Part shown: positions 1 through 64,000 of the stretch, piece after piece
Position numbering within the stretch: the first letter of the stretch is position 1
Layout of the letters: every line of letters begins with the position of its first letter
Assembly (NCBI RefSeq): GCF_002934265.1
Contig: NZ_PTIX01000001.1
Location: 248,001 to 312,000, forward strand
DNA: 64,000 nt
DNA from: Actinokineospora auranticolor
GTDB lineage: Bacteria; Actinomycetota; Actinomycetes; Mycobacteriales; Pseudonocardiaceae
Direction of reading: 5' to 3'
The notes under the pieces: model-generated
The model's input: the letters and a program-made list of their open reading frames with translations, nothing else
What the model was told of the DNA's origin: nothing
Database searches by the model: none
Made by a program: the position numbers and the translations under genes

Positions 1-675
1 CTCTGGGACTCCCCGGAGCTGACCGGCGCCGCCCACGGCGCCCTGCTCAAGCTCCGCGCGGCCGGGGTCGACGTCGACCAGGCCGCCCCCACCGTGGTCG
101 AGTCCAAGGTCCGCACCACCGAACCCGCCTTCGGCCCGCTGCTCGCCGCCGTCCAGGCTGGGCAGGCCGTCGCCTTCGACTACCGCCGCCCCTCGCCCGC
201 CGAACTGCGCGAACGGGTCCTCGAACCCTGGGGCGTCGTGTCGTGGCGCGGTCGCTGGTACGTCGTCGGCCACGACCGCGACCGCCGCGCGCCCCGCTGC
301 TTCCGCCTCTCCCGCGTCGTCGGCGAGGTGCGCAAGCTCGGCAAGCCCGGGGTGGTCCGCAGACCGGACGACGTCGACCTGATGGCCTTCGTCGCGAACA
401 CCAACACCGTCGGCGGTGAGCCGCCGCAGGCCGCGCCCGCGCTGCTCTGGGTGGCCGACGGCCGCGCCGCCGGGTTGCGCAGGCGCGCGAAGGTCGTCGG
501 GGTCCGCGAGGTCGACGGCGTCCAGGGCGACCTGATCGAGATCGACCTGCTCTACCCGGACAGCGCCGCGACCTGGATCGCGGGCTACGGCGCGGACGCG
601 CTGGTGCTGGAGCCGGAGATCCTGGCCAAGTCGGTGCGCGAGCGGCTGATCGCCGCGGCGGAGGGGGCGTTGTGA
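1..675 (+). CDS. pafB: PafB, WYL-domain transcriptional regulator (5' end missing)
   Basis: C-terminal 224 codons of a gene that begins before the window; the reading frame is open from base 1. PafB forms, with PafC, the activator of the RecA-independent DNA-damage response in mycobacteria; the WYL domain is thought to sense single-stranded nucleic acid. The WYL core is visible as GVVSWRGRWYVVGHD followed by RCFRLSRV, and the C-terminal WCX-type extension ends in RERLIAAAEGAL. The N-terminal helix-turn-helix lies outside the window. The stop overlaps the GTG of pafC by 4 bp (GTGA), so the two are translationally coupled, as in the conserved pafA-pafB-pafC order; pafA would be expected just upstream. 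Identification is strong because of both domain and synteny with tatA-tatC-helY. Confidence 0.9.
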   Translation, partial: LWDSPELTGAAHGALLKLRAAGVDVDQAAPTVVESKVRTTEPAFGPLLAAVQAGQAVAFDYRRPSPAELRERVLEPWGVVSWRGRWYVVGHDRDRRAPRCFRLSRVVGEVRKLGKPGVVRRPDDVDLMAFVANTNTVGGEPPQAAPALLWVADGRAAGLRRRAKVVGVREVDGVQGDLIEIDLLYPDSAATWIAGYGADALVLEPEILAKSVRERLIAAAEGAL

Positions 676-1646
676 CCGCGGCGCAGGAGCGGCTGCCGAG
701 GCTGCTGGCACTTGTGCCCTACCTGCTCGCCCACCCGGGCGTGCGGATCGACGACGCCGCCGATGACTTCGGGGTGCCCGCCAAGCAGCTGCGCAAGGAC
801 CTCGAGCTGCTGTGGATGTGCGGTCTGCCCGGCTACGGCCCCGGCGACCTCATCGACATCTCCTTCGACGAGGACACCGTCACCGTCGCCTTCGACGCGG
901 GCCTGCGCAAGCCGCTGCGGCTCACCGGCGCCGAGGCCACGGCCCTGCTCGTGGCGCTGCGCGCGCTGCTCGACGCCCCCGGCGTGGCCGACGCGGACGC
1001 CATCCGCCGCGCCGTGGCCAAGATCGAGGCCGCCGCGGGCCAAGCGCGCCCCGGCGGCGTCGCGGTCGGCCTGGGCGTGCGGGAGGGCGAGAGCGCGGCG
1101 CGGGTGCGCGGGGTCGCGCAGTCCGCGTTGCAGTCGCGCAAGGCGCTGCGCATCACTTACTACACCGTCTCCAAGGACGAGGTCACCGACCGCGTGGTCG
1201 ACCCGATGCGGGTGCTGATCGTGCAGGGCCGGGCCTACCTGGAGGCGTGGTGCCGCCGGGCCGAGGCGGTGCGGCTGTTCCGGCTCGACCGCGTGGACGA
1301 GGTGGAGGTGCTCGACGAGCCCGCCGCCCCGCCGCCGTACGCGCGGCCCATCGACACCACCGACGGCCTCTTCCAGGCCACCCCCGACCAGCGCTCGGCG
1401 GTCCTGGTGCTGCACCCGGACGCCCGCTGGGTCGCCGAGTACTACCCCGTCGAGGACGTCGAGGAACTGCCCGGGGGCAGGCTCCGGGTCCGGATGCGCT
1501 ACTCGGACACCTCGTGGATCGTGCGGTTGCTGCTCGGCATGGGCGGTGACGTGCGGGTTGACGAGCCCGCGGAGCTCGCGGCGACCCTCCGCGAGCAGGC
1601 TGCGGCGGCGGTGCGGCGGATCGACCGCCACCTCGCGGACATCTGA
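672..1646 (+). CDS. pafC: PafC, WYL-domain transcriptional regulator
   Basis: Protein of 324 residues, partner of PafB in the PafBC DNA-damage-responsive activator. The N-terminal 60 residues are a degenerate winged helix (LPRLLALVPYLLAHPGVRI, then AADDFGVPAKQLRKDLELL), and the WYL-like domain lies around residues 155-220 (ALRITYYTVSKDEVTDRVVD, GRAYLEAWCRRAEAVRLFRL), where the W-Y-L triad is relaxed to A-Y-L-E. The remainder is the WCX domain, ending RRIDRHLADI. It starts with GTG inside the stop of pafB. The next gene starts 63 bp downstream with its own ribosome site, so cotranscription into the tat genes is likely but not certain. Confidence 0.92.
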   Translation: MTAAQERLPRLLALVPYLLAHPGVRIDDAADDFGVPAKQLRKDLELLWMCGLPGYGPGDLIDISFDEDTVTVAFDAGLRKPLRLTGAEATALLVALRALLDAPGVADADAIRRAVAKIEAAAGQARPGGVAVGLGVREGESAARVRGVAQSALQSRKALRITYYTVSKDEVTDRVVDPMRVLIVQGRAYLEAWCRRAEAVRLFRLDRVDEVEVLDEPAAPPPYARPIDTTDGLFQATPDQRSAVLVLHPDARWVAEYYPVEDVEELPGGRLRVRMRYSDTSWIVRLLLGMGGDVRVDEPAELAATLREQAAAAVRRIDRHLADI

Positions 1647-1709
1647 ACACCACTTTTCCCATGCCCGTGGCTCTGTGCCCGGTTACCCACCGGGAGGTAG
1701 AGTCCGCTC

Positions 1710-1955
1710 GTGCCTTACCTGCCGAGTGCGGCGCTGCTCCTGATCGGGTTCGCGCTGCTGGGGTTCTTCCTGGCGCGCACCGCGCGTGGGCTGGGCCGTA
1801 CCCGTGCCGTCCTCGCGGCAGCGAAGGGCGCGTTCGGTGCCGAAACAGGGCTGCTGCGTGCGCGTTCCGCCGCCGTGCGGATAGCGGTGGCTGATCGAAT
1901 GCCCGCGCGTCGCGTAGAATCGGCGGCGCGAGGCGAGACTGGAGGACGGTCGTGA
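1710..1955 (+). CDS. Small single-pass membrane protein upstream of tatA
   Basis: A protein of 81 residues with one hydrophobic N-terminal segment (residues 6-22, AALLLIGFALLGFFLA) followed by a basic, alanine-rich soluble tail. GTG start chosen because GGGAGGTAG lies 9 nt upstream. The stop overlaps the GTG start of tatA (GTGA), so the gene is probably translated together with tatA. I do not recognise a named family; small membrane ORFs at this place between pafC and tatA are common in relatives as far as I recall. Function unknown; location suggests a membrane role connected with Tat or simply a conserved neighbour. Confidence 0.65.
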   Translation: MPYLPSAALLLIGFALLGFFLARTARGLGRTRAVLAAAKGAFGAETGLLRARSAAVRIAVADRMPARRVESAARGETGGRS

Positions 1956-2254
1956 ACCTGGGTCCATGGGAAATCCTGATCATCGCGGTGGTGGTCGTGC
2001 TGCTCTTCGGCGCGCGCAAGATGCCGCAGATGGCGCGGTCCCTCGGGCAGTCGATGCGCATCCTGAAGGCCGAGACCAAGGGCATGCGCCACGACGAGGA
2101 CGGCAACGAGGTCGCCGAGAAGGCGCAGCCCGCCGCGGCGCAGGCGCAGCTCAACGCCGCGAAGCCGGAGCAGACCCCCGAGCAGATGCGCGCCGAGATC
2201 GATGAGCTGCAGCGGAAGCTGAACCAGCAACAGGCGCAGAAGAACGCGGGCTGA
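1952..2254 (+). CDS. tatA: Sec-independent protein translocase subunit TatA
   Basis: A 100-residue TatA: N-terminal transmembrane helix (residues 5-20, PWEILIIAVVVVLLF), the FG hinge (FGARKMPQMARSLGQSM) and an amphipathic helix, then a charged, Gln/Ala-rich tail with coiled-coil character (PEQMRAEIDELQRKLNQQQ). TatA oligomerises at the inner membrane to form the passage for folded twin-arginine substrates recruited by TatC. Starts at GTG with GGAGGA upstream, overlapping the preceding small gene; tatC follows 19 bp later. Length and motifs are normal for actinobacterial TatA. Confidence 0.96.
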   Translation: MNLGPWEILIIAVVVVLLFGARKMPQMARSLGQSMRILKAETKGMRHDEDGNEVAEKAQPAAAQAQLNAAKPEQTPEQMRAEIDELQRKLNQQQAQKNAG

Positions 2255-2273
2255 GAGAGGTCCGGTCCCCACG

Positions 2274-3293
2274 GTGGCTGGCGAAGAAGCCCAGCGCCGG
2301 GTCGGTGGCACTCGTCGAGAGCGCCGCAGGTTGCACAGCCGTCGGCACAACCCCGACGGCACGATGTCCCTGCGCGATCACCTCTACGAGCTGCGCAACC
2401 GGCTCGGCTGGGCAGCCCTGTTCATCATGCTCGGCAGTGTGTTCGGGTTCATCTGGTACGCCGTGCCGATGGGTCCCGTCCCCTCGCTGGGCCGCATCCT
2501 GCTCGACCCGTACTGCGCACTCCCCCCTGAGGTCCGGTTCTCCCCGAACGGCAAGTGCCAGCTGTTCCAGTCGCAGCCGTTCGAGGCGTTCATGGTCAAC
2601 TTCAAGGTCGGCGTCGCTGCGGGCATGGTGCTGACCGCGCCCCTGTGGCTGTACCAGGTGTGGGCGTTCATCACGCCCGGCCTGTACGCCAAGGAGAAGC
2701 GGTTCGCCTCGACGTTCGTGGTGTGCGCGTCCCTGCTGTTCATCACCGGCGGCGTGCTGGCGTTCTTCGTCATCCCGCAGGGCCTGTCGGTGCTGGTCAG
2801 CTTCGGCGGCGACACCTTCATCACGGCGCTGAGCGCGAGCTCGTACATCTCGTTCGTCCTGGTCATGCTGTTGATCTTCGGCGTCAGCTTCGAGGTGCCG
2901 CTGCTGATCGTCATGCTGAACCGGGTCGGCATGCTGACCTACGAGCTGCTCAGCAAGCACCGGCGCGGGATCATCTTCGGCTTGTTCGTGTTCGCGGCGT
3001 TCGCCACGCCCGGCACGGACCCGGTGTCGATGGTCGCGCTGGCGGTCGCGATGACGGTGCTGGTGGAGTTCGCGATCCAGCTCGCGCGGGTCCACGACAA
3101 GCGCAAGGCGCGGCGCGAACTGGCGGACGACCCGTCGGCGGGCCTGTCCGACGACGAGGCCACGCCGATGACCTTCCACACGGAGCCGGTGGAGCGCTCA
3201 CCGCTGCCGGTGGATACCGTCGTCGGTGACTCGACACCGGAGAGGCCTCCGGCCGACAAGCCCGAGAAGAGCGGGTTCGACGACGTGACGTGA
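2274..3293 (+). CDS. tatC: Sec-independent protein translocase subunit TatC
   Basis: A 339-residue polytopic membrane protein with six hydrophobic segments, the conserved N-terminal motif MSLRDHLYELRNRLGWA (here after an extra ~30 basic residues) and the typical loop QPFEAFMVNFKVGVAAG. TatC recognises the twin-arginine signal and assembles with TatA. The GTG start gives an arginine-rich N-terminal tail; an alternative start at the internal ATG of MSLRDHL cannot be excluded, but GAGAGAGG lies ahead of the GTG. The C-terminal tail after residue 265 is hydrophilic and longer than in E. coli, as usual in Actinobacteria. In one operon with tatA. Confidence 0.95.
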   Translation: MAGEEAQRRVGGTRRERRRLHSRRHNPDGTMSLRDHLYELRNRLGWAALFIMLGSVFGFIWYAVPMGPVPSLGRILLDPYCALPPEVRFSPNGKCQLFQSQPFEAFMVNFKVGVAAGMVLTAPLWLYQVWAFITPGLYAKEKRFASTFVVCASLLFITGGVLAFFVIPQGLSVLVSFGGDTFITALSASSYISFVLVMLLIFGVSFEVPLLIVMLNRVGMLTYELLSKHRRGIIFGLFVFAAFATPGTDPVSMVALAVAMTVLVEFAIQLARVHDKRKARRELADDPSAGLSDDEATPMTFHTEPVERSPLPVDTVVGDSTPERPPADKPEKSGFDDVT

Positions 3294-3356
3294 CCTGACG
3301 GCCCGCCGGGTCGGATCGGTCGAGATGACCGGTTCGGCCGGGCGGGAGTTGGGTTC

Positions 3357-4244
3357 ATGGGCGTTCGGGCCGCGCTGGCGGTGCACCCCGGTTCGGGCCA
3401 CGGCGCCGCCGCGCGCGCCGCGGCGGAGGTCGAGGCGCGGATCCGCGAGGTGGCGGACCACCTCACGGTCGTCGCGGCCGACACGGTCGCCGAGGCGCGG
3501 TCGCTGATGGTGCGGGCCCGGGACACCGGGCTCGACGTCCTCGTGGTGCTCGGCGGCGACGGCTCCGTCCACCAGGGTGTGCAGTTCTGCGCCGACCACG
3601 ACGTCGCCTTGGCCGTGGTGCCCGCCGGAACCGGCAACGACCTGGCGCGGGCCCTCGGCGGCCCCGTGGAGCCGCTGGCCGCGGCGGACGCGGTGGCGGC
3701 GGCCATCGCCTCGGGCGCGCGGCGCCGGATCGACCTCGGTCGGGTCGCGGGCGGGCCCTGGTTCGCCAGCGTGCTGTGCGCGGGCTTCGACTCGGCGGTC
3801 AACGAGCGCGTCAACCGGATGCGGTGGCCGCACGGCAGGCGCCGCTACGACCTGGCCATCGTCGCCGAACTGGCCCGGCTGCGGCCTCGCGAGCTGGGCG
3901 TCGAGACCGAGACCGAGCGGCTGGAGCTGGAAGCGACCATGGTCGCGGTCGGCAACACCCGCTTCTACGGCGGCGGCATCCCCGTCTGCCCCTCCGCCGA
4001 CCCCGCCGACGGGTTCCTCGACGTCACCCTGGTCGAGCGCGCGAGCAGGCTCGACCTGCTCCGGATCCTGCCGACCCTGCGCACCGGCGACCACGTGCGG
4101 CACCGCTTCGTCCGCACCCTGCGGGCGCGCCGGGTCGAGCTGGGCCCGGACAACGGCTGGGTGGCCTACGCCGACGGTGACCGGATCGGGCCGCTGCCCG
4201 CGGCGGTGGATTGCGTGCCGGGAGCCGTCGAACTGATCGGCTGA
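3357..4244 (+). CDS. Diacylglycerol kinase family lipid kinase
   Basis: A 295-residue protein of the DAGK catalytic/YegS-LCB5 family. The nucleotide-binding motifs are clear: LVVLGGDGSVHQGVQ (residues ~62-76) and VVPAGTGNDLARALGG (~87-102), with the C-terminal beta-sandwich carrying the conserved YADGDRIGPLP near the end. Members phosphorylate diacylglycerol or related lipids with ATP at the cytoplasmic membrane face; in mycobacteria such enzymes recycle diacylglycerol for phospholipid or PIM synthesis. ATG start with GGGAGTTGGGTTC upstream. Lies between tatC and helY, all on the same strand, and probably in the same transcription unit. The exact lipid substrate cannot be told from sequence. 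Confidence 0.88.
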   Translation: MGVRAALAVHPGSGHGAAARAAAEVEARIREVADHLTVVAADTVAEARSLMVRARDTGLDVLVVLGGDGSVHQGVQFCADHDVALAVVPAGTGNDLARALGGPVEPLAAADAVAAAIASGARRRIDLGRVAGGPWFASVLCAGFDSAVNERVNRMRWPHGRRRYDLAIVAELARLRPRELGVETETERLELEATMVAVGNTRFYGGGIPVCPSADPADGFLDVTLVERASRLDLLRILPTLRTGDHVRHRFVRTLRARRVELGPDNGWVAYADGDRIGPLPAAVDCVPGAVELIG

Positions 4245-4315
4245 GGCACCGGCGGCAGGCACATCTCGAAAAGATCGCGCGACGGCTGTCGGGGTGATGT
4301 GGAAGTCTTGGGGAC

Positions 4316-7129
4316 GTGTCCGCCAGTTCCCCCCACTCCGGGGCCGACCAGCACGAAACCGAGGGGCGCCCGGTCAGTCCGGCCGAGGCCTACTCCGCGG
4401 CCCGGAGACGATCGGCCAACCCCAAGCTGGCGGAGTTCACCGCCGAGCTGTCCTTCGACCTCGACCCCTTCCAGGCGAACGCGTGCGCGGCGCTGGAGGA
4501 CGGCCACGGGGTCCTGGTTTGCGCGCCCACCGGCGCGGGGAAGACGGTGGTCGGCGAGTTCGCCGTGCACCTCGCCCTGTCCGAGGGCCGCAAGTGCTTC
4601 TACACCACCCCGATCAAGGCGCTGTCGAACCAGAAGTTCGCCGACCTGACGGCCCGCTACGGGCCCAAGGCGGTCGGGCTGCTCACCGGTGACACGGCCG
4701 TCAACGGCAACGCGCCCGTGGTGGTCATGACCACCGAGGTGCTGCGCAACATGCTCTACGCGGAGTCCGCCGCGCTCGAGGGGCTCGGCTACGTGGTCAT
4801 GGACGAGGTGCACTACCTCGCCGACCGCTTCCGCGGCGCGGTCTGGGAGGAGGTGATCCTGCACCTCCCGGAGTGGGTGAACCTGGTGAGCCTCTCGGCC
4901 ACGGTGAGCAACGCCGAGGAGTTCGGCGAGTGGCTGCTGGCCGTGCGCGGCGACACCACCGTGGTGGTCGACGAGCACCGGCCGGTGCCGCTGTGGCAGC
5001 ACATGCTGGTCGGCGGCCGGATGCTGGACCTGTTCGCGGGCGAGGGCCCGGACGGCGAGGCGCGGATCAACCCGCACCTGGTGCGCCGCACCGAGGAGGT
5101 CGGCCGGGTGCACGCGCCGTGGCACAACCCGCGCGCCAAGGGCGGCCGCGCGGCCGGTCCCCGGGGGCCGCGGTTCAAGCCGCCGTCGCGGGTCGAGGTC
5201 ATCGAGCGGTTGGACGCCGCCGGGCTGCTGCCCGGGATCGTGTTCGTGTTCAGCCGCGCGGGCTGCGAGGCCGCGGTCGCCCAGTGCGTGCGGTCCGGGC
5301 TGCGGCTCAACTCCGAGGACGAGGTCGCCGAGGTGCGGCGCGTCGTCGACTCCAAGACCAGGGACCTGCCCGACGCCGACCTGACGGTGCTGGGCTTCTG
5401 GGAGTGGCGGGAAGCGCTGGAGCGCGGGTTCGCCGGGCACCACGCCGGTCTGCTGCCCGCGTTCAAGGAGACCGTGGAGGAGCTGTTCGTCCGCGGCCTG
5501 GTGAAGGCGGTGTTCGCCACCGAGACGCTGGCCCTGGGCATCAACATGCCCGCCCGCACCGTGGTGCTGGAGCGGCTGGTCAAGTACAACGGCGAGGCGC
5601 ACGTCGAGCTGACGCCGGGGGAGTACACCCAGCTCACCGGCCGCGCCGGGCGGCGCGGCATCGACGTCGAGGGCCACGCCGTGGTGATCTGGCAGCCGGG
5701 CGTGGACCCCAAGCAGGTCGCCGGCCTGGCCTCGACCCGCACGTACCCGCTGCGCTCGTCGTTCCGGCCCGGCTACAACATGGCCGTCAACCTGGTCGAC
5801 CGGCTCGGCGCCCGGCAGGCACGTGAGATCCTGGAGCAGTCGTTCGCCCAGTTCCAGGCCGACCGGTCGGTGGTCGGCCTGGCGCGGCGGCTGGAGCGCA
5901 ACCAGGAGGCGCTGGCGGGCTACGCCGAGTCGATGACCTGCCACCTCGGCGACTTCACCGAGTACGCGACGCTGCGCCGCAAGATCTCCGACCGGGAGAA
6001 GTTCCTGTCGCGGCAGAACAGCGCGGTGCGGCGCTCGGAGGCCGCGCGGTCGCTCGAGGCGCTGCGCAAGGGCGACGTCATCGCGGTGCCCGCGGGCCGC
6101 CGGTCCGGGCTGGCCATCGTGATCGACCCGGGGCTCGACCCGATGGGCGAGCCGCGTCCCCTGGTGGTCACCGAGGACCGCTGGGCCGGGCGGCTGTCGG
6201 TGTCGGACTTCCCGGCGCCGGTCACCGCGCTCGGCCGGGTGCGGCTGCCCAGGCAGGTCGACATCCGATCACCGAAGTCCCGCCGGGAACTGGCGGCCAC
6301 GCTGCGCGCCACCGGCATCGAGGTGCCCGCCCGCGAGCGGCGCCGCTCCGGTTCCGACGACGACGCCGAACTGGCCGCGCTGCGCCGGGCCATGCGCGCG
6401 CACCCCTGCCACGGCTGCCAGGACCGGGAGGCGCACGCCCGCTGGGCCGAGCGCCACCACCGGCTGCTGGCCGAGACCGAGCAGGTGGAGCGCAAGGTCG
6501 CGGCGACCACGCACTCGCTGGCCCGTTCGTTCGACCGGATCCGGGCGCTGCTGGCCGACCGCGGCTACCTGGCGCCGGGCACCGGGGACCAGCAGGGCGA
6601 GCAGGTGGTCACCGAGCACGGCAGGCGGTTGGCCCGGCTCTACAGCGAGTGCGACCTGCTGGCCGCGGAGTGCCTGCGGCACGGCGTGTGGGCGGGGCTG
6701 GGCCCGGCGGAGCTGGCCGCGGTGGTGTCGTCGCTGGTCTACGAGGCGCGCCGGGACGGGCCGATCGAGGCGCGGGTGCCCGGCGGCGCGGTCACCGACG
6801 CGTTGACCGCCACCGCGCGGCTGTGGGCCGACCTGGAGTCCGACGAGCGCCACCACCGCCTGGAGGACCGCACCCGCCAGCCGGACGCCGGGTTCGCCTG
6901 GACGGTCTACCGGTGGGTGCGCGGCGAGTCGCTGGAGAAGGTCATCACGGCGGCGGACTCGGCCGGTCAGGAGCTGTCGGCGGGCGACTTCGTGCGCTGG
7001 TGCAGGCAGGTGATCGACCTGCTGGACCAGATCCGGGACGTGGTCGCGCCGGGCGACCCCGTCGGCAAGGCCGCGGGCGAGGCGGTTCGCGGCATCCGGC
7101 GTGGCGTGGTGGCTTTGGCCACCGCGTGA
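4316..7129 (+). CDS. helY: HelY, Ski2/Mtr4-like DEAD/DEAH RNA helicase
   Basis: A 937-residue superfamily-2 helicase. Visible motifs: Q/motif I VCAPTGAGKTVVGEFA (residues ~63-78), motif II VVMDEVHYLADRFRG (~160), motif III SLSATVSN, motif V ATETLALGINMPARTVV and motif VI QLTGRAGRRGIDVEGH (~440). The C-terminal half has the Ski2-like DSHCT region and an HPCHGCQDREAHARW Cys/His segment typical of actinobacterial HelY. The role is ATP-dependent RNA unwinding in RNA decay or ribosome maturation. Same-strand neighbour of tatC as in Mycobacterium tuberculosis. GTG start 72 bp after the lipid kinase. Confidence 0.93.
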   Translation: MSASSPHSGADQHETEGRPVSPAEAYSAARRRSANPKLAEFTAELSFDLDPFQANACAALEDGHGVLVCAPTGAGKTVVGEFAVHLALSEGRKCFYTTPIKALSNQKFADLTARYGPKAVGLLTGDTAVNGNAPVVVMTTEVLRNMLYAESAALEGLGYVVMDEVHYLADRFRGAVWEEVILHLPEWVNLVSLSATVSNAEEFGEWLLAVRGDTTVVVDEHRPVPLWQHMLVGGRMLDLFAGEGPDGEARINPHLVRRTEEVGRVHAPWHNPRAKGGRAAGPRGPRFKPPSRVEVIERLDAAGLLPGIVFVFSRAGCEAAVAQCVRSGLRLNSEDEVAEVRRVVDSKTRDLPDADLTVLGFWEWREALERGFAGHHAGLLPAFKETVEELFVRGLVKAVFATETLALGINMPARTVVLERLVKYNGEAHVELTPGEYTQLTGRAGRRGIDVEGHAVVIWQPGVDPKQVAGLASTRTYPLRSSFRPGYNMAVNLVDRLGARQAREILEQSFAQFQADRSVVGLARRLERNQEALAGYAESMTCHLGDFTEYATLRRKISDREKFLSRQNSAVRRSEAARSLEALRKGDVIAVPAGRRSGLAIVIDPGLDPMGEPRPLVVTEDRWAGRLSVSDFPAPVTALGRVRLPRQVDIRSPKSRRELAATLRATGIEVPARERRRSGSDDDAELAALRRAMRAHPCHGCQDREAHARWAERHHRLLAETEQVERKVAATTHSLARSFDRIRALLADRGYLAPGTGDQQGEQVVTEHGRRLARLYSECDLLAAECLRHGVWAGLGPAELAAVVSSLVYEARRDGPIEARVPGGAVTDALTATARLWADLESDERHHRLEDRTRQPDAGFAWTVYRWVRGESLEKVITAADSAGQELSAGDFVRWCRQVIDLLDQIRDVVAPGDPVGKAAGEAVRGIRRGVVALATA

Positions 7130-7271
7130 CCCGGTTCGGTGGGAACATCGGTGGGAATCCAACGGGTAAGACACACCGACCGGGTTGGGTGTGGCGGTGC
7201 TGTCAGACTGTGGTTGGATCGCGCCCAATGGTGTGCAAGGCGGCGGTACCCCTATTTGGCGGAGGCGTGAA

Positions 7272-7997
7272 ATGAGCAGCCCCTACGGGCCGTCCGGCGG
7301 GCAGCAGGACCCGCAGCAGCAGTGGGGCCAGCAGCCCTACGGCGGACCGCCCACCGGGACCCCGTCCGGGGGTTTCCCCGCGCAGGGTGGACAGTACGGT
7401 GCCCCCGGGTACGGCCAGCAGCCCTACGGCCAGCCGGACCCGAACCAGGGCTACGGTCAGCCCGATCCCAACCAGCAGCAGTACGGCCAGCCCGACCCCA
7501 ACCAGGCGTACGGGCAGCCGGACCCGAACCAGCAGTACGGCTACGGCCAGCCGCAGCCCACCCAGCAGTACCCGGGCTACGGCCAAGACCCGAACCAGGG
7601 TTATGGCCAGCAGCAGCCGTACGGCCAGTTCCAGCAGCCCGGCTACCAGGGGTCGCCGCCGGAGGAGAAGAAGCGCGGCGGCGCGTGGATCTGGATCCTG
7701 GTCGCGGTGCTCGTCGTGCTGGCGGGCGCGGGCGCGGTGCTGGGCTTCGTCACCCCGGGCTTCCTGAACAAGAAGGTCTTCGACAACGCGGCCGTGCAGA
7801 CCGGCGTGAAGTCGATCCTGACCGAGAAGTACAGCATCGAGAACGTCGACTCGGTCACCTGCCCGGCGAAGCAGGAAGTGAAGAAGGACAACCACTTCAC
7901 CTGCGACGTGGTCATCTCCGGTGAGAAGCAGACGGTGAACATCACCGTCCGCAACGACAACGGCGAGTACGAGGTCGCCCCGCCGAGCAGCAAGTAG
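7272..7997 (+). CDS. DUF4333 membrane protein with Gln/Pro/Gly/Tyr-rich N-terminus
   Basis: A 241-residue protein. Residues 1-125 are low complexity with repeated YGQPDPNQ-like units; one transmembrane helix follows KKRGG ([20 protein letters not shown], ~137-157); the outside domain (~165-241) has the DUF4333 pattern with paired cysteines ([20 protein letters not shown]). The ATG at 7272 is chosen over an in-frame upstream start because GGCGGAGG precedes it. A similar membrane protein follows helY in mycobacteria, which supports the annotation. Function unknown; the domain resembles the C-terminal part of lipoproteins and cell-envelope proteins. A strong stem-loop follows. Confidence 0.88.
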
Positions 7998-8024
7998 CGG
8001 GCGACCACAGAGGACGGACGGGCA

Positions 8025-8061
8025 CGGGCGCGCGGGTCGGAAATCGACTCGCGCGCCCGTC
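8025..8061 (+). terminator. Stem-loop terminator after the tat-helY-DUF4333 block
   Basis: A 16-bp stem (ACGGGCGCGCGGGTCG at 8025-8040 with 8046-8061, one G-T pair) and a 5-nt GAAAT loop, 28 bp after the stop of the DUF4333 gene. No T-run follows, which is common in high-GC Actinobacteria. Confidence 0.75.
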
Positions 8062-8084
8062 GCGTTCGAGGGCACGATGCCCGG

Positions 8085-9296
8085 ATGGGTGACATCGAGA
8101 TCCGCCGCGTGCCCGACGCCGACCTGCGCGCCGCCGCGACCCTGTTCCGGGGCGCCGTGCACTACGCGCCGCCCACCGAGCAGGAGTGGGAGTGGGTGGC
8201 CGACTCGTACGAGCCGGGCCGCACCTGGGGCGCGTACGCCGACGGGCGGCTGGTCGGCACGACCATGGCGTGGTCGTCGGACCTGGTCGTGCCCGGCGGG
8301 CGGGTGTGCCCGATGGCGGCGGTCACCCGGGTCGGGGTCAGCTCTGATTTCCGCAGGCGCGGGGTGCTGCGCCGGCTGATGACGGCCCAGCTGCGGGAGT
8401 GCGCCGAGCGCGGTGAGCTGTTCGCCGGTCTGCGGGCCACCGAACCGGGCATCTACGGGCGCTTCGGCTACGGCGTGGCGTCCCGGTTCGTGAAGTACGC
8501 CTTCGACGCCCGGCAGACGAGCCTGCGGCCGGAGGTGCCGTCCGGTGGCGAGGTGCGGATGCTGGACATCTCCGTGCCGGAGGCGGTTCCGGCGGTGGTG
8601 TCCGCGATCTACGAGCGGGTCGGGCGGGGCCGCGTCGGCACGATGGCCAGGCCGCCGCAGTGGTGGCGGCTCAACTACGACCGGCCGTTCCGGGCCGGTG
8701 AGTTCCTGCGCGTCGCGGTGCACCGGGGTCCCGACGGCGACGACGGTTTCGTCGCGTACCGCACCACCGCGGGCAGTCCGGGCGAGGGCGCGCGGGTGTC
8801 GGTGGAGGACGTGGTGTCGGCGTCCCAGGAGGTCGCCAACGCGCTGTGGCGGTACGTGCTGGGCATCGACCTGGTGGCCGAGCTGGTGTTGTGGGCGCGG
8901 CCGGTGGACGAGCCGGTCCCGGCGATGCTGGTCGACCCGCGCGGGATCACCGCGACCGAGATCCGCACGGACCTGTGGGTCCGGCTGGTGGACGTGCCCG
9001 CGGCGCTGGCCGCGCGCACCTACGGCCCGGGTTCGGTCGTCGTGGAGGTCGATGACCCAGTGCTGCCCGCCAACTCCGGGCGCTACCGGGTCGGCGCGGA
9101 CGGTGCGGTGCGCACCGAGGAGCCCGCCGAGATCGCCGTGGACCTGGAGGTGCTCTCGATGCTGTACCTGGGCGGCTGGCGGGCGGGCGCGCTCGCGGGC
9201 ATCGGCCGGGTGCGCGAACGGGTGCCGGGCGCGGCGGCCAGGGCGGATGTCGTGTTCGGGACGGCCGGGGAGCCCTGGAGCGGGACGTTCTTCTGA
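8085..9296 (+). CDS. Eis-type GNAT N-acetyltransferase
   Basis: A 403-residue protein with the Eis architecture: an N-terminal GNAT domain with acetyl-CoA loop VGVSSDFRRRGVLRRLM (residues ~84-100), a second degenerate GNAT domain, and a C-terminal sterol-carrier-like domain. It ends ...SGTFF, and in Eis enzymes the C-terminal carboxylate acts as catalytic base, so the intact end matters. Motifs TMAWSSDLVVPGG and GLRATEPGIYGRFGYGVAS are typical. Eis homologues acetylate aminoglycosides or protein lysines; the natural substrate here is unknown. Stands alone, after a terminator and before a secreted protease. Confidence 0.9.
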   Translation: MGDIEIRRVPDADLRAAATLFRGAVHYAPPTEQEWEWVADSYEPGRTWGAYADGRLVGTTMAWSSDLVVPGGRVCPMAAVTRVGVSSDFRRRGVLRRLMTAQLRECAERGELFAGLRATEPGIYGRFGYGVASRFVKYAFDARQTSLRPEVPSGGEVRMLDISVPEAVPAVVSAIYERVGRGRVGTMARPPQWWRLNYDRPFRAGEFLRVAVHRGPDGDDGFVAYRTTAGSPGEGARVSVEDVVSASQEVANALWRYVLGIDLVAELVLWARPVDEPVPAMLVDPRGITATEIRTDLWVRLVDVPAALAARTYGPGSVVVEVDDPVLPANSGRYRVGADGAVRTEEPAEIAVDLEVLSMLYLGGWRAGALAGIGRVRERVPGAAARADVVFGTAGEPWSGTFF

Positions 9297-9459
9297 TCGG
9301 GTTGGTCCGGCTGCGCGTTGTTTGCGCGGCCGTTCGAGTGCTCCTTGGTGTCGTGGGAGGCGCAACCGGGGTAACCGCAAGCGAATCCGCCGTCCCGTGA
9401 TCTTCGCCAGACCTAGCCTTCGGCTCGTTGTCCACAGACACGGGCAGGGAGGTCCCTCT

Positions 9460-11382
9460 ATGCGGGCGAAGTTCAGACCCGGGGCTTGGTTAACCGTGAC
9501 GGCGCTGGTGGCCGGTGCGACGGTGGGGGTCGCGCCACCGGCCATGGCGGAGGTGGTGGGCGCGGGTACGCCCGGCGCCGTCGCGGGTAGTTACATCGCG
9601 GTGTTCAAGGACGGGGTGGCGGCGGACTCGGACCGCTTGGCGCGCAAGTACTCCGGGACCGTCACCCACCGGTACGACCACGCGCTGCGCGGGTTCGCCG
9701 CGAAGCTGGACGAGCGGTCGGCGCGGCGGCTGGCCGCGGACCCGGCGGTGGCGTACGTGCAGCAGAACCGGGTGGTGCGCAAGGCCGACGAGCAGGACCG
9801 GCCGTCGTCGTGGGGGCTGGACCGGATCGACCAGCGTTTCGGCCCGCTGGACCACACGTACCACTACTCCACCAAGGCCACCGGCGTCACCGCCTACGTC
9901 GTCGACACCGGCATCCGGATCACCCACGACGACTTCGGCGGGCGGGCGGTCTGGGGCACCAACACCATCGGCGACGGCAAGGACGAGGACTGCGACGGCC
10001 ACGGCACGCACGTCTCGGGCACCATCGGCGGCACCGAGTACGGCGTGGCCAAGGGTGTGAAGCTGGTCGCGGTCAAGGTCCTCGACTGCGACGGCTCGGG
10101 CACCAGCGAGAGCGTGGCGGCCGGGCTGGACTGGGTGGCGGCCAACCACGTCTCCGGCCCGGCGGTGGCGAACATGAGCCTCGGCGGGGACGCGCCGGAC
10201 CTGGTGATGGAGAACGCGGTCAAGCGGGTCATCGCCGACGGCGTGCTGGTGGCGGTCGCGGCGGGCAACCAGGACGAGGACGCCTGCCGGCATTCACCCG
10301 CGCTGGTGCCGGAGGCGTTGACTGTGGGCGCGGTGAACGACGGCGACCAGCGCTCGTCGTTCTCCAACTACGGGTCCTGTGTGGACCTGTTCGCGCCGGG
10401 GGAGTACATCTGGTCGGCCAGTTCGGGCTACAACCAGGACTTCGACCTGCTCAGCGGCACGTCGATGGCGACCCCGCACGTGACGGGCGCGGCGGCGCTG
10501 CTGCTGGCCCGCGACCCCGGGCTGACGCCCGCGCAGCTCTCCGCCGGGATGCTGATCGACGCGACCAAGGACGTGGTGACCGACCCGCAGGGGTCGCCGA
10601 ACCGGCTGCTGGTCGTCAACACCGGGTACCGGCCGGGGTACCCGTTCGTCAACGACCCCGGGGTGCGGGCGGGTCGCGTGGGGACGCCGATGAGCACGCA
10701 GCTGTCGGTGGTCGGCGGCACGGCGCCGTACACGTGGACGACGACCGCGCTGCCGCCCGGTCTGACGCTGAACGCGACTACCGGGCTGATCTCGGGGACC
10801 CCGACCACGACCGTGGTCAACCGGTCGGTGAGCGTGACAGCCAAGGACAAGAACAACCGCACGGGTGCGGTGACGTTCCGGATGTTCACCACGCCGCCGG
10901 GGTGGCAGTGCTCGTCGAAGGGGCAGAAGTTCCGCAACCCCGGGTTCGAGGACGGCCGCGAGGTCGGCAACGGCTGGGACAAGAGCCGGACCCTGCTGAT
11001 CACCACGAGCTCCGGCGACGACAAGCCCCGCACGGGCACCTGGGCGGCGTACTTCGCCGGGGCGGGTTTCTCGTGGGACGACTCGCTGTCGCAGGAGGTC
11101 GCGATCCCGGCGGACTGCCCGTACACCACGTTCTCGTTCTGGGTGCGCACCACGACCGCGGAACCCGCGTCGTCGGGCCCGGTCGACACCCTCACGGTCA
11201 CCGCGGGCACCAAGCGGCTCGCCGTGATCTCGAACCTGGACGGCAAACCGGGGTGGGTGCAGCGCACCTACGACGTCGGCTCGATGGCCGGGCAGACGGT
11301 GCGGTTCTCGTTCTACAGCGGTGAGAACGACGGCGGCCCCACCGCGTTCGACCTCGACGACACGGCGTTGAACGTCAGCTAA
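9460..11382 (+). CDS. Secreted subtilisin-like serine protease (S8) with propeptide and C-terminal domains
   Basis: 640 residues. A signal peptide (MRAKFRPG... AMAEV, cleavage near residue 30), an inhibitor-I9 propeptide (AGSYIAVFKDGV to ~112), and the catalytic domain with Asp149 (AYVVDTGIRITHDDF), His181 (DCDGHGTHVSGT) and Ser335 (SGTSMATPHVTGAAALL). After ~395 come a putative Ig-like domain (YTWTTTALPPGLTLNATTG) and a jelly-roll-like C-terminal domain beginning WQCSSKGQKFRNPGFEDG. The frame is open far upstream, but the ATG at 9460 gives a perfect signal peptide and has GGGAGG ahead. Exported, autoprocessed extracellular protease; the stop overlaps the convergent exonuclease gene by 4 bp. 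Confidence 0.94.
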   Translation: MRAKFRPGAWLTVTALVAGATVGVAPPAMAEVVGAGTPGAVAGSYIAVFKDGVAADSDRLARKYSGTVTHRYDHALRGFAAKLDERSARRLAADPAVAYVQQNRVVRKADEQDRPSSWGLDRIDQRFGPLDHTYHYSTKATGVTAYVVDTGIRITHDDFGGRAVWGTNTIGDGKDEDCDGHGTHVSGTIGGTEYGVAKGVKLVAVKVLDCDGSGTSESVAAGLDWVAANHVSGPAVANMSLGGDAPDLVMENAVKRVIADGVLVAVAAGNQDEDACRHSPALVPEALTVGAVNDGDQRSSFSNYGSCVDLFAPGEYIWSASSGYNQDFDLLSGTSMATPHVTGAAALLLARDPGLTPAQLSAGMLIDATKDVVTDPQGSPNRLLVVNTGYRPGYPFVNDPGVRAGRVGTPMSTQLSVVGGTAPYTWTTTALPPGLTLNATTGLISGTPTTTVVNRSVSVTAKDKNNRTGAVTFRMFTTPPGWQCSSKGQKFRNPGFEDGREVGNGWDKSRTLLITTSSGDDKPRTGTWAAYFAGAGFSWDDSLSQEVAIPADCPYTTFSFWVRTTTAEPASSGPVDTLTVTAGTKRLAVISNLDGKPGWVQRTYDVGSMAGQTVRFSFYSGENDGGPTAFDLDDTALNVS

Positions 11383-12305
11383 CCCAGGGCCTTGAGCAGC
11401 CGGTCCACGGCCGAGCCGAGGGCCCAGCGCTCCTGCAGGTGCCGCACGCGGTCGAGGTCGACGGCGTGCGGCACCTCGGGTGTCCCGGTCGCCTCGATCT
11501 CGATGTCCGTGGCCACCCGCACCACCAGCGGCGCCTTGGACAGGTAGTCGGCGTCGGCCTCGAAGGCCAGCCGCACCTTGGGCGGGACGTCCTTGGAGCC
11601 TGCCTGGGCGGCCTCGACGAGGGCGGCGAGGGAACCGAACTTGGTGATGAGCTTGGCGGCGGTCTTCTCGCCGATGCCGGTGATGCCGGGCAGGCCGTCG
11701 GACGGGTCGCCGCGCAGGACGGCCATGTCGGCGTAGGCGAGCCCCTCGGCGGGCAGCCCGTAGCGGTCGGCCAGTTCCTGGGGCCCGACCACCTCGGCCT
11801 TGGCCCACCCGCGCCCGACGTAGACCACCCGCACGGCCGTCGGCTCGTCGCGGACGCACTGGAACAGGTCGCGGTCGCCGGTGACGATCTCGACGGCCGC
11901 CCCGGCCTCGCGGTGGGCGAGGGTGCCGATGACGTCGTCGGCCTCGTAACCCCGCGCCTGGGCCGTCGCGATGCCGAGGGCGTCGAGCAGGTCGAGGATG
12001 ATCGGCACCTGCGGGGTCAACGTGTCCGGCACGACCTCGACATCACCCGCGGGCGCCTCCTCGGCCACCCGCTGCGCCTTGTAGCTGGGGATCGCCTCAA
12101 CCCGGAACGCGGGCCGCCAGTCCGCGTCCAGACAGGCCACCAACCGCCCGGGCCGCCGGTCGGCGAGGATCTGCGCGATCATCCCCGCGAACCCCCGAAC
12201 CGCGTTGACGGGCACACCGTCGGGCGAGGTCATCGACTCGGGCAGCGCGAAGAACGACCGGAAGTAGAGACTGGCCGAGTCCAGGAGCACAAGTGGTCCA
12301 CTCAC
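11379..12305 (-). CDS. 5'-3' exonuclease (FEN/PolA N-terminal type)
   Basis: 308 residues matching the stand-alone 5'-3' exonuclease equivalent to the N-terminal domain of DNA polymerase I. Metal ligands and motifs are visible: LVLLDSASLYFRSFFALPES, CLDADWRPAFRVEAIPSYKA, GYEADDVIGTLAHRE, IVTGDRDLFQCV, DMAVLRGDPSDGLPGITGIG and the helix-hairpin-helix GEKTAAKLITKFGSL. It would remove RNA primers and flaps. The GTG at 12305 (VSGPLVLLDS) is chosen over longer in-frame starts because homologues begin here and GGGAGG precedes it. Convergent with the protease gene. Confidence 0.93.
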   Translation of the reverse strand: MSGPLVLLDSASLYFRSFFALPESMTSPDGVPVNAVRGFAGMIAQILADRRPGRLVACLDADWRPAFRVEAIPSYKAQRVAEEAPAGDVEVVPDTLTPQVPIILDLLDALGIATAQARGYEADDVIGTLAHREAGAAVEIVTGDRDLFQCVRDEPTAVRVVYVGRGWAKAEVVGPQELADRYGLPAEGLAYADMAVLRGDPSDGLPGITGIGEKTAAKLITKFGSLAALVEAAQAGSKDVPPKVRLAFEADADYLSKAPLVVRVATDIEIEATGTPEVPHAVDLDRVRHLQERWALGSAVDRLLKALG

Positions 12306-12468
12306 AACAGTGAGCCTCCCACACCCCTCCGACAGCCCCCACCAGCCACGCCGCCCCGGACGGGCCACGGTGCGCCGGCCGGAATTCGTCGGCGAGCGGT
12401 CATGGGCGTCGCGCGTGGTCACCCGGCGCGTCTCCCCGGTGTCAGGGCAACGCACCAGCGGAGGCGTC

Positions 12469-13218
12469 ATGACCGACGAAGTGGCATCCAGTGGCTCTGC
12501 CGGGGGTTCACCGAAATCGGAGCCAGATCGCCCACCCGTCAACTTCTCCCCGCTCGGTCTTGTCGGAGGTATCGCCAGTACCGTGTCCCTGCTGGCGAAC
12601 TCGCTGGCCAATTCGGTTGTCGCGTTGCTCATTTCGCTGGTGGTGGTGTTCGCGTCGCTCTTCGCGCTTCTACATCTCTACCGGCGCGACCCGGCGCACT
12701 ACACGAGTTCGTGGCGAAACGTCTGGCGGGTGGTGCTGGACCTGGGGCTGGTCGCGACCACCCTCAGCACCACCCTGCTGGTGACGGCTCAGCCCGCCAC
12801 CTCGTCCGGCGCGTCGAGCCGGGCAACGGCGACCGGAATCGTCGCTCCTGCGGACGGTCAGGCGGTCGGCAGGTGTGTCGGTGTGCTGGCGAATGCCATT
12901 CCGAAGGCGGGCGAGAAGATCGCGTTCGGAGTGGGGATGATGCGTCCAGACGGCATCTTCCACTACATTTCCCGGGAAGCGATTGCGGAGGGCGGCCAAT
13001 GGAAGACCGGTGCCCCTCTCGTGCTGGGGACATCGGCGGACGAGGCTGCCTACGTCCTGTTGTACGTGTATTCCATCCCCGGCGACCGCCGGATTTCGGA
13101 CTTCGTGTCCCACGGCGAGCCCGAGGCGCTCAGCGTGGAGCGTCTCCGGGCGGAACGCGTGACGCCCCTCGCGAAGGTGGTCGTGCACCGCCTCGGCGAC
13201 GGCACCGGCTGCTCCTAG
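12469..13218 (+). CDS. Hypothetical membrane protein with two transmembrane segments
   Basis: 249 residues, ATG preceded by GGAGG. A hydrophilic N-terminus (1-35), two transmembrane helices (~45-72, VALLISLVVVFASLFALLHL, and ~88-106, LVATTLSTTLLVTAQ), then an extracytoplasmic region of ~140 residues starting GIVAPADGQAVGRCVGVLAN, which reads like a small beta-rich domain with Cys residues (C139 region and C-terminal C). No named family recognised. Divergent from the exonuclease gene. Codon use is somewhat less GC-biased than its neighbours, so it may be an accessory gene. Function unknown. Confidence 0.7.
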   Translation: MTDEVASSGSAGGSPKSEPDRPPVNFSPLGLVGGIASTVSLLANSLANSVVALLISLVVVFASLFALLHLYRRDPAHYTSSWRNVWRVVLDLGLVATTLSTTLLVTAQPATSSGASSRATATGIVAPADGQAVGRCVGVLANAIPKAGEKIAFGVGMMRPDGIFHYISREAIAEGGQWKTGAPLVLGTSADEAAYVLLYVYSIPGDRRISDFVSHGEPEALSVERLRAERVTPLAKVVVHRLGDGTGCS

Positions 13219-13479
13219 TCCCTGCCGGGAGCGGGCCTCTGCGGACGCGGTGTCCGTGGTCGGTGGGCCTTGTCGCTGCTTTTGCGGCTCAAGGACGGGG
13301 TGGGGGCTCGTCCGAACGGCCGTGGCTGGTGGGACTTGTGGGCTTGGTGGGGTGTGGGTGGGTGATTTGCTCGGGTTGACGGCCGGGAACCGGGGGTGGT
13401 CCGGCAGTTGTCCTTGATCGTGCCTGCCGGGTTTGGTCTGTTGGACCCCGGACGCTTTTCGTTGCGGCAAGGGGGAGTG

Positions 13480-14694
13480 GTGAGTCGGGGTCCGCTGATT
13501 GCCTTGCTCAGCGCCAATGCGCTGTCGTTGTGCGGGTCCGCCATGTCGGTGCTGGCGGTCCCGTGGTTCGTTTTGCAGACCACCGGCAGCGCCGCGAAAA
13601 CCGGGTTGGTCGCCGGGGTCGAGATGGCGGGCACGGCCGCGGCCGCGCTCCTGGGCGCCCCCTTGGTCGACCGGCTCGGGCGCCGGGTGAGCTCGGCGCT
13701 CTCCGACCTCTGCGGCGCGGCCGCGGTCGGCGCCATCCCGTTGCTGTGGGCCACCGTCGGCCTGCCGTTCGGCGTGCTGCTCCTGCTGACCGCACTCGTC
13801 GGTCTGCTCACCTCACCCGGCACCATGGCCCGCGCGTCGATGATGCCCGCGCTCGTCGCCCGCGCGGGCATCCCCGCCGAACGCGGGGCGGGCGCCTACG
13901 ACGGCGCCTCCAGGGGCGCCCGGATGCTCGGCGCGCCACTGGCGGGCGTGCTCATCGCGGGCTTCGGCCCGGGTGCGGTCCTGATCATCGACGCGACGAC
14001 CTTCGTGCTCTCCGCCGTCCTGGTCGCCGCCCTCGTGCCCTCCTCGCCGGGTGGCCGCGCCGCCACCGGGTACCTGCACCGGTTGCGCGGCGGACTCGAC
14101 TACCTGCGCGACGACCGCCTCATGCGGGCCATCCTGTGGCTGCTGGTCCTGCTCAACCTGCTCGACGCCGCCTGGATGTCGGTGCTGCTGCCCGTCTACG
14201 CCCAGCAGGTCTTCGACAGCAGCGTCGCGCTCGGCCTCATGCTCGGCTTCTTCGCCGCGGGCGGGCTGGCGGGCACCGTCGCGTTCGCCTGGATCGGCGC
14301 CCGGCTGCCCCGCAGGCAGACGTTCCTGCTGGCCTTCCTGATCAGCGGCGCGCCCCGGTTCGCCGTCCTCGCCGTGCAGACCAGCCTGGCCACCCACCTG
14401 GTCGTGCTGACCCTGTGCGGAGTGGCGGTCGGCGCGCTCAACCCGATCCTGTCGGTCACCCAGTACGAACGCGTCCCCGACGAGATGCGCCCCATGGCCA
14501 TCGGCGTCCTCAACGCCGGTGCCCTCGGCGGGATCCCCGCGGGCGCCCTGCTCGGCGGACTCGCCGTGGAGACCGTCGGCGCCTACTCGACCGCCGCCGC
14601 CATCGGCGTGCTGTACCTGGTCATCACCGCGATCCCGTTCGTCCTCCCGGTCTGGCGCGGGCTGGACCGCGCCGCGGTCCCGGCGTCGGCGTGA
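13480..14694 (+). CDS. MFS transporter (MFS_3/enterobactin-exporter-like)
   Basis: 404 residues with about 12 hydrophobic helices and the intracellular loop VDRLGRRVSSALSDL characteristic of MFS; the arrangement and the central loop GYLHRLRGGLDYLRDDRLMRA fit the MFS_3 group of drug or siderophore exporters. The GTG at 13480 (VSRGPLIALLSANALSL) follows GGGGGAG; a longer in-frame start would add a non-hydrophobic leader. Substrate unknown; no biosynthetic genes or regulator next to it. Ends in a strong terminator. Confidence 0.85.
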   Translation: MSRGPLIALLSANALSLCGSAMSVLAVPWFVLQTTGSAAKTGLVAGVEMAGTAAAALLGAPLVDRLGRRVSSALSDLCGAAAVGAIPLLWATVGLPFGVLLLLTALVGLLTSPGTMARASMMPALVARAGIPAERGAGAYDGASRGARMLGAPLAGVLIAGFGPGAVLIIDATTFVLSAVLVAALVPSSPGGRAATGYLHRLRGGLDYLRDDRLMRAILWLLVLLNLLDAAWMSVLLPVYAQQVFDSSVALGLMLGFFAAGGLAGTVAFAWIGARLPRRQTFLLAFLISGAPRFAVLAVQTSLATHLVVLTLCGVAVGALNPILSVTQYERVPDEMRPMAIGVLNAGALGGIPAGALLGGLAVETVGAYSTAAAIGVLYLVITAIPFVLPVWRGLDRAAVPASA

Positions 14695-14696
14695 GC

Positions 14697-14727
14697 GGGA
14701 CAACGCGCCCGGGGGGCGCGTTGTCCC
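14697..14727. terminator. Perfect 14-bp stem-loop terminator
   Basis: GGGACAACGCGCCC pairs perfectly with 14714-14727 across a 3-nt GGG loop. It lies 2 bp after the MFS stop and 8 bp before the 3' end of the convergent secreted repeat protein, so it probably serves both strands. Confidence 0.85.
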
Positions 14728-14735
14728 TTGTGGAG

Positions 14736-15641
14736 CTAGCGGAAGGCGACGGGGACGTCGCCCTGTAGACCCCACTGGGTCGACGAGGTGGTGCCGGAGG
14801 CGCTGTCCTTGACGTACCAGACGCCGTTGGACGGCCGCCAGACCGTGTAGTCGTCGCGGGCGTCGTCGGTGAAGTCACCGGAGACCGGGACGTCGCCCGC
14901 GAGGCCCCACTGCGTGGCGGTGGTGTTGCCGGTGGCGCTGTCGTAGACGTACCAGACGCCGTTGGAGGGTCGCCAGACGGTGAAGTCGGCGCGGCCGTCG
15001 CCGGTGTGGTCGCCGGGGACGGGGATGTCGCCGACCAGGCCCCACTGGGTGGCGGTGGTGGCGCCGGTGACGGCGTCCTTGACGTACCAGGTGCCGTTGC
15101 TCGGGCGCCAGACCACGTAGTCGGTGGCGCCGTCGCCGTTGACGTCCTCCGCGGCGGGCACGTCGCCGCCGGTGCCCCACTGGGTCGACGACGTGGCGCC
15201 GGTGACGCTGTTCTTCACGTACCAGACCCCGTTGGAGGGTCGCCAGACCGTGTAGTCGCCGCGCCCGTCGTTGGTGTAGTCGCCCGCGGCGGGCACGTCG
15301 CCGCCCAGGCCCCACTGGGTGGCCGAGGTGACGCCGGTGATCCGGTTCTTCACGTACCAGACGCCGTTGCTGGGCCGCCAGACCGTGTAGTCGCTGCGGC
15401 CGTCGCCGGTGTAGTCGCCGCTGACCGGGACGTCACCCGCCAGCCCCCACTGGCTCGACGCGGTCACCCCCGACTGGGTGCGGCGGTACCAGGTGCCGTT
15501 GGACGGCCGCCACACCACGAAGTCGTTCTGCACGGCCGTCGTGCCGACCTCTTCCGCCGCCGCGGGCGCGCCCGTCAGCGCCACCGCGCCCGCCACGAGG
15601 GCCAGCGCGCCCGCCACCGAGATGGATCTGAGTCGTCTCAT
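14736..15641 (-). CDS. Secreted tandem-repeat protein (FG-GAP/VCBS-like propeller)
   Basis: 301 residues. An Ala-rich signal peptide (MRRLRSISVAGALALVAGAV...APAAAEE, cleavage ~31) is followed by six near-identical units of ~45 residues, each VWRPSNGxWYVKxxxTGxT, QWGLxGDVPxxGDYTxDGR; the last is truncated. The D-x-T-x-D-G-R-x-D element resembles the calcium-binding loops of FG-GAP/integrin-type beta-propeller blades, so a six-bladed secreted propeller is likely. ATG 15641 is chosen because the signal peptide starts there with GGAGAG upstream. No enzymatic domain is present; a surface or adhesion role is inferred only. Confidence 0.85.
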   Translation of the reverse strand: MRRLRSISVAGALALVAGAVALTGAPAAAEEVGTTAVQNDFVVWRPSNGTWYRRTQSGVTASSQWGLAGDVPVSGDYTGDGRSDYTVWRPSNGVWYVKNRITGVTSATQWGLGGDVPAAGDYTNDGRGDYTVWRPSNGVWYVKNSVTGATSSTQWGTGGDVPAAEDVNGDGATDYVVWRPSNGTWYVKDAVTGATTATQWGLVGDIPVPGDHTGDGRADFTVWRPSNGVWYVYDSATGNTTATQWGLAGDVPVSGDFTDDARDDYTVWRPSNGVWYVKDSASGTTSSTQWGLQGDVPVAFR

Positions 15642-16089
15642 TTCTCGCTCTCCGTGCTTATCGCCGGATGTCCGGTGAATCCGGACGGCACGAAGATAGG
15701 GGCGCGGGAGTCTCGGTGGGCCACGGTCGAAATGCCCTAACACCACCGTGTCCGCTGATTCCCCCGAATATCGCAGCGGTGGCGCACACCCTGTTCCCGG
15801 TCGCTGCCTCAACCGGGTGGGGTGGGCGGCCGTCCGTGATGCGGTGTCTTTCCTCCCTGGTGGGCGGATTTGATCACCCACTGTGGACTCTTGATCGGCT
15901 CCCGTGATCCGCTCACCGGTCCTTTCCTTGGGGATTCCGCAATTGTTGCGGTGACGGAGATACTCCGCGATCGGGTCGATTAGGCGGAATCCCGCCCGCC
16001 TAAAGGGTCGTGCGCTATTTTGCCCCTATCGCCGAATGTGACACCGCTCCACTGTGAATTCCCGTTTTCCGCGACGAGAGGAACACCCG
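15642..16089. other. Divergent intergenic region, no gene seen
   Basis: 448 bp between two divergently transcribed secreted-protein genes; AT content is higher than the surroundings and no coding frame stands out. It must hold both promoters. An inverted AGGCGG/CCGCCT pair is present near 15983-16002, but I cannot tie it to a regulator. Confidence 0.5.
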
Positions 16090-16944
16090 GTGCGACTCCC
16101 CGCCAAGACGTATCTCCCGGCCGCGCTCGGACTGGTCGGGGTGACCCTGCTGGCCCTGCTGGTGCCGTCCGCCACCGCCGACCCCCGCGCCACGGGCGCG
16201 GCCGACCTCGCCGCGAGCACCCCGAGCCCCGGCAACCCCGACCCGACGGTCCCCACCACGTCGAACCCCACATCGACCTGGATCCCCAACACCACGTGGG
16301 CACCCAACCCGCCGTGCACCACTACGACCACCCCGACCCCGCCGCCGCAATCCGGCCCGACCGGCCCCCGCCCGACAGCTCCCACGCTGCCGCCGACGAC
16401 CCCCACCGCGCCCACGCTGCCCCCGTCAACCCCGACCTTGCCGCCGTCGACCCCCACCCTGTCGACGACCACCCCGCAGTCACCGACGGTAACCAGCGTC
16501 CCCCACCCGCCGGGTGAGAACATCGCCCGCGGCGGCTACGCGGCCGCCTCCTCGAGCTTCCCCGGCTACCAGCCCGCCCGCGTCAACGACGGCAACACCG
16601 ACACCGCCCTCAGCTGCCTCACCAGCTGGACCAACGACGCCGCCCAACCCGTCACCGACTTCCCCGCCTGGGTCTCCGTCCGCTGGTTGTCCCGCCGGTC
16701 GGTGAGCCGTGTCGTGCTCTGGACCACGGTCAGCTACGAGCTGCGAGACTTCGACGTGCAGGTCCTGAACCCGAGCGAGACCTGGTGGGACACCGTCGCC
16801 ACGTACAACTACAACCGGGCGACCCTGCTCACGGTCCGGTTCACGGCCCGCGAAACCCGCGGCGTCCGCGTCCTCGCCAAGGTGGGCCCCTCCCACCAGC
16901 CCGCCTTCGCTCGGATCAACGAGATCCAGGTCTTCAGCCGCTGA
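16090..16944 (+). CDS. Secreted protein with Thr/Pro-rich linker and discoidin-like (F5/8 type C) domain
   Basis: 284 residues. N-terminal signal peptide or anchor (YLPAALGLVGVTLLALLVPSA, ending near ADPRA ~35), a long Thr/Pro/Ser linker (~40-150) and a C-terminal ~130-residue domain with GENIARGGYAAASSSFPGY, VNDGNTDTALSCLTSW, WVSVRWLSRRSVSRVVLWT and INEIQVFSR, the pattern of discoidin/F5-8C carbohydrate-binding modules. GTG 16090 is preferred to an upstream ATG because GAGAGG lies 8 nt before it. Likely binds polysaccharide outside the cell; no catalytic domain. Followed by a clear terminator. Confidence 0.8.
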   Translation: MRLPAKTYLPAALGLVGVTLLALLVPSATADPRATGAADLAASTPSPGNPDPTVPTTSNPTSTWIPNTTWAPNPPCTTTTTPTPPPQSGPTGPRPTAPTLPPTTPTAPTLPPSTPTLPPSTPTLSTTTPQSPTVTSVPHPPGENIARGGYAAASSSFPGYQPARVNDGNTDTALSCLTSWTNDAAQPVTDFPAWVSVRWLSRRSVSRVVLWTTVSYELRDFDVQVLNPSETWWDTVATYNYNRATLLTVRFTARETRGVRVLAKVGPSHQPAFARINEIQVFSR

Positions 16945-16951
16945 CCCCCGT

Positions 16952-16974
16952 GGCACCCGACCCCGTCGGGTGCC
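16952..16974 (+). terminator. Stem-loop terminator after the discoidin-like gene
   Basis: GGCACCCGAC pairs perfectly with 16965-16974 around a CCC loop, 8 bp after the stop codon. Confidence 0.75.
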
Positions 16975-17085
16975 GCTGTCCCACCGATCGACCAACGCCG
17001 GTTCCCGTGCCGAGGCCCGCTCGGTCGTGCCCCGGGTCCTTGGTTGGTTCGCTGGTGGCGGTTCACCCGTGCCCGGGCCTTCGAC

Positions 17086-17126
17086 CGTTGCCGGGCCGCG
17101 CACCTCTCGTGCGCGGCCCGGCAACG
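17086..17126 (-). terminator. 18-bp perfect hairpin terminator
   Basis: CGTTGCCGGGCCGCGCAC (17086-17103) pairs with 17109-17126 around a 5-nt CTCTC loop. It lies 5 bp beyond the 3' end of the minus-strand PLDc_N gene and so most likely ends that transcript. Confidence 0.85.
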
Positions 17127-17131
17127 ACCGT

Positions 17132-17506
17132 CTAGGCCTCGGGCGCGGTGTCGCCGCGGGCCTTGCGGCGCTGCTCCTCGGCACGCTCACGGCAGCGGCG
17201 CAGGAACTCCTCGTCGGACGCGGCGTCGGTGGCGGCGAAGCGGCCGGGCCGGTCGTACTCCGGGAAGGACGATGCCTGCCGTTCGTACGCGCCGCGCGAG
17301 CGGTACACCGTCGGGCGTTCGGTTTGCGGTCTGCCCGCGACGAGCCAGAGCACCGACCCGACCAGCGGCAGGATCAGCACGATCAACAACCAGCCTATCT
17401 TGGGCAGGTTCCTGGTCAGCCCCTCCGGTGTGGTGATCACGTCCACCAGGCAGAAGATCCACAGCCCCATGGTGAACAGGCCGAAAAGGCCCCCGAAGTA
17501 CAACAT
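17132..17506 (-). CDS. PLDc_N-domain small membrane protein
   Basis: 124 residues with two transmembrane helices (MLYFGGLFGLFTMGLWIFCL and KIGWLLIVLILPLVGSVLWL) and the motif VDVITTPEGLTRNLPKIGW, which is the PLDc_N (phospholipase D/cardiolipin synthase N-terminal) pattern. The rest is a charged tail (DEEFLRRCRERAEEQRRKA). Such proteins occur alone, without the HKD catalytic domains; their role is unknown. Good terminator downstream. Confidence 0.85.
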   Translation of the reverse strand: MLYFGGLFGLFTMGLWIFCLVDVITTPEGLTRNLPKIGWLLIVLILPLVGSVLWLVAGRPQTERPTVYRSRGAYERQASSFPEYDRPGRFAATDAASDEEFLRRCRERAEEQRRKARGDTAPEA

Positions 17507-17689
17507 CGAACATCACCCCCATGATGGATAGCGCGGCACATCGTAGGGCAGGCCCACGCACCCCCGGCCGGCGGTTGCCGGTCGGGAGCGGCCGAGGGGC
17601 TCTCCAGGTGCGCGCGGGTGCAATCGGCCGTTGTGGCCCGACTCTTGTGAGTACGAGCACAACCCCCCGGCGCACCCTTGGAGGCCACG

Positions 17690-17950
17690 ATGACCGAGAA
17701 CGAGATGTCCGCCCTGCGTGACGTGGCCGACCGCGCCGTCCTGTTCCACGCCGGCGTGTGCGGCGGGCCGACCGGCTACCTGTGGGCGTCCGCCGAGGGA
17801 AGCCCCGCGGGCCGATTGCCCCAGTGGGAGGCCGACGCCCTCACCCTCCTCGTCCGCCGCGGCCTCGTGCGCGTCGAGGCCAAGGCCGGTGCCACCCGCC
17901 CGGACCCGGTCCGCCTCACGCCGACCGGCGCCCGCCTGTTCGCCGCCTGA
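17690..17950 (+). CDS. Small hypothetical protein, possible winged-helix-like
   Basis: 86 residues, ATG preceded by TTGGAGGCC. The second half (EADALTLLVRRGLVRVEAKA...VRLTPTGARLF) looks like the recognition helix, wing and closing strand of a truncated winged-helix (MarR/DUF-type 'LT..G' ending). Such small proteins are common in Pseudonocardiaceae; DNA binding is possible but unproven. Flanked downstream by a strong hairpin. Confidence 0.6.
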   Translation: MTENEMSALRDVADRAVLFHAGVCGGPTGYLWASAEGSPAGRLPQWEADALTLLVRRGLVRVEAKAGATRPDPVRLTPTGARLFAA

Positions 17951-17955
17951 GACCC

Positions 17956-18008
17956 ACCGTCGGGCCGGTGCCCCTCGCGTCGGGGGCGAGGCGCACCGGC
18001 CCGACGGT
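17956..18008 (+). terminator. Long stem-loop terminator
   Basis: ACCGTCGGGCCGGTGC (17956-17971) pairs perfectly with 17993-18008, with an inner 6-bp stem (17973-17978 with 17986-17991). It follows the 86-residue gene by 6 bp. Confidence 0.8.
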
Positions 18009-19733
18009 CCACCAACCCAACCCACCCCCACACCTCCCCACGAACGGTGACGTACGGTCACCTGCCTTACCGGGCCAACCAGCCGCTACTGGCACCCGGT
18101 CCGCTTGCCGGCAGATCGGGCTCGGCCCGTTCAAGCACGTCGCCCGCCGGACCTCCGCCCGACCCGCCGCGGAAGCGGCCTGTCCAGCCGATCGCGGAGC
18201 CGTGCTCGATCAATCCCTTGGTGCCGGGTCGACCGGCTCGCCGCCGGCCCTCGGTTCGCCACTCCGTGCGGCCGCCCCCGCCCAACGCGGAGCCCTGCGC
18301 GATCCACCCCTTCCTGCACCGGCTCGCCTGCCGGTATCTCCGCCCTGCCGGTATCTCCGCCAAGCCCGCCATCCGAGCGCCTGGCCCAGCCACTCTCGCG
18401 ATGGCCCTCGGTCTTGTGCCGGGTCCACCGGTTCGCCGCCACCACTCGGGCGATTAGCCCTGTCCATCACGGGCCCAGCTCGGTCTCTCTTCTTGTTCTG
18501 TGGCTCGCCCGCCGGTATCTCCCAAGTCCGCCGCGCGAGTGCTTGGTCCAACCAGTCGCGCGGTGGCGGTCGGTCCTACCCTTCGTGTGCCGGGCCCGCC
18601 GGTTCACTGCCGGCGGATCGTTCTGTTGCCACCGGGGTGGCTGGCTTGGCCGATCGTTGAGGCCATGGTCTGCCCGTGCTGTTCGTGTGTCGGGCCTGGC
18701 GACCCGCCGCAGGCCCGGTCGTCCAGCTCGCTGGTTGAGTGGCCAGTCAGCTGATCGCGTGGTCGTGTTTCGTTCTGGGCTATCGGTTCGCCGCGGCTCT
18801 GTCGTTCTGTCTGCCGCTCGGGTGGCAGGTCTATCCGATCTCGGGGTGGCGGTCGGTCTTGGCTGCTGCGCGTAGGTTCCGGCTCGGTTCGCTCTGCGAG
18901 TGGGTGGTGGCCTGCTCCGAACGTGGCCGGTTGGCCGGAACCGGTGGACCGGAATGTCGTGCTGGGTAGTTGGTCTGGTCCATTGTGGCTACCGTCAAAC
19001 CGCCTACCGTGTGAACGTGGTGGGGTGGTTCTGTGGTTGGTGGGGTGGATCTGCTGGAGGGTGCTTGCCTTTGGGGGCGGTCGACCCGGCCCGGCGATGA
19101 ACCACTGGGGCTCGGTTCGCCGGGACAGGTCCGGCCACCTTGGCGGGGGCGGTGCACCCCGGTCGACACAGCGGGGCGGTGTCGCGTCGACCGGGGGCTC
19201 CGCTACGGCCCGACCACCGGATGGGGGTAACTCAAGGGGCGCGGTGGTCGAACCGTTCCCGACCACGACAGGCGTGGCCGGGGGTCCACGCCGTACCCGC
19301 CGCCGGGCTCTCCGACGTCGTTGGCAGAGAGCTCGGCGGCGTGGTCGTGGCGGCCGTTGGTGGCAGGTCGTCGACCGCCGGGCATGCCCGCGCGGCGGCT
19401 GCCGACAAGTTGCCGCACAACCGGTCCGCGCACGGGTCCGTGCGATCACCCGATGACCGCCGGGAGGCGGGGCATCGACCGAATCCATGGTGATCGCGGC
19501 GGTCTGGACCACGGCACGCGCTCGGCCCGACGTGGTGGTTGAGACCGGTTCTCGAGGTCCGTGTGCAGCGGACCCCGGCCAACTGGTCCAACCAGTGGTC
19601 CGGCCACAGCCGGACCACGGCGATCGAGCCGACCACGCGGAAACCGGTTGGTCTGCTCACGAGCCGGGTCGATCGCGAACCGCGTGGTCGGGACGGTCAC
19701 GGGTCTTGTGCGCCGGGCCGAACCCGAGGCTGC
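18009..19733. other. Gene-poor tract with degenerate repeats
   Basis: About 1.7 kb without a credible gene on either strand. Long open frames exist but encode only Arg/Pro/Ser-rich peptides without motifs or ribosome sites. Base composition is visibly less GC-rich than coding neighbours. Degenerate repeats of ~160-195 bp are visible: the segment starting GCCGGTATCTCC recurs at 18348 and 18510, and an end motif like GTGCCGGGTCCACCGGTTCG recurs near 18221, 18416 and 18587. It may be a decayed gene or repeat island. Confidence 0.5.
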
Positions 19734-20186
19734 TCAGCGGTCGTTCGAGGTGGGGGACGGCGGTCTGGACCACCGCTTGGGCGCGGGTGATGGTGTGTGG
19801 CGGCGGCGCGCACGGGTGTGCTCCGGTGTGCCGCAGGCACCCTTGCCGATCGGCTCGCCCTGCCCGGGTGTCGGCTCTTGTCCTCCTTTCGCGGTCGGTC
19901 GTTCGAGTTCCGAGGTGAGCAGGAAGTACTGCTGCGCCACGACCCACACCGTGCAAGCGCCCCCGCGCAGCCCGCGGCCGCACAGCGGGCACCGGCCCCG
20001 GTGGTCCGGGCGGTGCAGTGCCAGCAACGCCCGCCACGACGCCGACAACCTGCTCACTTCCACGTCGGCCAGCGACATCCGCGAGCTCAGGTCGCCGCGG
20101 GCCACCACGGTGTCGAGCCGGTCGAGGTGCGCCACCGCCGCCCGCCAGATCGCGTCGCGCCGCCCTCGGGCGCGCCCGGCCCTCAT
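19734..20186 (-). CDS. Hypothetical protein with CPLC motif, coupled to the upstream small gene
   Basis: 150 residues as read. The N-terminal ~85 residues (MRAGRARGRRDAIWRAAVAH, VSRLSASWRALLALHRPDHR, GRCPLCGRGL, ACTVWVVAQQYFL) match a small actinobacterial family I have seen often but cannot name; the CPLC...C pair could bind metal. The tail after residue ~90 is low complexity and may be read-through into non-genic sequence after loss of the normal stop. The ATG at 20186 overlaps the stop of the preceding gene (ATGA). Function unknown. Confidence 0.6.
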   Translation of the reverse strand: MRAGRARGRRDAIWRAAVAHLDRLDTVVARGDLSSRMSLADVEVSRLSASWRALLALHRPDHRGRCPLCGRGLRGGACTVWVVAQQYFLLTSELERPTAKGGQEPTPGQGEPIGKGACGTPEHTRARRRHTPSPAPKRWSRPPSPTSNDR

Positions 20187-20449
20187 GAGCCCGACCTGAC
20201 CGACGGCCACAGCCGCGGCCGCAGGTCCGGTGGGATCAGGTCCTCCAAGCGCACGTCACCGCTGACGGCGAGGTCGGCGGCGGCGCGGAAGCGGGCGCAC
20301 GGCCACTTCTCGGTCGAGCACAACGGGCAGATCATCGGGCGGTCACGGGTGGGGAGGTGCGCGGACAGCTCGTCGACGGCGGTGGACACCGTGCCCACGG
20401 GGCTCTCCACCGCCACGATCACCGCCCGCGTCTCTCGCCTCATGGTCAT
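20183..20449 (-). CDS. Small hypothetical protein with CPLC motif, divergent from XRE regulator
   Basis: 88 residues (MTMRRETRAVIVAVESPVGT..., HLPTRDRPMICPLCSTEKWP, then RFRAAADLAVSGDVRLEDLI). Two cysteines in CPLC and a third (PCARF) suggest a small metal site. ATG 20449 with GGAGACGAG upstream. It is cotranscribed with the following CPLC gene and lies divergent from an XRE/TPR regulator across a region with CCGATCGG palindromes, so the pair is likely controlled by that regulator. No known family recognised. Confidence 0.65.
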   Translation of the reverse strand: MTMRRETRAVIVAVESPVGTVSTAVDELSAHLPTRDRPMICPLCSTEKWPCARFRAAADLAVSGDVRLEDLIPPDLRPRLWPSVRSGS

Positions 20450-20555
20450 CTCGTCTCCGTGTCGGGGGTTCCCGGTCGGTGTGGGGAGTTTCCGGTTGCG
20501 GTCCCTCGACTTTGCGGTAGCCGGGCGGTGTCCGGGAAGCGGCAGACCCATCGCC

Positions 20556-20625
20556 TTGACCGATCGCTGCGGTGATCGGCGGGGCCGATCGGTTTGACCG
20601 ATCGGTCCAGTGCGTCGGGCCGATC
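20556..20625. promoter_or_regulatory. Cluster of CCGATCGG palindromes (putative operator)
   Basis: The divergent region contains GACCGATCGGTC (12-bp palindrome, 20596-20607), CCGATCGG (20585-20592), two copies of TTGACCGATCG (20556-20566 and 20594-20604, 38 bp apart) and a further CCGATC at 20620-20625, just upstream of the XRE gene. Position and symmetry suggest an autoregulated operator. Confidence 0.55.
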
Positions 20626-20663
20626 TGCCTACTACCGTGGCGGAAGACCGGTCTGGAGGACAC

Positions 20664-22031
20664 ATGAACGTCCTGCCCATCCCGCACCCGATAGACCCGG
20701 CGACCTGGGAGCGGCCCGCGATGCGGGACGCGCTCGCCCGACGGGACATCGGCGAGGTCTTCCGGCTGTTGGGGACCAGCGGGGTGTCCCAGCGTCGCAT
20801 CGCGGCGCTCACGGGGCAGAACCAGTCCGAGGTCTCCGAGATCGTGAAGGGCCGCCAGGTCCAGTCCTACGACGTGCTGGCCAGGGTCGCCGAGGGGTTC
20901 GGCATCCCGCGCGGGCACCTGGGCCTGGCGCACACCGACGACACAGCCTTCCGCCCCGTGGGGCGGCAGACCCCGCTCGGCGGAAAGGAAGATGACCCGA
21001 TGGAGCGTCGCGCCTTCCTCGGTCTGGTCAGCAAAGTGGTGGTGGGTGCCGGTCTCACGCCCGCCGAGCACGACATGCTGTCGATCTCCCCCATCGATAC
21101 CCCCACACCCCGGCGCGTCGGCACCACCGACGTCACCAGATTGCGCGCGCTCACCGGGTCCCTGCGCGCCTACGACGCCGCGCACGGCGGTGGCTCCTGC
21201 CGCGACGCCATTCTCGCCCACACCCGCTGGGCGGAATCGCTGCTCGACGCCACACACGCCGACCACGTCCGGCCGGAACTGCTCTCCGCCGTGGCTGAGG
21301 TGAAGACCCTCGCGGGCTGGGCGGCGCACGACCTGGGCCGCCCGACGGAGGCGCGCCGCTACCTGTTGCAGGCGGTGCAGGACACGCAAGCCGCGGACAA
21401 CACGGGCCACGCCGCGATAGTGCTCTACCACCTCGGGCGCGTGCCGCTCGACAACGGCGACCCCGGCGACGCCCTCAAGGTGTTCCAACTCGCGCAGATC
21501 CCCGCGAAGGCGTCGCGCTCCGCCGCGACCGTGGCGCTGCTGCTGGCCAACGAGGCCCTCGCCTACGCCTCGCTCGGCGACCCCGGGCAGGCGATGACGG
21601 CGCTGCGCCGCGCGGAGGACGAGTACGCGCACGCGACGGACCACGAGCAACCGGAGTACCTGGAGTTCTTCGACCAAGGCGCGTTGCAGACCCACATAGC
21701 GCGCACGCACACCATTCTCGGCCTCACCGACCCGACGCACCGGGTCGCGGCCATCGACCACCTGCACGACGCGCTCGCCCAGGCGCCCGCCGACCGGTGC
21801 AGACAACGCGCGTTCAACCTGTCCTGCCTGGCCACCTGCACCCTCGCCGAGGGCGACCTGCCCGCGGGGGCCGCGATCGGCCGGGAGGCGTTGGACGCCA
21901 TCGCGGGTCTGCACTCCCCACGCCTGCTGGCCAGCCTGCTCCCACTGCACGCCCAGGCCCGGCGCCACCCCCACCACAGCGACCTCCGTCAACTCGCCCA
22001 CGATATCCACCGCCTCCGCACGGCCGTCTGA
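20664..22031 (+). CDS. XRE-family regulator with TPR-type sensor domain
   Basis: 455 residues. N-terminal helix-turn-helix (DIGEVFRLLGTSGVSQRRIA, ALTGQNQSEVSEIVKGRQVQ, ~residues 25-75), then a linker (MERRAFLGLVSKVVVGAG) and a C-terminal half of helical repeats of TPR type (GDALKVFQLAQIPAKASRSA, GQAMTALRRAEDEYAHATDH). This architecture is common in streptomycetes and Pseudonocardiaceae for regulators of development or antibiotic production that may bind a peptide or protein. ATG 20664 follows GGAGGA. Divergent from two small CPLC genes and preceded by palindromes. Confidence 0.85.
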   Translation: MNVLPIPHPIDPATWERPAMRDALARRDIGEVFRLLGTSGVSQRRIAALTGQNQSEVSEIVKGRQVQSYDVLARVAEGFGIPRGHLGLAHTDDTAFRPVGRQTPLGGKEDDPMERRAFLGLVSKVVVGAGLTPAEHDMLSISPIDTPTPRRVGTTDVTRLRALTGSLRAYDAAHGGGSCRDAILAHTRWAESLLDATHADHVRPELLSAVAEVKTLAGWAAHDLGRPTEARRYLLQAVQDTQAADNTGHAAIVLYHLGRVPLDNGDPGDALKVFQLAQIPAKASRSAATVALLLANEALAYASLGDPGQAMTALRRAEDEYAHATDHEQPEYLEFFDQGALQTHIARTHTILGLTDPTHRVAAIDHLHDALAQAPADRCRQRAFNLSCLATCTLAEGDLPAGAAIGREALDAIAGLHSPRLLASLLPLHAQARRHPHHSDLRQLAHDIHRLRTAV

Positions 22032-22062
22032 TGTCCTTTGTGCACTGACGCGTCGCCGCGCG

Positions 22063-22659
22063 CTAGCCCGCCCGCCGGGCCCGCGCGTCGGCCTCCCGAG
22101 CCGCGTGTTCCAGCCTGTCGCGGTAGTCCCGCCACCAGTCCGGGTCGCCGCCGGGCATGTTGTCCCGGTCCACCTGCAGGCCGACCGCGCCGTCGATGGT
22201 CTCGCGCAGGATGTCGGCGTGGCCCGCGTGCCGCTGCGTGTCGACGATCATGTGCACGAGGACGCGGTGCAGGCTGGTCTCCGCGCGGTCGGGGGACCAG
22301 TGCGGCACGCGGCCGAGGGTGTCGAGGTCGTTGGTCGCGATCGTGACGTCCGAGTGCGCGGTGACCGCCTTGTAGAGCCCCACGATGTCCGCGCGGGTCT
22401 CGTCCGGCGTCGCCCACATGTCGGCGTTGTCCTCGTACTCCTCGGTGAGCCACGCGGGGCCGTCGAACGGCCTGCCGAACGTGGCGCCGAAGTACGCGGA
22501 CTCGCACGCGGCGACGTGCTTGACCAGACCGAGCAGGTTCGTGCCGGTGGCCGTCATGGGGCGGCGGACGTCGTACTCGGACAGCCCGTCGAGCTTCCAC
22601 AGCAGCGCGTCGCGGCCGTCTTGCAGGTATCGCTGGAGATGTGCCTTCGTCTCGTTCAT
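22063..22659 (-). CDS. DinB/DUF664-family protein
   Basis: 198 residues of the DinB four-helix-bundle superfamily. Metal-binding histidines are in the usual places: LLGLVKHVAACESAYFG (first His), and VLVHMIVDTQRHAGHADILR (HxxxH region). Related enzymes include mycothiol- or bacillithiol-dependent transferases, but DUF664 members are mostly uncharacterised. ATG 22659 (MNETKAHLQRYLQDGRDALL) is preferred to an upstream in-frame start, since homologues begin here. Convergent with the XRE gene. Confidence 0.85.
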   Translation of the reverse strand: MNETKAHLQRYLQDGRDALLWKLDGLSEYDVRRPMTATGTNLLGLVKHVAACESAYFGATFGRPFDGPAWLTEEYEDNADMWATPDETRADIVGLYKAVTAHSDVTIATNDLDTLGRVPHWSPDRAETSLHRVLVHMIVDTQRHAGHADILRETIDGAVGLQVDRDNMPGGDPDWWRDYRDRLEHAAREADARARRAG

Positions 22660-22908
22660 GTTCGAAGCGTCCCACCGGGCGCCGACACTTTTCCACAACG
22701 TATCGGTCACGGTGCCTGTTCAGTCCTCAGTGGATAGTCGTTCGGCGGGTCCGCTCGATGCCTTCATCGTGGGGATCCGCGTTGCCTTGTCACCCGGTCG
22801 AGTGGACCTTGGCCGCGGAACGCCCTGATGGGTGGCAGCCGGACCCGGAACTGTCGGTGCCCTCGGCCACCCTGGCACCAACGAAGACGAAACGAGTTGG
22901 GGGAACCC

Positions 22909-24852
22909 ATGACCATGACCAAACCCCGAGCCGGGGCCAGACGCGCCGAGCCGCTGGCGGAGCTGTCGGCGCCGTCCTGGTTCGGCCACGCCGACGAGGT
23001 GATCGGCGCGAGCCTGGGGAAGTTGTTGCGCTCCCTGCCCGCCGCGATGGCGATGGTCGGCCGCACCGCCTGGCGCGCGGACCGGCGCGCGGTGCTGCTC
23101 GGCTTCGGCGCGCAGGTCGTGTCCGGGCTGGTCACCGCGCTCGGCCTGCTCGCTGTCACCGGCGTGCTCACGTCCCTGTTCGTCGCGGGGCCGACACCGG
23201 ACCGGCTCTCGGCGGCCGCGCCGTCCCTGGCGGTGCTGGCGGCCGCGTACGCGCTGCGCGGCGTGGCTGATACGGCGGTTTCCGCGGCCACCATGCGGTT
23301 GCGGCCGAAGGTGCGCCACCAGGTGGAGCGGGACCTCGCCGAGGCCATCTCGCGGATCGACCTCGTCACCTTCGACGAACCCGACTTCCACGACGACCTG
23401 GCGCGGTCCCGCCACGGCGGCATGGACGCCGTCGACACCGCCACGCTCCAGGCCGTCGCGGTGGTCGGCGGGCTCGTCTCGCTGGCGTCCACGGCGGCGA
23501 CGGCGGCGTTGCTGCACCCGTTGCTGCTCCCGGTGTTGCTGCTGTCGGTGGTGCCGGAGACCTGGGCGACGGTGCGCACGGCGCGGTTGGAGTACGAGTT
23601 CGTCGCCACCATGATCGAGACCCGGCGGCGGCGGTCGCTGATCACGGACCTGCTGGCGTACAAGGAGTCCGCCGCGGAGGTCCGGGTGTTCGGCGCGCAG
23701 CCGTTCCTGCTGGACCAGCACGACCGGCACTCGCGCGTGATGGAGCGCGCGCAGATCGAGTTGGGGGCCAAGGAGACGCGGGTGGCGTTGGCGGGCCGCG
23801 CGTTGTCGGGGCTGGGGATCACGCTCGCGTACGTGACGTTGGGCTGGCTGCTGTACACGGGCGCGACGCCGCTGGCCGTGGCGGGTGCGGCGCTGTTGGC
23901 GATCCGCACGGTGCGCGCGTCGTTGACGCAGGTGGTGCTGGCGGCCAACCGGTTGTTCGAGAAGTCGCTCTACATCTCGGACCTGCTCGCGTTCTTCGCG
24001 CGGGCCCGGCGGCGCACGCCCGAGGTCACGGGCCGGTCCGCGCCTGTCGACCCGGAGGTCGTGTCCCTGCGCGGGGTGTCGTTCACGTACCCGGGTGCTT
24101 CGCGGTCCGCGCTCGCGGACATCGACCTGACCATCCGCCGGGGAGAGGTGGTGGCCTTGGTGGGGGAGAACGGCTCCGGCAAGTCGACACTCGCCAAGGT
24201 GCTGGCCGGGCTGTACCAACCGACAGCCGGGGCGGTGTGCTGGGACGGGGTAGACCTGTCCACGGTCGACCGGGGTTCGGTGGCGGACAACGTCGCGGCG
24301 GTCATGCAGGAGCCGACGCGGTGGCCGCTCACGGCGCGGTACGCGGTCACCCTGGGGAGGCCCGACCGACCCGACCCAGGGGACCGGTACCTCGACCAGG
24401 TCGCACGGGACTCGGGTGCGGACGCGGTCGTCGACACGTTGAGCGACGGGTGGGACTCGTTGTTGACCACGAGGTTCCGCAACGGCCACGACCTGTCCGG
24501 TGGGCAGTGGCAGCGCCTCAGCGTCGCCCGCGCCCTGTACCGCGACGCGCCGATCCTGATCTGCGACGAGCCGACAGCCGCACTCGACGCCCGCGCGGAG
24601 GCAGCGGTGTACGAGTCTTTACGCACACTGCAATCAGGGCGCACGGTCGTCCTCATCACCCACCGCCTGGCATCGGTCCGCCACGCCGACCGCATCGTCG
24701 TCATGCACCACGGCCGCGTCTTGCAGGTGGGCACCCACACTGAACTGATGGCGTCCAACCCCCACTACGCCGACCTGTACAACCTCCAAGCCGACTCTTA
24801 CCGCGACGACCCGGCAGGCGAATCGGCACTCGGAGGGCAGACAGTGGCCTGA
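22909..24852 (+). CDS. ABC transporter, fused permease/ATP-binding protein (type I exporter half)
   Basis: 647 residues: six transmembrane helices in ~60-350 (ABC type-1 exporter fold, with DEPDFHDDLARSRHGGMDAV coupling region) and a nucleotide-binding domain with Walker A LVGENGSGKSTLAKVLAGLY, signature LSGGQWQRLSVARALYRDA, Walker B ILICDEPTAALD and switch ITHRLASVRHADRI. A homodimer would move a lipid, peptide or drug outward. ATG 22909 has GGGGGAA upstream. Lone gene, no partner permease; substrate not predictable. Downstream lie decayed insertion elements. Confidence 0.9.
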   Translation: MTMTKPRAGARRAEPLAELSAPSWFGHADEVIGASLGKLLRSLPAAMAMVGRTAWRADRRAVLLGFGAQVVSGLVTALGLLAVTGVLTSLFVAGPTPDRLSAAAPSLAVLAAAYALRGVADTAVSAATMRLRPKVRHQVERDLAEAISRIDLVTFDEPDFHDDLARSRHGGMDAVDTATLQAVAVVGGLVSLASTAATAALLHPLLLPVLLLSVVPETWATVRTARLEYEFVATMIETRRRRSLITDLLAYKESAAEVRVFGAQPFLLDQHDRHSRVMERAQIELGAKETRVALAGRALSGLGITLAYVTLGWLLYTGATPLAVAGAALLAIRTVRASLTQVVLAANRLFEKSLYISDLLAFFARARRRTPEVTGRSAPVDPEVVSLRGVSFTYPGASRSALADIDLTIRRGEVVALVGENGSGKSTLAKVLAGLYQPTAGAVCWDGVDLSTVDRGSVADNVAAVMQEPTRWPLTARYAVTLGRPDRPDPGDRYLDQVARDSGADAVVDTLSDGWDSLLTTRFRNGHDLSGGQWQRLSVARALYRDAPILICDEPTAALDARAEAAVYESLRTLQSGRTVVLITHRLASVRHADRIVVMHHGRVLQVGTHTELMASNPHYADLYNLQADSYRDDPAGESALGGQTVA

Positions 24853-24930
24853 GGACGACCCTGTCTTAAGAGAGCGCCGCTATGCCGGGACTCGCGTAGT
24901 GGCGCGTGTGTGCGGTAGGTGGTGGCGGAC

Positions 24931-25540
24931 TAAGACCGTGTCCTATATGGCGATTTTGAGGAGTCGTTTCCAGCGGAGCATGGCGGCGGTAAGGTCGAGG
25001 TAGGCGAGGTGGTTGCGTGGAAGCCTTTCGTGGCACGGGGAGCAGTCGTCGGTGGCCGGTGAGCCGGGACGGGGTGCGTTCGATGGCCCAACGGTGTCGG
25101 CCCAGGCGCTGGGAGGACTCGACGCCTTGGCGGGCGATGCGCACCCCGATCCGCTTGCCTCGTAGCCACATGAGCGGTGTCCAGCAGTACCCGGGACAGG
25201 TCGATCAACCCGGTCTCACCCGTTGTGTCGAGCACCGCTCGATGCGGACGAGCCCACACCCGCCCGAGCCCAGATCACGAACCTGCGGCGCACCGTCGAC
25301 GTCGACGCCCTGAAACACGGCGGCAACGCCCGCCACGCACACCCCGACACCAACACCTACACGATCGCCGCGAACACGTCCTCATCATCGATGTTCTGCG
25401 TCCCACCACCTTGCGGGCGCACTCCCGAGGGCGGCAGCAACGGCCGCGCCACCTCCCACGACCCCTCCGGAACGATCCACGACCACCGACCCTCAACCAT
25501 GATCAACTCACGGCGTGCCGCCACGTAGGACGCGGTCTAA
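24931..25540 (-). mobile_element. Decayed IS5-type element, copy 1
   Basis: Terminal inverted repeats GACCGTGTCCTA (24934 onwards) and TAGGACGCGGTC (ending 25537), flanked by TAA on both sides (24931-24933 and 25538-25540), a 3-bp TNA target duplication typical of IS5-family groups. Only ~600 bp remain of an expected ~0.85 kb; the transposase inside is broken. Confidence 0.75.
24943..25500 (-). pseudogene. IS5-family transposase, broken (copy 1)
   Basis: Reading from ATG 25500 gives MVEGRWSWIVPEGSWEVARP... as in IS5-family DUF4096-type N-termini, then an in-frame TAG after DEDVFAAIV, followed by frame changes and a large internal loss; the last ~50 residues (NHLAYLDLTAAMLRWKRLLK) reappear in another frame. 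No catalytic DDE triad can be formed. Inactive. Confidence 0.8.
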
Positions 25541-26339
25541 GACCGTGTCCAACATCGTGGTGTGTCGTTGAGTTGATCATGGGTTCTTGAGGGATCGTTT
25601 CCAGCAGAGGATTGCCGCGGCCAGGTCGAGGAAGGCCAGGTGGTTGCGGGGATGTCGTTCGTAGCGGGGTGTGAGGCGGCGGTGGCCGGTCAGCCACGAC
25701 ATGGTGCGTTCGATGGCCCAGCGGTGACGACCAGTCGTTGGGAGGAGTCGATGCCGCAGCGGGCGATGCGTGCCAGGATGCGGTGGCGGCGCAGCCAGTT
25801 CCGAACCTCGGCACTGTCGTATGCCTTGTCCGCGTGGAGTTTGCGGGGTTTCCAGTGTCGACCGCGGTCGGGGCGGTGCCGCGACAGCAGGGCGGTGATC
25901 ATCGGTTTCAGGCCGTCGATGTCCGGGGTGTTGCCACCTGGGACAGCGGTGACGAGAGGCATTCCGGTCCGGTCGGACAGGATGTGCACCTTGGTGCCGG
26001 GTTTGCCTCGGTCCACGCATTCTCTCCAGGATTTCCGGTGCAGGCGCGCGAACACCTCGGTCCTTGCCCAGATCGTGAACCGGCGGTGCGCCGTCGACCT
26101 GGCCGCGCCGAAACACGGCGGCAATGCTCGCCACGCACACCCCGACACCAACACGTACACAATCGCGGCGAACACCGCCTCATCATCGATGTTCCGCACC
26201 CCACCACCCCGCGGCCGCACCCTCGCCGCGGGCAGCAACGGCCGGGCCACCTCCCACCACCCCTCCGGAACAACCCACGACCACCGACCCTCAACCATGA
26301 TCAACTCAACGACGTGTCGCCATGTAGGACACGGTCTAA
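25538..26339 (-). mobile_element. Decayed IS5-type element, copy 2, abutting copy 1
   Basis: Inverted ends GACCGTGTCC (25541-25550) and GGACACGGTC (26327-26336) with TAA at 25538-25540 and 26337-26339. The left TAA is shared with copy 1, so the two elements sit head-to-tail on a single target site. About 796 bp between ends. Confidence 0.75.
25577..26298 (-). pseudogene. IS5-family transposase, broken (copy 2)
   Basis: From ATG 26298 the N-terminal domain is intact (WSWVVPEGWWEVARPLLPAA, NIDDEAVFAAIVYVLVSGCA, WRALPPCFGA), but the segment between RLHRKSWRE and CVDRGKPGTKVHILSDRTGM lacks the usual ~25-30 residues including part of the DDE region. A frameshift near 25730 moves the C-terminus (RHRWAIERTMSWLTGHRRLT, LDLAAAILCWKRSLKNP) into another frame. 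Better preserved than copy 1 but unlikely to be active. Confidence 0.8.
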
Positions 26340-26459
26340 GGCGGCGGTCAAGGTGAGAGGAGCCCGTGTCTCATTCAACGTGGTGGCAGCTCGTTGGGAT
26401 GACTCGTCGGTCGGCTTTGGATCGTCCTGTTGGGATTGTGGGCCAGCGCAGCCGCTGTC

Positions 26460-28076
<1,617 letters not shown>

Positions 28077-28271
28077 CGGCTCCGACTCCCCGGGCGGACA
28101 GGTTCGGCATAGTTGATCACGCGAACGGCACCGCCGCCCGCACCGTCGCGGGATCGTAGTGCCACGGGGCGCGAGGTGCGCCCGCGTCTGCTGGGTGGCG
28201 GGCCGGACTGTCCGGTTGCGACGGTGCCGGGCCGGGTATTCCCTGGTCGTCGCCGGCGGAAGGAGTCGACC

Positions 28272-28769
28272 ATGCGCAACCGGGCGCGGTTCGCGGCGCA
28301 CCCGATGCTCATCGTCTTCCCACTGGGACTGCTGGTCACGGCCGTCGTCCTCGACGCGCTGCACTACGTCACCGGCGGCCACGACTTCGCCGTGTCCGGC
28401 GCCTACACCACCGCCGCCGGGGTCATCGGCGGCTCGTTCGCCGCGATGTTCGGCTGGGTCGACTGGTTCTCCATCCCACCCGGCACCCGCGCGCGGCGGG
28501 TCGGTCTGCTCCACGGGCTGATCAACGCGGCCATGCTCGCGCTCTTCGCGGTGAGCTGGATCCTGCGGCTGAACGAGGGCACCTGGCAACCGACCGGCAC
28601 CTCGGTGATCCTGGCCCTGGTCGGCCTCGTCCTAGCCGTCCACGGCGGCTGGCTAGGCGCCGAACTCGTCGAGCGGCTGGGTGTCGGCGTCGACGAGGAC
28701 GCCGGTCTCGACGCCGCCAGCCCCCTCAAGCACACCGCCCGGCCGTCTCCCCGCCTGAGCGGCACCTGA
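28272..28769 (+). CDS. DUF2231 membrane protein
   Basis: 165 residues with four hydrophobic helices; HPMLIVFPLGLLVTAVVLDA, AAMFGWVDWFSIPPGTRARR and VGLLHGLINAAMLALFAVSW match DUF2231, a family of small membrane proteins with conserved His and Asp that may bind haem or a cofactor. ATG 28272 follows GGAAGGAG. Divergent from the CHASE3 kinase gene. Role unknown; often found near stress-response genes. Confidence 0.85.
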   Translation: MRNRARFAAHPMLIVFPLGLLVTAVVLDALHYVTGGHDFAVSGAYTTAAGVIGGSFAAMFGWVDWFSIPPGTRARRVGLLHGLINAAMLALFAVSWILRLNEGTWQPTGTSVILALVGLVLAVHGGWLGAELVERLGVGVDEDAGLDAASPLKHTARPSPRLSGT

Positions 28770-28977
28770 CGGGGCTAGCCGCGCGCCGGATGGAGAACTC
28801 GCCGCAGAGCGCTCGAACGTCTTGATCATGGGTTCGAGCTGCGGATGTGGGCGCGGGTCGGATAGATGATCTTGACGAGGTCGGCCCTCGGCCCCCGACT
28901 TCCATGCTAGTGGCGCGCACCGACAAATCGGTGGGTTGATCTTGGGGGCCTGTGGACAACTCGGGGACGCGGTGAGG

Positions 28978-30324
28978 CTAGGTGGCCGTGGGGAGTTCGA
29001 CGCGGACCAGGGCGCCCGTCCCGTTGGGTGGGTCTTCGAACCGGACGGTGCCGCCGTGGGCGGTGATGGTGTCGGAGACGATGGCCAGGCCCAGGCCGGA
29101 GCCCGGTAGGGCTCGGGCGTGGGGTGAACGCCAGAAGCGGCCGAAGACGAGCGGCCGGTCCGTGGGCGGCACCCCTGGCCCCTCGTCCGCCACGGTGAGC
29201 CAGCCGGGGGCCGAGCGGACCGTGATGCGGGTGTCTTCGGGGGTGAACTTCACCGCGTTGTCCAGCAGGTTCAGGACCGATCGCTCCAGCGCTACCGCGT
29301 CGCCGACCACCGTCCACGGGCGTACGCGGACGTCCAGCACGCGGTCGCCCGCTCGCACCGCCGCTCGTTGGACCGCTCGGTCGATCACTTCGGCGACCGC
29401 CACGGGTTCGGCGCTGAGTTCTCGTTCGTCGCGGGCCAGGACGACCAGTTCGCTGACCAGGTCGCCGAACTCGCGGGCCTGGGCCTGGATCCGGTCCAGG
29501 ACCCGGGCGCGTTGGGCCGGGACCAGTGGTCGGCCGGTGCGTTCGCTGCGGACCAGCAGGTCGATGTTCGTCCGCAGGCTGGTCAGGGGGGTGCGCAGTT
29601 CGTGGGCCGCGTCGTCGACCAGGGCTCGTTGGCGGCGGCGGGACTCGGCCAGGGCGGTGGTCATCCGGGTGAACGCGCGGCCCAGTCGACCTACCTCGTC
29701 ACGGCCTGACACCGCCACCGGGGTGGTCAGGTCCTCGGTGCGCGCGATCTCCTCCGCCGCGCTCGTCAGGCGTGCCATCGGGGCCAGTGCGCCGCGGGTC
29801 AGGAGGGCTCCGGTAGCGGCGACCATGGCCGCGCCCAGTACCGAGACCACGATCAGCACGTTGCCCAGGTTGGTCAGCGTGTTTTCGATCTCGACCAGGT
29901 CGCGGCTGAGCAGCAGCACCTCGCCGTTGCCCACCGGGTGCAGCAGCACCCGCACCCGGGCCCCCGAGCGGGTCACGCCGTCGCGCAGGCGGTCGGCGCC
30001 GCCGTCGCCGTCGCCCGGTTCGGTCACCACCGCGTCGGCGCGCGATGGCGCGCAGGTGGTGCCGTCGGCTCGGAGCAACTGGATGTCGCGCATGAAGCTC
30101 TGCGGGTCGCCGCCCGCGCACAGCCGGTGGAAGTCCGGCCGCGGCGGTGGTGGCGCGGCCGGCGGGGGCAGCCGACCCAGCAGCGTGTCGTCCACCTGGG
30201 CACGCAGGTTGTGCCGGGTGGTGAGCCACACGACGACGCTGATCGCGGCGATGGCCAGCGCCATCACGCACGCCGTGCCGAGCGCGATCCGGGTGCGCAG
30301 CAGCAGCCGCCGCTCACCGGTCAC
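28978..30324 (-). CDS. Sensor histidine kinase, MprB-like
   Basis: 448 residues. TM1 (TRIALGTACVMALAIAAISV, ~9-30), an extracytoplasmic segment with a Pro-rich stretch (LPPPAAPPPPRPDFH), TM2 (~145-168, VLIVVSVLGAAMVAATGALL), HAMP, HisKA with His241 in VDDAAHELRTPLTSLRTNID, and HATPase with SVLNLLDNAVKFTPED, VADEGPGVPPTDRPLVFGRF and GSGLGLAIVSDTITAHGG. The GTG start overlaps the stop of the response regulator gene (GTGA). It would phosphorylate that regulator; the resemblance to MprB/EnvZ-type envelope stress kinases is general. Confidence 0.92.
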   Translation of the reverse strand: MTGERRLLLRTRIALGTACVMALAIAAISVVVWLTTRHNLRAQVDDTLLGRLPPPAAPPPPRPDFHRLCAGGDPQSFMRDIQLLRADGTTCAPSRADAVVTEPGDGDGGADRLRDGVTRSGARVRVLLHPVGNGEVLLLSRDLVEIENTLTNLGNVLIVVSVLGAAMVAATGALLTRGALAPMARLTSAAEEIARTEDLTTPVAVSGRDEVGRLGRAFTRMTTALAESRRRQRALVDDAAHELRTPLTSLRTNIDLLVRSERTGRPLVPAQRARVLDRIQAQAREFGDLVSELVVLARDERELSAEPVAVAEVIDRAVQRAAVRAGDRVLDVRVRPWTVVGDAVALERSVLNLLDNAVKFTPEDTRITVRSAPGWLTVADEGPGVPPTDRPLVFGRFWRSPHARALPGSGLGLAIVSDTITAHGGTVRFEDPPNGTGALVRVELPTAT

Positions 30325-30998
30325 GGCTGCGTGCGCAGGATGAAGCCGACACCGCGCACGGTGTGCAGCAGCCTGCTCTGCCCGCCCACCTCCGTCTTGC
30401 GCCGCAAGTAGCCGATGTAGACGTCGAGGTTGTTGGTACCGGGGTCGCGCCCCCACACCGCCCGCTGCAGGTGCGCGCGGGTCAGCACCCGGCCCGATGC
30501 CTCCAGCAGCACGGCCAGCAGGTCGAACTCCGTCGGTGTCAGGTCGATCGGCCGACCGGACCGGCTCACCTCGCGGGTGTCCAGGTCCAGCCGCAGGTCG
30601 TCGCACTCGTGCGCGCGCGGCGGCCGGGCCGGGCCGCGGTTCTGCTTGAGCAGCGCCCGCACCCTGGCCAGCAGCTCCTCCAGCGCGAACGGCTTGACCA
30701 GGTAGTCGTCGGCGCCCGCGTCCAGGCCGGTCACCCGGTCGCCCAGGCTGTCGCGGGCGGTCAGCATCAGCACCGGCATCCGCTCCCCGGCCGCGCGCAG
30801 CCGACGGCACGTCTCCAGCCCGTCCACCTCGGGCATCATCAGGTCGAGGATCGCCAGGTCCGGTCTGCGCGCGGTCAGCACCAGCCGCAGCGCCTGCGCG
30901 CCCTCGGCCGCGGTCACCACCTCGTAGCCCTCGAACTCCAGGCTGTGCCGCAGGCTCTCCCGCACGTCGGGGTCGTCGTCCACCACCAGCAACCGCAT
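30321..30998 (-). CDS. OmpR/PhoB-family response regulator, MprA-like
   Basis: 225 residues. Receiver domain with the acidic pocket (LLVVDDDPDVRE), phosphoacceptor Asp52 in DLAILDLMMPEVDGLE, Thr in VLMLTARDS and Lys in DDYLVKPFALEELLAR. Winged-helix trans_reg_C domain follows (REVSRSGRPIDLTPTEFDLL, AVWGRDPGTNNLDVYIGYLR). Operon with the kinase downstream. Divergent from the GT2/GT39 genes, which are probable targets; TCTCA repeats at 11-bp spacing lie in the shared upstream region. Confidence 0.94.
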   Translation of the reverse strand: MRLLVVDDDPDVRESLRHSLEFEGYEVVTAAEGAQALRLVLTARRPDLAILDLMMPEVDGLETCRRLRAAGERMPVLMLTARDSLGDRVTGLDAGADDYLVKPFALEELLARVRALLKQNRGPARPPRAHECDDLRLDLDTREVSRSGRPIDLTPTEFDLLAVLLEASGRVLTRAHLQRAVWGRDPGTNNLDVYIGYLRRKTEVGGQSRLLHTVRGVGFILRTQP

Positions 30999-31087
30999 GC
31001 CATCGCCCTTCTGCGTGGCTTAACAGGCTACTGATCGACCGGCGGCGGGCGGAGGGGGTGGTTTTGCCACGGGGGACTGGGATGGGC

Positions 31088-31125
31088 TCTCACGAATCTC
31101 TCAGCGGGTGCCAAGGCCGTTCTCA
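31088..31125. promoter_or_regulatory. Phased TCTCA repeats, candidate response-regulator site
   Basis: TCTCA occurs at 31088, 31099 and 31121, i.e. spaced 11 and 22 bp, one and two helical turns. OmpR-family regulators bind tandem direct repeats with this period. The site lies between the response regulator gene and the GT2 gene. Confidence 0.45.
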
Positions 31126-31196
31126 TGCGGTCCGGGCCACCGTGAGTGACGACCGGTCACGATCCGGCAGAACCAGGACGGCAGGGAGACATCGAC

Positions 31197-32456
31197 GTGT
31201 CGGTGGCGGCGAGCCCGGGACGGCCGAGGGCGGGGACCCCGCCGGTGCTGTCCACAGTGGACATAATGGTACCGGTGCACAACGAGGAACGCGCCTTGCC
31301 CGGTTGCGTTCGGGTGCTGCACGAGTACCTCACCGAGCACTTCCCACACGACTGGACGATCGTGGTGGTCGACAACGCCAGCACCGACGGCACCCGCGCG
31401 GTCGCGGTCGACCTCGCGGTCAGCCACGACCGCGTCCGCGTGCAGCACCTCGACCGCAAGGGCCGCGGCCTGGCGCTGCGCGAGTCCTGGGGGGCGAGCA
31501 GCGCGGACGTCGTCGTGTACATGGACGTCGACCTCTCCACCGGCCTCGACGCGCTCGCCCCGCTGGTGGCGCCGCTGCTCAACGGGCACTCCGACATCGC
31601 CATCGGCTCCCGCCTCGCGGCGGGCGCGCGGACCGTGCGCGGCCCCAAGCGCGAGTTCGTCTCCCGCTGCTACAACAGGGTCGTCCGGCTCACCCACGGC
31701 GCCCGCTTCTCCGACGCCCAGTGCGGTTTCAAGGCCGCGCGCACCGCGGTGCTCCGCCCGCTGCTGGACCGGGTCCGCGACGACGGCTGGTTCTTCGACA
31801 CCGAACTGCTCCTGCTGGCGCAGTACAACGGCCTGCGGGTGCACGAGGTCCCGGTGGACTGGGTCGAGGACGTGGACAGCCGGGTCGACGTGGTGGGCAC
31901 GGCGCTTGCCGACCTGCGCGGCCTGGCTCGCGTGGCGCGCGCCAAGGCCACCGGCGCGGCCCGGGTCCCCGGCCTGCCCACCCGACCGGCGCCCAGCGCC
32001 GCGCACCCGGACGCGGTGCTGGGCCGCCGCACCGGCGCGCTCTCCTGGCAGCTGCTGTCGTTCGCGGCCGTCGGCGTGGTCTCCACCGTCGCGAACCTCG
32101 CGCTGTACAGCGCTTTCCGGCTCTGGTGGCCGGTGCTGGTGGCCAACCTGGTCGCGCTGGTGCTGACCACCCTGTTCAACACCGAGGCCAACCGGCGCTA
32201 CACCTTCACCGGAACCGTCAAGGGCCGCGGCCACGCCCACCTCCAGGGCTTCGCGGTGTTCGGGTTGTACTACGCGTTCACCTCGGGCGCGCTGCTGGCG
32301 CTGCACCACGTCGACCCCAACCCGCCGCGGTTGCTCGAACTGGTGGTGCTGCTGGTGTCCTCGGTGCTGGGCACCGCGGGACGCTTCCTCCTGCTGCGCG
32401 GCTGGGTATTCCGCGCGCGTCAACGAAAAGGATCGACGATGAAGGACGAGTCATGA
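31197..32456 (+). CDS. GT2 glycosyltransferase fused to GtrA-like membrane domain
   Basis: 419 residues. N-terminal GT2 domain of polyprenyl-phosphate sugar transferase type (VDIMVPVHNEERALPGCVRV, VVDNASTDGTRAVA, the DxD motif VVYMDVDLSTGLDALA, DAQCGFKA) and a C-terminal four-helix GtrA domain (LSFAAVGVVSTVANLALYSA to FRARQRKGS). It would attach a sugar to undecaprenyl or decaprenyl phosphate and flip it. GTG 31197 is chosen because GGGAGAC lies 9 nt upstream; an upstream GTG at 31146 is possible. The stop overlaps the ATG of the GT39 gene (ATGA), so the two work together. Confidence 0.9.
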   Translation: MSVAASPGRPRAGTPPVLSTVDIMVPVHNEERALPGCVRVLHEYLTEHFPHDWTIVVVDNASTDGTRAVAVDLAVSHDRVRVQHLDRKGRGLALRESWGASSADVVVYMDVDLSTGLDALAPLVAPLLNGHSDIAIGSRLAAGARTVRGPKREFVSRCYNRVVRLTHGARFSDAQCGFKAARTAVLRPLLDRVRDDGWFFDTELLLLAQYNGLRVHEVPVDWVEDVDSRVDVVGTALADLRGLARVARAKATGAARVPGLPTRPAPSAAHPDAVLGRRTGALSWQLLSFAAVGVVSTVANLALYSAFRLWWPVLVANLVALVLTTLFNTEANRRYTFTGTVKGRGHAHLQGFAVFGLYYAFTSGALLALHHVDPNPPRLLELVVLLVSSVLGTAGRFLLLRGWVFRARQRKGSTMKDES

Positions 32457-34648
32457 CCGTCACCACCCCCACCGAGGCGCCGCAGCCGGACGAGGCCAGG
32501 CCGGTCGCCGAACCACCCGGGGAACCCCGGCGCGCCCGATGGGCGGTGTGGACGCTCGTGGCCGTATGCGCGGGCGCGGCGGTGCTGTACGCGTGGCGGA
32601 TCGGCGCGGGGCAGATGGGCAACACCTACTACGCCGCCGCGGTGAAGTCGATGACCCACGGGTTCGGCAACTTCCTGTTCGGCTCCTTCGACCCGTACGG
32701 CGTCGTCACGGTGGACAAGCCGCCGATGTCGTTGTGGCCGCAGGCGATCTCGGTGCTGATCTTCGGTTTCCACGGCTGGGCGCTGCTGCTGCCGCAGGTC
32801 GTCGAAGGCGTGGCGGCGGTGTTCCTGCTGCACCGCGCGGTCCGGCTGTGGGCGGGGGAGAAGGCGGCGCTGCTGGCCGCGCTGGTACTCGCGGTCACCC
32901 CGGTCACCGTCGCGATCAACCGGGACAACAACCCGGACACCCTGCTGGTCCTGCTGCTCGTGGCCGCCGCCTACGCGTTCACCCGCGCGATCAAGTCGGC
33001 CGACAGCGGCGCCCGCACCCGCTGGTTGCTGCTGTGCTCGTCCTTGATCGGCTGCGGCTTCCTGACGAAGATGTTGCAGGCGTGGATCCTGGTGCCCGGA
33101 CTGGCGGTCGCCTACCTGGTGTTCACCGCGGTCCCGTTGCGGCGCAGGCTGTTCGACCTCGCCGCGGCGGCGGTCGTGCTCGTCGCTTCGTCGTTCTGGT
33201 GGCTGGCGGCGCACGCGCTGTGGCCGGGCCGCAAGCCCTACATCGGTGGCAGCACCGACGGTTCCGCGTGGGACCTGGTGATCGGCTACAACGGACTCGG
33301 CCGGGTGTTCGGCGGCAGTGGCAACATGTCGCCGGGCGCCGGTCCACCGCCGGGGTTCGACCCGGGGAACGCGCCCGGTGGCGGCCCCGGCGGTCCGGGT
33401 GGCGGGCCGGGGTTCGGTGGGTTCGGCGAGACGCCCGGCGCGGGCCGGATGTTCAACGACTCCGTCGGCGGCCAGATCTCCTGGCTGCTGCCGCTCACGC
33501 TGGCGATCCTGGTCGGCGTGGTGATCTTCGCCGTGGCGCGGCGCACCACGGGAACCCCGGCGGAGCGCGCGTTGTGGGTGCTCTGGGGGAGTTGGCTCGT
33601 AGTCACCACGGTTGTGTTCAGCTTCGCACAAGGCATCTGGCACCCGTACTACACGACGATGCTCGCACCGCCCATAGCGGCCATCGTCGCCGTTGGCCTG
33701 CGGTGGTTGTGGCGTGTTTACCGCGACCCGGAAGGATTCGGCTGGACGCTGCTGCCGCTCGCCGTGGCCGGAACCGCGATCTGGGCCTCGGAATTGTCAC
33801 TGCGCGCGAACTGGAACGGCTGGACGTCGTGGGCCGTTCTGGTGGTGGCCGCCGTCGCGGTCATCGGGTTGGTGGGCGGTCGGTTCGTGCCCGCGTTGAG
33901 CGGTCCTGGGCTCGCCGCGGGACTGCTGGCGTTGCTGCTGGTGCCGGTGGTGTGGAGTGTCGGAACGGCGGTGCAAGCGTCGGGGAACGGGGTGATGCCC
34001 GCCGCCGGACCGTCCGGTGACTTCGGTGGCTTCGGGATGCGCGGCGGTCCCGGTGGTCGCTTCCCCGGTGGAGGTGGCCCCGGCGGACAGTTCCCGCCGG
34101 GAGGCCAATTCCCCGGTGGTGGCCGGTTCCCGGGGGGCGGCATGCCCCCGGGTGGACCGGGCGGCGGTCAGGTTCCCCGCGGCCAGTTCGCGGGTGGTCG
34201 CTTCCCCGGTGCGGAGACCGGACTCACCGCCGAGCAGCGCAAGGTCCTCGACTACGCCAAGCGCAACTCCGGTGGTGCCGCGATCACACTGGCGGTCAAC
34301 GGCCCGTCGATGATGGCCTCTAGTTTCATCTTCGGCAGCGACGAGGTCGTCATCGGTATGGGCGGCTTCATGGGCGCCGACAACGCCCCGTCGGTCGAGC
34401 AGTTGCGCACCTGGTCCGCCGACGGCACCCTGCGCTACGTCCTCGGTGGTGGCGGTGGTTTTCCGGGGGGCGGCCGAGGCGGACCCGGTGGTCCGGGTGG
34501 GTTCGGCGCCGCGACGGGCAGGCAGCAGTGGATCGACCAGAACTGCCGCGAGGTCCCAGCGACCGAGTACGGCGGCACGACCGCCCCGACCGAGTCCGGC
34601 GGCTTCTTCGGCGGCGCACAGGGTCTCTACGACTGCGCGCCCAGGTAG
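32453..34648 (+). CDS. GT39/ArnT-like glycosyltransferase with Gly-rich loops
   Basis: 731 residues with ~11-12 transmembrane helices and the first-loop motif YGVVTVDKPPMSLWPQAIS (acidic catalytic region, with NRDNNPD later), as in the YkcB/ArnT mannosyltransferase family using polyprenyl-phosphate sugars. Two glycine/proline-rich insertions (~286-330 and ~519-575) lie in predicted outside loops, and the C-terminal soluble domain (EQRKVLDYAKRNSGGAAITL, GMGGFMGADNAPSVEQLRTW) ends in Cys-containing LYDCAPR. The GT2-GtrA partner supplies the lipid donor; the target glycan or protein is unknown. Both genes are divergent from an MprAB-like two-component system. A terminator follows. Confidence 0.9.
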   Translation: MTVTTPTEAPQPDEARPVAEPPGEPRRARWAVWTLVAVCAGAAVLYAWRIGAGQMGNTYYAAAVKSMTHGFGNFLFGSFDPYGVVTVDKPPMSLWPQAISVLIFGFHGWALLLPQVVEGVAAVFLLHRAVRLWAGEKAALLAALVLAVTPVTVAINRDNNPDTLLVLLLVAAAYAFTRAIKSADSGARTRWLLLCSSLIGCGFLTKMLQAWILVPGLAVAYLVFTAVPLRRRLFDLAAAAVVLVASSFWWLAAHALWPGRKPYIGGSTDGSAWDLVIGYNGLGRVFGGSGNMSPGAGPPPGFDPGNAPGGGPGGPGGGPGFGGFGETPGAGRMFNDSVGGQISWLLPLTLAILVGVVIFAVARRTTGTPAERALWVLWGSWLVVTTVVFSFAQGIWHPYYTTMLAPPIAAIVAVGLRWLWRVYRDPEGFGWTLLPLAVAGTAIWASELSLRANWNGWTSWAVLVVAAVAVIGLVGGRFVPALSGPGLAAGLLALLLVPVVWSVGTAVQASGNGVMPAAGPSGDFGGFGMRGGPGGRFPGGGGPGGQFPPGGQFPGGGRFPGGGMPPGGPGGGQVPRGQFAGGRFPGAETGLTAEQRKVLDYAKRNSGGAAITLAVNGPSMMASSFIFGSDEVVIGMGGFMGADNAPSVEQLRTWSADGTLRYVLGGGGGFPGGGRGGPGGPGGFGAATGRQQWIDQNCREVPATEYGGTTAPTESGGFFGGAQGLYDCAPR

Positions 34649-34655
34649 CCGGAGG

Positions 34656-34683
34656 GCGGGTCCCGGTCGACGCCGGGACCCGC
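34656..34683. terminator. Stem-loop terminator between convergent genes
   Basis: GCGGGTCCCGG (34656-34666) pairs perfectly with 34673-34683 around TCGACG. It follows the GT39 stop by 7 bp and abuts the 3' end of the minus-strand HD gene, so it can act for both. Confidence 0.75.
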
Positions 34684-35238
34684 TCAGCGGCAACTGGTGA
34701 GTCTGCGCTCCACCCGGTGCGCCGCCGCCAGCAGGTCGGGTTCACGCAGGTGGTGGGCGCGCGCGTTGGCCGAGTCCGGCCCCAGGCGGGACAGCATCTC
34801 GGTGAACCGGTCACGCAGCGAGACGCGCGTGCCCCGGTTGTCCACCGTCTGGTCCGCGTAGGTCAGCGCGTCCGAGACGGGGGAGTCCTCGTACGGGTAG
34901 GTCGCCATCTGGCGACCCAACCCGAGGAACGGCGCGGTGAAGCGGGCGCCGGAGTGGTGCGCGACGAGTGCCGCGATCCGGTCCGGCCAGCCCGCGCGGG
35001 TCAGGTACCGGGCGCCGTCGATCGGGTGGAAACCGGTCTCCACCAGGTCGGGCGCGTAGCCGATGTCGTGCAGCCACGCGGCGCTGACCAGGACGGACCG
35101 CTCCGCCCGCGACACCGTCACGGCCAGCTCGGCCGCTCGTCCCGCAACCGCCACGGTGTGCCGCCAGCGGTTCCCGAGGGAACCCAGCAGCGCCGCGGCC
35201 AGTTCCGCCGCCCGGGTGGGCCCGGCTTCGTCGTACAC
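34684..35238 (-). CDS. HD-domain phosphohydrolase
   Basis: 184 residues. HD superfamily metal ligands are visible in WRHTVAVAGRAAEL (first His), AAWLHDIGYAPDL (HD pair) and GARYLTRAG with HPID; this is the HDIG subtype. Members hydrolyse nucleotides or (pp)pGpp-like phosphomonoesters, but specificity is not readable. The start is uncertain: GTG 35238 (VYDEAGPTRAAELAAAL) is the most plausible; the frame stays open upstream into the region antisense to the TetR gene. Confidence 0.8.
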   Translation of the reverse strand: MYDEAGPTRAAELAAALLGSLGNRWRHTVAVAGRAAELAVTVSRAERSVLVSAAWLHDIGYAPDLVETGFHPIDGARYLTRAGWPDRIAALVAHHSGARFTAPFLGLGRQMATYPYEDSPVSDALTYADQTVDNRGTRVSLRDRFTEMLSRLGPDSANARAHHLREPDLLAAAHRVERRLTSCR

Positions 35239-35351
35239 CGCACCAGCCTGACCGGCCCGGCCGACGCGGTGGCGCACCGGTCGTGAACGGCACCGTCCGA
35301 CCGCGTGAACCCGGCCCCAACAACAGTTCTTTCCCAGTCCGCAGTGGACCT

Positions 35352-36011
35352 TCAGTCGAGCAGTCCCGAGATGATGTCGGCGAGCGCCTCGCGGTGCCGG
35401 TCCGCGCGGGCCACCGTGGCCCACTCGGCGGCCAGCGAGGTGATCCGGGGGAACCGCGCCGGGTCCAGCTCGGCGAACACCCGCCGCAGGTGCTTGGGCT
35501 CCCCGGCCGCGGCCTGGCGACGGGTGCGCTGGTAGCCGATGTGCAGGTCCCCGGCCGTGTAGTACCAGATGACGCGGTAGGCGTAGACGGCCCGCTCCGG
35601 GGACAGCCCGCACGCGATGGCCGCGTCGAGGATGTCCTCGACCAGCCACAGCGCGGACGGCGCCGCCAGGTCGTCGGTGGCCAGCACCTCCACCACCCAC
35701 GGGAACCCGGCCAGCAGCTCGTACATCGTGGTGGCCGCGGCCAGCAACCGCGCGCGGGGCTCCGCGGGCAGCTCGGGACGGGGCAGGTCGCGGGCGTACT
35801 CCTCCAGCACCAGCATCAGCAGCTCGTCCTTGTCGCGGACGTGGTGGTAGAGCGCCATGGGCGTCGACGACAGCTCCTTGGCCAGGCGGCGCATCGAGAG
35901 CCCGTCGACGCCCTCGGCCGCCACGATCCGGGTCGCCGCCGCGGCGATGGCCTGGACCGACAGCCGCGCGGGTCGCCCGACCTTGCGCTTGCCCGCGTCC
36001 TCGCCAGCCAT
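35352..36011 (-). CDS. TetR-family repressor (TetR_C_1 type)
   Basis: 219 residues. Helix-turn-helix SVQAIAAAATRIVAAEGVDG to MRRLAKELSSTPMALYHHVR (residues ~15-60), then a ligand-binding domain of the tetracycline-repressor type (AVYAYRVIWYYTAGDLHIGY). ATG 36011 with AGGGGGGACC upstream. It lies directly after the DHA2 efflux gene on the same strand, and an 18-bp palindrome stands before that gene, so it very probably represses the pump. A hairpin between the two genes suggests the repressor is made at a lower level than the pump. Confidence 0.9.
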   Translation of the reverse strand: MAGEDAGKRKVGRPARLSVQAIAAAATRIVAAEGVDGLSMRRLAKELSSTPMALYHHVRDKDELLMLVLEEYARDLPRPELPAEPRARLLAAATTMYELLAGFPWVVEVLATDDLAAPSALWLVEDILDAAIACGLSPERAVYAYRVIWYYTAGDLHIGYQRTRRQAAAGEPKHLRRVFAELDPARFPRITSLAAEWATVARADRHREALADIISGLLD

Positions 36012-36054
36012 GGTCCCCCCTCGACCGGCCAACCCTAATCCCCTGTCGCGCGCC

Positions 36055-36090
36055 CCCGCCCGCGCGGACCCCCAGGACCGCGCGGGCGGG
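36055..36090 (-). terminator. Hairpin between efflux gene and TetR gene
   Basis: CCCGCCCGCGCGG (36055-36067) pairs perfectly with 36078-36090, with a 10-nt loop, immediately after the MFS stop on the minus strand. Confidence 0.65.
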
Positions 36091-37503
36091 TCACGCGTCC
36101 ACCGCCGTCCGAGACGCGCGCGGCAGCACGACCGCGCCGACCACCGCCGCCGCGAGCAGGCAGGCGCCCGCCAGGACCAGGCCGACGCCGTAGCCGTCGG
36201 TGGTGGCGGAGACCTCCTCCCGGCCGCCGGTCACCGCCACCTGCGCGGTCACCAGCGCGGCGAGCCCGATCGCGCCGCCGATCTGGCGGGCGCTGTTGAG
36301 CAGCGCCGACGCGGTGCCCGCCGCGTGCCGGGGCAGGCCACCGGTGGCGGCGGCGGTGAGCGGCACGAAGCACAGCCCGATGCCCAGCCCGGTGGGGACC
36401 GACGGCGCGAGCACGGCGGCGGCGACACCGCTGTCCGGGCCGATCGCCAGACCCAGCCACAGGAACCCGGCCGCGGCGAGCAGGCCACCGGCGATCAGCA
36501 GCGGCCGGACGCGCACCCGGCGCAGCAGGCGCGTCGAGGCGGCGATCCCGATCACCACGGCCAGGCACATCGGCAGGAACGCCAACCCGGCTCGCGCGCC
36601 CGGCAGGCCGAGGACCTGCTGCAGGTACAGCGACACGAAGTAGAACGCCGCGAACTGGCCCGCGCACAGCAGCAGCATGAACAGGTTCGCGCCCGACACC
36701 GAGCGGTGGGCCAGCAGTTCCAGGCGCACCAACGGCTCGGGAGCACGGCGTTCCCACCACGCGAAAGCGATGAGCAGCGCCACCGCGCCGGCCAGCGTCA
36801 GCAAGGTCGTAGTCGACGTCCACGGGTGGCCCTCGGTACGCGTCACACCCAGGATCAGCGCGCCGACACCGGCGGTGGCCAGCACTGCGCCGACCGCGTC
36901 CAACCGCCCTCGCACGCCCGCGAACGCGCCCGGGGGCACCGCGCGCACGGCCAGCGCGACCACGGCCACCGCGAACGGCACGTTGACCAGCATGACCCAC
37001 CGCCAGCCCGCGTACTCGGCGAGCAGGCCGCCCGCGAGCACCCCGAGCGAGCCGCCCACCGCCGACACCGCCGCGTAGACCCCCAGCGCCCGCGCCCGCT
37101 CCGGGCCTTCCCGCTGCGTCAGCGTGAGCAGCGCCAGCGCGGCCGGTGCCATCAGCGCCGCGCCGAGTCCTTGCAGCGCGCGGGCGCCGATCAGCTGCCA
37201 CGGGTCCCGCGCCAGCCCGCCGACCAGCGACGCGGCGGCGAACACGGCGGTGCCCAACACCAGCAGCCGCCGTTGCCCGAACACGTCCGCGGCACGGCCG
37301 CCGAGCAGCAGGAACCCGCCGAAGAACAGGGCGTAGGCGTTGACCACCCAGGGCAGTGCGGACGGGTCCACGCCCAGGCCCGCGCGGATGGCGGGCAGGG
37401 CCACGTTCACGATCGACATGTCCAGCGTCGCCATGAACTGCGCCAGGGCCACGGCGGCGAGCGCGCGCCCTCGATCCGGATTCCCCACGATGGCATCCCC
37501 CAT
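36091..37503 (-). CDS. DHA2 (EmrB/QacA-type) drug efflux transporter
   Basis: 470 residues with 14 hydrophobic helices. Family motifs: ATLDMSIVNVALPAI (motif D1), GRAADVFGQRRLLVLGTAV (loop motif A), ARALQGLGAALMAPAALALL and SAVGGSLGVLAGGLLAEYAG (motif C region of exporters). Proton-coupled export of cationic or aromatic drugs is typical. The start codon at 37503 follows ATGGGGG; an 18-bp palindrome lies 14 bp upstream. Forms a self-regulated pair with the TetR gene downstream. Confidence 0.92.
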   Translation of the reverse strand: MGDAIVGNPDRGRALAAVALAQFMATLDMSIVNVALPAIRAGLGVDPSALPWVVNAYALFFGGFLLLGGRAADVFGQRRLLVLGTAVFAAASLVGGLARDPWQLIGARALQGLGAALMAPAALALLTLTQREGPERARALGVYAAVSAVGGSLGVLAGGLLAEYAGWRWVMLVNVPFAVAVVALAVRAVPPGAFAGVRGRLDAVGAVLATAGVGALILGVTRTEGHPWTSTTTLLTLAGAVALLIAFAWWERRAPEPLVRLELLAHRSVSGANLFMLLLCAGQFAAFYFVSLYLQQVLGLPGARAGLAFLPMCLAVVIGIAASTRLLRRVRVRPLLIAGGLLAAAGFLWLGLAIGPDSGVAAAVLAPSVPTGLGIGLCFVPLTAAATGGLPRHAAGTASALLNSARQIGGAIGLAALVTAQVAVTGGREEVSATTDGYGVGLVLAGACLLAAAVVGAVVLPRASRTAVDA

Positions 37504-37516
37504 GATGCTCGGCAGT

Positions 37517-37534
37517 TTGTATACGCGTATACAA
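37517..37534. promoter_or_regulatory. 18-bp palindromic TetR operator
   Basis: TTGTATACGCGTATACAA is a perfect 18-bp palindrome between the divergent DHA2 pump and STAND-WD40 genes. It sits 14 bp before the pump's start and is the obvious site for the TetR_C_1 repressor at 35352-36011; such repressors use GTATAC-like half sites. Confidence 0.75.
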
Positions 37535-37686
37535 TCATGGTCGCGCGGTCGTCGTCCACCACGTCAGCCGTGCCATCTGACAGAAGCCGGCCAAACGTCA
37601 GCCCGATCGGGTGGTCGTTGCCAAGATCGCGGATCGCGGGCCGTGTTCTCCATACCCTGGAATCCCCGGCGGTTCAGGAGTGGACG

Positions 37687-40600
37687 GTGGAACAGGACCG
37701 AACGGTCTCGAAGTCCGTGTCGCGCAACGAGATGACCGGTGTCGTGTACGGCACGGCGATCCAGGCCGCCCATCTCACGCAAGTGGGTGGCGACCAGCAC
37801 CTGTACTACGACGACGGCGTGCCCGCGCAGCGGCGCGCGGTACCGGGACGCGTCGAATCGGACTGCCCCTACCCGGGTCTGGCCGCATTCGGACCCGAAC
37901 AGGCCGCGTGGTTCTTCGGGCGGGAGCGGGTGGTCGCGGACCTGGTGGCGCACCTGGACAGCAGGCAGACGGCCGGTGGCGTGCAGGTCGTGGTCGCGCC
38001 GTCGGGTGCCGGGAAGTCGTCGGTGCTGCGCGCCGGGCTGCTGCCCGCGTTCGCCCGCGGCGCGGTGCCCGGTGCCAGGCGGCCGTCCGTGGTGCTCACC
38101 CCGACCGCGGAACCCATGCGCGCGTTGGCCGCGCACATCGCCGCGTTGACCGGATCCGGCTCGCTGCCGGACAACCCGGCCGACTGGGTGTCCCTTGTGG
38201 ACTCGGTCCGTCCGCTGATCGTGGTGGACCAGTTCGAGGAGCTGTTCACGCTGTGCCCGGACCTGGCGCAACGCCGGGCCTTCATCGAACTCCTGGTGCG
38301 GCTCGCCGCCGCGCCGAACCCGGCCGCGCTCGTCGTGTTCGGTGTCCGGTCGGACTTCTACTCGGCGTGCGTGGACCACCCCGAGCTGCGCGTCGCGTTG
38401 CAGGACAAGCCGCTGGTGATCGGGCCGATGGCGGAGGCCGAGCTGCGGCAGGCCATCGTGTTCCCGGCGCGCGCGGCCGGTCTGCGGGTCGAGGACGGGT
38501 TCGTCGAGGTGCTGTTGCGCGATCTCGGCGCCTCGGGTGGTGACTACGAGGCCGGTCGGCTGCCGCTGCTCGCGCACGCGCTGCGCGTTGGTTGGCAGCA
38601 ACGCCACGGTCACCTCCTCACGGTCCGCGGGTACCAGGACACCGGCGGCATCCGGTACGCCTTGGCCACCTCCGCCGAGCGCGTCTACAGTGGACTCGAT
38701 CCGGCCGGGCGGAACGCCGCCGCCTGGCTGTTCCCGCGCCTGGTGCGCGTCGGCGACGGCACGGAAGACATCCGGCGCAGGCTCTCCCGCGACGAACTGC
38801 TCTCGATGAGCATGGACCCGGCCCGCGTGGCCGCCGTCGCCGACGCCTTCACCCAAGCCCGGCTGCTGACCCGGCGCGCGGACACCGTCGAGATCACCCA
38901 CGAGGCCCTGCTGCGGCACTGGCCCCGGCTGCGCGGCTGGCTCGACGCCGACCGCGCGGGTCGGTTGCTGCGCCAAGACCTCGAGGACGCCGCCGTCGCG
39001 TGGGTTCGCGGCGGGCGCGACGGCGCGTTGCTGTACCGGGGAAGCAGGCTGGAACAGGCGACCGGGACCCACCCCGGCGAGCTGAGCGCGACCGGGTGGG
39101 CGTTCCTCGACGCCGGGGTGCGGGCGCGGCGGCGCGCGAGCGGGCTGCGCACCGCGGTCATCGCGGTTCTGGGCGTGTTGGCGCTGGTGGCGTCCGGCGC
39201 GGCGGTGTGGGCCGCGCAGAGCAGGCAGGACGCCGTCGAACAGCGCGACCTCGCCGTCTACCGGCGCGTGGTGTCGGAGGCGGACCGGCTGCGGCCGGTC
39301 GACCCGTCGCTCTCGGCTCAGCTTTCCCTGGTGGCGCACCGGATGCGCCCGAGTCAGGACACGTACTCGCGGCTGGTGGTCGCGGGCAACGGGCCGTTGT
39401 CCACACCGCTGACCGGCCACACGGATGGCGTTTGGGGGCTGGCCTTCAGCCCCGACGGCCGCACCCTCGCCTCTTCGGGGGCGGACCAGACGGTCCGGCT
39501 CTGGGCCGTCGGTGATCCACGGCGCCCGGTCGCGCTCGGCGGCCCGCTGATCGGGCCGGAGGGGCAACTCGGGTCCGTGGCGTTCAGCCCCGACGGCCGG
39601 GTGCTCGCGGCCGGGAGCTCGGACGGCAAGGTCTGGTTGTGGGACGTGTCGAATCCGGCCCACCCGGCCCGCCTCGGCGCACCGCTGGCGGTGGCCACCA
39701 GGGGAGCGGTGCCGGTCGCGTTCAAACCGGACGCGCCCGTGCTGGCGACCGGCGGCGCGGACCACCGCGTGTTGCTGTGGGACGTCGCCGACCCGGCGCA
39801 CCCCCGGCCCGCGGGTCCGCCGATCGCGGCGCACGACGGGCCGGTCGGCGCGCTGGCGTTCGGCCTCGGCGGACAGGCGCTGGTCACCGGCGGCGACGAC
39901 GGCGCGATCCGGCTCTGGCGCGTCGCCGACCCGGCGGCACCCGCGCCGCTGGGCGGGGTGGTGATCGACAAGAACGTCCGGGTGACCTCGGTGGCGTTCA
40001 GCCCGGACGGGCGCCTGGTCGCCACGAACGGCGACACCAAGCTGCGCATGGTCGACGTCACCGACCCGACCGCGCCGCGACCGCTCGCGGAATCGCCGCC
40101 GCGCCACACCAACGCGGTCAACGGCGTCGCCTTCAGCCCGGACGGCGCGACGGTCGCCACCGCCAGCACCGACCAGTCCGCTCGGCTGTGGAACGTCGCG
40201 GACCCGGATCCACCTGTCGCGGTGGGGGAACCGTTGACCGGACACACCCGCGCGGTGCACACCGTCGCGTTCGGACCGGGCGGGCACACGCTCGCCACGG
40301 CGGGTGCGGACCGGGTCGTGCGGTTGTGGGACCTGCCGCCCAGTTCCCTGGACGCGGGTCTGGGCGTGGTCGCGTCGACAGCCGTCAGCCCGGCGACGGG
40401 GATGCTGGCCACGGGTGGCGTGGGCGGTGGGGTGCGGCAGTGGTCGATGACGGAACCCGCCCAGGTCCGGCAGGCGGGGCCACCGCTGAAGGGGCACACG
40501 GAGATCGTGTACGCGCTCGCCTACCGGCCGGACGGTCGGGTTCTGGCGTCCGGCAGTCAAGACCACTCGATCCGGCTGTGGGACGTCTCCGATCCCGTGC

Positions 40601-41379
40601 ACCCCAGGCAGTTGGGGGAGCCGGTCGTGGGGAGCGAGACGGTTTACACCTTGGCGTTCAGCCCGGACGGGCGCACGTTGGCCTCGGGGGCGGGCGACGA
40701 CAGCGTCGCGGTGTGGGATGTGGCAGATCCGTTGCACCCCAAGGTTCTCCGGTCGATCACGGAGCACAGCAGTCCGGTGTACACGGTCGCGTTCAGCCCC
40801 GACGGGCGCACGCTGGTGTCCAGCAGCTTCGACAAGTCCGTGCGGCTGTGGGACGTGTCCGACCCGGCGCGGCCGACGGCGCTGGGGGAGCCGTTGGTGT
40901 ACGACTCGCCGGTGTACGCGGTCCGGTTCAGCCCGGACGGTCGGATCCTGGCGACCGGCGACTACTCGACCGTGCGGCTGTGGGACGTCACGGACCGCGC
41001 GCGTCCCGTGCGGCTGCCCGAACCGCAGGCGGGGCACACCGACACGATCTTCACCATGGCCTTCAGCCCGGACGGCCGCACGTTGGCCACGGGCGGTTTC
41101 GACCAGGCGGTGCGGTTGTGGGACGTCTCCGACCCGCGCGCGCCGGTGTTGTCGGAGGAGTCGCTCGGCGGCTACGGCGCGGGCGTGCTGTCGGTGTCGT
41201 TCAGCGCGGACGGGCGGACGCTGGCGACGGGGAGCATGGACCGGACCCTGCGGCTGTGGAACCTCGACGTGGTGGGCGATGCCCGTCGGGTCTGTGACAC
41301 CACCCGCGGCACTCTGACCCCGGACAGCTGGCGCGCGCACGTCGGCGAGGACGTGCCGTACGCGCCGCCCTGTCCGTGA
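37687..41379 (+). CDS. STAND NTPase with transmembrane segment and 14 WD40 repeats
   Basis: 1,230 residues. N-terminal extension (MTGVVYGTAIQAAHLTQVGG, ~16-40), an nSTAND1-type NTPase domain from SDCPYPGLAAFGPEQAAWFF, with Walker A VVAPSGAGKSSVLRAGL (Lys110) and Walker B PLIVVDQFEELFTL (Asp181), a helical region ending RGWLDADRAG, one transmembrane helix (~489-509, TAVIAVLGVLALVASGAAVW), then 14 WD40 repeats (~569-1215), enough for two seven-bladed propellers. GTG 37687 follows CAGGAG; the frame is open far upstream but without coding character. STAND proteins with WD40 sensors act as signal hubs, sometimes in antiphage defence; here no effector domain is recognised, so the output is unknown. 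Confidence 0.9.
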   Translation: MEQDRTVSKSVSRNEMTGVVYGTAIQAAHLTQVGGDQHLYYDDGVPAQRRAVPGRVESDCPYPGLAAFGPEQAAWFFGRERVVADLVAHLDSRQTAGGVQVVVAPSGAGKSSVLRAGLLPAFARGAVPGARRPSVVLTPTAEPMRALAAHIAALTGSGSLPDNPADWVSLVDSVRPLIVVDQFEELFTLCPDLAQRRAFIELLVRLAAAPNPAALVVFGVRSDFYSACVDHPELRVALQDKPLVIGPMAEAELRQAIVFPARAAGLRVEDGFVEVLLRDLGASGGDYEAGRLPLLAHALRVGWQQRHGHLLTVRGYQDTGGIRYALATSAERVYSGLDPAGRNAAAWLFPRLVRVGDGTEDIRRRLSRDELLSMSMDPARVAAVADAFTQARLLTRRADTVEITHEALLRHWPRLRGWLDADRAGRLLRQDLEDAAVAWVRGGRDGALLYRGSRLEQATGTHPGELSATGWAFLDAGVRARRRASGLRTAVIAVLGVLALVASGAAVWAAQSRQDAVEQRDLAVYRRVVSEADRLRPVDPSLSAQLSLVAHRMRPSQDTYSRLVVAGNGPLSTPLTGHTDGVWGLAFSPDGRTLASSGADQTVRLWAVGDPRRPVALGGPLIGPEGQLGSVAFSPDGRVLAAGSSDGKVWLWDVSNPAHPARLGAPLAVATRGAVPVAFKPDAPVLATGGADHRVLLWDVADPAHPRPAGPPIAAHDGPVGALAFGLGGQALVTGGDDGAIRLWRVADPAAPAPLGGVVIDKNVRVTSVAFSPDGRLVATNGDTKLRMVDVTDPTAPRPLAESPPRHTNAVNGVAFSPDGATVATASTDQSARLWNVADPDPPVAVGEPLTGHTRAVHTVAFGPGGHTLATAGADRVVRLWDLPPSSLDAGLGVVASTAVSPATGMLATGGVGGGVRQWSMTEPAQVRQAGPPLKGHTEIVYALAYRPDGRVLASGSQDHSIRLWDVSDPVHPRQLGEPVVGSETVYTLAFSPDGRTLASGAGDDSVAVWDVADPLHPKVLRSITEHSSPVYTVAFSPDGRTLVSSSFDKSVRLWDVSDPARPTALGEPLVYDSPVYAVRFSPDGRILATGDYSTVRLWDVTDRARPVRLPEPQAGHTDTIFTMAFSPDGRTLATGGFDQAVRLWDVSDPRAPVLSEESLGGYGAGVLSVSFSADGRTLATGSMDRTLRLWNLDVVGDARRVCDTTRGTLTPDSWRAHVGEDVPYAPPCP

Positions 41380-41380
41380 C

Positions 41381-41396
41381 GGTACCGAACGGTACC
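41381..41396. promoter_or_regulatory. GGTACCG-AA-CGGTACC operator before the broken TetR gene
   Basis: Inverted repeat GGTACCGAACGGTACC with 7-bp arms, 23 bp before the ATG of the frameshifted TetR gene. Typical of TetR autoregulatory sites in Actinobacteria. It starts 2 bp after the stop of the STAND-WD40 gene. Confidence 0.6.
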
Positions 41397-41419
41397 GTTG
41401 TGGGTGCTATCCTCGTCCG

Positions 41420-41991
41420 ATGCCGACCCATGCCCGCGAGCGCCTCCTGCGCGCGGCGCAGGAACTGTTCTACGCGGAGGGCATCCGAGCCGTCGGCGTC
41501 GAGCGGCTGTTGACGGTGTCGGGTGTCGGCCGGGCGTCGTTCTACCGGCACTTCGCCAGCAAGGACGACCTGGTCGTCCTCACGATCCGAACCTTCAGCG
41601 ACACCTGGCTCGCCTGGCTGTCCGACGCCGTGGCAACCCGCGGCGGTCCCCGCTGACCGTGTTAGACGCCCTGGCGGAGCGCTTCGTGGCCGATGACTAC
41701 CGGGGGTGTGCCGCCATTCACACGATGGTGGAGTCGGCGGATCCGGAGAGTCCGGCTCATCAGGTCGCGGCCAGGCACGAACTGGCCACGATCGCGTACC
41801 TCCGTGACCTGCTGGTGGCGGCTGGGTACAACGATGCTGATGGCCTTGCTGAGACCCTCAACCTGTTGGCGGATGGAGCGATCATTACCGCTATCCGGCT
41901 GCGGAATGCTCGTCCTGCTGAAATGGCCAAGGGCATCGCTGCCGACCTGTTGGCCCGGGACAAGGCGGGTGCTGCTTCCGCCGGGCAGTGA
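41420..41991 (+). pseudogene. TetR-family regulator, frameshifted
   Basis: The first 75 codons give a normal TetR helix-turn-helix (ARERLLRAAQELFYAEGIRA, RASFYRHFASKDDLVVLTIR). The frame then ends at ATRGGPR-stop (41654-41656). The ligand-binding half continues one frame over from ~41645 (LTVLDALAERFVADDYRGCA, MVESADPESPAHQVAARHEL) to the stop at 41991. One base appears to be missing in GGCGGTCCCC; adding one would join both parts into ~190 residues, the normal length. It is either a recent mutation, a sequencing error or (less likely) recoding. Confidence 0.75.
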
Positions 41992-42032
41992 GTTGTCCAC
42001 AGGCTCGCTGTTGATCTTCCGGTTCTGTCGGT

Positions 42033-42635
42033 CCTTGACCTCAAGGAGTCGATGCGCCAGGCATGAGATGATCTCGGGGATGAGTGATCAGAGATCATGC
42101 TGTGGCGTGTGGTGTTGAGTTCCGAGGAGCGGGAAACGATTTCGCGGGAGTTGAGAGCGAGGCGGTCTTTCAGGTTTATCGGGCGGGCGCTGGTGCGGCG
42201 TCATTCGGTGATCGCTCGGGAGGTAGCCCGTACTGGTGGGTGGCTGGCTTATCGAGCGGTGAAGTCGGGGAAACGCGCTGCGGCGATGCGTGCCCGACCG
42301 TAGTCGCGCAAGTTGGAACGCGCGGGCGGGTTGCGGGCCATGACGCACAAGGCTTTGCGATCCGGGTCGCGCGAAACGTGTGTCACCGTGACGGAAGCAG
42401 CCTCGACATGACCTGATCGTGGGCATGGTCAACATCGGCGAACGCCCGAAAGAGGACGAGGACCGGGCCGTGCCCGACTTCCGGGAAGGCGATCCAATCC
42501 TCGGGTCCGCGTGCAAGTCTCAGATCCCGACCCTGGTGGAACGCCAGACCCGGTTCGTGATGCCACCGGCGAACAAGATGACAACAACGAACTTCTGGTC
42601 AAACACCGTGTCGCAATGACCCCTTGAGGTCAAGG
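42033..42635 (+). mobile_element. Internally deleted IS30-family element
   Basis: Inverted ends CCTTGACCTCAAGGAGTC (42033-42050) and GACCCCTTGAGGTCAAGG (42618-42635) differ in one position. Inside are pieces of an IS30 transposase. Length is ~600 bp against 1.0-1.2 kb for complete elements, so it is a non-autonomous remnant that could still be moved in trans. Confidence 0.7.
42097..42619 (+). pseudogene. IS30-family transposase remnant
   Basis: N-terminal part: LSSEERETISRELRARRSFR, HSVIAREVARTGGW, the IS30 HTH_38 domain. After stop codons and frame changes, the start of the catalytic domain is seen at 42413-42619 ([50 protein letters not shown]), where IS30 normally has 'EGDLI' with the first catalytic Asp (here GDPI). 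The rest of the DDE domain is gone. Inactive. Confidence 0.75.
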
Positions 42636-42920
42636 GCCCCTACGAGCCTGCGGTGGGGCAAGAGCGGTGGGGAGGGGCAAGCCCACCCCACCCGCAGGAG
42701 AATTTGGCAGGCTCGTCCCCCCACGCAAAGCAAGTCCACCCAATCAAGGCGAATGGTGCGGGCGCGTTGCGTTAGGCGGGGGGGCTGGACTCAAGCGGCG
42801 GTTGTGGGGTGGGTCCGGTGTTGCCGCGTTGCGTTGGGTGGGGCTGGGATCCTGCGGCGGTTGTGGGGTGGCCGGTGCTCGACCGTGTGGGAGCGGGATC
42901 CGTTGTGTGGGATTGGGGGA
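42636..42920. other. Non-coding stretch with a 62-bp imperfect tandem repeat
   Basis: No gene seen. Two copies of a ~62-bp unit starting GCGTTGCGTT occur at 42764 and 42826, both containing GCGGCGGTTGTGGGGTGG. G-rich on the plus strand. It separates the IS30 remnant from the rox promoter. Confidence 0.5.
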
Positions 42921-42948
42921 GTGACTCCCTCCCACTTCAACATATAGC
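42921..42948 (+). promoter_or_regulatory. Candidate rox promoter
   Basis: GTGACT (42921-42926) and TATAGC (42943-42948) with a 16-bp spacer resemble -35 and -10 boxes of a housekeeping-sigma promoter. The predicted transcription start (~42955) is next to the RAE-like element. Confidence 0.45.
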
Positions 42949-42955
42949 GCACTGG

Positions 42956-42974
42956 GGGGCTTGTGGCAAGGGCT
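42956..42974 (+). promoter_or_regulatory. Rifamycin-associated element (RAE)-like sequence
   Basis: GGGGCTTGTGGCAAGGGCT, with the inverted CTTG-TGG-CAAG core, lies 77 bp before the rox start. It closely resembles my recollection of the 19-bp RAE found upstream of rifamycin-inactivating genes in actinomycetes, which mediates rifamycin induction. Confidence 0.75.
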
Positions 42975-43003
42975 GGGTTGTGGTCCAGAATTGCCCGCCG
43001 TAG

Positions 43004-44473
<1,470 letters not shown>

Positions 44474-44585
44474 CCGACTCGAGCCGGTCGTCGTGGCAGG
44501 AGGGGGTCGACACCGCGGTGTGACCGGGCGGTGGCGGGTGTCCGAGATCGTCCGGCTCGGCTGGTGCGGTCGCGTGGTTCGGCGA

Positions 44586-45896
44586 TCAGACCGCGACCGC
44601 GCAGGTGTCCGATGCCGAGCCGCCGTAGACGCTGACTATGCCGGTCTTCCCGTCGGCGTAGAAGCGGGTCATGATGCCCGCCGGGTGGGAGCCGAAGAGG
44701 AGGGGGCCGAGTACCGGGGCGACTTCCGCCTGGTGGGCCTCGTCTCCCTCCTCCGGGATCACCCACAGGGAGCAGGTTTGCGGGGTGACGTGTTCCTGGA
44801 CGACGCTCGTCCCCACCTCCGCCGCGGCGGTCACCGCCGACTCCCACTCGCCGGGGGCGGTGTCGCGGCCGATCATGACCTGTTCACCACTCATCCCCAG
44901 CCCCGCCTTCAACACCAACCGCTCCTGAGTGTCCACTGTGAAGCGGAGCAGGTCTACCTCGCGGTCCTCCCAGGTTGTTCGGCGGTCGGTCAGGACTCGG
45001 GTCCACGGTAGGTACTTCGCGACCAAGGCGCGTTCGGCGGTGGTCATCCACGGCCGTCCTTCCGACAGCAGGCCCATGGTCACCTTGCTCGACAGGAAAG
45101 TCGACGTCTGCGTGCCCACCAGCAGGCACCCGTGGTCCAGCGCCTCCTGCACGGGTGCCATGTCGATCCCCAGGCCCTCCCAATCCGGGATGGTGAAGTT
45201 GCGCAACCCCACCCCGTACCGCGACTCCGGCGCGCAATCCCAGGCTCCGTGCAGATCCTCGGGCTCGAAGAACCGCGCGTGCAGGCCCAAGGCGCCGAAG
45301 TACTCGGACTCCAGGTCGAAGTACCGCGTCGACGACACCCCCTGGTCCCGCGCACTTCCGACGATCGCCACCCTCGGCGACACACCGAGTTCCACGCACA
45401 GGTCCCGGAACATCGCGGCCCGGGCGCCGAACGGGCTCAACCCGTCGATGCCGTAGAGGTCACGCCACACCGCCATCCGGCAGTGCGTCTCGATCGGACC
45501 GCCCAGGGCGCCGCTGACGTTGAACTCGAGGAACTTCGGGCCGTCCGGGCCGATCACCACGTCCGGGCGGGCCACGCGGTCGGCGTAGCGCTCCTCCAGG
45601 AGTTGGTCCGCCACGAACAGCCGGTGCTCGCTCTCCGGCATCCGGTACGCCTTCAGCCGACCCTCGGTCGTGTCCGCCGTCTCCAAGGCCGTGCGCCGCA
45701 CCAGGTCCAGCAGTGCCGAAGCGGCGCGGAACAGCTCGGCGTGGGAGGCTCGGGGCAGGGCGATCGGGGCGGCGGGGAGGAACGGCTGGTACGGCCAGCC
45801 CGTGTCGCGGATCTCGTAGTGCAGCCGCTCGCGGATGACGGGGGCTGGTGCCGTCGGCGCGAAACTGTAAGCTCCGAACCAGGGGTGCGTGGTCAT
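44586..45896 (-). CDS. ATP-grasp amide ligase-like protein (glutathionylspermidine synthase-like)
   Basis: 436 residues. RPDVVIGPDGPKFLEFNVSG is the acidic metal/ATP-binding block of preATP-grasp/GspS-type ligases, and LVLKAGLGMSGEQVMIGRDT looks like the glycine-rich nucleotide loop; SVVQEHVTPQTCSLWV is a further strand of the grasp fold. Such enzymes make amide bonds through acyl phosphates. It starts at ATG 45896, only 41 bp from the divergent MaoC start, and ends near rox. Its place beside the alpha-oxoamine synthase operon suggests that it joins an amino acid to the product. The name is by fold; sequence identity to known ligases looks low. Confidence 0.75.
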   Translation of the reverse strand: MTTHPWFGAYSFAPTAPAPVIRERLHYEIRDTGWPYQPFLPAAPIALPRASHAELFRAASALLDLVRRTALETADTTEGRLKAYRMPESEHRLFVADQLLEERYADRVARPDVVIGPDGPKFLEFNVSGALGGPIETHCRMAVWRDLYGIDGLSPFGARAAMFRDLCVELGVSPRVAIVGSARDQGVSSTRYFDLESEYFGALGLHARFFEPEDLHGAWDCAPESRYGVGLRNFTIPDWEGLGIDMAPVQEALDHGCLLVGTQTSTFLSSKVTMGLLSEGRPWMTTAERALVAKYLPWTRVLTDRRTTWEDREVDLLRFTVDTQERLVLKAGLGMSGEQVMIGRDTAPGEWESAVTAAAEVGTSVVQEHVTPQTCSLWVIPEEGDEAHQAEVAPVLGPLLFGSHPAGIMTRFYADGKTGIVSVYGGSASDTCAVAV

Positions 45897-45937
45897 CGGT
45901 GAGCACTTCCTTTGCAAACCAACGTGAAGGGGCGGGC

Positions 45938-46438
45938 ATGACGCTGCGGCAGGTGGGGGACGACGAGTTCGTCGAGGAGCACGGGGGCGACTACGAGGAC
46001 TTCGAGCCCGGCATGGTGATCCGGCACTGGCCCGGTCGGACGCTCACCGAGACCGACAACACCTGGCTCACCCTGCTGACCATGAACCAGCACCCCCTGC
46101 ACTTCGACCGCGCCTACGGCGAGGGCGCCGAGTACGGGCGGATCCTGGTCAACAGCGGCATCACGCTGTGCCTCGTCGGCGGCATGACCGTGCAGGCCCT
46201 CTCCGCGCGGGCCGTGGCCAACCTCGGGTGGGACCGGGTCCGGCTCAAGGACCCGGTCTACGTCGGCGACACCCTCTACGCCACCAGCCGGATCCTCGGC
46301 AAGCGGCTCTCGAACTCCCGGCCCGGCAACGGGATCATCACCGTCGAGACCACCGGCACCAAGTCCACCGGTGAGACCGTCATCGTGTTCGAGCGCTCGT
46401 TCATGGTCCGCTGCCGCACTCACCCGGACGCCTCGTAG
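45938..46438 (+). CDS. MaoC-family dehydratase/hydratase
   Basis: 166 residues, hot-dog fold hydratase_2. The catalytic segment MNQHPLHFDRAYGEGAEYGR (Asp-x4-5-His type) and VKDPVYVGD-like RLKDPVYVGDTLYATSRI are clear. The closest theme is mesaconyl-CoA/beta-methylmalyl-CoA dehydratases, which dehydrate malyl-CoA-like thioesters. ATG 45938 follows GAAGGGGCGGGC. It lies divergent from the ATP-grasp gene and convergent with the OCD-type gene (18-19 bp overlap of 3' ends). In the cluster it would dehydrate the CitE product. Confidence 0.88.
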   Translation: MTLRQVGDDEFVEEHGGDYEDFEPGMVIRHWPGRTLTETDNTWLTLLTMNQHPLHFDRAYGEGAEYGRILVNSGITLCLVGGMTVQALSARAVANLGWDRVRLKDPVYVGDTLYATSRILGKRLSNSRPGNGIITVETTGTKSTGETVIVFERSFMVRCRTHPDAS

Positions 46439-47346
46439 AGCGCCGCCGCGGCAGCGGTGTCCTCAATGGCCATACCGACACCGCGGAACACCGTGGTGCC
46501 AACGGGTCGATCCGTCACGGTGCCCAGGTCGTGCAGGTCCGCCTCGGTGATCAGGCCGCGGGCCAGCGCGGCCCGCACCTCACCGGCGTCCTCGACCGCC
46601 GCGGCGCGCTCCTCGACCACGACGAAGGCCGCCGCGAGCAGCGCCGGGTCGACCTCGACGGCATCCTCGTGCGTGCCGCCGATGACGTTGACGTGCGCGC
46701 CGCGCGCCACCCAGTCGGCCGCCACCAACGGTTCCGAGCCCGAGGTCGACGTCGCGGTGCAGATGATCGGGGAGTCCACCACGGCGTCCCGCACCGAGGC
46801 GCACACCGACACCGGCAGGCCGTGGCTCTCCCGAACCCAGGACGCGAACTCCCCGGTCCGCGCCGGGGTCCGGGAGAACACCCGAACAGTCCTGATCGGA
46901 CGTACGGCCGACACCGCGTTCACCAACGCCCTTGCCTGAACTCCAGCCCCGACAAGGGAGAGTTCGTCCGCACCCGGGTCCGCGCACACCCGCGTGGCCA
47001 GGGCGGCGACCGCGCCGGTCCGCACGGCGGTCAGTTCGGCGCCGTCCAGCAGCGCGGTGATCCGGCCCGTCACCAGGTCGGTCAGCACCACGACACCGTG
47101 GATCAGCGGCAGCCCGCGCGCGGGGTTGTCCGGTGTCAGCGTCGTGATCTTCACGCTGCCCACCCCGCGACGCTCCCACACGGCTGTCCCGGCCAGCAGC
47201 TGGCTGTCACCGTGTTCGACGACCGTCCGCGACGGCGAGCGAGTCGCCCCCGCCGCGAGGTCGGCGAACACCTCAGCCAGCGCGTCGACCACCCGCAGCA
47301 TCCGCTTCGGACCGGACATCCGCGCGGCGGTGACGGTGGTGGTCAC
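46420..47346 (-). CDS. Ornithine cyclodeaminase/mu-crystallin family NAD(P)-dependent enzyme
   Basis: 308 residues. Rossmann motif [20 protein letters not shown] (~129-148), [20 protein letters not shown] (substrate Lys region) and [36 protein letters not shown] typical of OCD/mu-crystallin proteins. Family members include cyclodeaminases, imine reductases and, in some natural product pathways, enoyl or keto reductases; which applies is not readable. The GTG start overlaps the aldolase stop by 4 bp; it is the last gene of the operon. I infer a reductive role after MaoC in this cluster. Confidence 0.85.
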
Positions 47347-48350
47347 GCGACCTCCCGGCGGCCCAGCTCGGCGACCACGTCCACGATCAGGTCCTCCTGG
47401 CCCGCGATCGCCTGCCGCCTGCCCAGCTCGAAGAACACGTCGCGGGGGTCCACCCCGGCCCGGCCCGCCGCGTCCAGCACCTGGTGCTTGAAGCCGGAGA
47501 ACACCCCGGCGAGCCCGCTGACGATGCTCAGCGACCCGGTGACCGGCGGCGCGGGCATCAGCTCGCGCTCGGCGAACTCGGCCGCGTCGAGCAGGCCGTA
47601 GAGGTCGATGCCGGTGTCGAAGCCGAGGCGTTCGAGCACCGGCACCAGCACCTCCAGCTGGGTGTTGCCCGCGCCGGCGCCGAAGCCGCGCGCGCAGCCA
47701 TCGATGATCGTGGCCCCGGCCTGCGCGGCGGCGACCGAGTTGGCGACCGCCATGCCCAGGTTGTTGTGCCCGTGGAAGATGACCGGCACGTCGACGGCGG
47801 CGGCGATCGCACCGATGCGCGCGGACACGTCCGGTGGCAGGAAGTTGCCCGCCGAGTCCATCAGGCCGACGGCCCGCGCGCCGTAGCCGACGGCCGCGAC
47901 GGCGTGCTCGGCCAATTGGTCGGGGGAAGCCATGTGGCTCATCATCAGCACGCAGTGCCCGTCCGCGCCCTGTTCCGCGAGGAAGCCCAGGTGCCGCTCG
48001 GCCAGCGAGGTCTCGGTGCAGTGCACCCCGATCCGCACCACGTCCGCGCCGTGCTCGAGCGCCCGGTGCAGGTCCGTGGACGTGCCCCAGCCGGGCAGCA
48101 TGAACACGCCCATCCGGCTGTGCCGCAACGCCTCCCGGACGGTCGAGAGCATCACGTCGTCGCTCACGGCGGCCCGCCCGACCTGGAGGGACGACGCCCC
48201 CAGCCCGTTGCCGTGGCCGACCTCGACCACCGGCACACCGGCCGCGTCGGCGGCCTCGGCGTACCCGCGCAACGCGGCGACGTCGAGCTGGTGGCGCACC
48301 GCGTGCTGCCCGTCGCGCAACGTGGGGTCGTGGATGATGACTCGGTTCAT
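47343..48350 (-). CDS. 4-hydroxy-2-oxovalerate aldolase-like protein (DmpG/BphI family)
   Basis: 335 residues, HMGL-like TIM barrel. [15 protein letters not shown] at the N-terminus is the signature of 4-hydroxy-2-ketoacid aldolases; metal ligands appear in [20 protein letters not shown], and [20 protein letters not shown] is conserved. It cleaves or forms 4-hydroxy-2-oxo acids from pyruvate and an aldehyde and normally forms a channelling complex with an acylating aldehyde dehydrogenase, encoded next upstream. In this biosynthetic setting the synthetic direction is plausible. A repeated copy of its start region lies 104 bp upstream. Confidence 0.9.
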
Positions 48351-48450
48351 CGGTGCACCCCCGGTTCCCTGGACCACGCGTGACAGGCCGTGTGTTGATG
48401 GGCGGATATCGGCTGGCGGCGCACTGCCGAGCGGTGGATGGCCATCCGGG

Positions 48451-49362
48451 TCATCGGTGCACCCCGGTTCTCGCGGAGCGCGCCAAGCGGCCCGCGTGCT
48501 GCTCGGCGGCCAGGATGGCGGCCGCGTTGATGATGTCGAGGTTGCCCGCGTAGTGCGGCAGCACATCGCTGTTGGCGGTGACCTCGACCGACACCACCAC
48601 GCGGTCGCCGGTCACGGTGCAGCCCAGCACCTCGTAGCCCGGCGCGAAGGTGCGCACGGCCTTCGCCGCCGTGGACACCGCGGCCCGGACCTCCTCGACC
48701 TCGGCGCCCGGGACGATCGCGCGGACGGCCGTGCGGAACGTCGCGGGTGGGACCGCCGGGCTGATGTTGAGGATCGCCTTGGTGTCGCGCACCCCGGTGA
48801 ACTCGCTGAGCGCCTGGCGGGTGGTGGCCACGTACTCGTCGAGGTTGATCCGGGTCGCGCGGCCCGCGATCGTGCTGGCCACGGTCGACACGGCCTCCAG
48901 GTACTCGACCCGGTACCGGCCCGCCAGCGCGTGCGCCACCGGCACCGCCGCCTGACCGCCGCAGCTGACCAGGCTGATGTCGGCGCACTCCGGCACCCCG
49001 GTGACCGTCGGCACCACCATCCGGCCCAGCTTGCTCGGCGTCAGGTCGACCAGCAGCGTGCCCAGCGGCTCCAGCAGCCGCCGGTGCTCGGCGTGCGCGG
49101 CGGCGCTGGTCGCGTCGAACACGACCGCGAACCGCTCCGCCGCCAGGATCGCGTCGACGCCGTCCGCGCTGGTCGGGCAGCCGAGCCGGGCCGCGTGCCG
49201 CAAGCCCGCGGACTCCGGGTTGCGCCCCGCCACCAGCGCGCAGTCCAACACGGGCGACCGGAGCGCCTTGTGCACCAGGTCCTGCCCGATCGCCCCGGTG
49301 CCGAGCACCGCCACCCGCACCGGCGCCACGAGGTCCGTGGCCGGGATCTCCACCGCCGTCAC
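48451..49362 (-). CDS. Acetaldehyde dehydrogenase (acylating), DmpF/MhpF family
   Basis: 303 residues. NAD-binding [20 protein letters not shown], catalytic Cys134 in [19 protein letters not shown], and [20 protein letters not shown]. Interconverts acyl-CoA and aldehyde with NAD(H); its partner aldolase is the next gene, as in meta-cleavage operons. GTG start at 49362 ([20 protein letters not shown]). There are no ring-cleavage genes here, so it is unlikely to be catabolic; it could feed an aldehyde from an acyl-CoA to the aldolase. Confidence 0.88.
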
Positions 49363-49438
49363 CGCGCACCCCCGCGCCGTCCGACCGCACCGTCCCCATC
49401 CGCCGGAGCGATCCGGTCGACCGTCGTCCACGTCGTTC

Positions 49439-50341
49439 TCACCGCGCACCCCCACGCTGCTCGACCACGCCATCTCCCCCCAGCAGTGCGGTCCGCGCAC
49501 CTCCGAACCGCGCTGTCCACGCGTCTCCCCGCACCGCCGTCATCTCCGCCAGCCGGGCGAAGGGCGGGCCGACCATCGCGCCGTCCAGCACCGCCACCCC
49601 GCCGCCCGCCGCGTGGACCGCCTCCGTCACGCGCCGCGCCCTGGCCAGTTCCGCCGGGTCCGGGCGCAGGGCCGCGTTGATCGCGGGCAGCTCCGCCGGG
49701 TGCACGGTCGCCTTCCCGTGGAAGCCCAGCTCCCGGATCCGGGTCAGCTCGTCGGCCAGCACGTCCGGCGCGGACAGCCGGAAGTTGGCCGTGTCCACGC
49801 ACGCCTTGCCGTGCCGCGCGCAGGCCAGGGCCATCGCCTGGCGGGCGGCGAGCATCCCGGCCCAGGTGATCTCCACGCCCAGCGTCGCGGCCAGGTCGGC
49901 CGAGCCGAGGACCAGGCCGTCGGCCGCCGCGGTGATCGCGTCGAGGTCGGCCAGCGCGGCGACGGTCTCGACGGTCACGTAGACCTCCGGCGCGGCCCCG
50001 GCGCCCGCCAGGGTGTCGCGCAGCAGGCGCACCTCGACCGCCGACTCGACCATCGTCATCACCACGAACCCGGGCCGCACCGCCGACTCGGCCAGCAGCA
50101 CCAGGTCGTGGACCGCCTCGACCGTGCCCAGCGGGTTCACCCGGACGGCGACGTTCTCCGGTCTCGGCGCCTTCGCCAGGGCCGCGCGGCACACCTCCCG
50201 CGCCGCCGCCTTCTCCCGGGGCGGCACCGAGTCCTCCAGGTCGACCAGGTGCACGTCCGCGTCGTACGACCACGCCTTCACGACCCGGTCCAGCGACAGC
50301 GCCGGGGTGTACAGGACGCTGCGCGGGATGGCCCCGGTCAC
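49439..50341 (-). CDS. CitE-like HpcH/HpaI aldolase/lyase (malyl-CoA-type)
   Basis: 300 residues of the CitE-like family: YDADVHLVDLEDSVPPREKA (metal-binding Asp/Glu), VAVRVNPLGTVEAVHDLVLL, VTVETVAALADLDAITAAAD, GLVLGSADLAATLGVEITWA and GFHGKATVHPAELPAINAAL. These enzymes condense acyl-CoAs with 2-oxo acids or glyoxylate (malyl-, citramalyl-CoA lyases). GTG start overlaps the preceding stop by 4 bp. In ketomemicin-type pathways a related aldolase starts the chain from a 2-oxo acid and malonyl-CoA; the same role is inferred here. Confidence 0.88.
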   Translation of the reverse strand: MTGAIPRSVLYTPALSLDRVVKAWSYDADVHLVDLEDSVPPREKAAAREVCRAALAKAPRPENVAVRVNPLGTVEAVHDLVLLAESAVRPGFVVMTMVESAVEVRLLRDTLAGAGAAPEVYVTVETVAALADLDAITAAADGLVLGSADLAATLGVEITWAGMLAARQAMALACARHGKACVDTANFRLSAPDVLADELTRIRELGFHGKATVHPAELPAINAALRPDPAELARARRVTEAVHAAGGGVAVLDGAMVGPPFARLAEMTAVRGDAWTARFGGARTALLGGDGVVEQRGGAR

Positions 50342-51600
50342 CGCAGCACCCCGCCCGGCACCTCGTCGGCCAGGGTGACCGCGTCGGCGCCGACCTCGAC
50401 CAGCACCCGGCACAGCGACCGGATCTGGTCGACCGTCTGACCGGCTCGCATCATCACCCGCAGCCCGGCCGTGCCGCGCGGCACGATCGGGAAGAACACC
50501 GGCGAGACGTAGAACCCGGCCTCGAACACCCGCCTGCCCGCGTCGATGACGGCGTCGTCGCCCATCGGCACGACCCGGATCGGGAACTCCGCCCCCGACT
50601 GCGCGGTCCGCACCAGCGAGTCGAACAGCTCGATGTTGGCCGCCAGCCGGGTTTGCCGCGTGACCAGCTCCGGCGTCCGGTGGATCGCCGCGGACGCCAA
50701 GGACGCGCCGACGGCGGCGGTGTTCATCGGCTGCGAGTAGCTCAGCGCCCCGGCGAACCGCTCGATCACCCGCAGCACGGACTTGTCGAAGCCGTCCAGC
50801 ACGATCGCCGCGCCGCTGGTGCCGAACGCCTTGTTGAGCGTGGCCACGGTGACCGTGCGCGCGTCCTGCAGCCTGCTGTTCTCCCGCACGTACCCCATGC
50901 CGCGCTCGCCGTAGGCCGACACGGAGTGCGAGTCGTCGAAGTAGACCAGCAGCCCGTACCGGTCCTGGAGGTCGTTGAGCTCCTTCACCGGCGCGTACCC
51001 GCCGAGGCTGTCGGCACCGTCGACGACGTAGCAGACCCGCTCGTAGCGCTTGCACATGTCTTCCAGGAAGCCGAGGTCGTGGTGGGCGCAGGTGACCACC
51101 TCGGTCTCGTCCGCGCACGCGGGCTTCGCGTTGGCCATCGACACGTGGCAGTACTTGTCGAACACCATCAGCGGCCGGGTCCCGTCACCGAGGTGCCCGG
51201 ACGCGACCAGCGGCAGCAGTCCCGCGCTGGCCACCCCCGCCGAGATCGCGGACACCACGTCGGCGTCCCACAGCTCGCCCAGCGACGCCTCCAGCTCCAG
51301 CAGCGCCGGGATCTGCACGCGGCTGCGCGGGATGCAGTGGTCGAGCACGCCGAAGCGGCGCAGCGCGGCCACCGCGCCCTCGATCACCTCGGGGTGCGAG
51401 TCGAGGTCGAGGTAGGAGCAGCAGGTGAAGTTGACGAACTCGTGCCCGTCGGCGGTGCGCAGCAGGCCGTCGTCGAGCTCGGCGACGATCCCGGCGAGAC
51501 CGTTGCGCTCGGACATGTCCCAGAACGCGTTGCCGATCCCGACGGCCTTGTCGTTGTCCCGGTACCGGTGCGGCGGGGTGATCGACTCGCGCCCGGTCAC
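50338..51600 (-). CDS. PLP-dependent alpha-oxoamine synthase (AONS/KBL/ALAS type)
   Basis: 420 residues, fold-type I. PLP Lys257 in TVTVATLNKAFGTSGAAIVL; cofactor Asp/His in LVYFDDSHSVSAYGERGMGY; CIPRSRVQIPALLELEASLG and VDGADSLGGYAPVKELNDLQ are as in 8-amino-7-oxononanoate and 2-amino-3-oxobutyrate synthases. It joins an acyl-CoA to the alpha-carbon of an amino acid with loss of CO2, giving an alpha-amino ketone. GTG start overlaps the JmjC stop (GTGA). It is the key C-C bond-forming enzyme of the cluster; biotin or haem roles are unlikely given its neighbours. Confidence 0.9.
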   Translation of the reverse strand: MTGRESITPPHRYRDNDKAVGIGNAFWDMSERNGLAGIVAELDDGLLRTADGHEFVNFTCCSYLDLDSHPEVIEGAVAALRRFGVLDHCIPRSRVQIPALLELEASLGELWDADVVSAISAGVASAGLLPLVASGHLGDGTRPLMVFDKYCHVSMANAKPACADETEVVTCAHHDLGFLEDMCKRYERVCYVVDGADSLGGYAPVKELNDLQDRYGLLVYFDDSHSVSAYGERGMGYVRENSRLQDARTVTVATLNKAFGTSGAAIVLDGFDKSVLRVIERFAGALSYSQPMNTAAVGASLASAAIHRTPELVTRQTRLAANIELFDSLVRTAQSGAEFPIRVVPMGDDAVIDAGRRVFEAGFYVSPVFFPIVPRGTAGLRVMMRAGQTVDQIRSLCRVLVEVGADAVTLADEVPGGVLR

Positions 51601-52466
51601 GACTGCGACTCCGCGGGCTGGTAGTTGTAGACGCCCTTGAGCTTGCGGTAGAGCGCGGTGTAGAGCGCGACACCGAGCACGTACGGGCGGCGCAGGATCT
51701 TCGTGTCGCGCAGCCAGAAGTTCATGTTGATGTTCATGTCGGCCAGCGACTCCGCCTGGTGCCACCAGCCCAGCGGCAGGTACAGCATCTGACCGGGCTC
51801 CAGGACCAGCTCGCGCCGCTCGGCCAACCGGCCCACCAGCTTGGGGAACCGCCGCGCGTCGACGTTGTCGAAGTCGAACGCCTGGGACTTGTCGCCGAAG
51901 CCCTTGCGCAGCGAGCGCGGGTAGTAGTCCCACGACCCCGGCGGCGCCAGCACGAACCGCTTGCGGCCCTCCAGCGCGATGTTGAAGTTCTCCAGCTCGT
52001 CGAAGTGGCTCTGGGTGAACACGCCCTTGTGGCTGATCCACAGGTTCGCCGCGTTGAGCGAGCGCCGGTAGTCGAACAGCTCCCCGGCGTCGAAGCCCAG
52101 GATCGCGTTGACGTCGGCCGGGTTGTTGCGGATGTTGGACACGATCCGGTTCCACGTGCCCGGGTCGGTCAGGTACCGCTCGTCGGCGAAGAACTCGCGC
52201 AGCTTGATGTCGCGCGTGGTCCAGCGCGCGGAGTTCTGCTTGTCGCTGGGCTCGGTGAACAGCGTCACCGACATGTCGCCCAGCCGCTCCGCGACACCCT
52301 CGCGGCCCAGCCCTTGGACGCTGTCGGGCAGCGTGATCACCACGGGCACGTCCGCCCGGATCAGCGCCTCCCGGCCGAACGCCAGGAACTCGTCGAAACC
52401 CAACCGGGGCACCGGGACCCCGCCCAGTTCCTCGGTGACCGGCTCAACCGACTCTGTTGTGCTCAT
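51597..52466 (-). CDS. JmjC/cupin_8-type 2-oxoglutarate/Fe(II) oxygenase
   Basis: 289 residues. Iron ligands His154 and Asp156 in TQSHFDELENFN and distal His236 in YLPLGWWHQAESLADMNINM; 2-oxoglutarate-binding residues are likely in RKRFVLAPPGSWDYYP. The fold resembles FIH-like JmjC hydroxylases, often acting on amino acids or peptides. ATG 52466 with GAGGG upstream, 10 bp after the transporter stop. In the cluster it would hydroxylate an intermediate or the final product. Confidence 0.88.
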   Translation of the reverse strand: MSTTESVEPVTEELGGVPVPRLGFDEFLAFGREALIRADVPVVITLPDSVQGLGREGVAERLGDMSVTLFTEPSDKQNSARWTTRDIKLREFFADERYLTDPGTWNRIVSNIRNNPADVNAILGFDAGELFDYRRSLNAANLWISHKGVFTQSHFDELENFNIALEGRKRFVLAPPGSWDYYPRSLRKGFGDKSQAFDFDNVDARRFPKLVGRLAERRELVLEPGQMLYLPLGWWHQAESLADMNINMNFWLRDTKILRRPYVLGVALYTALYRKLKGVYNYQPAESQS

Positions 52467-52476
52467 GGTGTTTCCC

Positions 52477-53721
52477 TCACCTCTCCACGACCGAACCACT
52501 ACCCGCGGGCACGTCCCGGGTGCCCGCGTGCAACGCGGACTGGCCCAACAGGCTCAACGCCAGCGCGACGACCCCGCCGCCGACCGCGGCCAGCGCCGCG
52601 TGCGACGAACCGCCGGACTCGGCGAGCCGCCCGCCCACCGCCGTGCCCGCGGCGATGCCGAGCGCGCCCGCGCTGCTCAGCCACGAGAACCCCTCCGACA
52701 GGGAACCCCTGGGTGCCAACGACTCCAACAACGTGCTACCCGCGATCAACGACGGCGACAGGGCCACCCCGGCCACCACCGCCAACCCCGCCATCGCCAG
52801 GGACGACCCGGCGAACGCCAGCGGCACCGTGCCCACCGCCACCGTCCCGGCGGTGATCGACAGCAGCCGGGCCTGCGACAGCCGCCAGTCCACCGCCCCG
52901 TACACCCCGCCCGCGACCAGGCTCCCCACCGCCGTGAGCGACAGGAACACCCCGGCCATCCCGGGCGACCCCTGCTCCTTCGCGAACGCGACCATGGTCA
53001 CGTCCACCGCGCCGAGCAGGAAACCCAACCCCGCGTAGGCGACGATCAACACCTGCACGCCGCGCACCGCGATCGCCCGCCGCGGCCCGCTCGGGTCGAC
53101 CGGCTTCACGCCGGGCTCGGACGGCTTGTGCAGCGCCAGCGCGATCGAGCCCGCGGTGGTCAGCACGACGCACGCCACCAGCCCCGCCGCCGGGTGCGCC
53201 GCGGTGGCCAGCGCCGTGGCCAGCAGCGGTCCCAGCAGGAAGATGGTCTCGTCCAACATGGACTCGAGCGCGTACGCGGTGCGCAGCCCGCCCTGGTCGA
53301 CCAGCGCGGCCCACCTGGCCCGCATGAACGACGTCAGCGACACCGACGAGCAGCCGGTCACCACCGCCGCGACCACCAGCAGCCACAGCGGCGCCCGCAG
53401 CACCGCCGCCACCAGCAGCCAGACCAGGCCCAGGCCGTGGCCCGCGCACGCGAGCAGCAGCACGCGCCGCTGGCTGTGCCGGTCGGCCAGCCGCCCGAGC
53501 ACCGGGCTCGCCAGCCCCTGCGCGACCAGCAGCGTCGCCGCGACCACCCCGGCCTGTCCGAGTGAACCGGTCGCCGCGGACACCAGCAGCAGGCAGGCCA
53601 GCGAGCGCATGGCGATGGGGAAGCGCCCGACGAAGCCCCACAGGCCCAGTGCCGCGGCCCCGGGCGAACGCAGCAACGTCGAATACGCCAGAAAGCCGGA
53701 TTTGGCGCCCCCTGCGGACAC
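52477..53721 (-). CDS. MFS transporter of the biosynthetic cluster
   Basis: 414 residues with 12 hydrophobic helices; loop motif LGRLADRHSQRRVLLLACAG. First gene of the seven-gene minus-strand operon. GTG 53721 follows GGAG (5 nt), with a good promoter ~85 bp upstream. As the only transporter in the cluster it is the probable exporter of the product, giving self-protection. Confidence 0.87.
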   Translation of the reverse strand: MSAGGAKSGFLAYSTLLRSPGAAALGLWGFVGRFPIAMRSLACLLLVSAATGSLGQAGVVAATLLVAQGLASPVLGRLADRHSQRRVLLLACAGHGLGLVWLLVAAVLRAPLWLLVVAAVVTGCSSVSLTSFMRARWAALVDQGGLRTAYALESMLDETIFLLGPLLATALATAAHPAAGLVACVVLTTAGSIALALHKPSEPGVKPVDPSGPRRAIAVRGVQVLIVAYAGLGFLLGAVDVTMVAFAKEQGSPGMAGVFLSLTAVGSLVAGGVYGAVDWRLSQARLLSITAGTVAVGTVPLAFAGSSLAMAGLAVVAGVALSPSLIAGSTLLESLAPRGSLSEGFSWLSSAGALGIAAGTAVGGRLAESGGSSHAALAAVGGGVVALALSLLGQSALHAGTRDVPAGSGSVVER

Positions 53722-54148
53722 AATGCTCCTGTTCTGTGAATACTGGTAATGCCCCGCCGAAAGGCCGAACCGCCGCGCTGCTCGCTAAACGCGGCGACGC
53801 CGGGTCACGCTAGGCGGGCTCCCACCTGCTGTCAATGCCCCAAACGCGCCGCGACCCGGGGCTGAAAGGCGCAACCGGGTACGCATTCCGGTATCGCGTT
53901 TCGCCGCACGGACAAACGCGAGAACGGGTCGGGTCCAGGGTGCGTTCCGCCCATATTCCACCTCCGGGAAAGCCGCGTCGATCAACCACGATACCCATTA
54001 CCCCGCCGGGTCGCTTTGTGGTCATCGTGTGGCCAAGGTGGACCGTTAGGGTGGACGGTGTGATCCGGACCGCACTGGGCCGCCGTTCAGCCGGTGGTGT
54101 GGTGACCGAGGTGGACAGCCGCCCGCGCGGGCGCCCGAAGGGGCGGGA
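53722..54148. other. Intergenic region with cluster promoter
   Basis: 427 bp between the cluster operon and the ApbE gene. It holds a strong promoter on the minus strand; no gene with coding character is seen, though short open frames exist. Confidence 0.6.
53807..53835 (-). promoter_or_regulatory. Strong sigma70-type promoter for the biosynthetic operon
   Basis: On the minus strand TTGACA (53835-53830), 17-bp spacer, TAGCGT (53812-53807). The -35 is perfect, which is unusual in this genome. Transcription would start near 53800, leaving an ~80-nt leader before the transporter start. Confidence 0.65.
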
Positions 54149-54916
54149 TCAGGCCACGACGGTGGTGCGGCCGTCGCGCCAGACGACCAGGCCGGTGCGG
54201 TCGGGCCGGGTGCGCAGCCAGGTGGCGGCGTCGCGGCCGTGCGCGTAGGCGGCGGTGGCGTCGATGTCGGCCCAGGTGAGGGTGTCGGCGACGACGGTCA
54301 CCGAGGCGACGTCGGCGGGCGGGCGGCCGGTGCGGCCGTCCACGATGTGCTCGCCGCGGTGCGCGGTGCCGGAGGTCGCGACCGCGCCGGAGCGGATCGG
54401 GATGACGGCGATGATCTTGCTGGGGGAGCGCGGGTCCTCGACGCCGACGCGCCACGGCGCGCCGTCCGGGTCGAGGGTCCGGCAGACCAGGTCGCCGCCT
54501 GCGGAGAGGCAGAAGCCGGTGTCGGGCAACGCGCGCAGGTGCTCGGCGGCGCGCTCGGCCGCCCAGCCCTTGACCACGCCGTTCGGGTCCAGCACGGACT
54601 CGCCGTCCGGGCCCGGGCGCCGGACGCGGAAGGCGCCGCCGGAGTCGTGCTCGGCCCACTCGGCCAGTCCGAGCACCTCGGTGACCTCGGGTGGGCAGTC
54701 CACCGGGCCGATCTCGCCGCGGCCGAGGCGGGAGATCACCGAGTCCACGCGGAACGTGCTGAACACGCGGTCCACCTCGCGCAACTCGGCCATCACCGCC
54801 GCCCACGCCGACCGCGCCGACGCGTCGTCGGTGTGCGCGCCGCGCAGGGCGAGGCTGATCGGCATGCCCATGACGTGCTCGACGTAGCGCTTCGAGTCCG
54901 GTGTGGATGGTGCCAT
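54149..54916 (-). CDS. apbE: FAD:protein FMN transferase (ApbE family)
   Basis: 255 residues. Motifs: VEHVMGMPISLALRG, DRVFSTFRVDSVISRLGRGE, LDPNGVVKGWAAERAAEHL, CLSAGGDLVCR and TSGTAHRGEHIVDGRTGRPP (Mg/FAD binding) and TWADIDATAAYAHGRDAATW. It transfers FMN from FAD to a Thr of the target in a phosphoester bond; the target is most likely the FMN-binding protein next to it, whose stop overlaps this ATG (TGATG). Part of the three-gene redox operon. Confidence 0.92.
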   Translation of the reverse strand: MAPSTPDSKRYVEHVMGMPISLALRGAHTDDASARSAWAAVMAELREVDRVFSTFRVDSVISRLGRGEIGPVDCPPEVTEVLGLAEWAEHDSGGAFRVRRPGPDGESVLDPNGVVKGWAAERAAEHLRALPDTGFCLSAGGDLVCRTLDPDGAPWRVGVEDPRSPSKIIAVIPIRSGAVATSGTAHRGEHIVDGRTGRPPADVASVTVVADTLTWADIDATAAYAHGRDAATWLRTRPDRTGLVVWRDGRTTVVA

Positions 54917-55320
54917 CACAGCCCCGCCTCGTCGAGCGCGCCCTGGAGGGACTCGCGGTAGCCCTCGCTGGTCACCGTAGCGCCGCTGACCATGTCGATG
55001 TCGGCGCTCTGCGCGTCGAGCGCCTCCTCGGTGAGGATGGGCAGCGCGCGGGCGTTGATCTGCTGGTCCTTGCGGTTGGCATCGGGGGACTGGAGCACGG
55101 TGACCGCGGTGACCTTGTTGTCCGCCAGGGTGATCGCGACCTGCACCGCACCCCAGCGGGTCTGCGCCACCGGACCGGTGACCGTCCGGCCACCCGACGA
55201 CGTGCCGACCGCGACCACCTCCGAACTCGCGGGCAGCGCGGCGGAGGTCGAGGTGTGGTAACCGAAGAGGAGCACGAGGACGGTGAGCGTGCTCAAACCC
55301 CACATGACGACGCGTTTCAT
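54916..55320 (-). CDS. Membrane-anchored FMN-binding domain protein
   Basis: 134 residues. N-terminal membrane helix or signal (VVMWGLSTLTVLVLLFGYHT, ~4-24), then an FMN_bind domain ending DIDMVSGATVTSEGYRESLQ, where the Thr of SGATVTS is the expected covalent FMN site. Would carry electrons outside the membrane. Located 4 bp after the ferric-reductase-like gene and before apbE. Confidence 0.9.
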   Translation of the reverse strand: MKRVVMWGLSTLTVLVLLFGYHTSTSAALPASSEVVAVGTSSGGRTVTGPVAQTRWGAVQVAITLADNKVTAVTVLQSPDANRKDQQINARALPILTEEALDAQSADIDMVSGATVTSEGYRESLQGALDEAGL

Positions 55321-55324
55321 GACC

Positions 55325-56725
55325 TCACCACTCGAAGTGCTCGACGTGCAGCCGCGCGGCCGGGAGCCCGGCGGCCTGGACCGTGCGGCACACCAGCGCC
55401 GCCCACGGCGCCGGACCGCACACGTACACGTCGTGGTCGGCGATATCGGGTACCAGCGCGCGCAGGACCGCCAGGTCGTCGAGCCGCGCGACGCCGTCGC
55501 CGAGCCAGGAGTCGTGGCCGCGGCGGTGGCCCGGGAGGGGCACCACCCGGAGCCCGCGTTGCCGGGCCAGGTCCTGGAACTCGGTCTCGAAGAGGGGGCG
55601 GTCGGTGAACCGGTGCAGCACAACGGCTTCGCCCGGCGCGTACGCCATTCCCCCGGCCAGCGCGCGCAGCGGCGCGATGCCGACACCCGCGCCGATCAAC
55701 GCCACCTTCCGACTCGCACGGGCGCGTTCGGTGAGCCTGCCGAAGGGGCCTTCGAACAGGACCCGGGTGCCGGGTCGCAGCTGTGCGACGCGGATGCTGT
55801 TGTCGCCCAACGCTTGCACAGTGATGCGCAGGCCGCGGCCGTCGGGCGCGGCGGAGAGGGAGTACGGGTTGCCGCGTGTCCAGCCCTTCCGGTCGAGGAA
55901 CCGCCAACCGAGGAACTGACCGGCCTGAGCCGGGAAAAGGCGCAGGTCCCGTCCGGTGAGGTGCACCGAGTACACGCCGTCGCCCTCCGGCACCACGGCG
56001 CTGACGCGCAGCCGGTGCCGCAGGTTCCGCGTGATCGGGACCCCTAGCCGCCAGACCAGCACCGCGCCGACGGAGGCGCCCCAGAGGGACCACCAGAACA
56101 CCGTGGTCGCGGTGGAGGACAGGAAGTCCTGGCCGGTCCACAACTGGTGCGGCAGCGCCAAGCCGACGCCGAGGTAGGCGTAGAGGTGCAGCAGGTGCCA
56201 CGACTCGTAGCGGATCTTCCGGCGCGCGGCCTTGACGCTGGTCACGGCCGTGAGCACCAGGCAGACCGTGCCCGCGAGCGCCAGCAGCATGCCCGGGTAC
56301 TCGGTCACCAGCTGCCAGGACGTCGCGGGTGTCTCGACCAGGTCGCCCGCCGCGTAGCCCCAGGTGATCAGGACGACGTGGGCCAGCATGAGGTTGACCG
56401 AGGTGAACCCGACGACGCGGTGGTGGCGGACGAGGCGGTCCTGGCCGAAGGCGCGTTCGAGGACCGGGACCCTGGCCATCATCAGGACCTGCGCCAGCAG
56501 CAGCACGGACGCGACCAGGCCGGTGAGGCGACCGAGGGAGGTCAGGCCGGACTCCCACTCCGCCAGCGCCCCGAGGCCGCCGCCGGTGGTCCACCAGTAC
56601 GTGACCAGCAGCAGCGCCGCCCACAGCGCCGAACCGGCGGCGATTCGCACGCCGCGGTCGACACCCGCGGGCGAGGTCGTCGGGACGGTCGCGGGCAGCG
56701 TCGGCGGTTCGGTGAGGGCGGTCAC
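55325..56725 (-). CDS. Ferric reductase-like transmembrane protein with FAD/NAD domains
   Basis: 466 residues. N-terminal six-helix ferric-reductase domain (haem His in RHHRVVGFTSVNLMLAHVVL and WHLLHLYAYLGVGLALPHQL), FAD-binding AGQFLGWRFLDRK, NPYSLSAAPDG and NAD-binding VALIGAGVGIAPLRALAG, VYVCGPAPW. Start at GTG 56725 with GGAAGGA. It would move electrons from NAD(P)H across the membrane to the FMN protein next in the operon. The final electron acceptor is unknown. Confidence 0.9.
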   Translation of the reverse strand: MTALTEPPTLPATVPTTSPAGVDRGVRIAAGSALWAALLLVTYWWTTGGGLGALAEWESGLTSLGRLTGLVASVLLLAQVLMMARVPVLERAFGQDRLVRHHRVVGFTSVNLMLAHVVLITWGYAAGDLVETPATSWQLVTEYPGMLLALAGTVCLVLTAVTSVKAARRKIRYESWHLLHLYAYLGVGLALPHQLWTGQDFLSSTATTVFWWSLWGASVGAVLVWRLGVPITRNLRHRLRVSAVVPEGDGVYSVHLTGRDLRLFPAQAGQFLGWRFLDRKGWTRGNPYSLSAAPDGRGLRITVQALGDNSIRVAQLRPGTRVLFEGPFGRLTERARASRKVALIGAGVGIAPLRALAGGMAYAPGEAVVLHRFTDRPLFETEFQDLARQRGLRVVPLPGHRRGHDSWLGDGVARLDDLAVLRALVPDIADHDVYVCGPAPWAALVCRTVQAAGLPAARLHVEHFEW

Positions 56726-57343
56726 GGGCGGTCCTTCCGGTCGACTGCCCCTACCGTCGCCGACGGTTCTGGGAGCGCGTTGGGAGCGACCTGTGCGTCC
56801 GCTGTGCGTGGGAGCGGACCGGTGAATGGCGGGATTTCCGCGGTTTTGTACGCGAATGCGAACTGGACAAAAACGGGACGGGCGAGTCTTCCGCGTGGCC
56901 GGAAGGTTGCCCACACTTTCGGGTGAATATTGCGCCTAGGGGTGGGCGGAGCGCGGTCGTCTCCGGTATTGATCTTCAAAAAACTTCGTGACATCGCCTG
57001 GTCCACTGGCATTTCCCCATGCCGCCAGTGGACTACCGGCGCTCCACCCGATGGGGTGACAGTCAGGCGTTTCCCGGTCTGGGTAAAGTACGCGTGTCAT
57101 TGCGAGTCGCTTCTCGGTACTCCCACCGTCCCCCCGTTCTCCGCGACCGTTCGGCTCCGCGAAGGAGCGATTCGTCGCAGACTCGGCGGTCGGTTGGAAA
57201 ACCGCGTGGGGCTTCCTGCATGATTGCCGCGAGGGCGGGATGGACGTGAAAGTGCGGCTCCCCGGTAGGCGCCGGGGAGCCGCACGTCCAGACCGGCCCG
57301 CACCTCTGGACCGAGTGTGAAGCGAACAGGAGGCACGAACCAA
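56726..57343. other. Intergenic region, no confident gene
   Basis: About 0.6 kb with short frames only and no ribosome site ahead of them. AT-richer than neighbours near 56830-56960, probably the promoter zone of the redox operon. Contains the hairpin at 57252-57285. Confidence 0.5.
57252..57285. terminator. 14-bp perfect stem-loop
   Basis: GTGCGGCTCCCCGG (57252-57265) pairs with 57272-57285 around TAGGCG. No clear gene ends just before it on either strand, so it may be a terminator for an unannotated transcript, or insulate the next gene. Confidence 0.6.
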
Positions 57344-57719
57344 GTGGTGACCTTACAAGTGTGCGCGGCCGACGAGCCAGGCAGACACGGTCATCTCCCC
57401 GGCCGGGGGGAACGCGATCACCCGGTCGGCAGCGGCGGCCGGACGCCGCTCGTGCTCATCGAGTTGGACGGGCGCGGGAGTCGGTCGCCGGAAACCCCGG
57501 CGCGGCCGGACAAGGCGGCCGCGCGGCGGCGCGCGGCGGCGCGCGGCGCGGTACGACTTCGCCGTCACCATGGTGTTCATGGTCGCGGTGCTCGGCGCGG
57601 TCCTGCTGCTGTTCCACGTGCTGGCCCCGGTCGCGGTGCCGACCGTGGGAGTGGTCGCGGGCGTGGCCTTCGTCGGGGAGTTCGTCCAGCAGTTCCGACG
57701 CAGGCGCGTCACTCCCTGA
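57344..57719 (+). pseudogene. Small membrane protein, out of frame at a 10-bp tandem repeat
   Basis: AGGAGG lies 10 nt before GTG-GTG at 57344. The first ~60 codons (VTLQVCAADEPGRHGHLPGR, RTPLVLIELDGRGSRSPETP, DKAAARRR) are followed by a perfect 10-bp tandem repeat, GCGCGGCGGC at 57521-57530 and 57531-57540 plus 8 bp. After the repeat, the frame that makes sense is RYDFAVTMVFMVAVLGAVLL, with two hydrophobic segments, to the stop at 57717-57719. Removing exactly one repeat unit joins both parts into 121 residues. Family unknown. Confidence 0.55.
57521..57548 (+). repeat. 10-bp tandem repeat inside a coding region
   Basis: GCGCGGCGGC twice and then GCGCGGCG. As the unit is not a multiple of three, a gain or loss of one unit changes the reading frame of the surrounding gene. 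Confidence 0.85.
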
Positions 57720-57810
57720 GGGAAAACCTTTCCGGGCAAGGGAACGCGCCCGGGAGGCGGGGGCGGAGGCTGATGATGCTGACACCAGCCTCCACCCCCT
57801 GTTCGGAGAC

Positions 57811-57854
57811 GGCGGCCCGCCTGGTCCGGGAGCACCTCGCCCCGGCGGGCCGCC
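57811..57854. terminator. Inverted repeat, possible terminator
   Basis: GGCGGCCCGCC (57811-57821) pairs perfectly with 57844-57854 with a 22-nt loop. It lies ~90 bp after the end of the small membrane gene. Confidence 0.4.
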
Positions 57855-57978
57855 GTTGCCCTGCACGTGATCATGCACGTGCAGCACGGTCTTCCAGTAA
57901 ACGACAGCTGTTCGCGATCGGTACCGATCGCCACACGATAGTGTGGATCTTGCCGCGTGCACCTTGCCCGCGGGCGTC

Positions 57979-59193
57979 TCAGTCGTCGGTCGCCACCCAG
58001 AGCACGCCGCGGCTGTGGGGCTCGGTCGTGGAGTAGGCCTGACCCGCCGCGGAACCGCGTTCGTTGGTGTACTCGGGCGATTCGTAGCCGGTTCCGGGCA
58101 ACAGGGGCAGTTCGGCGATCCGCCCCGAGGGGGACCAGCGCACCGTGCGGGTCTCCGTGCGGTCCGGGTTCGTCGAGGTCCCCACGGCCGCACCGGATCC
58201 GTTGATGGCGTTCGCGGTCGCCCAGTCGTCGCCGGGGAGCGGCGCGAGTTCGGTCGGTTTGCCCGATCTGTTCCACCGAAACGCCTTCTGGTGGCGGTCC
58301 TCGAGACCTTGCCCGCTCCCGAGGGTCTCGCCGCGCGCGTTGACGCCCCAGACGTACGGCCACTCGAACCCCTCCGGCTCGAGGACGGTCACCGTGGTGG
58401 CGTCCTCGCGCAGGTTCCACCGAACCGCGGCGCTGCGACCGTTCGGGAGGCCGACGCTGCCGTAGGCGAACCGGCCGCGGAGGCCGCGCAATTCGGACCC
58501 GGTCGCCCACGACGGCACCGGCAGCGCGGTGGGCGTGCCGTCCGGGCCCCAGCGGACAGCGGCGGACGGGGCGCCGGTCGCGCGCTTGCGCGCGGAGAAG
58601 CCATAGGCCACGCCGTCGTCGGTCAACCCGGTGACCGAGCTGTGCTCGTCGCCGGGCAGCGGCTCGAGTACCTCGATGCCACCCGCCGGGTCCCACCGCA
58701 CCGCGTGCCACGGGTGGGCCGGGAGCCGGTCGTTGGTCGCGAAGCCGCCCACCCACCCGCTGTCGGTCACCCTCATCGCGGCGGTCTCCGGGAACCCCGG
58801 TGCCCCGGGCAGTTCGGTCACCCGCCCGTCGAGATCCCACCGCGCGGGTCGCTGGACGAGCGTGGCCTCGCTGTAGACCATTCCCGCACAGGTACCTTCG
58901 TTGTTGATGCCGTACGCGTACCCGGCGTCGGCGTCCTCGGGCAGCGTCAACCGGGTCAACCCGCCATCGCGCCCCCACCGCACCGGTATCGTGTCCCACG
59001 GGTACTCGTCCGGTATGAGCACCCCGACCGCCATGTCGGAGTCGTTGAGCCCCGTGACCCGACTCACCGATCCCGGCGTCTCCAACGCCACAACCGTGAA
59101 CCCGCGCGCCTCCGCGCCCGCGGCCACCGCCGGGATCGACACCGAGAGCAACAAACCGACAGCAGTGCACACCATTCCCTTGCGCAGCAACAT
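57979..59193 (-). CDS. Secreted HAF-repeat-like propeller protein
   Basis: 404 residues. Signal peptide (MVCTAVGLLLSVSIPAVAAG, cleavage ~27), then repeated units with VxGLNDSDMAVG, YGINNEGTCAGMVY, VTDSGWVGGFATND, VWGVNARGETLGSGQG and ANAINGSGAAVGTSTN separated by PVRWGRDGGLTRL-like strands, the pattern of HAF repeats in extracellular propellers. No catalytic residues recognised. ATG 59193 follows GGGAGAT. A shortened paralogue lies directly upstream. Confidence 0.82.
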   Translation of the reverse strand: MLLRKGMVCTAVGLLLSVSIPAVAAGAEARGFTVVALETPGSVSRVTGLNDSDMAVGVLIPDEYPWDTIPVRWGRDGGLTRLTLPEDADAGYAYGINNEGTCAGMVYSEATLVQRPARWDLDGRVTELPGAPGFPETAAMRVTDSGWVGGFATNDRLPAHPWHAVRWDPAGGIEVLEPLPGDEHSSVTGLTDDGVAYGFSARKRATGAPSAAVRWGPDGTPTALPVPSWATGSELRGLRGRFAYGSVGLPNGRSAAVRWNLREDATTVTVLEPEGFEWPYVWGVNARGETLGSGQGLEDRHQKAFRWNRSGKPTELAPLPGDDWATANAINGSGAAVGTSTNPDRTETRTVRWSPSGRIAELPLLPGTGYESPEYTNERGSAAGQAYSTTEPHSRGVLWVATDD

Positions 59194-59312
59194 ATCTCCC
59201 TCCCCGGTACGCCCCGCGCAAGTGTGCCGCCCCGGCGTGCGCGCACATCAGGGCCATGCGGCTGTGACCTGTCCTCGGTTCCACCGGGACGGGACAGCGG
59301 TGTGCCCTCCGC

Positions 59313-59709
59313 TCACCGGTGGGTCGGCAGCCAGAGCTCCGCGCGGCTCCAGAAGCGGTCCCCGTCCGCGAGGTAGCCCTGCCCGGCTATCGCGCCCCGG
59401 TCGCTGATGTGGAAGGGGGTGTTCGTCGTCGTGCCGCGCAGCGTCGGCAACCGGGTGGGGGTGCCCCCCGGGTTCCAGCGCACGGGTTCGAAGTTCTCGT
59501 TGGTGTAGCGGTATGACTGGCCCACGGCGGTGCCCGAACCGTTGATGGCGTACACGTACGTGTCCAGGTGGCCGGGCAGCGGTGCCGGCGTTGTTCACAT
59601 CCGCGACCGCGCTCCACACCCCTGGCGTCTCAAGGCCGACGACCCGGTACCCGCCCACCTCGGCCGCCGCGGGCACGGCGGTCAGCAGGCAGAAGACCCC
59701 GCAGAGCAC
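59313..59709 (-). pseudogene. Shortened, frameshifted paralogue of the HAF-repeat protein
   Basis: From GTG 59709: LCGVFCLLTAVPAAAEVGGY, RVVGLETPGVWSAVADVNNA is a signal peptide and first unit like the neighbour (FTVVALETPGSVSRVTGLND). The frame then breaks near 59585; in another frame APLPGHLDTYVYAINGSGTA, VGQSYRYTN and ISDRGAIAGQGYL continue to a stop at 59313. About 200 residues of repeats are missing. It looks like a duplicated gene after internal deletion. Confidence 0.7.
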
Positions 59710-59809
59710 GATCGTCCGATACGCACACGACCTCCCCGATCCCGACGCCCGCCCCCAGCCTGTTGCCCCGGCGGCGGGCCACGTCAGGGCCGTACGGCCG
59801 CGACACCGC

Positions 59810-61021
59810 TCACCAGGTGACCGGCATGGTGTAGAGCCCGTAGATCGTGGCGTCGTCCTTGTACGGCAGCTCGTCCGCCGGGGTGGCCAGGGCGAGGGTG
59901 GGGACGCGGCGGAAGAGGGTGGCGAAGACGGTCTCGAGTTCCAGGCGGGCGAGGTTCTGGCCGAGGCACTGGTGCGGGCCGTAGCCGAAGGCCACGTGGT
60001 GGCGGGCGTCGCGGTGGACGTCGAAGGTGTCCGGGTCGGGGAAGGCGGCGGGGTCGTGGTTGGCGGCGTGGCCGACGGCGAGGACGCCCTCGCCCTCGCG
60101 GATCGGGGTGCCGCCGATCGCCAGGTCCGCGGTGGCCACGCGGGACAGGGCGCTCTCCACGACGCTGAGGTAGCGCAGCAGCTCCTCGACCGCGCCCGGC
60201 ACCAACCCCGGGTCCCGGCGCACGGCGGCCAGCTGGTCCGGGTGCTCCAGCAGGGTCATGGTGCCCAGGGAGATCATGTTCGCGGTGGTCTCGTGGCCCG
60301 CGATCAGCAGCAGGGTGGCCAGCGACACCAGCTCGGCGTGGTCCTCCGCGCCCGCCGCGCGCTGCCGCCGGACCTGCCTGCCCAGCAGGTCGTCGCCGGG
60401 GTCGGCGGCCTTGGCGGTGATCAGCCCGCTCAGGTACTCCTGCAGCTCCCGGATCGCCCGGTCGCGGTCGTCCGGTGCGGTCGACCGCCGCACGACCGCC
60501 GCGCTGCGCTCCTGGAAGAACACGTGGTCGGCGTAGGGGACGCCGAGCAGCTCGCAGATCACCAGCGACGGCACCGGCAGCGCCAGCGCCGCGACCAGGT
60601 CGGCGGGCCGGGGACCGGCCAGCAGCGCGTCGACGCACTCGTCAACGACTCGCTGGACCCGCGGCCTCAGCTCGCGCATGCGGCGCACGGTGAACTCACC
60701 CAGCACCGCCCGCCGCGCGGGGCCGTGCTCGGGCGGGTCGAGCGACAGCATCGGCACCCGGTCCCGGAAGGTCAGGTTCGGCTTGGCGCGCAGCAGGAAC
60801 GGGAACCCGGGGGCGCGCCGGTCGGAGCTGAACCGGGTGTCGGCGAGCAGCGCCCGCACCTCCGCGTAGCGGGTCACCAGCCACGCGGGCTCGCCGTTGG
60901 GGAGCCGCACCCGGGCCACCGGCTCCCGCTCCCGAAGCCGCGCGTACTCCGCCGACGGGGTGTACGGGCAGGTCCGGGGCACCGGAACCGCCAGTAGGGT
61001 CTCGTCGGTCACGTCGGCCAT
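59810..61021 (-). CDS. Cytochrome P450 (CYP105-like)
   Basis: 403 residues. I-helix LLLIAGHETTANMISLGTMT, K-helix ExxR in VEELLRYLSVVESALSR, and haem loop HVAFGYGPHQCLGQNLARLE with Cys352. DPPEHGPARRAVLGEFTVRR is typical of bacterial class I P450s, and overall motifs fit the CYP105 group that oxidises drugs and secondary metabolites. ATG 61021 follows GGAGGGGCGGGC. No ferredoxin or reductase adjacent, so it relies on partners elsewhere. Substrate unknown. Confidence 0.92.
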   Translation of the reverse strand: MADVTDETLLAVPVPRTCPYTPSAEYARLREREPVARVRLPNGEPAWLVTRYAEVRALLADTRFSSDRRAPGFPFLLRAKPNLTFRDRVPMLSLDPPEHGPARRAVLGEFTVRRMRELRPRVQRVVDECVDALLAGPRPADLVAALALPVPSLVICELLGVPYADHVFFQERSAAVVRRSTAPDDRDRAIRELQEYLSGLITAKAADPGDDLLGRQVRRQRAAGAEDHAELVSLATLLLIAGHETTANMISLGTMTLLEHPDQLAAVRRDPGLVPGAVEELLRYLSVVESALSRVATADLAIGGTPIREGEGVLAVGHAANHDPAAFPDPDTFDVHRDARHHVAFGYGPHQCLGQNLARLELETVFATLFRRVPTLALATPADELPYKDDATIYGLYTMPVTW

Positions 61022-61091
61022 CGCCCGCCCCTCCACCTCGACTGAACCACTCACGGTAATCGGGCGGTGGCTCCGCGTCTACATCGGCTGG

Positions 61092-62156
61092 TCAGGGGGC
61101 GGGTAGCCGGAACGCGGCGGTCGCCTCCGCGACGGTCGCCGTGGTCGCCAGCCCGCGCTCGACCGGCCCGACGGCGTCGATCGGGTCCTGGACCCGCAGC
61201 AACCGGGTGAACCCGAGCCCGGTGACGTTCTGCCAGGCGGTCGTGACCTCCGCCGCGCCCGGCCACGTGATCGACGCGGGCCTGCCCGCGAGCCCGGCCG
61301 CCGCGTCACCGGTCGACACCGCCTCGGCGACCTGGTGGGTCAGCCGCCGGGACAGCGGCCCGGCGGCGGCCAGCGACACCCGCACGTCGAAGGCGCGGTC
61401 GGCGTAGCGGTCGACGGCGTCGGCGAACAGCGGGACCGCGGCCGCGGCGAAGTCGTCCGGCGCCCGCCTGCGGCCGAACACGCTGCCCGTCGGCGAGGGG
61501 CCGGAGCGGGACAGCTGCCGCAACCGCTCCGTGTGCCCGGCCAGCAGCGACTTCAGGTCGTCGTCGACGCGGAACGGGCGCAAACCGGTGGAGACCAGGA
61601 CCGGCACCGGCTGCGCCACCAGCTCTGTCCACAAGCGACGCCACGTCATCGGCGTCGAACCCCGCCACGGTGTCACGGCCGCGATCCGGGGCGCGTCCGT
61701 GTCGCCGCCCGCGCCCGGCCGGGCGCTGATCGTCTTGCCGATCTCGACGATTCCGTTGGGGTCCAGGGGAAAGGGCAGGAGAATGCGCTTCAGGTCCGAC
61801 TCGGCGGTGATGACCGTTGCGGTCAGCCCGGGTGGGACGCGGTCGGCGATCCGGGACACCAACTCGGCGGCTCCCGGCGCGCGGACCAAGAGGTAGGTGT
61901 CCACGCGGTGCTCACGGGGGTCGGTGACGTGGCGCAGTTCCAGCCGCGCGCCAAGGCAGGTCTCCCAGAGCGAACCCAGCCAGTCCGCCTCGGTCAGCTG
62001 CTCGGTCGTTCGTTCGGTGAGGACGTCCGTGCCACCCGCGCGCGCGGCCAGTCCGGTCGTCGCCGCCGAAACGTCCGGAGTGGATACCCCGGCCCTGGTG
62101 AGCACCAGCCCGGCGATGCTGTCGTCGTCCTCGGTCGACACCACGGCGACGCCCAT
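61092..62156 (-). CDS. Hypothetical protein resembling the N-terminal part of a HerA/VirB4-like ATPase
   Basis: 354 residues; ATG 62156 with GAGGGGGTC upstream. The sequence (LLVRAPGAAELVSRIADRVP, MTWRRLWTELVAQPVPVLVS, VSLAAAGPLSRRLTHQVAEA) and especially the end, VAEATAAFRLPAP, look like the region that precedes the ATP-binding domain in DUF87/HerA-type ATPases. Here the protein stops at that point and no ATPase follows. Either a truncated gene or a stand-alone subunit. Assignment is from memory of such proteins and weak. Confidence 0.55.
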   Translation of the reverse strand: MGVAVVSTEDDDSIAGLVLTRAGVSTPDVSAATTGLAARAGGTDVLTERTTEQLTEADWLGSLWETCLGARLELRHVTDPREHRVDTYLLVRAPGAAELVSRIADRVPPGLTATVITAESDLKRILLPFPLDPNGIVEIGKTISARPGAGGDTDAPRIAAVTPWRGSTPMTWRRLWTELVAQPVPVLVSTGLRPFRVDDDLKSLLAGHTERLRQLSRSGPSPTGSVFGRRRAPDDFAAAAVPLFADAVDRYADRAFDVRVSLAAAGPLSRRLTHQVAEAVSTGDAAAGLAGRPASITWPGAAEVTTAWQNVTGLGFTRLLRVQDPIDAVGPVERGLATTATVAEATAAFRLPAP

Positions 62157-62572
62157 GAGACCCCCTCGCGACCCCGGGCTCCGCAACGCCCGGATCGCCC
62201 TTGAGGTCGCGACGCGGGTGGCCGCTGTTACCCGTGATCGAGAACTTGTCCGATCACGACCATCCCACCCGCCGGGCGGCTCGGTGAACGCCGAGGGAGC
62301 GAGCGGAAAGGATGACCGACCGGTCCGGTCGGCCCGCACCGACCCACAAATGGTCCTTTGTGGACATATTTGGCCCGTGGCGAACCCGCGGGTGTGGCCG
62401 CGGCGAGATCGGTAACCCTGTTCTTGTCGACCGGGGCCCGGTGGCGACCGTTCGATCGCCGAGTACTTGCGCGAGCGGCGCGCCGGAGCTACCGTGACTG
62501 AAAGGAGTGTCTTCACTACTCTGAGTGTCGAACGTGCCGTGTTCGGGGATCACGACGAAGAGAGGTGCGGGG

Positions 62573-62746
62573 ATGGTCGACCGTTCGAACAGCAGCACCG
62601 AGAGCGACGTGGAGCGGCTGAGGCGGGGCGAGGCGGCGGCGCGGATGCGGCGCGCCGACCGCAACGCCCCCGACCGCTCGCGCCGCATGTCCGATGTGGA
62701 AGCCGTGCGCTGCGGGGTTTGGCCGCCGCTCAACTGGGTCCGGTGA
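62573..62746 (+). CDS. Small basic hypothetical protein
   Basis: 57 residues, ATG preceded by GAGAGGTGCGGGG. Highly charged N-terminal helix (SDVERLRRGEAAARMRRADR) and C-terminal CGVWPPLNWVR. No family recognised. Followed by 15-bp direct repeats and a terminator, which support a real transcript. Confidence 0.45.
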   Translation: MVDRSNSSTESDVERLRRGEAAARMRRADRNAPDRSRRMSDVEAVRCGVWPPLNWVR

Positions 62747-62792
62747 GTCTGGGTCCGGTGAGTCTCGGTCCGGCGGGCGCCGCATAGCGAAA

Positions 62793-62823
62793 AGCGCGGT
62801 CTCGGCCAAGCCGAGACCGCGCT
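62793..62823. terminator. Bidirectional stem-loop terminator
   Basis: AGCGCGGTCTCGGC (62793-62806) pairs perfectly with 62810-62823 around a CAA loop, between the small plus-strand gene and the minus-strand AHSA1 gene. Confidence 0.85.
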
Positions 62824-62843
62824 CGTTCGGGTCCGATGTGGAC

Positions 62844-63332
62844 TCAGTCGTCGGCCAGCACCGCCTCGATCTGCCCCATGGCCCGCCGCAGGCCGTCCTC
62901 GATGCCCATCTCCGACAGCTTCTCCAGCTGCTCCACCGAGGCGAAGGTCGTCACCGACACCACCCGGGTGCCGCCGCCCGCGGGGGAGAGGGTGACCGAG
63001 GTCCGCGTGGCGCCCATCGCCTCGATCGGCTGGCCGGCGTCGTCGGCGAAGCCGTCCTCGAACTCCAGCCCGGTGGGCGGGGTCAGCGCGGTGATCTTCC
63101 ACCAGCCGTGGTACTTCTCGCCCTCCGGGCCGCTCATGTAGTACGCCGACCGGCCGCCGACGGTGAAGTCGTGCCGCTCGAAGGTCGCGGGCCAGCCCGG
63201 CGGCCCCCACCACCGCTCCAGCCGCCGCGGGTCCGACCACACCCGCCACACGCGCTCCACCGGCGCGCCGAACTCCGCCTCGAACGTCAGCGTCAACGCC
63301 TCGATGTCCTTGTGCGAGTTGATGACCACCAT
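62844..63332 (-). CDS. AHSA1/SRPBCC-domain protein
   Basis: 162 residues of the START-like AHSA1 family (LTLTFEAEFGAPVERVWRVW, SDPRRLERWWGPPGWPATFE, VGGRSAYYMSGPEGEKYHGW, MGIEDGLRRAMGQIEAVL). Function not known; commonly cotranscribed with an ArsR-type repressor, as here. The ATG at 63332 overlaps the ArsR stop (TGATG). Confidence 0.9.
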   Translation of the reverse strand: MVVINSHKDIEALTLTFEAEFGAPVERVWRVWSDPRRLERWWGPPGWPATFERHDFTVGGRSAYYMSGPEGEKYHGWWKITALTPPTGLEFEDGFADDAGQPIEAMGATRTSVTLSPAGGGTRVVSVTTFASVEQLEKLSEMGIEDGLRRAMGQIEAVLADD

Positions 63333-63682
63333 CACGCGTCCTCCTTGTCCTCGTCCTCGGCCAGGATGTCCTCGATCGCCAGCGCGCGGTGCCGCCAGAT
63401 CCGCTCGTACTCGTCGAGCAGTCGCGCGGCCCGCCGCAGCCCGTCGGGGTTGCCGGACACCAGCCGCTCCCTCCCGTGCCGCTGCTTGCCGACCAGACCG
63501 GCCCGCTCCAGCACCGCCACGTGCTTCTGCACCGCGGCGAAGCTCATGTCGTACTCCCGGGCCAACTCGGTCACCGACTGGGCCCGCCGCAACACCCGCG
63601 ACAGCACGTCCCGCCGCGTCGCGTCGGCCAACCCGTGGAACAGCCGGTCGATCTCGTCCGCAGTCGCCTTATCTACAACCAC
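63332..63682 (-). CDS. ArsR-family transcriptional repressor
   Basis: 116 residues with winged helix (IDRLFHGLADATRRDVLSRV, VTELAREYDMSFAAVQKHVA, LERAGLVGKQRHGRERLVSG). No metal-binding cysteines, so it belongs to the ArsR group paired with SRPBCC proteins. GTG 63682 (VVVDKATADEIDRLF). An 18-bp operator overlaps the start codon, consistent with autorepression of the ArsR-AHSA1 operon. Confidence 0.9.
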   Translation of the reverse strand: MVVDKATADEIDRLFHGLADATRRDVLSRVLRRAQSVTELAREYDMSFAAVQKHVAVLERAGLVGKQRHGRERLVSGNPDGLRRAARLLDEYERIWRHRALAIEDILAEDEDKEDA

Positions 63683-63691
63683 ATGGTTGTA
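63674..63691. promoter_or_regulatory. ArsR operator
   Basis: TACAACCA-CA-TGGTTGTA, 8-bp perfect arms, overlapping the ArsR start codon; ACAACCA/TGGTTGT half sites are typical of ArsR repressors coupled with AHSA1 genes. Confidence 0.75.
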
Positions 63692-63854
63692 CGTTAGTGC
63701 CGTCCGGTGGTTCGCGCAAGTGGCCCACCGACCCTGCGGCGGCGCGCCTGATCGGGCCGTTCCACCGGGTGCGCGGGCGTTCGCGGTGGGCCGTAACGGG
63801 TGCGCGGACCGTGCGATGTACCGGGCGACTCGATCTTCGGCGGAGGGGTGGCGC

Positions 63855-64000
63855 GTGGCTTTGTCGCCAGGGGGGTTCCGCGACGGGTTCGCCGAGCTGG
63901 CGGACAACGTCGAGAAGCACATCCACGGCAAGCCCGACGCCGTGCGGCTGGCGCTGGTGTGCTTCTTCGCCGAGGGCCACCTGCTGATCGAGGGCGCGCC
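63855..64000 (+). CDS. MoxR-family AAA+ ATPase (N-terminal fragment, runs off the window)
   Basis: The last 146 bp encode FRDGFAELADNVEKHIHGKP, DAVRLALVCFFAEGHLLIEG-AP, the N-terminal helix and first strand before Walker A of MoxR ATPases. GTG 63855 is preceded by GGAGGGG. Only the first 48 residues are in the window. MoxR proteins are typically chaperones for VWA-domain proteins encoded downstream. Confidence 0.8.
   Translation, partial: MALSPGGFRDGFAELADNVEKHIHGKPDAVRLALVCFFAEGHLLIEGA

Follow-up and report, generated by a model that had tools for sequence, protein, structure and literature searches.

Gene content of the locus

Nine genes were confirmed, with their positions and families, in the window (the whole stretch of 64,000 nucleotides that was analyzed). 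A single minus-strand run opens with the gene for an MFS exporter (52477..53721; PF07690, 8.5e-22) and continues with those for an FIH-like JmjC/Cupin_8 Fe(II)/2-oxoglutarate oxygenase (51597..52466; PF13621, 3e-28), an alpha-oxoamine synthase of the KtmB/Alb29 subfamily (50338..51600; NF005697, 520 bits), a CitE/HpcH-HpaI type aldolase (49439..50341; PF03328, 7.7e-21), a DmpF-type acylating aldehyde dehydrogenase (48451..49362; TIGR03215, 290.6 bits against a cut-off of 282.25), a DmpG-type 4-hydroxy-2-oxo acid aldolase with communication domain (47343..48350; PF00682 and PF07836; TIGR03217, 352.2 bits against a cut-off of 286), and an OCD/mu-crystallin fold reductase (46420..47346; PF02423, 1.5e-53). 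Four-base overlaps, whose codons were checked, occur at the JmjC/synthase, synthase/CitE, and DmpG/OCD junctions. The end of the OCD gene overlaps that of a convergent plus-strand gene for a MaoC-type hydratase/dehydratase of the mesaconyl-/itaconyl-CoA hydratase group (45938..46438; PF19315, 3.7e-20; PF01575, 7.9e-16), and 41 bases from the MaoC start lies the start of a minus-strand gene for an ATP-grasp amide ligase of the glutathione synthetase/glutathionylspermidine synthetase type (44586..45896). These genes and families had been listed by a sequence-only reading and are borne out by Pfam and NCBIfam matches and, for the ligase, by a fold search; its description of the cluster as free of PKS and NRPS holds for these nine genes. 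A rifampin-type monooxygenase gene at 43049-44473 was considered as a cluster member and set aside, as it had no match in ten orthologous loci.

The synthase is closest among solved chains to 8xhk, 8xha, 8i7u, and 8xhd (~310 bits), versus 82.9 bits for 1fc4 (2-amino-3-ketobutyrate CoA ligase), and K257 is presumably its PLP lysine, as judged from a motif. In the aldolase, R67, E125, and D149, which we take to be catalytic, are kept in all 83 rows of the alignment. In NCBIfam, CitE is matched best by RipC (173.5 bits; cut-off, 375) and MaoC by RipB (191.9 bits; cut-off, 340); both scores fall below the cut-offs, and neither protein is therefore given an assigned reaction. Cys134 of the DmpF-type dehydrogenase, presumably the catalytic residue, is conserved in 56/56 rows, and H153, D155, K168, and H235 of the JmjC protein, which we likewise assume to be catalytic, are invariant in 56/56 rows; this protein matched FIH chains at 70.9 bits and JMJD5 at ~46 bits.

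The ninth protein gave no match in a Pfam search, and profile and fold searches led to circularly permuted or glutathione-synthetase-type ATP-grasp ligases. A structural model built from 28 more diverse rows reached a mean pLDDT of 86.7 (38 with ten close orthologues), and its best Foldseek hits were 8fbz (E value, 8e-15; TM, 0.65), 2hgs (2.2e-14), and 3n6x (4e-11), so that the modeled protein has the predicted glutathione-synthetase-type ATP-grasp fold.

Distribution of the gene set

In a family sample, ten orthologous loci were compared, and nine of them contain the full set of genes. A scan of named genomes, which used two motifs as finders, yielded 65 loci in Actinomycetota, Pseudomonadota, and one cyanobacterium, of which 28 have all nine genes; the sets L019-L028 and L035-L099 (the named loci) overlap (for example, L020 = L035 and L028 = L051) and were not summed. 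Synthase, aldolase, dehydratase, OCD, DmpF, and DmpG occur together in 54/65 named loci, a count that takes in L099, where the DmpG match is a 55-residue piece and the full DmpG lies on L159. Taken together, these counts indicate recurrence of the gene set beyond chance. The cluster is nearly complete in many actinobacteria, with simpler versions in Serratia, Xenorhabdus, Pseudomonas, and a cyanobacterium, and the gene set is retained across three phyla. Pseudoduganella, Massilia, and Duganella have small clusters in which genes for CitE, MaoC, OCD, and the synthase are joined by one for an EamA exporter, and an MFS homologue is present in 40/65 named loci. Within the class the distribution is sporadic, with a synthase match at 1e-40 in 7 of 394 genomes, the window genome included. 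The sequence-only reading had named a lack of joint conservation in other genomes as grounds for abandoning its proposal; the genes are conserved together, and the proposal is not overturned on that ground.

DmpG and the dehydrogenase travel together in 55/65 named loci, and DmpG was found without the dehydrogenase in a single one (L096, a 27% match). Because several OCD-bearing clusters (L028/L051, L045, L092, L093, L097, L119, and L120) have no DmpF or DmpG match, the two enzymes look like a supply module. The ligase is not a core member, since the Serratia, Xenorhabdus, and Nocardia loci yielded no homologue. A ligation as in ketomemicin biosynthesis had been anticipated; an ATP-grasp ligase is indeed present, but its fold is of another ATP-grasp type and its homologue is missing from some loci.

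The reductase and a proposed pathway

The OCD protein has both the fold and the residues of the OCD/mu-crystallin family. Its nearest solved structure is the pyrroline-2-carboxylate reductase 6t3e (136.9 bits), and R40 (69/69 rows), K66 (69/69), and R109 (66/69) presumably form the family's carboxylate site. At the motif-chosen position for the ornithine cyclodeaminase Asp, which we take to be D228, the window protein has Thr, as do 57/69 rows, with no Asp among the letters listed. Known OCD relatives deliver hydride to a carboxylate-bearing carbon; to our knowledge, they reduce C=N and not C=C bonds.

Among 87 loci with the synthase, CitE, and MaoC triad (95 loci with a synthase match minus 8 without CitE or MaoC matches, some of these at contig ends; L028 and L051, the same locus, are both counted), 67 have OCD without an MDR dehydrogenase, 3 have OCD plus a weak, distant 29% MDR match, 15 have MDR without OCD, and 2 have neither. 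A 50% identity floor was applied to the MDR count and none to the OCD count, and 12 of the 70 OCD matches are below 45% identity, one of them (L084) lying 7 kb off on the opposite strand. OCD and MDR genes thus look like alternatives. In a synthase tree, the OCD clade (99/94) neighbors a clade holding the MDR rows (100/97), and in a second tree the OCD lineages L101 plus L096_a and L115 plus L116 fall inside the clade with the MDR rows (100/100). The second tree, from which L102-L105, L028, the second L110 match, the neither-gene rows, and rows of fewer than 300 residues (L117) were omitted, has two OCD/MDR changes at best fit, of which its starred branches force only one. The idea that the genes were swapped more than once was dropped, as it had rested on the unrelated second L110 match and the neither-gene rows. 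Since a single swap can explain the pattern, the OCD/MDR counts represent fewer independent tests than their numbers imply.

In ketomemicin biosynthesis, the dehydrogenase reportedly acts last. The distribution of OCD and MDR among the triad loci suggests that OCD probably performs the step of KtmF, acting after the synthase in its place, and a single evolutionary swap could account for this pattern. The sequence-only reading had placed OCD before the synthase, an order that this distribution probably reverses.

With modest confidence, we read the cluster as a small-molecule pathway that is ketomemicin-like but not ketomemicin, with DmpF and DmpG feeding a 4-hydroxy-2-oxo acid to the aldolase; it probably makes a peptide look-alike by a new route. 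In this scheme, drawn throughout from homology, the DmpF-type dehydrogenase would convert an acyl-CoA to an aldehyde (acetyl-CoA being the simplest candidate, as there is no CoA ligase among the nine genes), and DmpG would join the aldehyde to pyruvate. CitE would add malonyl- or acetyl-CoA to the resulting 4-hydroxy-2-oxo acid, and MaoC would dehydrate the adduct to a substituted fumaryl-CoA, which the synthase would condense with an amino acid, with loss of CO2, to an amino-enone. Reduction of the enone would fall to the OCD-fold enzyme, a fitting role in that the enone beta carbon also has a carboxylate, like the carbon that receives hydride in OCD relatives. The JmjC enzyme would then hydroxylate, the ATP-grasp ligase would, in many actinobacteria, add an amino acid, and the MFS protein would export the product, a carbonylmethylene pseudodipeptide whose C-terminal side chain is hydroxylated.

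It is unlikely, though not strikingly so, that DmpF, DmpG, and OCD instead make the amino acid, with OCD reductively aminating the 4-hydroxy-2-oxo acid as archaeal alanine dehydrogenase does, the synthase using the resulting 4-hydroxy amino acid, and CitE and MaoC acting on a 2-oxo acid of primary metabolism. The retained R/K/R set, suited by its putative roles to an alpha-imino carboxylate, and the resemblance of OCD to imine reductases and alanine dehydrogenase are consistent with amination, whereas the retention of OCD in clusters without DmpF/DmpG matches and the OCD/MDR distribution, which points to a step common to ketomemicin clusters, argue against it. Decidedly improbable is a cyclic proline-like or pyridone-like product, in which the amino-enone closes on itself, OCD reduces the ring imine, and neighboring M24 peptidases, from families that cut Xaa-Pro bonds, handle an Xaa-Pro-like product. 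Such peptidase genes adjoin 33/65 loci (27 actinobacterial, 6 Serratia), belong to two subfamilies (AMP_N and, in Serratia, Creatinase_N), and adjoin the distant OCD cluster L101 as well. However, there is none at the window cluster or its Pseudonocardiaceae relatives, the Serratia matches are ~30% over ~200 residues in six closely related loci, in a count of cluster-bearing genomes those with a copy at the cluster have two to four aminopeptidase P genes but S. griseus NCTC 13033, with none at its cluster, also has two, and the ring closure is itself speculative. A catabolic module, with CitE and MaoC acting as in itaconate degradation and DmpF/DmpG degrading into central metabolism, is very improbable: CitE and MaoC match RipC and RipB best in NCBIfam and DmpF/DmpG exceed the cut-offs of catabolic equivalogs, but the RipC and RipB scores are far under theirs, the distribution is sporadic, and the gene set also encodes a synthase that forms C-C bonds, a JmjC oxygenase, a peptide ligase, and an exporter.

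For the pseudopeptide pathway that we favor, relatives offer a clue to the amino acid. Arginyl-tRNA synthetase (ArgRS) genes lie in sister clusters of P. protegens, S. chumphonensis, and Nostoc, and the Nostoc-type ArgRS is confined to cluster carriers among the sampled relatives, which suggests an arginyl pseudopeptide. The synthase loop Asp-His-Cys (D87 in 65/66 rows), which differs from the ketomemicin and Alb29 loops, was also counted for arginine; its conservation in the 65 loci is biased, since the loop is part of a finder motif, and its use as proof of arginine was rejected for this ascertainment bias. Arginine use by DynZ, a KtmB homologue, as described in passages of PMC9239090, was counted on the same side. 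We tentatively suggest, at somewhat less than even confidence, that the synthase uses arginine. That clusters of this family produce arginyl pseudopeptides inhibiting ArgRS, with an operon ArgRS for self-protection in some members, DmpF/DmpG supplying CitE, and OCD reducing a C=C bond, is possible but on balance unlikely. The cluster ArgRS of S. chumphonensis may be its sole ArgRS; in the window genome, ArgRS and aminopeptidase P are each encoded once, both away from the cluster, so the clues to a target stem from relatives. If the link is true, the product would be a natural ArgRS inhibitor, and the ArgRS passages of one review (PMC7916415) name none. The question is open to direct testing in Streptomyces and Pseudomonas protegens.

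Comparison with known systems

The ketomemicin clusters of Micromonospora, Streptomyces mobaraensis, and Salinispora resemble the window genes in combining an aldolase, a PLP oxoamine synthase, a dehydratase, and an ATP-grasp ligase without PKS or NRPS, and the triad is homologous. Compared with seven loci that have all six ketomemicin functions (L030, L106, L108, L109, L111, L112, and L113, recognized by gene content, with families checked on L111), identities are 44 to 46% for the synthase, 35 to 36% for the aldolase, and 53 to 55% for the dehydratase. The window cluster differs in its OCD, DmpF, DmpG, JmjC, and glutathione-synthetase-type ligase genes. It has the CitE/HpaI-type aldolase, KtmB-type synthase, and dehydratase of ketomemicin clusters and is not itself one, because the other three functions are missing: its nine genes include OCD and no MDR dehydrogenase (the KtmF family in the ketomemicin loci found); a PGM1-type ligase (KtmD) occurs in 0/65 named loci, the window ligase being of a different ATP-grasp type; and an amidinotransferase (KtmE) is absent from the nine genes and from all 65 named loci. 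The comparison with ketomemicin drawn from the sequence has homology behind it, and the interpretation built on it is supported in part.

A DmpF/DmpG-type pair in an antibiotic pathway reportedly has a precedent in SanN/SanM of nikkomycin biosynthesis, where it acts with picolinate; we know of no oxoamine synthase or CitE in that pathway. Alb29 of albogrisin biosynthesis (PDB 8XHA) is among the four closest solved synthases (~310 bits); it has a different active-site loop and takes L-glutamate according to passages of PMC11906848.

The dynaplanin system, as described in parts of PMC9239090, likewise uses a KtmB-type synthase to join an acyl-CoA and an amino acid (arginine) into a pseudopeptide. 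It is likened here by description only and differs in that no aldolase route to the acyl-CoA is described there; only DynZ and DynY, a GNAT acyltransferase, are essential, and the window's nine genes gave no GNAT family match. Distant Micromonosporaceae synthases (L165-L171), tried as stand-ins for DynZ, yielded nothing usable. The same passages state that the dynaplanin cluster was overlooked by the usual cluster finders. Ketomemicins and arphamenines are the only known natural ketomethylene pseudopeptides according to passages of PMC11943689. The literature searched, with most subscription journals outside its coverage, holds no description of the present gene set, and within it the claim that no described pathway combines these enzymes is upheld. 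The dynaplanin authors foresaw further arginyl pseudopeptides from DynZ-type genes (passages of PMC9239090), and the locus described here would place a conserved cluster of the pseudopeptide kind in phyla far apart, one that draws its building blocks from a new supply and relies on a different reductase.

Gene content and distribution

The nine genes that the sequence-only reading assigned to a ketomemicin-like pseudopeptide pathway lie at the claimed place and fall in the claimed families. Seven of them (MFS, JmjC, alpha-oxoamine synthase [the synthase], CitE, DmpF-type dehydrogenase, DmpG, and OCD) run on the minus strand from 53721 to 46420, with 4-base overlaps at JmjC/synthase, synthase/CitE, and DmpG/OCD. 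The MaoC gene occupies 45938-46438 (+), and the ATP-grasp ligase gene occupies 45896-44586 (-). Cys134 of the dehydrogenase, which the same reading had named, is present in all 56 aligned rows. We met no description of this gene set in the literature searched.

Several other features were observed in the window. A rifampin monooxygenase gene (43049-44473, +; NF033145, 867.7 bits against a cut-off of 800) directly adjoins the ligase gene and showed no conservation with the cluster among ten orthologous loci. Judged by eye, there are also a long ORF whose later part holds a P-loop domain and then WD40 repeats (35857-41379, +), a run of ApbE-like, FMN-binding, and ferric-reductase-like genes (54149-56914, -), and a cytochrome P450-like ORF (59810-61054, -).

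The cluster is real and widespread. Among 297 genomes sampled from the window's family, 13, the window's own included, had synthase matches (E ≤ 1e-60). Ten other family genomes carry a synthase orthologue (73 to 83% identity), and the claim that the genes are kept together was borne out, all nine being found at 9 of these 10 loci; the tenth (L028) was without the dehydrogenase, DmpG, and ligase genes. At 1e-40, only 7 of 394 genomes spread over the class, counting the window's, had a synthase match. When the synthase alignment was used to scan named genomes, 65 loci were obtained, including Actinokineospora, Streptomyces, Micromonospora, Nocardia, Serratia, Xenorhabdus, Pseudomonas protegens, Trinickia, Burkholderia, Rhizobium, Oxalobacteraceae, and Nostoc. 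Homologues found there by tblastn were CitE (64 loci), OCD (63), MaoC (61), DmpG (56), dehydrogenase (55), JmjC (55), ligase (42), and MFS (40), some counts being lowered by contig ends and matches at the most distant loci (L084 and L096) being weak or scattered. The complete set was present at 28 of the 65 loci, and synthase, CitE, MaoC, OCD, dehydrogenase, and DmpG occurred together at 54 (tblastn). In the synthase tree, Serratia and Xenorhabdus rows sit among actinobacterial rows, which suggests horizontal transfer.

Two synthase loci each were seen in S. goshikiensis (L072 and L078) and Pseudoduganella violacea (L091 and L092), and one B. ubonensis locus (L096) has two synthase genes. At several loci (L022, 1797-6074, and related Actinokineospora loci), two genes lie upstream of the MFS gene, one for a 723-residue protein without a Pfam match and the other arylamine N-acetyltransferase-like.

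A putative route and its reductive step

The reactions, substrate order, amino acid, and target considered below are those that we infer for the cluster. The simplest start for the route would be acetyl-CoA or another primary acyl-CoA. The dehydrogenase and DmpG fit a module producing the 2-oxo acid for CitE, since they travel together (jointly at 55 of the 65 loci), yet neither was found at several clusters that retain CitE, OCD, and the synthase; L096 has a DmpG match alone (27% identity).

Synthase matches occurred at 95 loci, and the 87 that also had CitE and MaoC matches were used to compare OCD with MDR, the dehydrogenase family seen in the KtmF place of ketomemicin-type loci. OCD occurred without an MDR match at 67 loci, MDR (at least 50% identity) without OCD at 15, and neither at 2 (L100 and L114); the remaining 3, all Serratia, have OCD plus a 29%-identity MDR match 3 to 4 kb outside the operon. 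OCD loci fall on both sides of a deep split in the synthase tree, with a 72-row OCD clade on one side and two OCD pairs (L101 with L096_a and L115 with L116) placed inside the clade holding MDR rows. Label changes were counted after artefact rows were removed; the best tree requires two, and well-supported branches force only one, so a single swap may underlie the pattern. Several swaps, an explanation considered earlier, was withdrawn on this count.

Along with this distribution, small clusters and chemistry suggest that OCD takes KtmF's step. Three clusters (L092, L093, and L097) hold OCD among so few genes, the others being only CitE, MaoC, the synthase, and an EamA exporter. Hydride transfer by OCD enzymes goes to a carboxylate-bearing carbon, and the beta carbon of the proposed amino-enone, where the hydride would land, likewise bears a carboxylate. 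In the 69-row OCD alignment, R40 (69/69), K66 (69/69), and R109 (66/69) are kept, unlike the ornithine cyclodeaminase Asp; the roles we assign to these four residues are presumed. Reduction of a C=C bond would, to our knowledge, have no precedent in the OCD family.

Ligase, arginyl-tRNA synthetase genes, and possible target

The window ligase had no Pfam match, and a profile of 28 relatives weakly matched two circularly permuted ATP-grasp ligases (E = 0.007 and 0.024). Its predicted model (pLDDT 86.7) matched human glutathione synthetase (E = 8e-15) and also glutathionylspermidine synthetases. No homologue of it was found at the Serratia, Xenorhabdus, or Nocardia loci, and a second, related ligase-like protein is encoded at 12 of the 65 loci.

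Sister clusters carry arginyl-tRNA synthetase (ArgRS) genes. The P. protegens operon (L087 and L088) extends beyond OCD to encode an SDR, a weakly ATP-grasp-like protein, an MFS protein, and, at its end, a second complete ArgRS (17077-18789, +, in L087, on which the families were determined); besides this copy, both genomes contain another ArgRS that is about 50% identical to it. A survey of 249 genomes of the genus for the ligase-like gene of this variant, as distinct from the ArgRS copy, found it only in the query's own. S. chumphonensis (L057) has a divergent ArgRS of 687 residues (14522-16585, -; PF00750, 2e-43, with a DALR domain) between DmpG and an SDR. The Nostoc mirabile synthase locus (L099) has OCD, the dehydrogenase, and a 55-residue DmpG piece, and a separate 9.5-kb contig (L159) carries DmpG, a 689-residue ArgRS (55% identical to that of S. 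chumphonensis), and an SDR in the S. chumphonensis order; the two contigs probably belong to one cluster. Among 297 Streptomycetaceae and 243 Nostocales genomes, this ArgRS type turned up in a single genome per sample, each time the cluster carrier on which the sample was centered. A Streptomyces ArgRS query found none besides the cluster's in the S. chumphonensis assembly, which is of unstated completeness; Nostoc has a separate ArgRS. The P. protegens and S. chumphonensis/Nostoc types are only ~24% identical, which suggests that ArgRS was recruited twice. Other genomes searched for PF00750 gave at most one match each and several gave zero, so that search is incomplete.

An SDR at least 47% identical to that of P. 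protegens occurs at five loci (L057, L084, L087, L088, and L089), none with a JmjC match; Nostoc has both. The S. chumphonensis and Nostoc products are probably decorated, as their clusters have in common a carbamoyltransferase, at 61% identity, and a glycosyltransferase, at 44%.

M24 peptidase genes lie beside 33 of the 65 loci, of the aminopeptidase P type in actinobacteria and the Creatinase_N type in Serratia. An aminopeptidase P gene stands beside the L046 cluster (6123-7658, -) and 26 other actinobacterial loci, and the examined genomes with such a gene hold 2 to 4 copies each. Further clues are the use of arginine by DynZ and the inhibition of an aminopeptidase by arphamenines, both described below. 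A peptide look-alike with an N-terminal arginine would fit both the ArgRS and the M24 clues. The window genome encodes a single ArgRS and a single aminopeptidase P, both away from the cluster, at which neither an ArgRS nor an M24 peptidase gene was found.

Comparison with ketomemicin and related pathways

Among known pseudopeptides, arphamenines inhibit aminopeptidase B (PMC11943689). DynZ, found as a KtmB homologue, couples a phenylacetyl group with arginine, and the dynaplanin authors predicted more arginyl pseudopeptides (PMC9239090). The ketomemicin genes encode an aldolase (ktmA), a PLP acyltransferase (ktmB), a dehydratase (ktmC), an ATP-grasp ligase (ktmD), an amidinotransferase (ktmE), and a dehydrogenase (ktmF) (PMC11943689).

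Homologues of all six functions occur at seven loci (L030, L106, L108, L109, L111, L112, and L113), which are ketomemicin type as judged by gene content rather than by comparison with the published genes. At L111, Pfam confirmed the MDR dehydrogenase and PGM1 ligase, and the amidinotransferase matched 1bwd (299 bits). The window's proteins are 44 to 46% (synthase), 35 to 36% (aldolase), and 53 to 55% (dehydratase) identical to those of the seven loci, and its synthase is far closer to the ketomemicin-type subfamily than to 2-amino-3-ketobutyrate CoA ligase. No counterpart of the PGM1 ligase or the amidinotransferase was found at any of the 65 loci, and weak MDR-family matches occurred at four (L066, L068, L071, and L091). 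The ketomemicin-like logic of the sequence-only reading therefore holds in part: the window cluster lacks the MDR dehydrogenase, PGM1 ligase, and amidinotransferase that define ketomemicin clusters and so is not one of them, but it would work like the ketomemicin route, with which it shares homologous aldolase, synthase, and dehydratase genes.
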